Source: a virus. Taken from it: a stretch of 35,222 bases of DNA. The stretch spans positions 1-35,222 of the IMG/VR virus record IMGVR_UViG_3300036851_000520; one strand, written 5' to 3'. The notes beneath the pieces were generated by a model. The model was not told the DNA's origin and did not search any database. It saw nothing but the letters and a program-made list of their open reading frames with translations. Shown here in pieces: positions 1 through 35,222 of the stretch; position 1 is the first letter of the stretch; each line of letters opens with the position of its first letter. The position numbers were made by a program, and so were the translations under genes.

Positions 1-115
1 CGCAGTACTCTAGGACGACGTAATCGATGTACTCGGCTAGCTCTGCACTTGACAGTGCTTCTATGCCCTTCTGTCGGATGCGGTTCATTAAGTCGACCTG
101 TGCTTGATAGATCAT
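1..115 (-). CDS. Hypothetical protein, partial (3' end beyond window)
   Basis: This reading frame runs leftward off the window edge. It begins at the ATG at 115-113, whose bases form an ATGA overlap with the stop codon of the upstream gene, so it is translationally coupled. The visible N-terminus starts MIYQAQVDLMNRIRQKG and continues with a short helical, acidic stretch containing LSSAELAEYIDYVV. I do not recognise a family. It is the last visible member of the leftward small-gene operon. Confidence 0.6.
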   Translation of the reverse strand, partial: MIYQAQVDLMNRIRQKGIEALSSAELAEYIDYVVLEYC

Positions 116-324
116 TGTTCGCCAATTGCGTCGGAGATTTTTTGAGCAATAAGTAGCAATGCCTCTTCGGCTGGAAATACTACGTCTTTGTCACAGAGTG
201 CAAGTCTTCGAGTTTCACGCAGAATGGCCTGCAATCGGTCTAGCTCGACCAGAGCAGCCTCCAAATTGGCCCAAAGCTCGGTTTGTGCCAGCTGGCCGGA
301 TCTCCGCTCGTCGGCGGTATTCAT
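112..324 (-). CDS. Small hypothetical protein (70 aa)
   Basis: The 70-residue product is rich in Leu, Ala and Glu and predicted to be mostly helical (ELWANLEAALVELDRLQAIL could form a short coiled coil). It shares ATGA overlaps with the genes on both sides (321-324 upstream, 112-115 downstream), which supports the start and indicates coupled translation. No motif identifies a function. Confidence 0.65.
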   Translation of the reverse strand: MNTADERRSGQLAQTELWANLEAALVELDRLQAILRETRRLALCDKDVVFPAEEALLLIAQKISDAIGEQ

Positions 325-542
325 CGCTGCTTCGCCTCCTTCGGCTTCCAGATCGTCGTAATGGGGATCTCAAGGGTCAACTGGGTTCGCCTCGCGTTCT
401 TTCGTTTGTGAGCCTCGCGGACGTAGGCGCGCCCGGCGAGCGTGTCAAGCGCTCCCAGACGTGCGCCCGTTTCCAGACGTTCAGAAAGGGCCTCATCGGT
501 GAGCGAGCGGGCCTTGGCGTTAGCGCGGTAGTCGGGCCTCAT
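321..542 (-). CDS. Small hypothetical protein (73 aa)
   Basis: This is a basic 73-residue protein with an Arg/Lys-rich middle (REAHKRKNARRTQ) and no Cys pair or membrane segment. The start ATG overlaps the stop of the upstream membrane-protein gene (539-542) and its own stop overlaps the next start, so it belongs to a tightly coupled cluster. Function unknown. Confidence 0.65.
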   Translation of the reverse strand: MRPDYRANAKARSLTDEALSERLETGARLGALDTLAGRAYVREAHKRKNARRTQLTLEIPITTIWKPKEAKQR

Positions 543-772
543 CGTCCGACCTCTTCCAGACAGCGGAGCCGCGCGGCGTCCTCGGTCCGGGGCCGCACGC
601 TCCCGTCCTCGTACTGCACGAAAGCGCAGGCGAGACGTTCCAGGTGCTTGATCCCGTTCTCTTGCTGTCTATGACCTAGCGCCAGACCCCCCACGAAGAC
701 GTAGAGGAAGACCAGCGCGAACCCGAGGAGCCTGAAACGGTGGCGCCATTCCTCGTTAGTGGCGGGTTTCAT
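539..772 (-). CDS. Small single-pass membrane protein (77 aa)
   Basis: Residues about 14-32 (LLGFALVFLYVFVGGLALG) form one clear transmembrane segment. Basic residues precede it (EEWRHRFR), so the N-terminus is probably cytoplasmic, and a polar tail of about 45 residues containing two Cys follows. It overlaps the genes on either side by 4 bases. Small one-pass membrane proteins are common in phage early and lysis regions, but nothing here identifies a holin or spanin. Confidence 0.65.
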   Translation of the reverse strand: MKPATNEEWRHRFRLLGFALVFLYVFVGGLALGHRQQENGIKHLERLACAFVQYEDGSVRPRTEDAARLRCLEEVGR

Positions 773-1125
773 CGGGCCTCTGTCCTCATCTCGGCGCGGT
801 CATTCCAGAAGCGGCCGCACACCTCGAGCGCGTACCAGGCAAGCAGACACTTGTAACCGTCGAGCGTGTCCGCCATGTCCGCCCGATTGAAGCTCGCGAC
901 GAATGAGGCGACAGACTCGTGCCCGAACTCTTCGGCGTCTTCCTGCAGGATCTCGTCCAAGAGCGCGGCGTTCTGGTCCGTGAACTCGGCGCCGTCGGCT
1001 GTGTATATGAAACCGGCCCAACCGGAGTCTGCGCCGTACTCGCCCGCCTGCTTGATCTCAGACAAGCTCAGCGGCGCATGCTCGCGAATCGCTCGGGTCA
1101 GTTCTACTGCGGTCGTTGCGTCCAT
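769..1125 (-). CDS. Conserved small phage protein, DUF7222-like (118 aa)
   Basis: This 118-residue protein has a mixed acidic composition, with LSLSEIKQAGEYGADSGWAG near the N-terminus and LLAWYALEVCGRFW near the C-terminus. The EYGAD..W.GF..Y signature and the closing AWYALE stretch resemble small conserved actinophage proteins that I recall under DUF7222; that family assignment is from memory and unverified. The start has a good ribosome binding site (GGAGAGG a few bases upstream). It appears to be the first gene of a coupled run 1125-1 on the left strand. Confidence 0.65.
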   Translation of the reverse strand: MDATTAVELTRAIREHAPLSLSEIKQAGEYGADSGWAGFIYTADGAEFTDQNAALLDEILQEDAEEFGHESVASFVASFNRADMADTLDGYKCLLAWYALEVCGRFWNDRAEMRTEAR

Positions 1126-1168
1126 CTCGTTCCTCTCCTTCTCGTCGTGGAGCGGTCTCGCTCCCGTC

Positions 1169-1190
1169 CCGCCCGCGTTAAGTCGGGCGG
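1169..1190 (-). terminator. Possible intergenic hairpin
   Basis: The arms CCGCCCG (1169-1175) and CGGGCGG (1184-1190) pair perfectly across an 8-base loop in the gap between two leftward genes. No U-tract follows on either strand, so an intrinsic terminator is unproven; it could instead be an RNA-stabilising hairpin. Confidence 0.3.
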
Positions 1191-1202
1191 AGCGGCAGGG
1201 AT

Positions 1203-1218
1203 TTACCGTCAGCGGTAA
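1203..1218. repeat. 16-bp palindrome copy 1 (16/16)
   Basis: The sequence TTACCGTCAGCGGTAA lies directly after the TAG stop of the leftward zinc-ribbon gene (1219-1221), with no base between. It matches the family consensus TTACCGYYRRCGGTAA fully. Confidence 0.8.
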
Positions 1219-1545
1219 CTAGCCTGCGGCCGTCCTCGTCTTAGCCTCGAACTCCTGCACGGTGAAGAAGGGCACCGCCCCTACGCTTCCCTCCTCGCCC
1301 CAGGTGTAGCGACAACCTGAGCAGAAGAAGCCGACGGTTTCGGTATCGCCTACATCGTCCGAGTCGTAGGCCTCCCATTCGACCTCCACTTTGTTGCCGC
1401 GGGCGTCCTCGTGCCCGCTTCCCCATTTCCCTTCGTCACCTTCGGACAGCCTCGTGAACTCGGCCGGTTGCCATATCTCGGCCCGCTCGCGCGTGCCCAC
1501 GTAGTCCGAGCCGCACTCGGGGCAAACTAGCTTCTCGTTCGTCAT
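1219..1545 (-). CDS. Zinc-ribbon protein (108 aa)
   Basis: The product carries CPECGSDY at residues 8-15 and CSGCRYTW about 65 residues later, two CxxC knuckles expected to bind one zinc ion. The middle is strongly acidic. It starts at an ATG preceded by GAGGAGGAG about 8 bases upstream. The gene lies between two copies of the 16-bp palindrome, one touching its stop codon and one just ahead of its ribosome binding site. Its target (nucleic acid or protein) is unknown. Confidence 0.7.
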   Translation of the reverse strand: MTNEKLVCPECGSDYVGTRERAEIWQPAEFTRLSEGDEGKWGSGHEDARGNKVEVEWEAYDSDDVGDTETVGFFCSGCRYTWGEEGSVGAVPFFTVQEFEAKTRTAAG

Positions 1546-1565
1546 CGTCTTTCTACTCCTCCTCT

Positions 1566-1581
1566 TTACCGTCAGCGGTAG
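1566..1581. repeat. 16-bp palindrome copy 2 (15/16)
   Basis: The sequence TTACCGTCAGCGGTAG sits between the stop codon of the upstream leftward gene (1584-1586) and the Shine-Dalgarno sequence of the next gene (start at 1545). A factor bound here would sit on the operon's internal junction. Confidence 0.8.
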
Positions 1582-1583
1582 TC

Positions 1584-1796
1584 TCAGATTTCCCAGCTAT
1601 GCCAATCGGCGATCTCGCCTCGTGTCTCAAGCCTCCACTCTGCATCAGGTTCCTCGCGGCGGTACTCGGCGAGGAGTTCGAACGAACGGCGCACCCCGTT
1701 CTGATCGCTAGGAAGGACGCGCCAGGATGAATCAACCCGGCCCATCGAGTCGACAAGGCGGACGTTAGGCGAGGTGCCAGCGATGTACACGTTCAC
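1584..1796 (-). CDS. Small hypothetical protein (70 aa)
   Basis: I chose the GTG at 1796-1794 as start because AGGAGG lies 6 bases upstream and its GTGA overlaps the TGA stop of the preceding gene. The longer frame extending upstream would overrun that gene. The product begins VNVYIAGTSPNVRLVDSMGR and ends in an acidic, Trp-containing tail (EWRLETRGEIADWHSWEI). No family recognised. Confidence 0.6.
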   Translation of the reverse strand: MNVYIAGTSPNVRLVDSMGRVDSSWRVLPSDQNGVRRSFELLAEYRREEPDAEWRLETRGEIADWHSWEI

Positions 1797-1978
1797 GACC
1801 AACCTCCTGACGTAATCTCGTCCTGGACTTCGGACTGAAACCGCCGCTCGGACGTCTCGCCGCAAGCGGCGCACTCGAGCCGCTTACCCTTCGGCCAGTA
1901 GAAAGCTCCCTCTTTCTTCGGGAAACGGGCCCGTAGCCAGTAGGGGTCACCTTTGACGCTGTAGGGGTTCCCTCTCAT
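1793..1978 (-). CDS. Small protein with one CxxC knuckle (61 aa)
   Basis: I take the ATG at 1978-1976, which has AGGAGAG upstream and an ATGA overlap with the previous gene. The product starts MRGNPYSVKGDPYWLRARFP and contains a single Cys-Ala-Ala-Cys pair after a Lys/Arg-rich stretch. That is half of a zinc knuckle, so it may bind metal as a dimer or only structurally. The neighbouring genes are coupled on both sides. Function unknown. Confidence 0.6.
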   Translation of the reverse strand: MRGNPYSVKGDPYWLRARFPKKEGAFYWPKGKRLECAACGETSERRFQSEVQDEITSGGWS

Positions 1979-2184
1979 TGTGATCTCTCCTCGCCGACTA
2001 GCGCAGCTCGCTCGGCGCGATAGAAGATTGCATCGGCATCGGCCTGCTCGATCGACGAGTAATGGGACCGCATGTAGCGCCACCACTGCGCCTCATAGGC
2101 GGCAGTCGCGCTATCGGTGCGGCGCCTCGCCTCTCCGATCCGTCGGCCGTGCCAGCGAGCGGATGATTCAAGACTGGGATGCAT
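1975..2184 (-). CDS. Small hypothetical protein (69 aa)
   Basis: The start ATG at 2184-2182 has AGGAG 7 bases upstream; a longer form from a GTG 30 bases earlier would swallow that site, so I prefer the shorter one. The product is charged and aromatic-rich (YEAQWWRYMRSHYSSIEQAD) and probably all helical. It is the first gene downstream of a candidate leftward promoter at 2220-2248. Confidence 0.6.
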   Translation of the reverse strand: MHPSLESSARWHGRRIGEARRRTDSATAAYEAQWWRYMRSHYSSIEQADADAIFYRAERAALVGEERSQ

Positions 2185-2219
2185 CTTCCTGCTCCTCTCT
2201 CTTTCCGTAGACACTAGGG

Positions 2220-2248
2220 ATGGTAAAGCATACTGTACGGGATTACAA
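2220..2248 (-). promoter_or_regulatory. Candidate leftward promoter
   Basis: On the minus strand TTGTAA (2248-2243) and TACCAT (2225-2220) are separated by 17 bases, in an 86-bp gap ahead of the gene starting at 2184. The spacer carries GTACAG, the complement of the CTGTAC word that recurs at the other promoters near 4190-4430. The stretch TGCTTTACCATCCCT resembles one in the same position before the gene starting at 4108. Confidence 0.45.
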
Positions 2249-2271
2249 GCGCCTAGGCTCGTCTGAGAATG

Positions 2272-2502
2272 TCATTCTGCGTCCGTGATCGTAAACCGCC
2301 CGAAGCGGCCTGCGTTGATCGCTCCATGTCCCTCTTCTAGATCACATGTGACCCATACGTCATTGCTCGCGAGGTAGCGGCGCGCGAATCCGTAGACGAT
2401 ATGCGCCAGCTCGTCGGCTGACTGCGCGGCGAAAGTCTGCGGCTCAAGATCGTGAGTTCGGCCGATGCGTTCAAAGGTGCAGACGTACAATGGAGCGTTC
2501 AT
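2272..2502 (-). CDS. Conserved small actinophage-type protein (76 aa)
   Basis: The ATG at 2502-2500 forms an ATGA overlap with the upstream stop, which fixes the start 12 codons inside the longest frame. The product shows VCTFERIGRTHDL, then SADELAHIVYGFARRYLAS, then a C-terminal GRFGRFTI strand. This pattern resembles a widespread small actinophage family of unknown role (recollection, not searched). Confidence 0.65.
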   Translation of the reverse strand: MNAPLYVCTFERIGRTHDLEPQTFAAQSADELAHIVYGFARRYLASNDVWVTCDLEEGHGAINAGRFGRFTITDAE

Positions 2503-2705
2503 CTTCGGCCCAGTCTCGTATCTGCTTCCCTTTGCCACTGCCGCACTGCTCGGCGCAGCTGGGGGGTGGATTCTTCCACCCCTGCATACCAGTTCGCTTC
2601 CTGCCAGGCACGTCGCTCCTTGTCTGCCTGCTTCGGCGAGCGGATAGGGCCGGTGTAGGCTTCCTTCCCGTCGCTGAGCCGGATCCGGCGAATGTAGTAA
2701 CTCAT
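2499..2705 (-). CDS. Small hypothetical protein (68 aa)
   Basis: This basic protein opens MSYYIRRIRLSDGKEAYTG, then has a helical, Trp-containing segment (RRAWQEANWYAGVEE). The ribosome binding site AAGGAGAGG lies just upstream, directly after a copy of the 16-bp palindrome. It is coupled to the following gene by ATGA. Function unknown. Confidence 0.65.
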   Translation of the reverse strand: MSYYIRRIRLSDGKEAYTGPIRSPKQADKERRAWQEANWYAGVEESTPQLRRAVRQWQREADTRLGRR

Positions 2706-2717
2706 CTTTCCTCTCCT

Positions 2718-2733
2718 TTACCGTTGACGGTAA
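2718..2733. repeat. 16-bp palindrome copy 3 (16/16)
   Basis: The sequence TTACCGTTGACGGTAA fills the space between the TAG stop of the upstream gene (2736-2734) and the Shine-Dalgarno sequence of the next. The central four bases differ from copies 1 and 2 yet keep the YYRR pattern. Confidence 0.8.
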
Positions 2734-3135
2734 CTAGGCGGCAATCGCCGCGGTTGTCTGGATAAAGGTCAGCGCGTGCACCTTCGCCTCGCGGTCGGAC
2801 TTACGCGCGGGACGCCGGTAAGAGAACTGAGCGGCACCGAGTGAACCCTCGGAGAAGCGGGGTTCCGGGTTTCCGCCCGCGCGCAGAACCTTCAATGCAA
2901 GCAGTGCATCCTTCGCCGCATTCGGGTTGTCAGCGGCGAAGCGGGTCTCCTCGACCTTATGGGCATAGCAGGCCGAGCCGTCGATCCAGGGCTCTCGCAT
3001 GTGCTCGCGGCAGTCTTCGCAGTGAGACGGCGGCCGGGAGACCTTCACCACCCGGTAGAACGTGGGCAAGCGCCGCGCCTCGCCCGTCGTAAGATCGGCG
3101 GGTACCTTCTGAAAGGTGTAACGGTAGCGTGCCAT
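2734..3135 (-). CDS. Hypothetical protein with Cys/His cluster (133 aa)
   Basis: The 133-residue product contains HCEDCREHMREPWIDGSACY around residues 38-57, a Cys/His arrangement that could bind zinc, followed by a helical region (AAKDALLALKVLRAG) and a basic C-terminal third. AGGAGAGG lies just upstream of the ATG. The stop codon abuts the 16-bp palindrome. I do not recognise the family. Confidence 0.65.
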   Translation of the reverse strand: MARYRYTFQKVPADLTTGEARRLPTFYRVVKVSRPPSHCEDCREHMREPWIDGSACYAHKVEETRFAADNPNAAKDALLALKVLRAGGNPEPRFSEGSLGAAQFSYRRPARKSDREAKVHALTFIQTTAAIAA

Positions 3136-3154
3136 TTCCTCTCCTCTCTTACTG

Positions 3155-3355
3155 CTAGAGGTTGTTGATTTGCGCGATGATGTCGGACGGCTTCACACGG
3201 AGTACAGTCGCACGCCCGCGCTCATTCCAGACGGGTATGCGGGAATGATCGGCGTAGTGGGACCATCCCTCATAGCCTCGCAGCGTAAAGCGACGCCCAC
3301 GGAGAACGAATCGCTTGCCTATGTGCATGGCGATCACCTTGTCGATAGCGTCCAT
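3155..3355 (-). CDS. Small basic hypothetical protein (66 aa)
   Basis: The ATG at 3355-3353 (MDAIDKVIAMHIGKRFVLRG) has AAAGGAG upstream; the 36-residue extension of the open frame lacks such a site. The middle is Arg-rich and beta-like (KRFVLRGRRFTLRGYEGW), and the C-terminus is amphipathic. Function unknown. Confidence 0.6.
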   Translation of the reverse strand: MDAIDKVIAMHIGKRFVLRGRRFTLRGYEGWSHYADHSRIPVWNERGRATVLRVKPSDIIAQINNL

Positions 3356-3393
3356 GTCTCCTTTCCTTTCACATCTGTGCGTATGTGACGCTT

Positions 3394-3618
3394 TCAGGCC
3401 CTTTCGGCCCAGTCGGCTGCTACGTCGTAGGGGTCCTTGTAATCGGGGATCTCCTGCCTGCAATAGGACTTGTAGACAACCGGTGCGGGCTTCTCCCTAG
3501 CGGCATCAATGAAAGCCAGGTACCGGCCTACGTCCCGGTGCAGCTGAGGTTCAGGTGGATCCTGCCAGTCCAGTAGAGCTAGGGTCACTTCTCGGAATGC
3601 GGCTTGAACGCTAGTCAT
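3394..3618 (-). CDS. Small hypothetical protein (74 aa)
   Basis: This acidic product begins MTSVQAAFREVTLALLDWQD and ends in DYKDPYDVAADWAERA. It overlaps the preceding gene by 8 bases and has no strong ribosome binding site of its own, so expression probably depends on coupling. No family recognised. Confidence 0.55.
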   Translation of the reverse strand: MTSVQAAFREVTLALLDWQDPPEPQLHRDVGRYLAFIDAAREKPAPVVYKSYCRQEIPDYKDPYDVAADWAERA

Positions 3619-3790
3619 CGAGGTTCAGTCCCACGGTGCAGCCGTCCCGCTTGACGGCCCGCAGGTGTTCGCGCATGAGAGTGATGTAGTTGCGAGCAGC
3701 TTGGAGCGGGTTCGGCCCATGACTGGCATAGCCAAAGGTCTTGCGCTCAATCACGGTCCCTTCCTCATTGTGGGTTTCTACGATGTACAT
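3611..3790 (-). CDS. Small hypothetical protein (59 aa)
   Basis: The ATG at 3790-3788 is preceded by GGGAAGG, which makes MYIVETHNEEG the likely N-terminus rather than the in-frame start 11 codons upstream. The product has an N-terminal beta-like segment and a helical, basic stretch (AARNYITLMREHLRAVKRDG). Function unknown. Confidence 0.6.
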   Translation of the reverse strand: MYIVETHNEEGTVIERKTFGYASHGPNPLQAARNYITLMREHLRAVKRDGCTVGLNLDD

Positions 3791-3862
3791 GCCTTCCCTC
3801 TCTTTCCAATTGAGCAGTAGCACCCACGGCCGCGCGCCGCTTGGGTAGCGCGACCGAAGGGG

Positions 3863-4108
3863 TTACGGCAGGTATGGCTGTGGCAGCGGCTCCTCCACGA
3901 ATAGGCGCACGTGACCGTAGGTGGCAGGGCCGTAAGACTGGCTTCCCAGTAAACCGGCAAGCTCCCAGTCCACGAGCGTAGACCAGTCATCTGCACCGCT
4001 GATCGTTCCGTTAGGGTCGATGGCGGCGCTTACTACTTTGGCTCCCTGGCGTAGCAAGAAGCGAGCGGTACCGTCGGAGTAGGTAGGGCCGATCCGCTTG
4101 ATGTCCAT
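3863..4108 (-). CDS. Small hypothetical protein, first gene of leftward operon (81 aa)
   Basis: The ATG at 4108-4106 has AGGAG 6 bases upstream and opens MDIKRIGPTYSDGTARFLL. The rest is a mix of short strands and turns (VSAAIDPNGTISGADDW) and ends proline-rich. It is the gene nearest the divergent control region and so likely the first transcribed leftward from the candidate promoter at 4142-4170. No family recognised. Confidence 0.6.
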   Translation of the reverse strand: MDIKRIGPTYSDGTARFLLRQGAKVVSAAIDPNGTISGADDWSTLVDWELAGLLGSQSYGPATYGHVRLFVEEPLPQPYLP

Positions 4109-4141
4109 CGCTGCTCCTCTCTTAGCTGAATCCATGAGGGT

Positions 4142-4170
4142 AGTAAAGCACCCTTTACCCTGCGAGTCAA
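4142..4170 (-). promoter_or_regulatory. Candidate leftward promoter with operator-like inverted repeat
   Basis: On the minus strand TTGACT (4170-4165) is followed 17 bases later by TTTACT (4147-4142); 18- or 19-base spacings give TTACTA or TACTAC. A perfect inverted repeat, GTAAAG-CACC-CTTTAC (4143-4158), overlaps the -10 region and spacer, the position of a repressor operator. Confidence 0.5.
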
Positions 4171-4400
4171 GCAATCCTAGACCAGGACTGTACTTTCAGC
4201 CAGGCGGACCTAGACCAGGTGAGCAGAAGGTTGAGCGCGCAATGACTGGCAAGCTGGCGATACGGCGTGCTGGCAATACGACTGCTCGAGCCCCGTCGCG
4301 CGGGATTGTCCACCGGCGAGGGGGAGGGGTTGAGGTGGGGGCGCGAAGCTGCAGGCTGTATTTACACCGAAATTGAGATTCCTGTACGCCTCGTACGCCC

Positions 4401-4429
4401 TTGACGTACATCCGCCCTTGCTGTACTGT
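4401..4429 (+). promoter_or_regulatory. Rightward promoter, apparently leaderless
   Basis: TTGACG (4401-4406), a 17-base spacer and TACTGT (4424-4429) place the transcription start at or within a base or two of the GTG at 4437. No Shine-Dalgarno sequence precedes that GTG. CTGTAC words overlap the -10 box, so the downstream ribbon-helix-helix protein may autoregulate here (inference). Confidence 0.6.
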
Positions 4430-4436
4430 ACGCCCT

Positions 4437-4598
4437 GTGCGCCCAGAGAAGAAGATCACCGTTCGGGCTACCGAAGCCGAGATCATCCTCTGGAAGGAGG
4501 CAGCCTGGGCGCAGCGCAAGACCCTCTCCGAGTACGTGCGTGAGATCCTGAACGCACTCGCTCCCAAACATGCCAGGAGGGCCGATGGAGATTCCTGA
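4437..4598 (+). CDS. Ribbon-helix-helix DNA-binding protein (53 aa)
   Basis: The short product has the Arc/MetJ-type layout: a beta strand (KKITVRATEAE), a first helix (IILWKEAAWAQRK), the turn residues TLSE and a second helix (YVREILNALA). Such proteins bind DNA as dimers through the strand and usually act as repressors. I chose the GTG at 4437 because it coincides with the predicted transcription start of the promoter at 4401-4429; the upstream TTG at 4401 is that promoter's -35 box. A paralogue lies at 6528-6668. The first gene of the rightward operon, it is a good candidate for an early transcription regulator. Confidence 0.75.
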   Translation: MRPEKKITVRATEAEIILWKEAAWAQRKTLSEYVREILNALAPKHARRADGDS

Positions 4599-5118
4599 TC
4601 CTCTCGAACCAAACCTGGACATCCTGGGCGGAGACCATTTGACCGATGAGGAGAAGGACTTGCTTGCGAGAAAGGTCGTGCGCGGCTCCGACGTCGATCC
4701 GATTCCGAAGATCCCGGATGCGCCCGATGTCTCGGGCGCCCCCAAGTCGAAAACCCCGGGAACCTACAAGAACCGAATCGAGGGCTTGACCCAGTTGCAG
4801 CCGGATGAGCTTCCGGTCGTTGGACGGCACTTCGTGATTTGGGGCTCAGCCCACTTGGACGACGTCAAGGCGCGGCCGGTCAAAAGGGCCTATCTCATTA
4901 CCGAAGAGGCACACGCTGCCCGTGAGGTCGAGCACACTAAGGTGCTTCTGAACCACGGACTCAAGAATCCGGTGGAATGGACCAACCCTCGAACGGGGGC
5001 TCCAGGCGTCGATCCTTCTACACCCGGCGCCGAACGCTGGGATCGCGTGCGCCGCACCGAGCACTACGCCCGCTGGCGCTACCGCGGCTATCTTGCGGGG
5101 GAAGTGGCGTCGCTGTGA
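4585..5118 (+). CDS. Hypothetical protein (177 aa)
   Basis: The start at 4585 (MEIPDPLEPNLDILGGDHL) has AGGAGG 4 bases upstream; an in-frame ATG at 4570 precedes that site and is less likely. The N-terminal third is acidic and Pro-rich. The rest is mixed, with KRAYLITEEAHAAREVEHTK and an Arg-rich C-terminus (RVRRTEHYARWRYRGYLAG). It overlaps the end of the ribbon-helix-helix gene. I do not recognise a family. A copy of the 16-bp palindrome starts one base after its stop codon. Confidence 0.65.
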   Translation: MEIPDPLEPNLDILGGDHLTDEEKDLLARKVVRGSDVDPIPKIPDAPDVSGAPKSKTPGTYKNRIEGLTQLQPDELPVVGRHFVIWGSAHLDDVKARPVKRAYLITEEAHAAREVEHTKVLLNHGLKNPVEWTNPRTGAPGVDPSTPGAERWDRVRRTEHYARWRYRGYLAGEVASL

Positions 5119-5246
5119 ATACCGTCAGCGGTAAGACGCAAGTCACCAATGTAACGGGATCGACGGAGCGGGAGGGGGAACCCACGATTCGCGAGTCGTG
5201 TAACAAGGCACTCTCCCGCTCCGTGAGTCCTGGGGCGTCACTATGA
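5115..5246 (+). CDS. Possible small protein (43 aa)
   Basis: The GTG at 5115 makes a GTGA overlap with the upstream stop and the frame ends in an ATGA overlap with the next start, which favours a real gene. Against this, its first codons are formed by the 16-bp palindrome (NTVSGK) and its body is occupied by a long nested inverted repeat (5163-5224). It may instead be an untranslated structured spacer that happens to stay open. Confidence 0.35.
   Translation: MNTVSGKTQVTNVTGSTEREGEPTIRESCNKALSRSVSPGASL
5119..5134. repeat. 16-bp palindrome copy 4 (15/16)
   Basis: The sequence ATACCGTCAGCGGTAA directly follows the TGA stop codon (5116-5118) of the preceding gene. Confidence 0.75.
5163..5224. 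repeat. Nested inverted repeat (structured element)
   Basis: A perfect 12-bp outer stem pairs ACGGAGCGGGAG (5163-5174) with CTCCCGCTCCGT (5213-5224). The 38 bases between contain a second quasi-palindrome, CACGATTCG/CGAGTCGTG (about 5182-5199), 9 pairs counting one G-T. It does not fit a tRNA, and no U-tract follows. An RNA structure, a replication element or a recombination site are all possible. Confidence 0.55.
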
Positions 5247-5461
5247 GCGTTCACGGTCAAGCTAACCAGACCAATGATCTTTCGGAGTGCCAGCATCGCT
5301 GGGTGCGCTGTCCTGACCGAGATTCGCTCAAGGGCGGCTCGATAGACAGGCACGGTCTCGCTCTGCAGGGATACACCGAGACCGTGCTCGTCTTCTACTG
5401 CGAGAAGTGTCTGAGGGTCGAGACCCGTCAGGTGACGGTGGATACGGAATCTACGGCTTGA
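5243..5461 (+). CDS. Small zinc-ribbon protein (72 aa)
   Basis: The product carries CQHRWVRC near residues 16-23 and CEKC near residue 53, separated by a beta-rich linker (GYTETVLVFY). This Cys-x-His...CxxC layout is a compact zinc ribbon recurring in actinophage small proteins; the protein at 8145-8468 has a similar EHDW...CKKC pattern. The ATG overlaps the stop of the preceding small frame. Its partner is unknown. Confidence 0.65.
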   Translation: MSVHGQANQTNDLSECQHRWVRCPDRDSLKGGSIDRHGLALQGYTETVLVFYCEKCLRVETRQVTVDTESTA

Positions 5462-5485
5462 CCGTAGCCGTATCTGCTGTATAAT
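5458..5485 (+). promoter_or_regulatory. Strong rightward promoter, apparently leaderless
   Basis: TTGACC (5458-5463), a 16-base spacer and a perfect TATAAT (5480-5485) put the transcription start within 0-3 bases of the GTG start codon at 5495. The -35 box is centred in an inverted repeat CTACGG-N5-CCGTAG (5451-5467), a likely operator. No Shine-Dalgarno sequence is present. Confidence 0.7.
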
Positions 5486-5494
5486 ACGGTAATC

Positions 5495-6178
5495 GTGAGT
5501 ACACAACGGGTTCGATTTGTAGAAGATCCTCCGCCTATTGGCGGCCCACAAGATCCGCGCTCGGTCTGGATGGAGCGGCTACGGCTACTTACCGAACGGC
5601 CAGGAGAATGGGCCGAGGTTTACTCGGGAACTCCCAGCGCCTGTCATCAGGCTGCCAACGCGCTTCGTCTGCGCCGGTACTGGGTTCCGCCCGGCGGTTG
5701 GGACTTCACCGTCCGCACCTTTAGGCGCGGGCATCTTGCTTTTCTTCGCGACTCGCATCCCCGCGCGGTTCTCTATGCACGCTATCTGGGGCCTGAGATC
5801 GAGCCCTGGAAGAACCTGACCGAGGCGCTGAACCATTCCGCCGACGCGGTCTGGGACCAGTACGGTCGTCGCATCTGCCCTGTCTGCGAGAAGCGGCCCT
5901 TGCTTCCGACGAACGTCGGCTATGGTGCCGGATCGTATCCCTCGATGTGCGATCACTGCTCGAACGCATCTGCGGCACAGGGGATCGAGCACGGAACCGA
6001 GGCTTCCTACCGTCACAAGGGATGTCGCTGTATTCCTTGTCGCACGGCTGCTCGTAAGGCTCATCGGGCTAGGATCGAAGCTGGTAGACCGGCGCATGCG
6101 GCCCCCGGGATGGTAGGTACCTCGACTGAGAGCGAGGACTTCCCGGAAGGTAACGACGGGGGTCTGGGGGCCGCATGA
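5495..6178 (+). CDS. Cysteine-rich conserved actinophage-type protein (227 aa)
   Basis: The C-terminal half carries CPVCEK (about residue 127) paired with CDHC (about residue 151), then HGTEASYRHKGCRCIPCR (about residues 165-182). The last stretch matches the HGT...GCRC..CR signature that recurs in small actinophage proteins of unknown function (recollection). The N-terminal half has PGEWAEVYSG followed by basic, aromatic segments. A nucleic-acid-binding role is plausible from the zinc sites but not shown. It starts at a GTG served by the promoter at 5458-5485 and is coupled by ATGA to the next gene. Confidence 0.7.
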   Translation: MSTQRVRFVEDPPPIGGPQDPRSVWMERLRLLTERPGEWAEVYSGTPSACHQAANALRLRRYWVPPGGWDFTVRTFRRGHLAFLRDSHPRAVLYARYLGPEIEPWKNLTEALNHSADAVWDQYGRRICPVCEKRPLLPTNVGYGAGSYPSMCDHCSNASAAQGIEHGTEASYRHKGCRCIPCRTAARKAHRARIEAGRPAHAAPGMVGTSTESEDFPEGNDGGLGAA

Positions 6179-6531
6179 CCATGAACCTCAATCCTTTTCA
6201 TCCTAAGAATGGGGATGCACGCCTTGAGCTTGTACGGCGTTCGCTTGAGCGCCGTAAGCGGATCGAAGAGCTGAACGATCCCGATATTCTGCTGCTTCAA
6301 GACGAGTACGACTTTATGTGGATGACTTACGAGGGGAGTCGTGAGATTCACCGCGAATGGGGAGTGCAGGCACGAAAGATCGCGCCGAAGTCTGGCAGGG
6401 AGTCTGGCTGTGATTGTGATGTTTGTGCAATCAGCCGTGCCCTAGATCACGCGGGCTCCGTCTACGTGAGTGACCCCGACTTGAGCGGGGCATCCTTGGA
6501 AGGTAACGACAAGGCAACGGAGCCCGCGTGA
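6175..6531 (+). CDS. Hypothetical protein with CxCxxC motif (118 aa)
   Basis: This charged, helical protein (LELVRRSLERRKRIEELNDP) carries CDCDVC near residue 81. Its last residues share the word EGND, encoded by a 13-bp exact repeat (6145-6157 and 6498-6510), with the tail of the preceding protein. The start overlaps the upstream stop (ATGA), and its stop overlaps the GTG of the second ribbon-helix-helix gene. Function unknown. Confidence 0.6.
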   Translation: MTMNLNPFHPKNGDARLELVRRSLERRKRIEELNDPDILLLQDEYDFMWMTYEGSREIHREWGVQARKIAPKSGRESGCDCDVCAISRALDHAGSVYVSDPDLSGASLEGNDKATEPA

Positions 6532-6668
6532 AGAAGCTAACCGTCAATGTAGACGAGGAGACACTGGCTCTCTGGAAGGAGGCGGCCCACATCCGGCGGA
6601 CGACGCTATCGGAGTGGGTGCGCGTCGTCCTCACCGCGACCGCCAAATCCATGAAGGAGTCGGCGTGA
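6528..6668 (+). CDS. Second ribbon-helix-helix protein (46 aa)
   Basis: This short frame starts at a GTG inside a GTGA overlap. The product has the strand KKLTVNVDEETLA, helix LWKEAAHIRR, turn TTLSE and helix WVRVVLTATAK, which is the ribbon-helix-helix fold. It shares the LWKEAA...TLSE.VR pattern with the protein at 4437-4598, so the two are paralogues. The changed strand residues suggest a different operator, or the two could form heterodimers (inference). Confidence 0.7.
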   Translation: MKKLTVNVDEETLALWKEAAHIRRTTLSEWVRVVLTATAKSMKESA

Positions 6669-7006
6669 GCGCGACGGAGAAGCTGAAGGCGCTGGACGAA
6701 GCGGCAACTCCGGTAGAAGCGGGATGGACGGTCAGCGCTCTGACACATATCTACGGAGATCGAGGCGATGGCGTACGAGATGTCCTTATCGCGCAATCAA
6801 ACTGGCGCCGGGAAGATGCCGACCTCGTGGTAGTTCTCCGCAACGTCCTCCCCGAACTGATCGCGGTGGTGAAGGCGGCGGAAGAAGGGTTTATGCAAGT
6901 CCGAAACGAGCACGGAGTAGTGATTGCTAACGGTTGGGTTCATGCCATACCGACTTTGCGAACTGCCCTCGCCGCTCTCGATGCCAAGCTCGGGAAGTCA
7001 GCATGA
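6665..7006 (+). CDS. Small conserved phage protein (113 aa)
   Basis: The GTG at 6665 has AAGGAG 5 bases upstream and overlaps the preceding stop. The protein contains LPELIAVVKAAEEG and ends LRTALAALDAKLGKSA. The same two blocks occur in the protein at 9112-9414, so the two are paralogous. Proteins with this PELIAVV...ALAALD pattern are frequent in actinophage small-gene regions; no biochemical role is known to me. Confidence 0.65.
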   Translation: MSATEKLKALDEAATPVEAGWTVSALTHIYGDRGDGVRDVLIAQSNWRREDADLVVVLRNVLPELIAVVKAAEEGFMQVRNEHGVVIANGWVHAIPTLRTALAALDAKLGKSA

Positions 7007-7182
7007 AACTTGTGCCCGTCCGTCAGGTCGAGAAGGGCTCCATTATCCGCCTAGCCGGGGACTGGGGCGTGCTCGAGGGGCGTGTCCTCGACCGTTGGGT
7101 CGGGGGGCCGATCAGGATCAAGGGAACTGAGCTGGTCGAGGTGTTGCCGCCGAGCAAGCTGCGGCGGGAGAGGAAGCGATGA
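7003..7182 (+). CDS. Small basic hypothetical protein (59 aa)
   Basis: The ATG at 7003 overlaps the upstream stop (ATGA), and it overlaps the next start likewise. The product is beta-like with repeated Gly and Val (GDWGVLEGRVLDRWVGGPIR) and has a basic tail (KLRRERKR). A small barrel-type nucleic-acid-binding fold is conceivable but not demonstrable. No family recognised. Confidence 0.55.
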   Translation: MKLVPVRQVEKGSIIRLAGDWGVLEGRVLDRWVGGPIRIKGTELVEVLPPSKLRRERKR

Positions 7183-7247
7183 TGCCGGAGGAACTCAACA
7201 ATCTCGCAGACGAGGCTTCGCCCCTAGAAGAGGCTACGTCTCAATGA
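7179..7247 (+). CDS. Possible 22-residue peptide or gene remnant
   Basis: The frame starts in an ATGA overlap and ends in another ATGA overlap with the next gene. Its sequence contains LNNLADEASP, like the LRKLADEATPGPW N-terminus of the protein at 7696. It could be a coupling peptide or the relic of a truncated copy of that family. Confidence 0.35.
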   Translation: MMPEELNNLADEASPLEEATSQ

Positions 7248-7699
7248 AGCGAGAGATCCAGATCATCCCGAAGATCGAGCAAGTGACTCGATGGACGGCT
7301 ACGGAGTACGTCAATAGCAAAGTCGGTCTGCAAGCAACGGATGAGAGTCCACAAGCCGCTCTCGATCAGGCGGGCATCGGGATCGATTTCCCCACTGATT
7401 CCTTGCAGGAGTTGATGGATCTCGGAGTTCCTGATCCGGGGATCTGGCTCTATTCGGACGGGACGATTCAGATCTTGTGGCGACACCCCCAGAACTCAAG
7501 CCACGGTTCCAGCGCAAGAGGGAAGACCGTGAAGCAGGCACTTCTCAACGCCGCGAAGGAGGAGCGTCGCCGACAGCGTCGACAGGACGTATGGGACGCG
7601 AAGGGTGGTATCGCTCGCGCGCGTCGAGCGCTAAAGGGATCGGACGAGTTCTCCGATTTGAATGATCAACTGGCGAAACTCGATGAGGCGCTTCAGTGA
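7244..7699 (+). CDS. Hypothetical protein (151 aa)
   Basis: The start at 7244 overlaps the stop of the small upstream frame. The N-terminal part is mixed alpha/beta (MKREIQIIPKIEQVTRW), with DPGIWLYSDGTIQILWRHPQ in the middle. The C-terminal third is a highly charged helix (AAKEERRRQRRQDVWDAKGG). I do not recognise it. It is coupled to the next gene by GTGA. Confidence 0.6.
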   Translation: MKREIQIIPKIEQVTRWTATEYVNSKVGLQATDESPQAALDQAGIGIDFPTDSLQELMDLGVPDPGIWLYSDGTIQILWRHPQNSSHGSSARGKTVKQALLNAAKEERRRQRRQDVWDAKGGIARARRALKGSDEFSDLNDQLAKLDEALQ

Positions 7700-8148
7700 C
7701 CCTCAACTACCTCCGCAAGCTCGCAGACGAGGCTACGCCGGGGCCGTGGTTCAATGAACCGAATACGGCTGCTGGTCGTGTCTGGATTCGCGCCGGGAAC
7801 ATGGATGCGGAACCTTTGTTCAACTTCCGCAGTCATGCCTCGGACTTCACTGAAGAACAGAAGCGAAAGAAGTACGCGCAGCGTGAAAAGGATGCTCGTC
7901 TGGCCGCCCTCGCCCCCGACCTCGCGCGGCTGTGCGCTGAGCTGGGGGAGGCGCTGGAAGAGATCACGGACTACTCCGAGCGGTTACATGGAGGCGATGA
8001 GCGGCTTACGCCAGAGAGCTATCACATCGCCCGCGACACCGCTCGCCTCGCTCTGGACAAGCTCGAGGACCTGACAGAATCGGGCGCGGTTGAGCTGACG
8101 ACGCCACGGCTTCCCGCGCCCGATCTTCCTACTGGCGGTAAGGAATGA
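7696..8148 (+). CDS. Conserved ATPGPW-type phage protein (150 aa)
   Basis: The N-terminus LRKLADEATPGPW followed by a beta-rich segment and DARLAALAPDLARLCAELG is the pattern of a small protein family widespread in phages and prophages, whose function is unknown to me. The C-terminal part is helical and acidic, then Pro-rich. It starts at GTG within a GTGA overlap. A degenerate copy of the 16-bp palindrome overlaps its last codons. Confidence 0.7.
   Translation: MTLNYLRKLADEATPGPWFNEPNTAAGRVWIRAGNMDAEPLFNFRSHASDFTEEQKRKKYAQREKDARLAALAPDLARLCAELGEALEEITDYSERLHGGDERLTPESYHIARDTARLALDKLEDLTESGAVELTTPRLPAPDLPTGGKE
8126..8141. repeat. 16-bp palindrome copy 5, degenerate (13/16)
   Basis: The right half GGCGGTAA is intact and the left half altered. 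It lies in the last codons of the gene ending at 8148, again at a gene end. Confidence 0.45.
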
Positions 8149-8468
8149 GCAAAGGTGCGGTTGATTTTGCAACTGAGGACTATCCCAAGCGCTACATCGT
8201 TTATATCGCAGGCGAAAATTTTGACGTCACGGTGTCCGCACCTGACGATGAAGACCTGTGGGAAGAGGCGGTTGCTCTCTCGGCCAAAATGGCTTGTGCC
8301 GACTGGAATCGGCGCCGAAGTGCCCGACATTGCGGAGAACACGATTGGGACGACCGTTTTCAACTCGACGCTGACATCTGGGGCGAGGATGTCTGGGATT
8401 CGATCTGCAAGAAATGCGGTGTGTTTTCGTCTAGCTGGGAGCGGCAGAAGCGCGAGGAGCATCTGTGA
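8145..8468 (+). CDS. Zinc-ribbon-like protein (107 aa)
   Basis: The N-terminal half is a small alpha/beta segment (YIVYIAGENFDVTVSAPDDE). The C-terminal half has HCGEHDWDDRF followed about 22 residues later by CKKCG, a zinc-ribbon arrangement like that of the protein at 5243-5461. Start and stop both lie in 4-base overlaps. Its partner is unknown. Confidence 0.65.
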   Translation: MSKGAVDFATEDYPKRYIVYIAGENFDVTVSAPDDEDLWEEAVALSAKMACADWNRRRSARHCGEHDWDDRFQLDADIWGEDVWDSICKKCGVFSSSWERQKREEHL

Positions 8469-8692
8469 GAGTCGGTCGCATCGAGTTCCGCCAGGTCGAG
8501 CGGATGCCGCTGACCAACGACCCGCGCCTGATGGAGATCCGCTATCCCTTCAACGACAACGCGAAGGCGCTCGAGCAGTTGCAGGAGATCGTGGCCGACT
8601 TGACCGAGAGGGTCGAGCGGCTGGAAAAATCGGGCGGGGGCTTTGACGGCCTGGATAAGCCCCCGCCCGGTGCATCTACGGAAGGAGAATGA
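8465..8692 (+). CDS. Small coiled-coil protein (75 aa)
   Basis: A heptad-type segment, ALEQLQEIVADLTERVERLE, at about residues 35-54 predicts a short coiled coil and so an oligomer. The flanks are a basic N-terminus and a Gly/Pro-rich tail. The start is a GTG within a GTGA overlap. Function unknown. Confidence 0.6.
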   Translation: MRVGRIEFRQVERMPLTNDPRLMEIRYPFNDNAKALEQLQEIVADLTERVERLEKSGGGFDGLDKPPPGASTEGE

Positions 8693-8694
8693 CA

Positions 8695-8886
8695 ATGGCA
8701 CGCAAGCAGATCCGGGTTTCCGATCTGTCCGGCGAGACGATCGACGGTAACGCCGCCTTCGTCCGCATCCAGATCGACTCCAAGCCGGGCTCGACCTTCG
8801 TCCTGGACGCCCGTGAGGATGAGGTTGAGAGTCTGATCGCCTCCGCCACCGAGAAGCGCAAGCGCGGCCGCAAGGCCAAGAATTAG
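8695..8886 (+). CDS. Lsr2-N-domain-like small basic protein (63 aa)
   Basis: The ATG at 8695 has AAGGAG 7 bases upstream; the ATG at 8689 sits too close to that site. The product opens MARKQIRVSDLSGETIDG, continues as alternating strands and ends in a basic Lys/Arg tail (KRKRGRKAKN). The strand pattern plus basic tail resembles the dimerisation part of the actinobacterial nucleoid protein Lsr2, without its DNA-binding domain. That likeness is by eye; it may be a nucleoid-associated protein or an Lsr2 antagonist. Confidence 0.5.
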   Translation: MARKQIRVSDLSGETIDGNAAFVRIQIDSKPGSTFVLDAREDEVESLIASATEKRKRGRKAKN

Positions 8887-8902
8887 TGAGGCACGTATCG
8901 GG

Positions 8903-9115
8903 ATGATGGAAAGCTACAAGCCAAAGAACGAGTTGGTCGCGATCACGATCACCGATACAGGGCAAGTCCGGAAATGGCGCAAGGGGGACATCGTGACTAT
9001 TCGATGGACGCATCTCGGCCGAAGCGGCGAAGGTGAGTTCATCGTCGCGGATGCGCGTACTCGTCTCAATAGTTCAATGGTCGAGATTGATCTCGTTCCG
9101 AAGGAGGCGGGATGA
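8903..9115 (+). CDS. Small hypothetical protein (70 aa)
   Basis: The product is beta-rich (KGDIVTIRWTHLGRSGEGEF, then MVEIDLVPKEAG) and could be a small barrel. There are two adjacent ATG codons at 8903 and 8906 and only a weak ribosome binding site. It is coupled to the next gene by ATGA. Function unknown. Confidence 0.55.
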   Translation: MMESYKPKNELVAITITDTGQVRKWRKGDIVTIRWTHLGRSGEGEFIVADARTRLNSSMVEIDLVPKEAG

Positions 9116-9414
9116 ATGCGGCAGAGCGGATGAAGATGCTCTACGACACAGCCGAGAACACGACCACTATCGATGAATGGAACGGGGCCATCGTGGATTT
9201 CTCGGAGGCGGTGTTTGAGTGTTTCCCCGAATTGATCGCTGTGGTGGAGGCGGCGCAAACATACTGGGAAAATACGGACTATCTCACCCATGACTGGCTT
9301 TCGAATCACGAACTAACCGAAACCCTCGCCGCTCTGGACGTCAAGCTCGGGGGCACGCTTACGGAAGCCACGCCAGAAAGCTGGCGGGCTGGTTTATGGA
9401 GAAATACGCGGTGA
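9112..9414 (+). CDS. Small conserved phage protein, paralogue of 6665-7006 (100 aa)
   Basis: AAGGAGG precedes the ATG. The blocks FPELIAVVEAAQ and LAALDVKLGG match LPELIAVVKAAE and LAALDAKLGK in the protein at 6665-7006, though the sequences between differ. This suggests an old duplication or two independent acquisitions of one phage family. Function unknown. Confidence 0.65.
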   Translation: MNAAERMKMLYDTAENTTTIDEWNGAIVDFSEAVFECFPELIAVVEAAQTYWENTDYLTHDWLSNHELTETLAALDVKLGGTLTEATPESWRAGLWRNTR

Positions 9415-9557
9415 TCGGCTTCCTCGCCCTCGGCTGCATCATCTGCGCGCTCGCCTTTAGCGCCCTCGACGTGGCCCCGGCTTGGCTGATGTTACCGCTG
9501 GCGGTACTCCTGATTCCGATCTGGATCAGGCACGGGGACGGGAGGGAGCATCGATGA
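9411..9557 (+). CDS. Small two-pass membrane protein (48 aa)
   Basis: Two hydrophobic segments are evident, FLALGCIICALAFSAL and WLMLPLAVLLIPIWI, joined by a short loop, then a charged tail (RHGDGREHR). I favour the GTG at 9411, which forms a GTGA overlap with the preceding stop; an ATG at 9396 is also in frame. A 16-bp palindrome copy is embedded in the second hydrophobic segment. A holin-like role is possible from topology alone, but the location far from any lysin gives no support. Confidence 0.5.
   Translation: MIGFLALGCIICALAFSALDVAPAWLMLPLAVLLIPIWIRHGDGREHR
9492..9507. repeat. 16-bp palindrome copy 6 (15/16)
   Basis: The sequence TTACCGCTGGCGGTAC lies inside the small membrane-protein gene, where it reads Leu-Pro-Leu-Ala-Val. 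Confidence 0.7.
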
Positions 9558-9784
9558 AGCGTCCGTTGATTAGTATTTTCTGGCAAGATTGGGGTCGATC
9601 AGGGGCAGAGCGTAGATGGCAGTGGCCTTCGGCGGACCAGTCAGGTCGAGTGAACTTCCAACTGACATTTGGGCCTGTCGTATTCGGAATTGGTCGCCTA
9701 TATACCACGGGCGAGTTCTACATCAGCTTGTTTGTTGGTCGAAAGAGATTTGGATGGCCGCGGCGATTCAGATCATCACTATGA
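9554..9784 (+). CDS. Small hypothetical protein (76 aa)
   Basis: The ATG at 9554 overlaps the upstream stop and is preceded by GGGAGG. The product is rich in aromatic and Gly residues with alternating beta-type segments (VNFQLTFGPVVFGIGRLYTT) and has a basic C-terminus. No Cys pair or strong membrane segment. Family not recognised. Confidence 0.55.
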   Translation: MKRPLISIFWQDWGRSGAERRWQWPSADQSGRVNFQLTFGPVVFGIGRLYTTGEFYISLFVGRKRFGWPRRFRSSL

Positions 9785-9951
9785 GTCTCGCCACCCAGAT
9801 GTCGAAGGCAATCCGCGAAGTGATCGAGAGCCACGCGCCCAACCTCTCGCATCTCAAGGATGAGACGCTTGAGGCGTTTGCGGAGATAATCACGGCCTTT
9901 ATGCTCGATCTAGAGAGCAAGCTAGCGAGGAGGAAGCTCCTTAGGGAGTAA
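9781..9951 (+). CDS. Small helical protein (56 aa)
   Basis: The ATG at 9781 overlaps the upstream stop (ATGA). The product is predicted all-helical with amphipathic periodicity (MSKAIREVIESHAPNL, LEAFAEIITAFMLDLESKLA) and a basic end. Function unknown. Confidence 0.5.
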   Translation: MSLATQMSKAIREVIESHAPNLSHLKDETLEAFAEIITAFMLDLESKLARRKLLRE

Positions 9952-9952
9952 G

Positions 9953-10039
9953 ATGATCGACTTTCTGCTGCCGTTGGCGATCTTTGTGCTTACGATGACG
10001 GGCGCGCTCCTGATCCAATACGGCCGCAAGAAGGAGTGA
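9953..10039 (+). CDS. Tiny single-pass membrane peptide (28 aa)
   Basis: The ATG at 9953 has AGGGAG 5 to 6 bases upstream. The product is one hydrophobic helix (FLLPLAIFVLTMTGALLI) with a basic tail (QYGRKKE). Size and topology fit a small membrane-regulating peptide; nothing more can be said. Confidence 0.5.
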   Translation: MIDFLLPLAIFVLTMTGALLIQYGRKKE

Positions 10040-10064
10040 CCGGGGCGAGGCGTATCCTCGCTCC

Positions 10065-10211
10065 ATGACTGCTTGGGCCGCCCGACTTGATCGCCTCTGG
10101 AAGGAAATTGAGTGCTATCTCGCCTTCATGGACGAGGCCCGCGAGGAGGACTGGCTCTGGGCTGAATACGAGGTTTGGAAACGCAGGACCGCTGAACGCG
10201 CTAAAGTCTGA
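10065..10211 (+). CDS. Small hypothetical protein (48 aa)
   Basis: The frame is charged and Trp-rich (LDRLWKEIECYLAFMDEARE) and predicted helical. There is no ribosome binding site, but TATCCT (10053-10058) lies 6 bases before the ATG, so it may be leaderless. The same bases form a short hairpin, GCGAGG-CGTAT-CCTCGC (10045-10061), which leaves the start uncertain. Confidence 0.4.
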   Translation: MTAWAARLDRLWKEIECYLAFMDEAREEDWLWAEYEVWKRRTAERAKV

Positions 10212-10248
10212 CTAACGACCCGTGATGGGCCGATGAAAGGAGGGCGTG

Positions 10249-10557
10249 ATGCCCAAGGAAGCAGTGCGTGGGGAGCGCATCCCTCAGTTTGATGCTGAGA
10301 TCCCCGATGAGGGTCCGGTCACTTCTGACGAGTATGACCAGTGTGAGCCGATCGTCGAAGTGCGATGGTCACGTTGGCCTGACAGCCACGTGCAGGTTGT
10401 CTCACGGCTCCGGGGATACGAGGTTTTTGTCCCTGAAGGCGAAGAGCCGATCCCATGTATGTATGGACTCTTCGTGACGCTTGAACGGGATGCGATCAAC
10501 AAGCTGATTCGTCATCTTCGTCGAGCGCGCGATCAAGCGTTTGGCCGAGACGAGTAG
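10249..10557 (+). CDS. Conserved actinophage-type protein (102 aa)
   Basis: AAAGGAGGG precedes the ATG at 10249 at good spacing. The blocks VRWSRWPDSHVQVVSRL and LERDAINKLIRHLRRARDQA with the ending FGRDE are typical of a small protein found in many actinophages near structural or regulatory genes (recollection). Function unknown. The following 98 bases hold no gene, only a weak hairpin (ACCCG 10569-10573 with CGGGT 10585-10589) and a -10-like box. Confidence 0.65.
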   Translation: MPKEAVRGERIPQFDAEIPDEGPVTSDEYDQCEPIVEVRWSRWPDSHVQVVSRLRGYEVFVPEGEEPIPCMYGLFVTLERDAINKLIRHLRRARDQAFGRDE

Positions 10558-10641
10558 ACTTACGATGAACCCGATCTAGCAATCCGGGTGCTCTATCGGC
10601 GGCGGCGCTCTGGCAACAGGGCGTTCGTCGTCAAGTAGTTC

Positions 10642-10647
10642 TACAAT
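10642..10647 (+). promoter_or_regulatory. Candidate leaderless promoter -10 box before the packaging genes
   Basis: TACAAT lies 8 bases before the ATG at 10656, which has no Shine-Dalgarno sequence. I see no convincing -35 box at 17 bases, so either an activator or a phage-specific sigma contact is needed or the match is chance. Confidence 0.4.
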
Positions 10648-10655
10648 CTCGGACG

Positions 10656-10904
10656 ATGAGAGAGCCCAACAAGAAGACGGCCAAGGGCTTCACGAAGGCC
10701 AAGTACATTAGCGATGAGGAGTTGGAATCGATCTTCTCGACGGTGGCCGAGGGGAAGCCGATTGGCGTCGCCTGTCGCAAAGCCGGCACCTCGACGACTC
10801 AGTTCCTGTGGCGCGTCCGCCGCGAGCCGGAACTGACGAAGCGTCTGGATGAGGCCAAGAAACAGGGGAATCTCCTTATCGCCGCCGACTTGGGAGAGGC
10901 GTGA
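10656..10904 (+). CDS. HTH protein, small-terminase-like, short paralogue (82 aa)
   Basis: The core, AKYISDEELESIFSTVAEG followed by ACRKAGTSTTQFLWRVR, is a helix-turn-helix of the kind found at the N-terminus of small terminase subunits, where it binds DNA. The next protein carries a closely similar copy of this segment (AKYITEEELDSIF, then ACLEVGTSVTQF) plus the C-terminal oligomerisation region that this one lacks. It may be a truncated duplicate that acts as a competitor or regulator (inference). It ends in a 4-base GTGA overlap with that gene. Confidence 0.6.
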   Translation: MREPNKKTAKGFTKAKYISDEELESIFSTVAEGKPIGVACRKAGTSTTQFLWRVRREPELTKRLDEAKKQGNLLIAADLGEA

Positions 10905-11413
10905 TGGCCCGCGCCGAGCCGACTAAGAAGATGGTGAGCGGTGCTACTAAAGCCAAGTACATCACCGAGGAAGAACTGGACTCCATCTTCACGGCGGTCA
11001 ACGAGGGGACGCCCATCCGAACGGCCTGTCTCGAGGTTGGGACTTCGGTGACGCAGTTCAAGATGCGCGCTGGACGGGAGCCCGAACTGGCGAAACGCCT
11101 TGCCGAAGTCCAGGAGATCGGGAAGAAGGCGCAGGCTGAGATCCTCCGCGATGTCCTCTGGCGCCATGTCCTAGAGGGGAACTTCAAGGCCGCCGAGAAG
11201 ATGGCCTATGTGATGCTCCCCGACTGGCGCGAGCTTCTGACCCATCGGGTTGAAGTCGGGAATATGGACGGGGAGGCGTTCGTGATGGCAGCCTTGCAGC
11301 AACTCGGGGACGCCTCGATCGAGGACGTGGAGAAGATGATCGAGATCCTCGAGCGGAATCGGGCGCCATTGGCCGAAGTGAGAGCGTTACCGTCAGCAGT
11401 AGAAGAAGGATGA
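10901..11413 (+). CDS. Terminase small subunit-like protein (170 aa)
   Basis: An N-terminal helix-turn-helix (about residues 15-65, with EGTPIRTACLEVGTSVTQF) is followed by a helical region (EIGKKAQAEILRDVLWRHV), consistent with the DNA-recognition subunit of the packaging motor. Two genes separate it from the large terminase, which supports the role. The GTG at 10901 or the ATG at 10904 could start it. A 14/16 copy of the 16-bp palindrome lies in its last codons. Confidence 0.65.
   Translation: MMARAEPTKKMVSGATKAKYITEEELDSIFTAVNEGTPIRTACLEVGTSVTQFKMRAGREPELAKRLAEVQEIGKKAQAEILRDVLWRHVLEGNFKAAEKMAYVMLPDWRELLTHRVEVGNMDGEAFVMAALQQLGDASIEDVEKMIEILERNRAPLAEVRALPSAVEEG
11387..11402. repeat. 16-bp palindrome copy 7 (14/16)
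   Basis: The sequence TTACCGTCAGCAGTAG overlaps the last codons of the small-terminase-like gene, 8 bases before its stop codon. Confidence 0.6.
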
Positions 11414-11583
11414 AGCTCCCGCGTTTCCGTCCTCGCGACGATGAGGAACTCGAAGCCGAGGCGCGGATCGCTCGGAATACCCCGCTGGCCCCGACCCTCC
11501 GCGACCTCGACTACTTGGAGCGGAAGAAGCTCGGCCCCTCTTGGGGCAGGCCCCGCCGCAAGCTGAGGGGTTGGCCGCGCTGA
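11410..11583 (+). CDS. Small basic protein (57 aa)
   Basis: It starts in an ATGA overlap and ends in a CTGA overlap with the next gene. The product opens MKLPRFRPRDDEELEAEARI and ends very basic (RKKLGPSWGRPRRKLRGWPR). A short basic protein between terminase subunits could aid packaging, but I do not recognise a family. Confidence 0.55.
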   Translation: MKLPRFRPRDDEELEAEARIARNTPLAPTLRDLDYLERKKLGPSWGRPRRKLRGWPR

Positions 11584-11951
11584 GTCGGGTCATCGTCTGC
11601 GGCTCGCGGGGATGGACCGACAGAGAGCGGATTGCGGACCGTCTCTTCGATCTCAAGCCGACTACGATCGTCGTCCACGGCTCGGCGCGCGGTGCGGACA
11701 GGATCGCTCATCAGGAGGCGGAGAAGCTCGGTTTGTCTGTGGAGGCGCATCCGGCCGATTGGCAGCGTCATGGGAAACGCGCGGGCCATATACGTAACGA
11801 GGAGATGGCTGCACTCGGTGCCGATCTCTGCATCGCCTTCTGGGATGGTTCCCCGCGCGGGACGATGGACATGACTGAGGCTGCAGCTCGGCACCGGATC
11901 GCGGTCGAGATTCAGCACAAGGAGTTTCCCAACCGGGAGACGGTCAGATGA
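11580..11951 (+). CDS. SLOG-fold protein, DUF2493/YspA-like (about 123 aa)
   Basis: The product reads RVIVCGSRGWTD at its N-terminus, VVHGSARGADRIA in the middle and GKRAGHIRNEEM after it, the signatures of DUF2493 proteins of the SLOG superfamily, which bind nucleotides or nucleotide-derived ligands. The best start is a CTG at 11580 in a CTGA overlap, giving the family-typical beginning one or two residues before the first strand; a TTG at 11571 is the alternative. Such proteins are common in phages and are suspected of signalling or anti-defence roles, but the ligand is unknown. Confidence 0.75.
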   Translation: MSRVIVCGSRGWTDRERIADRLFDLKPTTIVVHGSARGADRIAHQEAEKLGLSVEAHPADWQRHGKRAGHIRNEEMAALGADLCIAFWDGSPRGTMDMTEAAARHRIAVEIQHKEFPNRETVR

Positions 11952-13546
11952 CCGAGGCACCCGTCCTTGATGCCCTCTATGCGCTCCGCGATCAGCGCCA
12001 GATCGAGGAGGACCAGGAGCAGCTCCCGCTCTCGCTCTCAGCCTTCGCCCGCGCGGCCTGGCCGACGCTAAAGCCGGACGAGCGCTTCATGCACAACTGG
12101 CACTTGGACGCTATTTCTGCGCATCTGGAGGCCGTCAGTCGGGGCGAGATCACACGACTACAGATCTGGATCCCGCCTGGCACGATGAAGACCGGCCTCG
12201 TCACCGTCTTCCTCCACTGCTGGGAGTGGATGCGCAGGCCGGGACTCCGTTACTGGACAGCCTCCTACGAGACGCGGTTGATCGGGCGCTTCTCGGCGAT
12301 GGCGCGGACGGTGATGATGTCTCCCTGGTATCAGGACCGTTGGGGAGAGATGTTCCGCTTCACTCGCGAGTCCGAGCACTACTACGAGAACGACCACGGC
12401 GGCTCCCGGCTCGCGACCTCGCCGACCTCGACCGGGACGGGCGAGCACGGGCATCGAATCCTGATCGACGATCCTGTCACCGCCCGCGCGGCCGACCCCG
12501 CCTTCTCGGGCAGGCTTGGCTCGGACTTGCGGACGATGCTACGGGAGACGAACGAGTGGTACGACTCGACCGTCTCGACGCGCGGGATCGACGGCTCCGA
12601 GTTCGGCCCGCACGCGGAAGTGCTGGTCATGCAGCGCCTGCACGAGAACGACCTGGCCGGGCACATCCTGGAGAGCGAGGAGTGGACGGTGCTCTGTCTG
12701 CCCGAGCGCTTCGAGGAGGGGCATCCCTACGCCTGGCGGGGCGAGTTCGTACATTCGGCGCTCCGTCTTCCCGACGAGTTGCGAGAGGGCGATCCCCGCG
12801 TCGAGGGGGAACTTCTCTGGCCGCAGAAGCGGGACGAGATCGCCTCCGAGGCGCTGGCCGTCAAGTTGACCAGACACCGGGCCGCGGGGCAACTTCAGCA
12901 GCGTCCTTCTGCTCGAGAGGGTGAGATCCTGAAGCGGGACTGGTGGCGCTTCTACGATCCGCGCGATCCCTACAAGCTCCCTCGCTTCGGCCGGATCATC
13001 GTCTCCGTGGACACCCCGCTCAAGGACAAGGAGACGAACGACTACGTGGCGATCCAGGTCTGGGGGGTGTCGGGCGCGAACCGCTATCTGCTCGACCTGG
13101 ACAAGGCGCATCTGAACTACGGCAAATGTAAGCGGCGAGTGATCGAGATGGCCCGCTGGGCGCGGCAGCGCTGGCCCTCCTGTCCTCACCAGCTCTTGAT
13201 TGAGAACGCGGGCTACGGCGTCGAGTTGATCATGGATCTGAAGCAGGAGGTGACGGGCGTGACCAAGATCTCCCCTGGCCTGGAAGGAGACAAGATCGCC
13301 CGTGCGGAGGCGGCTTCGGACGCGCTCGAGTCGGGCAACTGCTACCTCCCCGGCTACGGGCCGCCCTGGCAGCCCGCCTACGACGAGAAGCACTGTTCGG
13401 CCGAGGTGGCGGACTTCGTCCACTCCTGCGCGCTCTTTCCCAACGGCTCCCACGATGACGACGTGGACGCCTGGTCGCAGGCGATGAACTGGCTGCGGGG
13501 ACGCAACGCGACACCCCTCCGCACTTCGCGCTTCCGCCGCCGCTGA
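11948..13546 (+). CDS. terL: Terminase large subunit (532 aa)
   Basis: This is the packaging ATPase and nuclease that pumps DNA into the procapsid. Residues 74-83 (WIPPGTMKTG) form a Walker A-type loop with K81, and HRILIDDP (about 169-176) is the Walker B strand with its acidic pair. The C-terminal RNase H-like nuclease shows IIVSVDTPLKDKE (first Asp), then LLIENAGYGVEL and HDDDVDAWSQAMNWL, supplying the remaining acidic residues. The length suits the family. The ATG overlaps the SLOG gene stop (ATGA). A 12-kb insert of mostly glycan enzymes separates it from the portal gene, which is usually its near neighbour. Confidence 0.93.
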   Translation: MTEAPVLDALYALRDQRQIEEDQEQLPLSLSAFARAAWPTLKPDERFMHNWHLDAISAHLEAVSRGEITRLQIWIPPGTMKTGLVTVFLHCWEWMRRPGLRYWTASYETRLIGRFSAMARTVMMSPWYQDRWGEMFRFTRESEHYYENDHGGSRLATSPTSTGTGEHGHRILIDDPVTARAADPAFSGRLGSDLRTMLRETNEWYDSTVSTRGIDGSEFGPHAEVLVMQRLHENDLAGHILESEEWTVLCLPERFEEGHPYAWRGEFVHSALRLPDELREGDPRVEGELLWPQKRDEIASEALAVKLTRHRAAGQLQQRPSAREGEILKRDWWRFYDPRDPYKLPRFGRIIVSVDTPLKDKETNDYVAIQVWGVSGANRYLLDLDKAHLNYGKCKRRVIEMARWARQRWPSCPHQLLIENAGYGVELIMDLKQEVTGVTKISPGLEGDKIARAEAASDALESGNCYLPGYGPPWQPAYDEKHCSAEVADFVHSCALFPNGSHDDDVDAWSQAMNWLRGRNATPLRTSRFRRR

Positions 13547-13576
13547 CATCCGCCGCCTGGCGCATACTCCGCACTC

Positions 13577-13864
13577 GTGGCGACAGCTACCTCCTTCGTC
13601 ACCGTCTACTGTCCGGGCTGCGGATTGCCCCGCGAGATCTCCACTCGGCAGGCGCGACGGGCGGGCCTCTGTCGGGCCTGCTTGCATCCGCCGAAGATTC
13701 CGCCGGTGACCGACATCGAGAGAAGATTCTGGCTGAAGATTCTCACGGACGACGAAATCGCGGCCACAGCCTCGGCTATCTGGGGCTATCAGGCGAATCC
13801 GGAAGTCATCCATCGTTGGCGGGAGACGCTTCTCCCTTCTCAAGAGACCGTCGCCGTTCTATGA
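13577..13864 (+). CDS. Zinc-knuckle hypothetical protein (95 aa)
   Basis: CPGCG at residues 12-16 and CRAC at 32-35 make a CxxC...CxxC zinc site, with ISTRQARRAGLCRACL between. The C-terminal part is helical (DDEIAATASAIWGYQANPEV) and may be a small DNA-binding helix bundle. The start is a GTG without ribosome binding site; CATACT lies 9 bases upstream, so it may be leaderless. Confidence 0.6.
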   Translation: MATATSFVTVYCPGCGLPREISTRQARRAGLCRACLHPPKIPPVTDIERRFWLKILTDDEIAATASAIWGYQANPEVIHRWRETLLPSQETVAVL

Positions 13865-13922
13865 TGTGCCGCGAAGGGATTCCTCTCCTTTCCATGCGGC
13901 CCCGGCGAGAGGCACGGCGCTT

Positions 13923-14648
13923 CTGACTCCGGGGCCGCAGCTTCTCGTCGTCGTTCCTGTGCTTGACCGGCCGCAGCGGGTCGGGCCGCTGCTCGACTCG
14001 CTTGGGCGAGCGACGAGCGTCCCCCATCGCGCCCTCTTCGTCTGCACCCCCGGAGACGAGGCCGAGATAGAAGCCCTGCGAGCGGCTGGGGCGGAGATGC
14101 TCGTGACGACCTGGGAGGCGGGGTCAGGGGATTTTTCAATGAAGACGAATTTCGCCTATCGTCAGAGCGAGGAGCCCTGGATCTTCTGCGGCGCCGACGA
14201 CCTCTTCTTCGAGCCCGGCTGGGACGAGGCCGCGCTGACGGTCGCCGAGCGGCACAGGGCTGGGGTGACTGGGACGAACGATGACGCCAACACGCTCGTC
14301 AAGAAGGGGCTCCACGCTACCCATTCGCTGATTCGTCGTTCCTACATCAAAGAGCAGGGCGGCACCTTCGACGGAACGGGCGAGATCTACTCGGAGACCT
14401 ACGATCACCAATGGACTGACTCGGAGTTGGTCGAGACGGCCAAGCTTCGCCGCCAATGGGCCTTCGCCCGGGATTCGGTCGTCCGTCACCTGCACCCGCA
14501 CTGGGGAACGGCCGAGATGGATTGGGTCTACGAGAAGGGGCAGCGGGCGGTCAAGGAGGACTTCGCCCTCTACGTGCAGCGGGTGCGGAAATTGCGGAAA
14601 CTTCATGCTGGACAGCGGCGGGCGCTACGCTATAATCCCTCGCGATGA
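13923..14648 (+). CDS. GT-A glycosyltransferase, GT2-like (241 aa)
   Basis: The first strand LLVVVPVLDRPQRVGPLLDS, the acidic motif FCGADDLFFEPGW (GADD as the DxD-type metal/sugar-nucleotide site) and a later EIYSETYDHQWTD segment are those of an inverting GT-A enzyme. The open frame extends back to a GTG at 13866, but a CTG at 13923, overlapping the stop of a 21-codon frame (13861-13926), places the N-terminus 7 residues before the first strand and is my choice. It opens the glycan island. Donor and acceptor are unknown. Confidence 0.75.
   Translation: MTPGPQLLVVVPVLDRPQRVGPLLDSLGRATSVPHRALFVCTPGDEAEIEALRAAGAEMLVTTWEAGSGDFSMKTNFAYRQSEEPWIFCGADDLFFEPGWDEAALTVAERHRAGVTGTNDDANTLVKKGLHATHSLIRRSYIKEQGGTFDGTGEIYSETYDHQWTDSELVETAKLRRQWAFARDSVVRHLHPHWGTAEMDWVYEKGQRAVKEDFALYVQRVRKLRKLHAGQRRALRYNPSR
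14609..14636 (+). promoter_or_regulatory. Strong promoter inside the glycan island, apparently leaderless
   Basis: TGGACA (14609-14614), a 16-base spacer and a perfect TATAAT (14631-14636) precede the ATG at 14645 by 8 bases, so the mRNA would start at the start codon. It lies in the end of the upstream glycosyltransferase gene and could drive the rest of the island separately from the packaging genes. Confidence 0.65.
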
Positions 14649-14881
14649 GATTCCTGAGCAAGCGCCGCGAGCGGGAGATCGCCGAGCTGCTGGAGAATCA
14701 ACAGGTCGCGATCCAGATTCTTCAATCGATGATCGTCATCTATGCGCAGCAGATGAGAGATCTCGTCGTGGCCTTTCGGATCGCTCAGGATAACCCCGGC
14801 GTGGACATCGGCGCTGACCTTGACAACCTCGTCCGCGATCTTTGTGACATCGTTGCCCAGTTGGAGGAGCATGTCGCGTGA
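14645..14881 (+). CDS. Small helical protein (78 aa)
   Basis: The product is almost entirely helical, with KRREREIAELLENQQVAIQI near the N-terminus and NLVRDLCDIVAQLEEHV at the C-terminus; both have coiled-coil periodicity. It overlaps the end of the upstream gene by 4 bases and starts at the predicted transcription start of the promoter at 14609-14636. It is coupled by GTGA to another coiled-coil gene. Function unknown. Confidence 0.6.
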   Translation: MRFLSKRREREIAELLENQQVAIQILQSMIVIYAQQMRDLVVAFRIAQDNPGVDIGADLDNLVRDLCDIVAQLEEHVA

Positions 14882-15288
14882 CTGTCCCTGATTTCGATCT
14901 TCAACTCGTACGGGAGGCGCTGAACTTCTGGGGCGATTTTGCTGACCATGAGCGCTATGCATGGCCCGAAGATCGCAAGAAAGTAGATCAAGCCCTCGCT
15001 GCCCTTGACCGCCTGGAAGCTCGCCTTGCCGAGCTTGAGCAGGATAACGCGAGACGACTAACCCAAGATGAGTCGCGGGTGATGAACAATCGCCTATTTG
15101 AGATGCATGACTGCGCCAAAGTAGCCGAAGCCCGCCTCGCGCGGCTGAAGGAAGCGCTGGGGGAGATCTCTAAGAGACAGCCAGAAGACGAGGAGAGTCC
15201 CTTCGCGCGACATGCCGTCATGGAGTTCACTACCATTGCCTGCGTCGCCCTCGCCGCCATCGAGGAAGGGGCAGAGGAGAGAGAGTGA
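14878..15288 (+). CDS. Coiled-coil hypothetical protein (136 aa)
   Basis: The segment QALAALDRLEARLAELEQD (about residues 38-56) is a heptad-type coiled coil, followed by another helix (VAEARLARLKEALGEI). Proteins of this composition are common in actinophage accessory regions. It starts at GTG in a GTGA overlap and is coupled to the following glycosyltransferase. It may be a small regulatory or structural protein; no family recognised. Confidence 0.6.
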   Translation: MTVPDFDLQLVREALNFWGDFADHERYAWPEDRKKVDQALAALDRLEARLAELEQDNARRLTQDESRVMNNRLFEMHDCAKVAEARLARLKEALGEISKRQPEDEESPFARHAVMEFTTIACVALAAIEEGAEERE

Positions 15289-15974
15289 ACGTCTCGATTC
15301 TCATCTCTTCTTTCGGGGACGAGAAATGGAAAGATCTTGCCTGGTCGCGCGCCTACCCGAGTGCCGTCGAGCAGGATGCCCATGAAGTTCTCGTCAACCA
15401 CGAGCCTGAAGGGACGCTCGCCTCCTGTCGAAACAACAACGCAGAGCGGACGACAGGCGATTTCTTGTGCCATTTAGATGCTGATGACGAACTGGCTCCT
15501 GGCTACGTCACTGCCATGGAGACGGTAATCAGTCACATAGACGAGGTTCTTGATCCGCTCGATTGCCTCTACACGCCGCGCGTTCAGTATGAGATTTACG
15601 GCAAGTATCAGCCTCCCAAGTTCTGGCCTGAGATACCGCTCTCGACGGGCAGTTGGCTGGTCATTGGCACGCTCGTCCCGCGCGCGCTTTTCTGGGAAGT
15701 TGGCGGCTTTGAAGAGTGGGCCGCCTACGAGGACTGGCAGCTTTTCGCCAAATGCTGGAAGGCAGGCGCGCAGATCGTGAAGGTGCCGGATGCCGTCTAT
15801 CTCGCTCACTGGACGCCTGACTCCCGAAATAAGAGCCTTCCGCGCCAGGAGTTGCTACGGATTCAGTACGAGATTGGGCGTGAACTCTTTCCCGAAGAGT
15901 ACGGCGAAGCCTGGCTGCATCAGCATCTTCGGAGCGCGACGGTCAAAAGACGCCAGAGAGCGCGGGCGCGGTGA
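15285..15974 (+). CDS. Glycosyltransferase family 2 (229 aa)
   Basis: The N-terminal strand VSILISSFGDEKW, the short segment EGTLASCRNNNAERTTGD, the metal-binding FLCHLDADDELAPGY, and GGFEEWAAYEDWQLFAKCWK (the ED catalytic-base region) are the ordered GT2 landmarks. The enzyme would transfer one sugar from a nucleotide donor with inversion. It lacks a membrane segment, so it acts in the cytoplasm, on a lipid-linked, protein or DNA-bound acceptor that cannot be told from sequence. GTG start in a GTGA overlap. Confidence 0.85.
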   Translation: MNVSILISSFGDEKWKDLAWSRAYPSAVEQDAHEVLVNHEPEGTLASCRNNNAERTTGDFLCHLDADDELAPGYVTAMETVISHIDEVLDPLDCLYTPRVQYEIYGKYQPPKFWPEIPLSTGSWLVIGTLVPRALFWEVGGFEEWAAYEDWQLFAKCWKAGAQIVKVPDAVYLAHWTPDSRNKSLPRQELLRIQYEIGRELFPEEYGEAWLHQHLRSATVKRRQRARAR

Positions 15975-16063
15975 GCGATCTAAACTGGGACTCCGTCTGT
16001 GGCGTTCTCTTCAGCTTCGGCGTCTGGGGACTGATCGCCGGACTCGTCTGGTGGCTGATCTGA
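15971..16063 (+). CDS. Tiny membrane peptide (30 aa)
   Basis: A GTG in a GTGA overlap opens a 30-residue frame whose last 20 residues (GVLFSFGVWGLIAGLVWWLI) form one hydrophobic helix. It sits between two glycosyltransferase genes and could anchor a glycosylation complex at the membrane (inference only). Confidence 0.5.
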   Translation: MSDLNWDSVCGVLFSFGVWGLIAGLVWWLI

Positions 16064-16066
16064 GCG

Positions 16067-16717
16067 ATGGAGTACACGTTGGCTCTATTGACGCACGGCG
16101 ACGCGCCCTTACTGGATGTGTGTCTGGATTCATTCTCGGCGCTCCTGAATCCGGCTCCTGAAGAACTAGTCTGCGTCATAGACGGTCTCGGCCGCTTACC
16201 GCCGACTGAGCCGTTCGGTGCCTGGTTCATAAAGCAAAGTCAGAAACAGGAGGGTTTCTGTTCAGCGACGAGAAGATTGTGGAGTCTCGCAGCGGACTCG
16301 TCCTCACCCTTTGTCTTCTATCTGGAGAACGATTTTGTTCTGCTCCGGTCACTGGATCTGGAAGGTGCCATAGCCGTGCTGGACGCAAATCCGATGCTCT
16401 CGCAGATGCAGTTCATGCGCGAGCCGGTGAACCGGGAGGAGCGGCAGGCGGGCGGCGTCATCCCGAAGCATGTTCAGCGAGGCGACGAGTTCGCCGTCCG
16501 TGACGGCTGGATCGAGAACCGGGCTTATGTGATTACGACCAATCCCTCGCTGATGAGATGTGATTTCATGGTCGAGAACCCGTGGCCTGAGTACGACTCT
16601 GAGTGCGAAGGCAGGTTCGGGATAGATCTTGCGTCCAAGGGGTTCAGCGCGGGCATCTGGGGGGACGGCACGCCGCTCGTCCGTCACGTCGGCCGTCGCC
16701 GCGGGCGCGGATACTGA
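16067..16717 (+). CDS. GT-A fold glycosyltransferase (216 aa)
   Basis: The N-terminus YTLALLTHGDAPLLDVCLDS is a GT2-like first strand and helix. PFVFYLENDFVLLRSLDL supplies the acidic END in place of DxD, a motif seen in several phage-type and hypothetical GT-A enzymes. The end is very basic. It lies 3 bases after the upstream stop and its own stop overlaps the gmd start. Substrates unknown. Confidence 0.75.
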   Translation: MEYTLALLTHGDAPLLDVCLDSFSALLNPAPEELVCVIDGLGRLPPTEPFGAWFIKQSQKQEGFCSATRRLWSLAADSSSPFVFYLENDFVLLRSLDLEGAIAVLDANPMLSQMQFMREPVNREERQAGGVIPKHVQRGDEFAVRDGWIENRAYVITTNPSLMRCDFMVENPWPEYDSECEGRFGIDLASKGFSAGIWGDGTPLVRHVGRRRGRGY

Positions 16718-17700
16718 TGAAGCGCGCGCTGATCACCGGAATTGGCGGGCAGGACGGCTCGCTGCTCGTCGAACTCCTGCTCGGCGAGGGCTATGAAGTG
16801 GCTGGGATCGCGAGATGTCGTTTTACCAGCTATGAGAATCTCGATGGGCTTCTCGGAAGGATCCAGTTTTTAAATGCTGATCTGCTCAAATCCGACTCGC
16901 TCGCGCAGGCTCTCGCCGATTTCAAGCCGCAGGAGGTCTACAACTTCGCCTCGCCTTCCTTTGTGCCCCGTTCCTGGGAAGATCCGATTACGACTGCCGA
17001 GTTTGCGGCAATTGGAGTCACGGCGTTACTTGAGGCCATTCGCACGGTAGACGGCGGCATCCGCCTCTACCAAGCGTCCTCGAGCGAGATCTTCGGTTGG
17101 GCGCCTACCGAGACGCCGCAGACCGAGGAGACCCCGCTGCGGCCACTAACTCCCTATGGAGTCGCGAAGGCGTACGGACACTTCATCGTCCAGAGCTATC
17201 GCCGCCGCTATGGATTCTTCGCTTGCTGCGGCATTCTCTACAACCACACTTCGCCAAGGCAGTCTCTTGACTTCCTACCGAGGAAGGTGGCCCGCGCGGC
17301 CGCGGCTATATCGCTTGGCTTGGAGGAGAAGCTCTTGCTCGGTGATCTCAATGCCCGCCGCGACTGGGGTTACGCCCCGGATTACGTGCGTGCGATTTGG
17401 TTGATGTTGCAGCAGTCAGAGCCGGACGACTACGTGATCGCGAGCGGTGAGAGTCATTCGGTCGGGGAGTTGGCCGAGTGTGCCTTCGTTCGCGTCGGTC
17501 TTGACTGGAAGAAGTACGTCCGCAGCGAGACGACCTTATTCCGGGGTCTATCCGAGCTGCATCATTTAATCGGGGATGCTTCCAGGGCGCGGAAGATCCT
17601 AGGCTGGGAATCTACCGTCGGCTTTGAGGATCTCGTCGGCCTGCTCGTGGACGCCGAAGTGAAAGCTCTTTCTGTTTCGGCCGCGGTCGTGAATCGATGA
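16717..17700 (+). CDS. gmd: GDP-mannose 4,6-dehydratase (327 aa)
   Basis: This short-chain dehydrogenase/reductase converts GDP-D-mannose to GDP-4-keto-6-deoxymannose, the precursor of GDP-fucose, GDP-rhamnose and related sugars. Residues 6-14 (TGIGGQDGS) are the nucleotide-binding glycine motif. YQASSSEIFG carries the catalytic Ser and Glu, and TPYGVAKAYGHF the catalytic Tyr and Lys. CGILYNHTSPRQ and LGDLNARRDWGYAPDYV are hallmark Gmd segments, and DDYVIASGESHSV closes the sugar-nucleotide site. It is somewhat shorter than the roughly 370-residue E. coli enzyme. No separate reductase, GDP-fucose synthase or GDP-mannose synthesis gene lies in the window, so the host may supply the precursor and the next step. 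Confidence 0.92.
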   Translation: MKRALITGIGGQDGSLLVELLLGEGYEVAGIARCRFTSYENLDGLLGRIQFLNADLLKSDSLAQALADFKPQEVYNFASPSFVPRSWEDPITTAEFAAIGVTALLEAIRTVDGGIRLYQASSSEIFGWAPTETPQTEETPLRPLTPYGVAKAYGHFIVQSYRRRYGFFACCGILYNHTSPRQSLDFLPRKVARAAAAISLGLEEKLLLGDLNARRDWGYAPDYVRAIWLMLQQSEPDDYVIASGESHSVGELAECAFVRVGLDWKKYVRSETTLFRGLSELHHLIGDASRARKILGWESTVGFEDLVGLLVDAEVKALSVSAAVVNR

Positions 17701-18380
17701 TCGAGCTGGTTTCAATCGCGTTTGGTCAGCCGCGCTTAATTTCCGAGCAGATCAGGCTACTCGGCGCGTACTTGCTGGACGCCTTCTCTCTGACCGTGCT
17801 TGATAACTCAAACGATGAAGGGACCGCTCAGCAGATCCGCGCGGTCTGCGAAGAGGGTCTGACCGCCTACGAACGGATCCAGACGCCCGACCACATGCAC
17901 CACCACGCACTCAATCTGGCGGCGGCCCGCTTCCGCGAACGCGGATCGGAACTCTACGGCTTCCTCGACCACGACATCTTCCCGGTGCGCCCGACGAGGC
18001 TCGTTCCTTACGTCGAAGAGGTCGGGTTCTTCGGAATCGGCCAGAGGACTCCCGCCAGCGGTAATCTCTATCTCTGGCCGGGGTTCTGCTTCTTCTCGCG
18101 CGCTTGGATCGGAGATCGGATGCTCGACTTCGGGGGCGCCGACGGCGGGGATACGGGCTCGGCTATGTGGCCTCTCTTTGCTGAGTCAGATTGGCAGCAC
18201 TTTTATCGGGTTGGGCACGGCTATCAGGCGATTCGTCATCCTGATTCGGTAGGGCTACAAAGTTGGGGCTACGAACTGATCGGTGATTTTGCGCACCTGA
18301 CGAACGGTAGCCGATGGATGATCGTGCCAGATCAAGAAGAGAGAGAGAGACTTCTCTACGAGATGCTGGCGGCTCTCTGA
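17697..18380 (+). CDS. Glycosyltransferase-like protein, GT-A fold (227 aa)
   Basis: The first strand MIELVSIAFGQPRLISEQIR, LTVLDNSNDEG and YGFLDHDIFPVRP (DHD as the metal site) indicate a GT2-type nucleotide-sugar enzyme. Trp- and Gly-rich segments follow. The start lies in an ATGA overlap with gmd, so it is co-translated with the sugar-nucleotide enzyme. A degenerate 16-bp palindrome sits in codons 118-123. Substrate unknown. Confidence 0.75.
   Translation: MIELVSIAFGQPRLISEQIRLLGAYLLDAFSLTVLDNSNDEGTAQQIRAVCEEGLTAYERIQTPDHMHHHALNLAAARFRERGSELYGFLDHDIFPVRPTRLVPYVEEVGFFGIGQRTPASGNLYLWPGFCFFSRAWIGDRMLDFGGADGGDTGSAMWPLFAESDWQHFYRVGHGYQAIRHPDSVGLQSWGYELIGDFAHLTNGSRWMIVPDQEERERLLYEMLAAL
18049..18064. 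repeat. 16-bp palindrome copy 8 (14/16)
   Basis: The sequence CTCCCGCCAGCGGTAA is internal to a glycosyltransferase gene. Here the codons read Pro-Ala-Ser-Gly, a different frame from copy 6. Confidence 0.55.
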
Positions 18381-19174
18381 TGGCGATCGGTCAAGTAGTC
18401 GAATCGGCGATGCTTCATGCCGTGATCAAGGAGCGGGACGAATGCAGGGAGCGGCTCGCCGAGTATGAGACATCGCCAATAGCCGACGCCACGATCTGCA
18501 TCCCCTACTACGCCCAGCCCGAGTATCTGCCCGAGACCCTCGCTTCGGCGATCGGCCAGACGGCGGGCTTGCGCGAGGTGATCGTGGTGGATGACGGCTC
18601 CCCCGATAACGTCGCACGGGAACTCTGTGAACGGTACAAAGCAGATGGCGCGCCCGTCCGCTACGTGCGGGTCACGAACCGCGGCCTCCCGAACGCGCGT
18701 AACACCGGCTTGATGCTCGCCAAGGGCGCGGGTTTCGTCCCTCTCGACTCGGATGACTGGCTCGAGCTAACTTTTCTGGAGAAGACGCTGCCGCTGCTCT
18801 CTGATTACGATGTCTCGTTCGGGGGCCTGCAAGAGCACGGGCCGGTGCGCCAAGGCACTTACATGCCGGGCACTGATCGCCCTGTGGGCGAAGTCACGGT
18901 TGAGCTGGAATGGCAAGCTAACCGCCTCTTTTACTGTGCCGTCTACCGCACTTCGCTGCTTCGCGAAGTCGGAGGCTGGAACGGGCGGATGGTCAACGGG
19001 TACGAGGATTGGGACATGCATATCGACCTACTCAAGCGCGGCGCCCGACTTGGCGGGGTCTCTGAAGTGCTCTTTAATTACAGGACACGTCCAGACTCGA
19101 TGCTCGTCAGCATCACTGGGAAGATGCACCATCAGATCGTGTCCGAGATGCACCGACATCACGATAACTGGTGA
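18380..19174 (+). CDS. Glycosyltransferase family 2 (264 aa)
   Basis: This is a textbook GT2: EVIVVDDGSPDN (nucleotide site), RGLPNARNTGLMLAKGA, PLDSDDWLEL (DxD-type metal site), and GYEDWDMHIDLLKRGA (catalytic base). A 40-residue helical extension (HAVIKERDECRERLAEYE) precedes the domain. The ATG at 18380 starts on the last base of the upstream stop codon, fixing the start well inside the longest frame. It probably adds a sugar to a growing glycan. Confidence 0.88.
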   Translation: MAIGQVVESAMLHAVIKERDECRERLAEYETSPIADATICIPYYAQPEYLPETLASAIGQTAGLREVIVVDDGSPDNVARELCERYKADGAPVRYVRVTNRGLPNARNTGLMLAKGAGFVPLDSDDWLELTFLEKTLPLLSDYDVSFGGLQEHGPVRQGTYMPGTDRPVGEVTVELEWQANRLFYCAVYRTSLLREVGGWNGRMVNGYEDWDMHIDLLKRGARLGGVSEVLFNYRTRPDSMLVSITGKMHHQIVSEMHRHHDNW

Positions 19175-19971
19175 TCGCAGCCATCGCCTTTTCGCGCGAC
19201 CGGGCCGCTCAGTTGGATCTCCTGCTCTCTTCATTGCGCCAGAACGCACCGGGCGTATTTGAGCCGATACACGTCATCTGGCGCGCGACGAATAGCTGGT
19301 TCAAACGTGGCTATGAAGTCTGCGCGAGGAATCATCCGAACGTCTGGTTCGTGCCGGAGGAGACGCTCGCCGCTCAGGTTCGCTATCTGCTCCACTCGGC
19401 TGAGTTCGCAACCTTCTTCACCGACGACGACATCCTCTTCCGGCCGCTGGCCGCGCCTGCGCCTGATGAGTTGCTTGCGGAGGACGATCGCGTCCTCTGC
19501 TTCAGTCTGCGGCTTGGCCTCAACACTACGCGCTGCTATCCCTACGACCGTCGCCAGGGCATTCCCGTCCATCATCCGAAGGGGGAGACGATTCTCTGGG
19601 AATGGAGGCAGGCCGACGCGGACTGGGGCTACCCCGGCTCGCTAGACGGGCATATCTTCCGCGGGGAGACGCTGCAAGAGATCGTTGCTGACGTCGACTT
19701 CCCGAATCCGAACTGGCTGGAGGACGTGCTAATGAGTCGGATGCCGAAGGACAGACCGCTGATGGCGGCTTATCGAGAGAGCAGGCTCGTCTCGATCCCC
19801 GCAAACCGGGTGAACGAGACGCATGGAAACCGCTTCGGCATGACGCATCCGAACGGTACGGCCGATTTGAATGGGCGATATCTAGATGGGGAGCGGATCT
19901 CTCTGGGCGATATGGACTTCAGCGGTGTCGTCGGCGCCCACCACGAGCTTCCCTACGTGTTCGGAAGATGA
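19171..19971 (+). CDS. GT-A fold glycosyltransferase (266 aa)
   Basis: An N-terminal IAAIAFSRDRAAQLDLLLSS strand-helix and the metal motif ATFFTDDDILFRPL identify a GT-A enzyme. The C-terminal half has WGYPGSLDGHIFRGETL and many His and Asn residues. It is less standard than the neighbouring GT2 enzymes and might belong to a phage-enriched subfamily. The GTG start lies in a GTGA overlap. Confidence 0.75.
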   Translation: MIAAIAFSRDRAAQLDLLLSSLRQNAPGVFEPIHVIWRATNSWFKRGYEVCARNHPNVWFVPEETLAAQVRYLLHSAEFATFFTDDDILFRPLAAPAPDELLAEDDRVLCFSLRLGLNTTRCYPYDRRQGIPVHHPKGETILWEWRQADADWGYPGSLDGHIFRGETLQEIVADVDFPNPNWLEDVLMSRMPKDRPLMAAYRESRLVSIPANRVNETHGNRFGMTHPNGTADLNGRYLDGERISLGDMDFSGVVGAHHELPYVFGR

Positions 19972-21731
19972 GTTCTCCCTGGTCGAATGTCGGGACTGAC
20001 TTTCTCTCCGAAGGAAAATGGGCTATTGGCCAGGGGCCACGAGCGCCAGATCGACAACTCTTCCGGGCGCTTCTCCGTCGCTGGCTCGCTGGCTACAACG
20101 GCCCGGGACAGCCGAGGCTGCTTGAGGTCGGTTGTGGTTCCGGCATCGACTTGCAAGTGCTGAATGACGAGGGGCTGCTTGGCGAGGTCGGTTACTCCGG
20201 CTATGACTTGACGCCGAAGTTCGTTGAGCATCTGCGTGAGCGCTTCCCGGAGGAGCGCTTAGAGGTCCGTGATCTTCTTGCGATGGACGAGGAGGGAACT
20301 GCGGGTTTTGTCTGGTGCCGTCATGTGCTTGAGCATGTGGATGATGGGTATCTCGGTCTCAGGAACCTCTGGCGCGCGACGGGTGAAGTACTGCTCGTCT
20401 CCTGGTTCATCCGGCCGACTTGGTCTGAGGCCGAGGTCGGCTGCAAGATCGCGGACGGTTTCCTGCACTGGCGCTACAGCGCGCGACGGATGATCGAGTT
20501 TAAGCGCGAACTGGGAGCGCATCTCTACCGCTTCGACATCGACCATCACTCGAACCAGGCTTCGGTCTGGCTGCTCAGCCGCGAGAAGCGACCTGACCTC
20601 GTGGAGGAGGCGCATCGCTTCCTTGTCTCAGATGAGTTTCTGCGCTCGGCGATCCCGGTGCCCCTGCCGTCGAAAGACCGGGAGGCCGCGCTGGTCGAGG
20701 TCGTCACGGAGGCGGGCGCCGCGCTGGCAGGCGCTCTTCGGGGGATCGAGGGGAAGGAGGAGACAGCGGTCTCACCCTGGACGGAAATGACTTCGGCTCT
20801 TGGCCGTTGTAAGGCTGCGCACTACGGCTCACGGCCGCTCGACCGTTACGACCGCTTTGTCTTCTGGGGTTTCCGCTCAAGCCTCGATTCAATGCGGCAC
20901 ATCTTCCGCCATTTCATCCACGCGCTCGAGCGATGGGGGCGGGAGACGCTCTGGATCGAGGACGACCCGGCCAATCTAGAGCTTCTGCGGCGGGGGGATC
21001 TTATCTTCGCGGTGGATGTCGAGGGGAAGGCGCTCCGGGCAGTTCAAAGAGTGGATTACGTCCTGCACAACTTCGATGGCGAACATCCCGTCTGGGAGGG
21101 ACTGCATGATTGGCGCTTTCTGCGGCTGCAGACCTACACACACGATGCCGAGGAGTACGGGGTGGCCTGGGGATCGGTGCGCCGCTACGACCGCGAACAG
21201 CGGACGCTCTTCCAGCCTTGGGGCACCGATCTTTTGGTGGAGGAGTTTATGGAGCCAGTCTTCAATGGCTCCTCTCACGAGGCTGCTTTCGTGGGCGCTG
21301 TCTGGGACGACGGTGGACTTGGCAATGTCTACGCGATCCGAGAGTTGGAAGAAGCACTGACCGCGCGAGATATGAAGCTTCGCTACCTGACCCAAGTCAC
21401 TGACGAGGAGAACGTGGAGGCCGTGCGTTCGGCGCGGATCGCCCCGGCACTTGCAGGAATATGGCAGGCCGAACGTAATTATCTCCCTTGCCGTACTTTC
21501 AAGAACGTCTCCTACGGCGCGCTTGCGATCACGAACGTGCCCAAGTTCCGGGAGATCTTTGCCGGATGCAGATTGAAGGCCGAGACGATCCCCGATCTCG
21601 TGGAGGAGGCGCTCTCGCTCAGCAAGAAGGACTATCTCGAACTGGTGGCGGCCCAGCAGCAGATCGTGGCTCTCTACACCTATCGCGAATCGCTAGAGGC
21701 GATCGGACGAGCGCTGGAAGAGGGGAAGTAA
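19968..21731 (+). CDS. Methyltransferase - GT-B glycosyltransferase fusion (587 aa)
   Basis: The N-terminal domain (about 45-200) is a class I SAM-dependent methyltransferase: LLEVGCGSGIDL is the SAM-binding loop and VWCRHVLEHVDDGYLGL the post-II acidic motif. The C-terminal part (about 275-587) looks like a GT-B enzyme of the CgeB/Glyco_trans_1-like kind, with RFVFWGFRSSLDSMRHIF at its start, VDYVLHNFDG, and RTFKNVSYGALAITNVPKFR at the donor-binding end. A single protein that transfers and methylates a sugar would fit a capping step (inference). ATGA overlap with the preceding gene; the stop overlaps the next ATG by one base. Confidence 0.8.
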   Translation: MSSPWSNVGTDFLSEGKWAIGQGPRAPDRQLFRALLRRWLAGYNGPGQPRLLEVGCGSGIDLQVLNDEGLLGEVGYSGYDLTPKFVEHLRERFPEERLEVRDLLAMDEEGTAGFVWCRHVLEHVDDGYLGLRNLWRATGEVLLVSWFIRPTWSEAEVGCKIADGFLHWRYSARRMIEFKRELGAHLYRFDIDHHSNQASVWLLSREKRPDLVEEAHRFLVSDEFLRSAIPVPLPSKDREAALVEVVTEAGAALAGALRGIEGKEETAVSPWTEMTSALGRCKAAHYGSRPLDRYDRFVFWGFRSSLDSMRHIFRHFIHALERWGRETLWIEDDPANLELLRRGDLIFAVDVEGKALRAVQRVDYVLHNFDGEHPVWEGLHDWRFLRLQTYTHDAEEYGVAWGSVRRYDREQRTLFQPWGTDLLVEEFMEPVFNGSSHEAAFVGAVWDDGGLGNVYAIRELEEALTARDMKLRYLTQVTDEENVEAVRSARIAPALAGIWQAERNYLPCRTFKNVSYGALAITNVPKFREIFAGCRLKAETIPDLVEEALSLSKKDYLELVAAQQQIVALYTYRESLEAIGRALEEGK

Positions 21732-22126
21732 TGGCAGAAGTTCGTATCTGCGGAAAATGTCAGCGTGTGTGCGGGCCTCACCAGCCTGATCCGTGCTTAG
21801 GTGATATTCCTGGAGTTATGGGTGCATGCTGTGGGCATGGCGATCCTGAGAGGGCATTCATCGGCTGGAAAAATGGACTGACAATACGAGGCTTCTGGAT
21901 TGATGAAGAATCGAGGGAAAAAAATATCGAAAATATCGAATGGGAACGATTGCAATGGGCTGAATATGTCGTGATCATAATTCCGATGGTGCGGGAGACG
22001 CTACATGATGATGCTAACTTCGATGACGAGGCGCTACGTTCGCTCGGTCAGATGTGCGTCGAAGTCGCCCGCGACCAATACGAACGCGAGAACTTTCTCC
22101 CACTGCGACCTGTAGATTTGTCGTGA
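21731..22126 (+). CDS. Conserved CCGHG-type protein (131 aa)
   Basis: CGKCQRVC near the N-terminus and IPGVMGACCGHGDPERAFIG make a Cys/His-rich head resembling a small hypothetical family seen in phages and bacteria (recollection). The remaining residues are helical and acidic. Its middle, around 21890-21990, is visibly richer in A and T than the neighbours, which suggests a separate origin. TAATG junction upstream, GTGA downstream. Function unknown. Confidence 0.65.
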   Translation: MAEVRICGKCQRVCGPHQPDPCLGDIPGVMGACCGHGDPERAFIGWKNGLTIRGFWIDEESREKNIENIEWERLQWAEYVVIIIPMVRETLHDDANFDDEALRSLGQMCVEVARDQYERENFLPLRPVDLS

Positions 22127-22701
22127 GCCTCACTGCCGTTACTCGCCGCATTCAGGAACTTGCCATCCCTGGCTACGGTGAGGATGAGGTGCTGTTCATG
22201 GCCGAGACGATGGCGCGACTGTGGCCGACACACGTCTTCGAGTGGGGCACGAATCGCGGTTCGAGTGCTCGCATTTTTCACGAGGCGAGGGTCCTGATCG
22301 GGATCGACTGTGAGATCCACACGGTTGAGCTGCCGCTCGAACTTGCGCATCTCGACCGTGATCATCCGGGGCAGGCGAGTGGACTCTTCATCGAAGACAT
22401 ACCAGTCAGTCAGTACCTCGGCGACGGCCTAGAGGTCTCGCTTCGTCTCTATGCCGAGGCCGAGCCGGAGCGCGCGCTCTTCTATCTCGATGGCTGCCAT
22501 CGTTACAAGCAGGTTCTCGTCGAGTTGAGAACGCTCTCTACGGCCGTGCCGGAAGCTGTCCTCCTCCTTCACGACACCGGGCATCTGCCCGAGGTCGCGC
22601 GGGCGCTTGCTGACTTTCGTCCGGAGCGCCATTATGAGCAGGAACACCTTGCCTCCCAAGCCGGGATGACCTCACTGTGGCCGAGAGCGTCTGCCTGGTA
22701 A
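22123..22701 (+). CDS. CmcI-like SAM methyltransferase (192 aa)
   Basis: The pattern HVFEWGTNRGSSARIFHEA (SAM loop), LFYLDGCHRYKQVLVELRTL and VLLLHDTGHL is that of the cephalosporin-hydroxylase/CmcI-type class I methyltransferases, many of which O-methylate sugars or small molecules. The order of the D-x-H-Y-x-x-V and HD motifs agrees with the family. The GTG at 22123 lies in a GTGA overlap. Its place between glycosyltransferases suggests sugar O-methylation. Its end overlaps the next gene by 25 bases. Confidence 0.75.
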   Translation: MSLTAVTRRIQELAIPGYGEDEVLFMAETMARLWPTHVFEWGTNRGSSARIFHEARVLIGIDCEIHTVELPLELAHLDRDHPGQASGLFIEDIPVSQYLGDGLEVSLRLYAEAEPERALFYLDGCHRYKQVLVELRTLSTAVPEAVLLLHDTGHLPEVARALADFRPERHYEQEHLASQAGMTSLWPRASAW

Positions 22702-23339
22702 CTGTGGTCTCGGGGCCGGTCTACGACCGTTTCGCCCGCGAGTTCTTCGCTACGGCTAAGGAGCATTTCCGGCCGACCGATTCCGTCCGCTTCGAGATAC
22801 TGCCCGGAGTTGAGGGCTGGCCTGCGGCGACTCTCTACCGCTACCACGTTCTGCTCAGTCACGCCGATCGCCTTGACTGCGATTACCTCTATCTCGTGGA
22901 CGCGGATATGCGCTGCGAAGGGCTGATCGGGCCTGAAATCCTCGGCTCGCTGGTCGCCGTCCGCCATCCTGGTTACGTCGGCAGATCACTCGGGGAGCTT
23001 CCTTATGAGCGGATGCCCGAGTCCTCCGCCTACGTCGCCTGCGAGGAGGGCGGAATCTATTACGCGGGCGGACTTGTCGGCGGTGAGCGCGACTGCTTTC
23101 TCGTCCTCGCCAAGCGGATCGTGAAGCAGATCGGTGAGAACGCGGAACGGGGGATCATCGCGCGCTGGCATGACGAATCTCATTTGAATCGCTGCTTGAT
23201 TGATGATCCTCCGGAGATCACACTTGATCCGTCTTATCTTCATCCAGATGATGACTCCTGGTATCTGACGGTCTGGCCCGAACTGTACGAACGGAGACTG
23301 GTAGCACTGGACAAGAATCCACAAGAGAGAGGTCGATGA
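22677..23339 (+). CDS. Glycosyltransferase family 6, ABO-like (220 aa)
   Basis: The ordered motifs match GT6, the family of the ABO blood-group and alpha-1,3-galactosyltransferases: LYRYHVLLSHADRLDCDYLY, then LVDADMRC (an intact DxD), VAVRHPGYVG, LPYERMPESSAYV, YYAGGLVGG, and WHDESHLNRC with LDPSYLHPD. GT6 enzymes are retaining and add Gal or GalNAc in alpha-1,3 linkage. It is a compact soluble form without the animal-type membrane stem. The GTG at 22677 overlaps the preceding gene but is needed to include the first strand. Confidence 0.88.
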   Translation: MAESVCLVTVVSGPVYDRFAREFFATAKEHFRPTDSVRFEILPGVEGWPAATLYRYHVLLSHADRLDCDYLYLVDADMRCEGLIGPEILGSLVAVRHPGYVGRSLGELPYERMPESSAYVACEEGGIYYAGGLVGGERDCFLVLAKRIVKQIGENAERGIIARWHDESHLNRCLIDDPPEITLDPSYLHPDDDSWYLTVWPELYERRLVALDKNPQERGR

Positions 23340-24121
23340 TGAGCAGTTGCCTGGTGACGATGGTCAGGGATGAAGCCGACATCGTGGAGGCGTTCGTGCG
23401 GCACTCAGCGACGCAAGTAGACGCTTTGATCGTGGCCGACAACCTCTCCTCGGATGGGACGCGCGAGACCCTAAACGAACTTTCGCATGAGTTACCGCTA
23501 ACGGTAATAGACGATCCGGATCTGGCTTACTTTCAATCGAGGAAGATGAGCGCGCTTGGGCAGCGGGCATTCGCCGCGGGGCACTCCTGGGGCGTCTTCG
23601 CAGATGCCGATGAATGCTGGTACGTCGCCGACGACCCAAACAGGCGCATCGCCGACTATCTGGACGGACTCGCGCCCGACTTGCAATTGGTCACGGGCTT
23701 ACTTTACAACCACATTCCGACTGGCGCGGACGATCTGAACGAGACGAATCCATTCAAGAGGATCGGGTGGCGCAAGCGGGAGCCCGCGCCGCTGCCGAAG
23801 GTCTGCTGCCGCCTTCATCCTTCCCTCGTCATCGATGCAGGCAACCATTCGGCGCGGTACCGGGGCCGTGCCCTTCGCTCGCCTGGCCTTGCGCTGCGGC
23901 ATTTCTCTTGGCGAACGCCCGCGCAGTACGCGGCGAAAATTAAGATCGGGCGCGCTGCTTACGCCGCTACCAACCTTCCCGAGGACATCGGCGTCCACTG
24001 GCGGATGTGGGAGGGCGCATCCGACGAGCAGATCGAGGAGCATTTTCGGGAGTGGTTCTGGTCGGAGCATCCGCGAAAGGACGACAGTTTGATTCACGAT
24101 CCGGCTCCGGTTGTAGGCTAA
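23336..24121 (+). CDS. Glycosyltransferase family 2-like (261 aa)
   Basis: SCLVTMVRDEADIVEAFVRH is the strand-helix typical of Glyco_tranf_2_4-type enzymes, followed by ALIVADNLSSDGTRETL and GVFADADECWYV (DADE as the metal site). Later segments are His/Trp rich and basic. The ATG at 23336 overlaps the GT6 stop. A perfect 16-bp palindrome interrupts its early codons. It closes the main glycan island. Confidence 0.82.
   Translation: MMSSCLVTMVRDEADIVEAFVRHSATQVDALIVADNLSSDGTRETLNELSHELPLTVIDDPDLAYFQSRKMSALGQRAFAAGHSWGVFADADECWYVADDPNRRIADYLDGLAPDLQLVTGLLYNHIPTGADDLNETNPFKRIGWRKREPAPLPKVCCRLHPSLVIDAGNHSARYRGRALRSPGLALRHFSWRTPAQYAAKIKIGRAAYAATNLPEDIGVHWRMWEGASDEQIEEHFREWFWSEHPRKDDSLIHDPAPVVG
23492..23507. 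repeat. 16-bp palindrome copy 9 (16/16)
   Basis: The sequence TTACCGCTAACGGTAA is deep inside a glycosyltransferase gene and reads Leu-Pro-Leu-Thr-Val there. Confidence 0.8.
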
Positions 24122-24125
24122 GGAT

Positions 24126-24410
24126 ATGCCCCCGAACATGGACAGATCCCGCTGGCGCGAGAACCCGGACGGCTCCTGGACGCGCCACCAGGTTCATCCT
24201 GAGGCTCCGAAGGAAGATCTTGAACTGGGCAGTCTCGGTGCCGCTCACCCGCCGTTCATGGTCATGAGAACGCGACGGCCAGTCCAAGCCACCGCCGCGG
24301 CAGCTGCACTGGCAAGGGAACATGGGATCAATCTGGCGGATGTGGTGGGTACGGGTAAAGATGGCAAAGTGACGAAAGCGGATGTGGAGGCCGCTGCGGG
24401 CTACCGCTGA
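24126..24410 (+). CDS. Protein with E3-binding (PSBD) domain (94 aa)
   Basis: Residues about 55-90 (TAAAAALAREHGINLADVVG and TGKDGKVTKADVEAAAG) match the peripheral-subunit-binding domain of 2-oxo acid dehydrogenase E2 proteins, a three-helix protein-binding fold often borrowed by phage proteins. The N-terminal half is charged and Pro-rich. Its stop codon lies inside a 16-bp palindrome. The binding partner is unknown. Confidence 0.72.
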   Translation: MPPNMDRSRWRENPDGSWTRHQVHPEAPKEDLELGSLGAAHPPFMVMRTRRPVQATAAAAALAREHGINLADVVGTGKDGKVTKADVEAAAGYR

Positions 24411-24416
24411 CGGTAA
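24401..24416. repeat. 16-bp palindrome copy 10 (15/16)
   Basis: The sequence CTACCGCTGACGGTAA contains the TGA stop of the preceding gene (24408-24410), and its last base is the A of the next gene's ATG. Confidence 0.8.
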
Positions 24417-24745
24417 TGAGTGAAGTTGATGAAAATCGCGATCTGCTACACGAGGCTCAGCTTCTTGAAGAACAGAGAATTGAGATCATCGAGAGAGCGA
24501 TCAAAGCGAATGTCGCCGATCTTCTGCCTCCGCTCTGGATGAAATTGGATGAAGGGGAGGAATGGCGGAAGAAGACTGTTCACATTTGCTGGGATACAGC
24601 TCTAGAACCTGGAGATGAGGAACGCTATACCGAACGCGACTGTCGTAATCTGATTGGTTTTCTTGCTCATATCGCTGAAGAAAAACGCCTTGCAATCTAC
24701 CAAAGGCAGCTAGAAGAAGACACAGACGATGCCGAAGAGCATTGA
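24416..24745 (+). CDS. Acidic helical hypothetical protein (109 aa)
   Basis: The product is helical and acidic (LLHEAQLLEEQRIEIIERAI) and carries a few aromatic residues (VHICWDTALEPGDEERY). The gene is noticeably poorer in G and C than its neighbours and uses A/T-ending codons (GAA, AAA, GAT), suggesting recent acquisition. It has no ribosome binding site; the palindrome occupies that place. It overlaps the next gene by 17 bases. Confidence 0.6.
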   Translation: MSEVDENRDLLHEAQLLEEQRIEIIERAIKANVADLLPPLWMKLDEGEEWRKKTVHICWDTALEPGDEERYTERDCRNLIGFLAHIAEEKRLAIYQRQLEEDTDDAEEH

Positions 24746-24968
24746 CCTGACAAATCAGCAGATCGACGTCCAACAGTCGAAAGAAATCGACCAGAAGGCT
24801 TCCTCTGGAAACGGGGAGCCCGTGATTGTTGATGTCTGGATGTTCGTCTTTACCGACCGCACCTACGGCGATCAGATCCGGATCAGGTTCCGCCGTGAAG
24901 CCCGCGACGAGATCGTGCGCAAGCTGACTGGTGTCGTCATCGCGGGCGGCGAGCTACCGAAGCTGTGA
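24729..24968 (+). CDS. Small hypothetical protein (79 aa)
   Basis: The product has a polar N-terminus (SIDLTNQQIDVQQSKEIDQK) and a beta-like middle (VIVDVWMFVFTDRTYGDQIR), ending RKLTGVVIAGGELPKL. It overlaps the preceding gene and shares one base with the next ATG. I do not recognise a family. Confidence 0.55.
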   Translation: MPKSIDLTNQQIDVQQSKEIDQKASSGNGEPVIVDVWMFVFTDRTYGDQIRIRFRREARDEIVRKLTGVVIAGGELPKL

Positions 24969-25066
24969 TGCGCGTCTACTGCAATGGGACGCTCGTCTGG
25001 ATGAAAGTGATCGGCATGTGGTGGACCTGTATGGCTTGCGGGAAGAAGCTGTGGAGGGCGCGGTGA
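24968..25066 (+). CDS. Tiny cysteine-containing protein (32 aa)
   Basis: The ATG at 24968 uses the last base of the preceding stop, and the frame ends in a GTGA overlap. The product holds TCMACGKKL, a CxxC knuckle, plus a single Cys near the N-terminus and several Trp residues. A three-Cys zinc site is conceivable. Confidence 0.5.
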   Translation: MRVYCNGTLVWMKVIGMWWTCMACGKKLWRAR

Positions 25067-25395
25067 GCGTACCCGACTGGTGGAGCACAATTCTTTTGTC
25101 TGTCGCAGCCTGGCGGACATTTCAACTGCTCGCCAACGACGATATTCTCGACCGCCCGCGGCGCTGGCTGCTCCGTCTTGGGAAGGAATGGCAGAAAGAG
25201 GGAGATCCGTTTCCGGACAATTATCGCTTAGGCTGGGCGCAATTTCTGACCTGCCCCTATTGCATGGGGGCGCACGTTGCCTTATGGTGGTGGATTGCCT
25301 GGGAGATCGAGGCGCGCTGGACGGAGATCATCGCCGCCCCCTTTGTGATCTCCGCGGGAGTGATCGCTGCCGCCAAGATTCTCTCGGACGAGTAA
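25063..25395 (+). CDS. DUF1360-like membrane protein (110 aa)
   Basis: Hydrophobic segments at about residues 9-25 (TILLSVAAWRTFQLLA), 65-80 (AHVALWWWIAWEI) and 90-105 (AAPFVISAGVIAAAKIL) surround LTCPYCMGAH. This pattern is that of DUF1360, a small membrane family found in phages and bacteria. The GTG start lies in a GTGA overlap. It precedes the portal module. Function unknown. Confidence 0.68.
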   Translation: MSVPDWWSTILLSVAAWRTFQLLANDDILDRPRRWLLRLGKEWQKEGDPFPDNYRLGWAQFLTCPYCMGAHVALWWWIAWEIEARWTEIIAAPFVISAGVIAAAKILSDE

Positions 25396-25449
25396 CGACA
25401 CCGCGAGCCTCTATGCTGTTGCCCGTAAACCTGATCCAGGAGGTCTTGA

Positions 25450-25512
25450 GTGGCTTGCGGATGCGGGAAGAAGAAGACATCTAAGGCAGCGCCGCCCGCG
25501 AACGGTAAGTAG
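25450..25512 (+). CDS. CGCG peptide before the portal gene (20 aa)
   Basis: AGGAGG lies 6 bases before a GTG that opens a 20-residue peptide beginning with Ala-Cys-Gly-Cys-Gly and three Lys. Tiny CGCGKK peptides next to portal genes recur in actinophages (recollection). The frame ends with AACGGTAAG, a right half of the palindrome. Confidence 0.55.
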   Translation: MACGCGKKKTSKAAPPANGK

Positions 25513-25517
25513 CGCGC

Positions 25518-27332
25518 TTGGCGCTGCCCCTCACACGATCTACCCGCCGTGGTCTGACTGCCTCTGCGGTCAGACTCGGCGACCGCGACTCCGAGTACTC
25601 GAAGCGTAAGGAGATGCCCTGGCAGAAACGGACGCTCGAGTACATCGACCTGATCCCGGAACTGAACTTCTGGTCCCGCTTCTACCCGCGGATGCTGAAG
25701 CAGGTGCGCTTCTTCCCCGGATTGATGTCCGGGAGCGGTGAGATCGAGGAGATCAAAGAAGGGCCGCCGGTCGATTATCTGAACCGGATCAGAGACCCGG
25801 GCGGCGGACGTTCTCAGATTCAGGCGGCCTATGGGAGGCTGATGGCGACCACGGGAGAGGGATCCCTCTTCGGGCGCAACTTGGACGATGAAGATGAACG
25901 CTGGTCGTTCGTCTGGAACGACGAGCTTGAGATCGAATATGACGCCGACGAGAACGTCCGCTCGATCACGCACAAAGCAGGACAGCGAGGAAGCCAGAAG
26001 GACAAGAAATACGGTCCCGAGGAGGCGGTCGTCTACCGGATGTGGACGCCGCACCCCCGAAACTCGGCGGAGGCCGAGTCTCCGATGCGCTCGGTCCTCG
26101 ACATCGCCGAGGAGCTGATCGTTCTGACTTGGGCGGTGCGGGCAACCGGGCTGACCCGACTCACGAACGGTGTCCTCTTCATGCCCCAGCAGGCTTCTCC
26201 GCCCTCGGCCGAGCCGATCGGGGACGAGGACGCCCTCAACGATCCCTACCAGGCTGATTGGGCCGACTACGTAACCGCCCAGATCGAGAACTTCGGGGAT
26301 GCCGAGGCGCGCGTCCCCTTCATCACCTGGATGGACGCCGATCTGATCGAGAAGGTGCGCTTCGAGGGCATCCACAATCCGCAGACCGACTACATGGAGC
26401 GTGATCTACGCAAAGAGGCGATTGAGCGGCTCGCGATCGGGCTCGACGCGCCACCCGAAGCGCTGCGCGGCCTCGGCTCGACGAACCACTGGGCGGCCCT
26501 TCAGATTCTGGGGGATATGTGGAAAAGCCACGGATCCCCGCTCGCCATGCAGTTCGCAGGCGATCTGGCCGAGGTCTATCTTCTTCCTTCCCTGCGCGAG
26601 ACGGAGTATCCCGACTGGAACAAGGTCGTGATCGGGATCGACGCCTCTCAGGTTGTGGTCAAGCCCGACCGCTCGGACGACGCCGACCGCGCGATCGACC
26701 GACTGGCGATTGGCTGGGAGGGTTATCGGAGGATGAAGAACATTCCCGAGTCCTACGCTCCCGGCGAGGAGGAGCGGAATGAGATCGCGGCCTTGCTCAA
26801 AAGTCGCGTCTCCTCTCGTCCAGGGGCAGGCGCGCCCTCGGTGAACGGAAGACCGACAGAAGAAGGTCCTCCTGAGCCCGGCCCGGAGGGGGACTCAGGC
26901 CGCAGGACGCGGGTCGTTGCCTCGGCGGGCCGAGAGCTGGGAGCAGCCGAGATGGCACTCATGCGCTGCCGCGAATTGGCGGGGACGAGGCTCCGACACA
27001 AGCGGACCTGGGAGGCTCTGGAGAAAATCTGCCTCGACTGCGCGAAGACGGCCTCGGACATTCCGCTCGCGCTGATTCCTTCTTCGGTGGGGCCGGAGAC
27101 GGTCAAACGGCTCCACCTTGATCCGCTGGTGCTGGTCAAGGGTGGGGCCGACCATCTGCGCCCGCTGCTTCTGACCTGGGGCTACAGCGAGGCTCAGGTG
27201 GGCACGGTCTGCGAGATGGTCGAGGTCTACGCCGCTCGCACTCTGTTCGAGGAGCGGACGCCCGCTCTGCCCTCGGGATTCTCCTCTCATATCGTCGGAA
27301 TGAAGGAGCTGACAAGTGCCGTGGTCGATTAG
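25518..27332 (+). CDS. Portal protein (604 aa)
   Basis: The portal ring forms the DNA channel at the capsid vertex. The sequence has the actinophage portal pattern: an N-terminal LIPELNFWSRFYPRMLKQVR, VDYLNRIRDPGGGRSQIQAA, VVYRMWTPHPRNSAEAESPM followed by LDIAEELIVLTWAVRATG, FEGIHNPQTDYMERDLRKEA, then LAIGLDAPPEALRGLGSTNH, which is highly typical. The C-terminal quarter is Pro/Gly-rich then helical. The start is a TTG at 25518 without a clear ribosome binding site; it lies 5 bases after the CGCG peptide stop. Confidence 0.88.
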   Translation: MALPLTRSTRRGLTASAVRLGDRDSEYSKRKEMPWQKRTLEYIDLIPELNFWSRFYPRMLKQVRFFPGLMSGSGEIEEIKEGPPVDYLNRIRDPGGGRSQIQAAYGRLMATTGEGSLFGRNLDDEDERWSFVWNDELEIEYDADENVRSITHKAGQRGSQKDKKYGPEEAVVYRMWTPHPRNSAEAESPMRSVLDIAEELIVLTWAVRATGLTRLTNGVLFMPQQASPPSAEPIGDEDALNDPYQADWADYVTAQIENFGDAEARVPFITWMDADLIEKVRFEGIHNPQTDYMERDLRKEAIERLAIGLDAPPEALRGLGSTNHWAALQILGDMWKSHGSPLAMQFAGDLAEVYLLPSLRETEYPDWNKVVIGIDASQVVVKPDRSDDADRAIDRLAIGWEGYRRMKNIPESYAPGEEERNEIAALLKSRVSSRPGAGAPSVNGRPTEEGPPEPGPEGDSGRRTRVVASAGRELGAAEMALMRCRELAGTRLRHKRTWEALEKICLDCAKTASDIPLALIPSSVGPETVKRLHLDPLVLVKGGADHLRPLLLTWGYSEAQVGTVCEMVEVYAARTLFEERTPALPSGFSSHIVGMKELTSAVVD

Positions 27333-29064
27333 GAAACGAGGCAGCAAATACTGCGTCGTGAAGCAGGGCGAAGATCAGCCCGTGTCCGGAGGCTGCCACT
27401 CCTCTCGGGCCGATGCAGTCAAGCATCAGCGGGCGCTCTACGCTGCGGAAGCGTCCGCGGAAGGGTCTAAGGTGTCCGAGATGAGCGAAGTTATCGGTCA
27501 AGGTGCTTTTCAGACAGCAACTGCCGCGAACATTCCTTCGGTCACCGTAACTGTCTCCAACGGCGACGAGCCGCAGGAGACGATGCCGATCTGGGAAGGC
27601 ATCCTCGGGATCGAGGGCCTGCCGACCGCCGACCGCCGCTACCTGATCCCCGGCGAGATCTCTGAGCGCGAGTTGCCGCTGACCCTGATGGCCCAGTTCT
27701 CGAACGAGGAGGGGCACAAAGGTGCCGAGATCGCGGCCCGGATCGACGAGATCTGGCGCGTCCCCAACGAGGAGCGAGGCCTAAACGCCGTTGAGATCTG
27801 GGGGCGGGGGCCGTTTGACTCGGGAGAGCACGGCCGCGAGGCGGCCCGTTTGGTTGAGGAGCAACTCCTGCGCGGTGTCTCCCTCGACCTCTCGGTCTCC
27901 GAGGCCGTCCCGCTCGACCCGGAGACGTTCGAAGAGATCGACCCCGAGGGACTCGACTTCATGGGAATGCTAACCGGGAATCATCTGACGGGACTCAAGG
28001 GGAAGATCATGGGTGCCACCCTCTGCGCACATCCCGCCTTCGAGGAGGCCACGGTCAGGATCGTCGAGGAAGACGCACTCATCGCCTCCGCCTTCGGAAT
28101 GAGAGTCTTGAAGCAGCAGGCACTGACCGCCTCGGCCGCAGGCCTGGCGCCGCTCAAGCCGCCGAAGGAATGGTTCGAGATCCCTGAAGTATCCAAGCCG
28201 ACTCCGCTGACTGTGACCGAGGAGGGTCAAGTCTACGGCCATCTCGCGCTCTGGGGCCAATGCCACACCGGTTTCGCCTCCTGCGAGACGCCGCCCCACT
28301 CACGGACTAGCTACTCCTTCTTCCATCTTGGCGAGATCGAGACGGCCGAGGGGGAAACGGTCGCGGTTGGTCGGATCACGGTCGGCAAACCCGGTAACGC
28401 GAAAGGCGGGCACGCCTCGATCATCTACGGAGCCAAGGGAGCGCTCGAGCACTACGACGCCTCCGGCTGCGGAGCCGCCTTCGTCCGCGCCCACGACGGC
28501 AACCTCGGCATCTGGCTGGCGGGCGCCGTCCGCTCCGACCTCCCCGCCGAGCGAGTGCGCGATCTCCGGGCCTTCCCGCCCTCGGGTGACTGGCGCCTGG
28601 AGAAGGGGAGCTACGAGCTGGTCGCGGTCCTGGCCGTGCCCGTGCCCGGTTTTCCGATCCCGCGCACCGAGATGCGCCTCGTGGCTTCCGCGGCCAAGGA
28701 AGAGGTTACGGCGATCATCGCTACTGGCTACGTGGAGGAGGAAGAGACGATGGCGACCAAGGCGGAGCTTCGCCAGCAGGCGATGGTCGCAAGGGCGAAG
28801 GAAGTGCTGCGGACGCAGGGGCCGTGGCTGGACGAGTTCCAGGACATCACGGCCGAGCAGCGTCGTCAATGGGCGAAATCGGGAGTTGCACTCCCCGATG
28901 GTTCATATCCGATCGTGAAATGCTCGGGAGAAGGTCCTTCGGCAGAGAATGCGATTCATGCTCAGGGAAGAACGGGTGGCTCACAAAGAAGGGTCGTAGC
29001 TCATATCCGTAAGCGCGTTCGCTCGCTCAGTTGCTCAGGCGATATCTTCGACAACTACAAGTGA
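27316..29064 (+). CDS. Capsid maturation protease with C-terminal extension (582 aa)
   Basis: The enzyme cleaves capsid and scaffold proteins during head maturation. Residues 1-45 hold a small domain (KYCVVKQG...HQRALYAA). Residues about 90-290 are the prohead-protease core; by analogy with other phage proteases H134 (EEGHKG) and S189 (RGVSLDLS) are candidate catalytic residues. Residues about 295-460 carry VYGHLALWGQCHTGFASC and WLAGAVRSDL, typical of actinophage maturation proteases. The last 110 residues (WAKSGVALPDGSYPI onward) resemble DUF6582. AAGGAG precedes the GTG start, and it overlaps the portal gene by 17 bases. Confidence 0.82.
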   Translation: MPWSIRKRGSKYCVVKQGEDQPVSGGCHSSRADAVKHQRALYAAEASAEGSKVSEMSEVIGQGAFQTATAANIPSVTVTVSNGDEPQETMPIWEGILGIEGLPTADRRYLIPGEISERELPLTLMAQFSNEEGHKGAEIAARIDEIWRVPNEERGLNAVEIWGRGPFDSGEHGREAARLVEEQLLRGVSLDLSVSEAVPLDPETFEEIDPEGLDFMGMLTGNHLTGLKGKIMGATLCAHPAFEEATVRIVEEDALIASAFGMRVLKQQALTASAAGLAPLKPPKEWFEIPEVSKPTPLTVTEEGQVYGHLALWGQCHTGFASCETPPHSRTSYSFFHLGEIETAEGETVAVGRITVGKPGNAKGGHASIIYGAKGALEHYDASGCGAAFVRAHDGNLGIWLAGAVRSDLPAERVRDLRAFPPSGDWRLEKGSYELVAVLAVPVPGFPIPRTEMRLVASAAKEEVTAIIATGYVEEEETMATKAELRQQAMVARAKEVLRTQGPWLDEFQDITAEQRRQWAKSGVALPDGSYPIVKCSGEGPSAENAIHAQGRTGGSQRRVVAHIRKRVRSLSCSGDIFDNYK

Positions 29065-29210
29065 CCAAGTCCTCGACCCCGGCTGCCGTTTTCACTCAGA
29101 CCGGGACGGCGCAGACCGTCGAGTTCACGCCCGGCGTCACGAAATCTGATACGCCGCAGATGGCCTGGACGCGGGTGGGGGACAATCAGACGGCGACGAT
29201 GAGGCCCTGA
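29061..29210 (+). CDS. Small hypothetical protein (49 aa)
   Basis: A GTG in a GTGA overlap opens a Thr-rich, beta-like product (TQTGTAQTVEFTPGVTKSD) that ends at the base before the next start. It may be a small head-decoration peptide, judged only by location and composition. Confidence 0.5.
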   Translation: MTKSSTPAAVFTQTGTAQTVEFTPGVTKSDTPQMAWTRVGDNQTATMRP

Positions 29211-29696
29211 GTGGCGAACTTCTCGGCGAACATCGCACTCGGGCGCGAAGTCGAGTTCTACAACCGGGTCGATTCCAACGATCCCGTAAACTCGGCTTTC
29301 ATCATCATGGTGCTCGCCAACGCGGGGCTTGAGTCCGACGCCGTCCTTAAGGACAAGGACGATTTCGCGGCGGTCGTCTCAGGCACGACCAACGAAGTGA
29401 CAAACGGGGGCTACACGCGGAAGACGATCACCGACGCCGACCTCGCTGCCTTCACGGTGGACGATACCCTCGACCGGATCGTCCTTCAGATGCCGACGCA
29501 GACTTGGGTGACAATCGCAGCTGGGGATCTCTGGCGCAAACTGGTCATCTGCTATGACAATGATACGATGGCAGGAACAGATGCCAATCTTGTTCCAGTA
29601 AAATTTTACGACATTCTGGTCAATGGCGCGGCTCTAATTCCAAACGGAAATAACATAATTGGAGCTTGGCCGGATGGTTTCCACATCGCCAGTTGA
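29211..29696 (+). CDS. Conserved head-region protein (161 aa)
   Basis: The product opens ANFSANIALGREVEFYNRVD and has NDPVNSAFIIMVLANAGLES, then TLDRIVLQMPTQTW and a C-terminal beta region. The pattern resembles a protein common among actinophage structural genes (recollection). The last third (about 29550-29680) is markedly richer in A and T than the rest, which hints at recombination within the gene. Probably a virion component; role unproven. Confidence 0.65.
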   Translation: MANFSANIALGREVEFYNRVDSNDPVNSAFIIMVLANAGLESDAVLKDKDDFAAVVSGTTNEVTNGGYTRKTITDADLAAFTVDDTLDRIVLQMPTQTWVTIAAGDLWRKLVICYDNDTMAGTDANLVPVKFYDILVNGAALIPNGNNIIGAWPDGFHIAS

Positions 29697-29701
29697 GAGC
29701 C

Positions 29702-29926
29702 GTGACATTCGGATTCTGGTCGTATTACATGCCCTGCGGCGAATGCGGCGCGTCTGTTGCTTGGGCCGAGCGGGACGTTCATGTCTGTGATCCCGAGCGG
29801 TTACTCGACTACGGGATGTTCCAGCTCCGCGACGAGATCGAAGCGATCGAGGGTGAGGTCGAGGAGTACATGGATTCGCCGCGGGGCCGATTCGAGCGCT
29901 GGCTTGCAAGCGAGGGGCGGATCTGA
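29702..29926 (+). CDS. Small zinc-finger-like head-region protein (74 aa)
   Basis: CGECGASVAWAERDVHVC is a compact Cys cluster, followed by an acidic helix (DEIEAIEGEVEEYMDSPRG) and RFERWLASEGR. This DSPRGRFERW ending occurs in a small actinophage family near head genes (recollection). I chose the GTG at 29702; an ATG at 29729 is an alternative. It ends in a CTGA overlap with the next gene. Confidence 0.6.
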   Translation: MTFGFWSYYMPCGECGASVAWAERDVHVCDPERLLDYGMFQLRDEIEAIEGEVEEYMDSPRGRFERWLASEGRI

Positions 29927-30588
29927 ACATCGTCTATCGTGTCCAGCACCTGCGCGGGCGCGAGGAATGCCTAGTGCGGCTTCTCTCAGGATTACCGCCA
30001 ACGGTAATCCTAACGGTAGAGATCATCACCGATGAAGAGACGCACGACCCGAATCCCTGGCGCAACTATAAACGCTGCCTGAGTGATCTGCCGAGTTATG
30101 CGACGCATCTAGTCGTGATTCAGGACGATGCGCAAGTTTGTCATAACTTCCCGCAGGCAGTCGAACAAGTGGTCAAGGCGAGACCCGAGAATGTGCTCTC
30201 GCTTTTCGTCGGCGGCCTCTCTAACCGCACGAAGCGAGACTTCCTCTTAGCGCTCAAGGCTGGAAGGTCATGGTCGCCAGTCAACTTCCGCGACATTCAT
30301 CACGTCGTCTGTCTCATCTGGCCTGTCGCCAAGGCACAATCGTTCCTTGCCTGGGCGGAGACCGCGACTCTGCCCGGGCACAAACGGATGCCCCGCTCCG
30401 ACGACGCCATTGTTGGCTACTGGGCGCGCTCGCAGCATGAGACGGTCTGGGCGACCGTTCCCTCGCTAGTTGAGCATCCAGACGATGTGGCTTCAACCGT
30501 GGGGCGTCGCGCGAAGGGCGGGGAGGACAAAGGGCGAGTAGCACTTTCATTCATAGGTGAACGGGATCCGCTAGAGATCAATTGGTAG
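29923..30588 (+). CDS. Glycosyltransferase-like protein inside the head module (221 aa)
   Basis: The best N-terminus is a CTG at 29923 (CTGA overlap, AGGGG upstream), which gives NIVYRVQHLRGREE as first strand; the first conventional start is a GTG 17 codons later. THLVVIQDDAQVCHNF carries the acidic QDDA motif of a GT-A site and LVEHPDDVASTVG lies near the end. The family looks like phage glycosyltransferases that act on virion proteins; this is inferred from its place between the protease and the capsid gene. Confidence 0.68.
   Translation: MNIVYRVQHLRGREECLVRLLSGLPPTVILTVEIITDEETHDPNPWRNYKRCLSDLPSYATHLVVIQDDAQVCHNFPQAVEQVVKARPENVLSLFVGGLSNRTKRDFLLALKAGRSWSPVNFRDIHHVVCLIWPVAKAQSFLAWAETATLPGHKRMPRSDDAIVGYWARSQHETVWATVPSLVEHPDDVASTVGRRAKGGEDKGRVALSFIGERDPLEINW
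29992..30007. repeat. 16-bp palindrome copy 11 (16/16), extended to 22 bp
   Basis: The symmetry extends to GGATTACCGCCAACGG plus TAATCC (29989-30010), broken only at the centre. A further right half, CTAACGGTAG, follows at 30010-30019. Confidence 0.8.
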
Positions 30589-30713
30589 AGAGTTTTCGCT
30601 AGCGACCGCTTGCTAGTGCATACTTGCGCGCAGCGAACCCGTGCGGGGCTCGGGAGCGCAAGTCGGGTCCGGGGGACTCCGGCGTGATACGTCACGTCAA
30701 CAAGGAGTCAGAG
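30589..30713 (+). promoter_or_regulatory. Structured leader of the capsid gene
   Basis: This 125-bp gap holds no gene. CATACT (30619-30624) is a possible -10 box with no clear -35. CTTGCGC (30623-30629) pairs with GCGCAAG (30656-30662), and a small hairpin CGTGA-TACG-TCACG (about 30681-30694) lies just before AAGGAG. Such hairpins could stabilise the capsid mRNA. Confidence 0.4.
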
Positions 30714-32489
30714 ATGGATCCGCTTTTCCCAGAGCTACCCGAGGATCTGGGCGCCCTCTCCGCTGAGGAGCTTTCCACGCTCCTGCAGGAGCATGAGGTC
30801 GCCTCGGATCTGATCGACGCCCTCGACGAGGAGTTCATCAAGGGACTCTCCGCCGATGAGGTCGTCGAGCAGTACGAGCACGGAGTCGAGCAGATCAAGA
30901 CGATCCGCGCCGAGCAGGCCCGCCGGGTCGAGGCCGAGCAGGCCATGTCGACCAGGCTGGCTGAGCTTCGCGCCGAGCGCCAGCCCTCCCAGGAGGACGA
31001 CGACGAGGTCGTCGGCGGCGGAGAAGGAGAAGCCGTAGAGGCTGTCGTCGAAGGGGAGGAACTCGCGGCCGAAGAAGTCGTTGAGGAGGAAGAGACAGAG
31101 GAGGAGGTCGAGGAGCCGACGGCCGAGGAAGTTAAGCCCGAGGTTCCGGTCGTCGCTTCTGCTCAGAGCGAACGCAGAACTGCGCTTCGCCTACCGCCCA
31201 AGCCCTCGGCCGAGCGACAGCTAAAGACGGAGATGGGGGCCGCGCTGGTCGCGGCCGCCGGTTTGCCAGACATCCGCGGCGGGGCGATGCTCGACCGTGC
31301 GGGATACGCGAGGATCGTCAGAGGGGAGGCCGTCCGCAGAGGGCCGACCTCCAAGTCCGCTGCTGGGGTCGAGGAGAAGATCCGGCTCGCTCGGGCCGAG
31401 TATCCCTTCCCCGACGAGCGGAGGCTGATGCACGGCGACGCGGACGGGAATGCGAGCAAGATTCGCGCCGTCCTTCCCGACTACATTCCCGGCATCTACG
31501 GCGGTCATAGAGGGAACGCACTGGTCGCCTCCGGTGGCCTCTGTGCTCCGCTCGAGCCGATCTACTCGATGCCCAACTTCGCCTCGGTGGCCCGGCCGGT
31601 GCGGGACGCGCTTCCCTCCTTCCAAGCAGATCGGGGCGGGGTCAACGTGCCGACCGCGACCTCGATCGGAGACATCACCTCGGCGATCACGGTCATCGAG
31701 GAGTTGGAGGACCAACTCGGCGGCACCTACGCGACCAAGTCCTGCCAGGACCTGACCTGCCCGGCCTACACGGAGGTGCCGGTCACGATCATCTCCCACT
31801 GCCGCGAGTACGGCAACCTGAACTCGCGGGCCTGGCCGGAGAAGATCGCACACGAGAACGACCTGACCATGGCCGCCCACGCCCGCACGTCGGACTCCTA
31901 CCTTCTCGGCCGCATCCGCACCCTCTCGGTCGTCGAGACGAGTCCGCAGGTGCTCGGGGCTTACGCCGACCTGGTGAACGCGCTGCTCCGGGAACGGGCC
32001 TCGATCATCTCCGTCCTGCGGATGGAGCCGGGCGCGCGTTTCCGCGTGCTCGCCCCCTTCTGGCTCGCGGACCTGCTGGCCGACGACACCGCCCAGACGC
32101 AATTCGACCGTTATCAGAACCAGGCTCAGATGGTCGCCCATCTCGAGGCCTTGGGCTTCTCGGTCACGCTCTATCTGGACCAGGTCGGAGAGCCAGCCGT
32201 CGGCACAAGCCAGCTGTTCACGGCTGCGGCCGGTGGGGTGATCGACGGTTACCCGGCGGCCGCTCAGGTCGCGGTCTTCCCCGAGGGCGAGTTCATCCAT
32301 GTGGATGGAGGCTCGCTGGAACTGGGGATCGTCCGCGACTCGACGCTCAATGCCACCAACGACTACCAACTGTTCGGGGAGACGTTCGAGAACGTCGCCC
32401 GCCTCGGCCCCACTCAGGGGGCCAGATGGTTCGAGGCGACGATCTGCCCGAGCGGTGAGTTCCCGAGCCTGTCGGCGGCTAGGTGCTGA
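30714..32489 (+). CDS. Major capsid protein with fused scaffold-like N-terminus (591 aa)
   Basis: AAGGAG lies 6 bases before the ATG. Residues about 10-90 are helical (LSAEELSTLLQEHEVASDLI onward, with AEQARRVEAEQAMSTRLAEL), and 94-143 are mostly Glu with Val, like a delta or scaffold domain removed by the maturation protease. The capsid part shows IPGIYGGHRGNALVASGGLC, VARPVRDALPSFQADRGGVN, PVTIISHCREYGNLNSRAW, GARFRVLAPFWLADLLADDT, and FIHVDGGSLELGIVRDSTLN, the last being typical of HK97-fold actinophage capsids. Confidence 0.88.
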   Translation: MDPLFPELPEDLGALSAEELSTLLQEHEVASDLIDALDEEFIKGLSADEVVEQYEHGVEQIKTIRAEQARRVEAEQAMSTRLAELRAERQPSQEDDDEVVGGGEGEAVEAVVEGEELAAEEVVEEEETEEEVEEPTAEEVKPEVPVVASAQSERRTALRLPPKPSAERQLKTEMGAALVAAAGLPDIRGGAMLDRAGYARIVRGEAVRRGPTSKSAAGVEEKIRLARAEYPFPDERRLMHGDADGNASKIRAVLPDYIPGIYGGHRGNALVASGGLCAPLEPIYSMPNFASVARPVRDALPSFQADRGGVNVPTATSIGDITSAITVIEELEDQLGGTYATKSCQDLTCPAYTEVPVTIISHCREYGNLNSRAWPEKIAHENDLTMAAHARTSDSYLLGRIRTLSVVETSPQVLGAYADLVNALLRERASIISVLRMEPGARFRVLAPFWLADLLADDTAQTQFDRYQNQAQMVAHLEALGFSVTLYLDQVGEPAVGTSQLFTAAAGGVIDGYPAAAQVAVFPEGEFIHVDGGSLELGIVRDSTLNATNDYQLFGETFENVARLGPTQGARWFEATICPSGEFPSLSAARC

Positions 32490-32525
32490 TAGGAGGATGA
32501 AAGAGAATCGGGAGGAGGTCGAGAC

Positions 32526-33362
32526 GTGAGCGTTATCGCAGTCGGTCCTGCGCTCGACTTGGACGGCCCCCTCCCGGTCTCGCCGCCGCATAGCCTGCTC
32601 TCGATCCCCGGCGTTTTAGTCTCAGACGACGAGGAGAGCTGGCTGAACGGGGTCAACGTCTACGGCTATCCAGATGAGGTTCCCCTCCTCTGGGAGCCCT
32701 GCTCGACGGGGACGTACAGGACGAAGTCCGAGGGCGGGCCTGTCCCGCTCCCTCGCTTCGATTCCTTCGTCCTCTATCTGCCGATCACCTGCTCCTCGCT
32801 CTCGATCGGAAACTGGCGGGACTTCGCGGAGCGGGCGGAGAGCGTGCTTGAGGCGACTCAGTCCTTCGGGGTCGAGGAGGCTCTCTCGCAGGGGGTGGAC
32901 CTGTCCGCCAATCCCTTCCTCGGGGACACGAGCGTTACCGTCCTCGGAGGAGGCGCCGTGACCCCGGAGGTCGGTCTGCGCTGGCTTGAGCGAGCGATCG
33001 GCCAGACAGGACAAGCGGGCCTGATCCACGCTCCGCCCGAGGTGAGCGCGGCCTGGGGGTTCGAGGCGCTCTATATCGACGACGACGGCGTGCTGCGCAC
33101 CGTCAATGGCACGCCCGTCGCAGTGGGGGGCGGCTACCAGGGCGCCTCGGCCAACGGTGCCTCTCCCGCCAGCGGTAGTGCTTACGCCTTCGCCTCCGGC
33201 TCCGTCCAAGTGCGCCTCTCCGAGATGCAATTGATCGGGGACGACATCAACGGCTCGCTCGACACTCTGGACAACACCGTGACCTTCAGGGCTGAGCGCT
33301 ATGCGCTGGCGACTTGGGACACGGCCCTGCAGGTCGCCGTTCTAATCGACTGGACGCCATGA
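32526..33362 (+). CDS. Head-proximal structural protein (278 aa)
   Basis: AGGAGG precedes a GTG start. The product has PLPRFDSFVLYLPITCSSLS, then RWLERAIGQTGQAGLIHAPP and TVNGTPVAVGGGYQGAS, ending VTFRAERYALATWDTALQVA. The sequence and its position right after the capsid gene match a conserved actinophage virion protein of unclear role. A degenerate palindrome copy lies inside. Confidence 0.68.
   Translation: MSVIAVGPALDLDGPLPVSPPHSLLSIPGVLVSDDEESWLNGVNVYGYPDEVPLLWEPCSTGTYRTKSEGGPVPLPRFDSFVLYLPITCSSLSIGNWRDFAERAESVLEATQSFGVEEALSQGVDLSANPFLGDTSVTVLGGGAVTPEVGLRWLERAIGQTGQAGLIHAPPEVSAAWGFEALYIDDDGVLRTVNGTPVAVGGGYQGASANGASPASGSAYAFASGSVQVRLSEMQLIGDDINGSLDTLDNTVTFRAERYALATWDTALQVAVLIDWTP
33163..33178. 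repeat. 16-bp palindrome copy 12 (13/16)
   Basis: The sequence CTCCCGCCAGCGGTAG is nearly identical to copy 8 and reads Pro-Ala-Ser-Gly inside a structural gene. Confidence 0.45.
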
Positions 33363-33475
33363 ACATCTCAACTGCCATAACCGCAATGCATGGGGTGACC
33401 TCCTTTGGCGGGGTTACCCTCGCGAATCTAATGATTCGCTTTCTACCTCGCCATTACATCAAGGAGGTGTACTAA
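33359..33475 (+). CDS. Small hypothetical protein (38 aa)
   Basis: The ATG overlaps the upstream stop (ATGA), and the TAA stop shares one base with the next ATG. The product is mildly hydrophobic (GVTSFGGVTLANLMIRFLPR). It also carries the ribosome binding site of the next gene in its last codons. Function unknown. Confidence 0.5.
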   Translation: MNISTAITAMHGVTSFGGVTLANLMIRFLPRHYIKEVY

Positions 33476-34134
33476 TGGCGGTCAATTGTGGAGTCAGCTT
33501 CGGGATTTGTACTGTCCGCATCACGAAAGTCGATTCGGCCGGTGCGGTAGTTGCTCCGCCCGACAATACCTACGTAACTGACAAGCCGCTCTCGATCACG
33601 CTGACGCCGAATATCGAGACAGGAAATACGTTCTCTGTCCGTAACGGCTGCGGCTGCTCGATCGCCCGCTTCAAGGCAAACGACACCTTCAACTGGTTCG
33701 AGTTCCAGTTCGCCACCGCCTCGCTCGAACCCGAGATGATGGCGATGATGCTCGGCGCCGAAACGATCGATCAGGGCGCCGACGTCGTCGGGCTGGCCTT
33801 CCAGGGCGCGCTCGCCTGCGACGAGGACGAGCCCGCAGTCGCGCTCGAGTTCTGGACGAAGCATATCGTCGGTTCGGGCCAGGACTCGATCCACGACTGG
33901 ATCCACTGGGTCTTCCCGAAGACGGTCTGGCAGATGTCGGACAACACCTTCGAGGAGGACATCGCCCAGCCCTCGCTGACGGGCTTCTCCCGGACGAACG
34001 CACAGTGGGGGGACGGTCCTTATGGAGACGGTCCGCCCGACTCGCAGGACATCTCCGAGGGCGGCTACTGGAAGACCGCCACCGACCCGCCTGCCGCGGC
34101 CTGTGCGGCAGCCAACGTGACGCCTTCGAGCTAA
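33475..34134 (+). CDS. Conserved virion protein, tail-tube-like candidate (219 aa)
   Basis: AAGGAGG precedes the ATG. The sequence, opening VNCGVSFGICTVRITKVD with SVRNGCGCSIARFKANDTFN, EPEMMAMMLGAETI and the later IHWVFPKTVWQMSDNTFEED then FSRTNAQWGDGPYGDGPP, is a strongly conserved actinophage pattern in the head-tail region (recollection). It could be a major tail-tube or a head-surface protein; I cannot decide which. Confidence 0.65.
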   Translation: MAVNCGVSFGICTVRITKVDSAGAVVAPPDNTYVTDKPLSITLTPNIETGNTFSVRNGCGCSIARFKANDTFNWFEFQFATASLEPEMMAMMLGAETIDQGADVVGLAFQGALACDEDEPAVALEFWTKHIVGSGQDSIHDWIHWVFPKTVWQMSDNTFEEDIAQPSLTGFSRTNAQWGDGPYGDGPPDSQDISEGGYWKTATDPPAAACAAANVTPSS

Positions 34135-34145
34135 GGAGTTGAGCG

Positions 34146-34346
34146 TTGGTCTGGATACGGGCAAGCGAGGACAGAGTGGCCCCGCAGGACGCCAAGGAGA
34201 AGAGGCTGCTCTGTCCTCACTGTCAGGGTGCGGTCTATACCTCCCCCGAGAGGATCTCGGAGGCGATCGACGAGCACCGCCGGATCTGCACGGGGGCATC
34301 AGTGGAAGTGGGCCGGGTCTACCGGATCGACTACCCGAGGAGTTGA
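34146..34346 (+). CDS. Small zinc-finger protein (66 aa)
   Basis: AAGGAG lies 7 bases before a TTG start. CPHCQGAVYTSPERISEAID with EHRRIC after it forms a C2HC zinc finger. It ends in a TTGA overlap with the next gene. A small connector-associated or regulatory protein is possible. Confidence 0.55.
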   Translation: MVWIRASEDRVAPQDAKEKRLLCPHCQGAVYTSPERISEAIDEHRRICTGASVEVGRVYRIDYPRS

Positions 34347-34837
34347 CGAGCAGGTGGATGTCATTTTGTGGAGTGCCCGCCGCCCAGCGGCCGCAGGACT
34401 ACTTTCTCTGGGAGGTGCTCCTCAATGAACATCCTCATGCCCGAGGGATCGTCGAGTTGGGAACCTGGGAGGGCGGCTTCTCGCTCTATCTGGCCTATCA
34501 GGCCCTTGAACGGGGGATCTTCTTCCGCACCTACGACGTCGTCCGACCTGAGCGTGAGATCCCGGGCTTCGTCCAACTGGACATCTTCGCCTCCGCCGAT
34601 GAGATCGGGGCCTGGCTCCGAGGAAAAGAGCCTCTGATGCTGCTCTGCGACGGAGGGAATAAGCCGCGCGAGCTTCGCATCTTCTCGCGCTTCCTCTCCC
34701 CAGAGAGCACGATCGTCGCCCACGACTGGGGAGAGGAGATCTTCGCCTCCGACGTGCCCGACAATGTGGAGATGATCTATGGCGACTTCTGCGAGCAGAT
34801 CGACTCGCTGAGCCGTGTCTTCAAGGTGATCGGATGA
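34343..34837 (+). CDS. CmcI-like methyltransferase in the head-tail module (164 aa)
   Basis: GIVELGTWEGGFSLYLAYQA is the SAM-binding loop, LMLLCDGGNKPRELRIFSRF and STIVAHDWGEE the distal acidic motifs of the CmcI/macrocin-methyltransferase type. The TTG at 34343 in a TTGA overlap keeps the conserved Trp (SRWMSFCGVP) inside the protein; an ATG at 34358 is the alternative. It is shorter than most such enzymes. Like the protein at 22123-22701 it may O-methylate a sugar or another small acceptor. Confidence 0.72.
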   Translation: MTSRWMSFCGVPAAQRPQDYFLWEVLLNEHPHARGIVELGTWEGGFSLYLAYQALERGIFFRTYDVVRPEREIPGFVQLDIFASADEIGAWLRGKEPLMLLCDGGNKPRELRIFSRFLSPESTIVAHDWGEEIFASDVPDNVEMIYGDFCEQIDSLSRVFKVIG

Positions 34838-35222
34838 AGACACAGTTCTATGAGCCGCTGATCCAGCAGGAGCAGCCGCAGACAACCGCCATCCGGGGCT
34901 TCCGCACCGAGATCGCGGGCGTCTACGTCCTCCTGGACGACGTGGTGACGACGCTCCGCGAGTTCGCGCAGTCACTGGCCGATCCCGAGCAGGGTGCACT
35001 GATCCACGAGGTCGCGACCTGGCTCGTCTCTGGAGAGCGACCGTCTCAGTACGACTCGGTTGAGGAGCGTTTCACGGAGGAGTTCCCGCCAGCGGTAGAG
35101 ACTCCTTATGGTGCCGAGTCCGACGACGTGACGCCCGACGTAGCCCGAGTGGAGCTATTCCCGCGCGAGGAGAATGCGGGGCGCAGGAAGTGGTACGCCC
35201 GCTCGATCGACACCGTCGGGAA
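34834..35222 (+). CDS. Hypothetical protein, partial (3' end beyond window)
   Basis: It starts in an ATGA overlap and remains open to the window edge (at least 129 residues). The sequence is acidic with a helical beginning (YVLLDDVVTTLREFAQSLAD) and later EEFPPAVETPYGAES. A palindrome copy lies inside. No family recognised. Confidence 0.6.
   Translation, partial: MKTQFYEPLIQQEQPQTTAIRGFRTEIAGVYVLLDDVVTTLREFAQSLADPEQGALIHEVATWLVSGERPSQYDSVEERFTEEFPPAVETPYGAESDDVTPDVARVELFPREENAGRRKWYARSIDTVG
35083..35098. repeat. 16-bp palindrome copy 13 (14/16)
   Basis: The sequence TTCCCGCCAGCGGTAG shares 14 contiguous bases (TCCCGCCAGCGGTA) with copies 8 and 12 but is read in another frame (Pro-Pro-Ala-Val), so the DNA word, not the peptide, is conserved. 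Confidence 0.55.

Follow-up and report, generated by a model that had tools for sequence, protein, structure and literature searches.

A single tightly packed, ten-kilobase run of genes, encoding nine glycosyltransferase (GT) domains, a GDP-mannose 4,6-dehydratase (GMD), two methyltransferase domains and small proteins, lies in the terminase-portal interval of the window, i.e., the whole 35,222-nucleotide stretch of DNA from an uncultured actinobacterial-type phage analyzed here (IMG/VR record IMGVR_UViG_3300036851_000520, positions 1 to 35,222). Judged from its sequence, the locus probably serves the O-glycosylation of virion proteins, in which fixed attachment GTs would be combined with a swappable elongation cassette. 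By analogy, the best reading is that it resembles the virion glycosylation of mycobacteriophages such as Corndog, on a larger scale.

Gene content of the terminase-portal interval

The run is bracketed by the terminase large subunit (TerL) on one side and by the portal, a protease-like protein and the major capsid protein on the other. The features of the region are as follows.

11948..13546, +, TerL, left border (phrog_38, 5e-76)
13866..14648, +, GTa, GT2-like, lineage-conserved, beside the terminase (weak GT2; phrog_14945, 5.5e-4)
14645..14881, +, small coupled ORF, 78 aa, non-enzyme
14878..15288, +, small coupled ORF, coiled-coil-like, 136 aa, non-enzyme
15285..15974, +, GT2b, GT2 glycosyltransferase (PF10111, 1.1e-6; cluster CL5, common to 6 relatives)
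16067..16717, +, GTc, galactosyltransferase-like GT (phrog_3047, galactosyl transferase, 5.9e-7; 44% to L090)
16717..17700, +, GMD (PF16363, 6e-103); ATG overlaps the GTc stop
17697..18380, +, GTd, predicted GT-A fold, no library match (AlphaFold2 pLDDT 86.6)
18380..19174, +, GT2e, GT2 glycosyltransferase (PF00535, 1.6e-24); ATG overlaps the GTd stop
19171..19971, +, GTf, predicted GT-A fold, no library match (AlphaFold2 pLDDT 79.9)
19968..21731, +, methyltransferase domain fused to a GT-B-like domain (PF13489, 1.1e-9)
21731..22126, +, small coupled ORF, 131 aa, non-enzyme
22123..22701, +, CmcI/Methyltransf_24-like sugar O-methyltransferase (MT24), weak (PF13578, 0.003; PF04989, 0.005; NF045824, 0.001)
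22677..23339, +, GT6 glycosyltransferase with DXD motif (PF03414, 5.6e-31; BoGT6a, 9e-31)
23336..24121, +, GT2_4-type glycosyltransferase (PF13704, 1.5e-10)
25063..25395, +, small membrane protein, conserved right edge of the slot (phrog_781, 1e-11; in the slots of 15 relatives)
25518..27332, +, portal, right border (phrog_776, 2e-75)
29974..30588, +, GThead, lineage-conserved, between the protease and capsid genes (phrog_854, 2.8e-22)
30624..32489, +, major capsid protein, candidate acceptor (phrog_777, 1e-58)
33475..34134, +, major tail protein, candidate acceptor (phrog_792, 2e-26)
34139..34837, +, methyltransferase-like ORF after the major tail gene, motif level only (PF13578, 0.09; 50% to L134)

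Genes overlap at every junction from GTc through GT2_4, and the profile matches identify both borders and most of the enzymes. These results bear out an earlier note on this DNA, which had described a glycan-modification island, with a GMD, as one tightly coupled run between terminase and portal. Its counts were too low, since about eight GTs become nine GT domains and the single methyltransferase becomes two methyltransferase domains; of its span, 13923-24121, the end coincides with that of GT2_4, whereas the first GT ORF opens at 13866. The slot itself runs on to 25395, beyond the last GT, with non-glycan genes. None of the island enzymes has a membrane segment. As for two further enzymes announced among the head genes, a tenth GT (GThead; phrog_854, about 3e-22) does lie ahead of the capsid gene, and the gene behind the major tail gene resembles a methyltransferase by motif only. 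To call the terminase-portal module usually compact, as the note did, was too strong: the gap is 38 bp in Mozy, and cultured phages with the same portal family can carry 3-5 kb of small genes there, FuzzBuster having 17 genes in the gap, none annotated as a GT.

GMD, aligned to 2z1m and 1n7g, keeps its catalytic motif (the TGxxGQDG, S/T-S-E and YxxxK positions) and scores 302 bits, below the 415 bits needed for the NCBIfam equivalog cut-off. The GT6 protein matches its family profile and has the DXD motif, with DAD where BoGT6a has NAN. Among the 80 best GMD loci in phages (tblastn, 1e-8), none contained a GT6 gene, leaving a blood-group-like reading as a general rule unsupported. The AlphaFold2 models of GTd and GTf have predicted GT-A folds, and their PDB matches are GT-A enzymes: Foldseek paired GTd with TarP, SpsA, WrtF and BoGT6a, and GTf foremost with GnT I (GT13; 1foa, 2e-8). 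A sequence search of GTd against solved structures returned no match. A free-standing GT-B homologue of the fused gene matches PF13524 at 1.7e-4, below the cut-off.

Conservation and exchange among related phages

When viral contigs were searched with the portal, a single-sequence query found no relatives, whereas an alignment query did; the lineage comprises about 27 records, the window included, and about 26 related contigs were compared. No nucleotide-level relatives were found among cultured phages. The slot is occupied in all of these contigs and measures 3.8-9.7 kb where both ends are visible. GTa directly follows TerL in 13 of 13 relatives and GThead precedes the capsid gene in 21 of 21, and at least two GT genes are present in the lineage wherever the relevant region is covered. 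Most other cargo varies between relatives (GT2, GT32-like, PIG-L, FkbM and other methyltransferases, UDP-glucose/GDP-mannose dehydrogenase and GFO/IDH families), with GTs and methyltransferases predominating among the Pfam matches. Some slots also carry non-glycan genes, namely Ro60, asparagine synthase and peptidases or peptidase-like genes, and the slot is therefore in part a general cargo site. The main cassette of the window (GTd, GT2e, GTf, methyltransferase/GT-B, CmcI-like methyltransferase and GT6) was not found in its own lineage.

Close relatives were thus found to hold glycan genes in the slot, with GTa and GThead kept and most other cargo swapped, and not the absence or decay against which the earlier note had staked its claim. 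Its picture of a multi-enzyme, methylating, deoxysugar-capable, glycan-building island is supported, the island being intact, inside the structural operon and present in relatives. Nine GT domains and a GMD in one coupled run, together with independent homologous runs in relatives, are beyond chance. Portal homologues occur chiefly in actinophages (of Mycobacterium, Gordonia and Microbacterium), and the host probably belongs to Actinomycetota; we say only probably because the sole genome match was a contig in a Gemmatimonadetes MAG, which may be mis-binned.

Recurrence in an unrelated phage type

Phages whose terminase, portal and capsid differ from those of the window also carry the main cassette, again in the terminase-portal slot and with identities mostly of 37-52%; this recurrence lay outside the view of the earlier note. 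These phages from IMG/VR, which we call L146-type, resemble the window in carrying GTf, methyltransferase/GT-B, GT6, GTd, GT2e and often MT24 there. They differ in their structural families (portal phrog_113, capsid phrog_1005) and in having the methyltransferase and GT-B as separate genes (two genes in L146 itself), which are fused in the window. Two members, L156 and L157, encode GMD and GDP-L-fucose synthase. GThead was not detected in this clade, where a different GT would have to carry out attachment. A viral scan with the L146 portal gave few further contigs with enough upstream sequence for the slot to be judged.

Comparison with known systems

In Corndog, three GTs and an O-methyltransferase lie in the interval from portal to protease, and its authors proposed that the capsid is modified (PMC4351075). 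According to PMC11600133 and PMC12619734, which cite the work, Freeman et al. 2023 report glycans on the capsid and tail tube of mycobacteriophages. The Corndog/cluster O genes gp35-gp38 resemble the window in placing a methyltransferase and GTs beside the portal in the head operon. Modification of both capsid and tail tube is ascribed to their products (PMC4351075; Freeman 2023, in the account of PMC11600133). Corndog has four such genes in the portal-protease interval; the window has about 11 enzyme genes in the terminase-portal interval, with GMD, GT6 and swappable content.

GThead is 31% identical to a GT of Mozy, and both belong to phrog_854, which also takes in a Phendrix GT encoded between head-tail and tail genes. 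The window therefore holds a GT that is homologous to reported mycobacteriophage GTs and lies in the head operon. In cluster F1 phages (Che8/Mozy-type), however, the GTs are at the right genome end of Mozy and not ahead of the capsid gene, and Mozy has no terminase-portal island. The cyanophage P-SSM2 cluster PSSM2_257-271 is likewise a single run, in which GMD-like nucleotide-sugar enzymes are joined by a methyltransferase, a GT6, a GT1 and GT2s, but it is not between terminase and portal, its GT6 is only about 34% identical and its target is putative.

Proposed mechanism and alternatives

In the proposed virion glycosylation, the fixed part, GTa after the terminase and GThead before the capsid gene, would attach or prime the sugar, and the swappable part would lengthen the glycan, decorate it and methylate it. 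The GTs, soluble and cytoplasmic, would act one after another on nucleotide sugars; GMD would feed a GDP-6-deoxyhexose route, probably toward GDP-L-fucose, whose last step would fall to the host or to an unseen phage enzyme; the methyltransferases would cap hydroxyls. Co-expressed with the structural genes, the enzymes would modify subunits of the capsid, the tail tube or both, either ahead of assembly or in its course. A cassette swap would give the particle a new surface glycan while the assembly genes stay constant, the possible benefit being that the particle is masked from surface-binding factors or adsorbs differently. In favor of the model, all 14 complete sequences of the major tail protein have Ser as their last residue, and in Mozy both the capsid and tail proteins end in DGS. 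Most capsid C-termini of the lineage end in C, CD or V rather than Ser/Thr, which counts against this model, as does the presence of nine or more GTs compared with the few in proven virion systems.

Modification of the host envelope, by which altered glycans on the infected cell would keep competing phages from adsorbing, or progeny from adsorbing to debris, is unlikely in our view. P-SSM2-type GT clusters have been read as surface-polysaccharide genes, and the P-SSM2 cluster with GMD and GT6 is similar in general make-up; pathways for cell-wall glycans, too, include methyltransferase and deoxysugar genes. Against this, the island enzymes include no phosphoglycosyl transferase, flippase or polymerase, although the membrane steps could still be left to enzymes of the host, and the flippase, priming and polymerase functions of serotype-conversion (gtr) or lipid-linked clusters had no Pfam match within the 35-kb fragment. 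The locus also lies within the late structural operon, and all relatives have GThead next to the capsid gene. Hypermodification of phage DNA, in which GTs glycosylate modified bases to evade restriction, is distinctly improbable. Hypermodification of DNA by viral GTs, with diverse glycans, has been reported (Pyle et al. 2024, as cited in PMC12619734), and 4 of 15 records contain C5-cytosine-methylase-like genes. However, thymidylate-synthase/hydroxymethylase (PF00303) and TET/JBP (PF12851) profiles had no match in these 15 records, many of them fragments; for TET/JBP this is weak evidence, as PF12851 matched no control genome either. The relatives of GThead include GTs from phages in which protein glycosylation has been reported, and the genes sit in the head operon, away from replication genes.

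We regard as very unlikely that the gap simply accepts any insert, with glycan genes as frequent passengers lacking a joint function. The Ro60, asparagine synthase and peptidase-like cargo and the FuzzBuster gap fit this idea, but GTa and GThead are kept in all testable relatives, the same six cassette genes are found again, as one block, in phages of an unrelated type, and slot Pfam matches are mostly to GTs and methyltransferases. The earlier note had left the target open between virion, DNA and host envelope. The evidence favors the virion as target, with DNA and host envelope less likely, because of the position, the homology of GThead to mycobacteriophage GTs, and the finding of neither membrane machinery nor a thymidylate-synthase or TET/JBP homologue; with a linear fragment of 35 kb as the record, genes for DNA modification or for the envelope could be located beyond it.

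Wider implications

Fucosylated galactose is the acceptor of characterized A/B-type GT6 enzymes, and the version with GMD, GDP-fucose synthase and GT6 might on that ground build a fucosylated, histo-blood-group-like outer glycan. That the terminase-portal slot is a fixed site at which unrelated phages trade a modular glycan cassette, this version included, and use it as a changeable coat, is a speculation to which we give little probability. If true, conserved virion attachment enzymes with swappable elongation enzymes would parallel capsule switching in bacteria. The island also adds, in GTd and GTf, GTs outside every family in the libraries searched. Reported phage virion glycosylation has so far concerned a few mycobacteriophages with small gene sets; the present lineage and the unrelated phage type make it testable whether particle glycans diversify in phages as capsules do in bacteria.

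Organization and enzymes of the island

The record is a linear viral sequence of 35,222 bases, in which a run of plus-strand genes fills the gap between two securely assigned genes, terminase and portal:

11948-13546, + strand, terminase
13866-14648, + strand, glycosyltransferase (GT) GTa
15285-15974, + strand, GT2b
16067-16717, + strand, GTc
16717-17700, + strand, GDP-mannose 4,6-dehydratase (GMD)
17697-18380, + strand, GTd
18380-19174, + strand, GT2e
19171-19971, + strand, GTf
19968-21731, + strand, methyltransferase/GT-B fusion
21731-22126, + strand, 131-aa ORF
22123-22701, + strand, possibly CmcI-like (weak assignment)
22677-23339, + strand, GT6
23336-24121, + strand, GT2_4
25518-27332, + strand, portal

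All junctions from GTc (16067) to GT2_4 (24121) overlap, and the ATG starts of GMD, GT2e and the 131-aa ORF overlap the stop of the preceding gene. The glycan-enzyme island described in the earlier note is real: matches in Pfam, PHROGs and NCBIfam identified GT2, galactosyltransferase-like, GT6, GMD and methyltransferase genes. GTd and GTf had no match in these libraries; their structures were predicted from alignments of homologues (pLDDT 87 and 80, respectively), and the top Foldseek matches of both models were GT-A enzymes (TM about 0.4-0.5), so that the previous count of about eight GTs rises to nine GT domains. The GT-B half of the fusion is supported below cut-off, by a PF13524 match of its free-standing homologue, and 34139-34837 may weakly be called methyltransferase-like on motifs. 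A small protein with an E3-binding domain (24126-24410; PF02817, 1e-12) has homologues near the slot in the related contigs L124 and L126.

The window GMD retains the catalytic positions of solved GMDs, and GT6 matches BoGT6a and ABO transferases, with DAD at the position of NAN in BoGT6a. The GDP-fucose route together with GT6 suggests a fucosylated product; a blood-group-like glycan is speculative, because in phages GMD and GT6 do not as a rule occur together (0 of 80 GMD loci).

Conserved and variable parts in the lineage

Window proteins were compared with about 26 distinct related contigs obtained by terminase and portal searches, and presence was counted. GTa follows terminase in each of the 13 relatives whose sequence includes that gene; in each of the 21 that span protease and capsid, a GT named GThead (29974-30588 in the window) is encoded between these two. 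Terminase and portal are 12.0 kb apart in the window, compared with 3.8-9.7 kb in the 11 relatives that show both genes. Clustering of island ORFs placed GT2b in seven loci, the window counted, and another GT (cluster CL0) in 18. GTc was found in L090 only, and GMD, GTd, GT2e, GTf, the fusion, the CmcI-like gene, GT6 and GT2_4 of the window in none of the lineage relatives, whose islands hold scattered PIG-L deacetylases, methyltransferases of the FkbM and other types, and enzymes that are GT32-like or GT2_4. GT2 (46), GT2_4 (17) and methyltransferases top the Pfam tally of 145 ORFs. The glycan locus is thus conserved yet swappable in this actinophage-like lineage.

Other cargo was also seen. 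A Ro60/TROVE protein (Pfam TROVE 1.5e-43, vWA_Ro60 9e-49) lies between glycan genes and portal in L116 (8154-9776) and L117 (8145-9773), and an asparagine-synthase domain (2e-47) within the slot in L123 (5327-6169). A family with an RFGDGD motif (L130:1867-2598, with homologues in L132, L135, L136 and L138) had no Pfam match and recalls GT-D type glycosyltransferases. A portal-protease gap of about 6.7 kb (L131:9708-16450) marks a second insertion site of the lineage. One member, L141 (JAHFCU010000051.1), sits in a MAG labelled Gemmatimonadetes, which either hints at the host or reflects mis-binning of a phage contig.

A related cassette in a second phage type

Searches with the fusion and GTd reached a second phage type, whose structural families (terminase best phrog_2, portal phrog_113, capsid phrog_1005) are none of the window's; a weak phrog_38 match is all the two terminases have in common. 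In the four contigs with terminase and portal in view (L151, L152, L154 and L159), the cassette lies between them, comprising GTf, a methyltransferase, GT-B, GT6, further methyltransferases, GTd and GT2e; in the remaining loci extending to the portal, GT2e precedes it. Gene order is permuted relative to the window, and the methyltransferase and GT-B are separate genes, whereas they are fused in the window. L156 and L157 also carry a GMD and a GDP-L-fucose synthase (NF047922, about 290 bits, under its strict cut-off). In two further portal relatives of this type, L169 and L170, the 1 kb ahead of the portal lacked cassette genes, and hence the slot is variable here too. The simplest account would be horizontal exchange of a functional gene set into a tolerated slot, either old or indirect given identities to the window cassette of mostly 37-52%.

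Likely target of the glycan

The locus most likely serves virion-protein glycosylation, for which we infer acceptor, sugars and benefit, and would represent a known system in enlarged and modular form. Production of an envelope glycan by the phage alone is argued against by the island enzymes, which show no membrane segment except for a borderline value in GMD, whose family is soluble, and by the lack of any visible gene for lipid-carrier priming, flipping or polymerising. DNA glycosylation is weakly disfavored: searches of 15 records turned up neither a gene of the thymidylate synthase family nor one for TET/JBP, an argument tempered by the fragmentary state of many records and by the lack of a positive control for TET/JBP.

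Regarding virion proteins, phrog_854 groups GThead with GTs from Mozy, a cluster F1 phage, and from Phendrix. The portal-protease interval of Corndog holds three GTs and an O-methyltransferase, and the authors of that study put forward capsid modification (PMC4351075); later work, as cited in PMC12619734 and PMC11600133, is described as placing glycans on capsid and tail-tube C-termini. The major tail protein (33475-34134) and its relatives end in Ser after a variable linker in 14 of 14 complete sequences, which may point to the glycan acceptor, as a lead rather than a test because these proteins are closely homologous. The majority of capsids in the window lineage do not end in Ser. In Mozy, capsid and tail proteins both have DGS at their C-termini.
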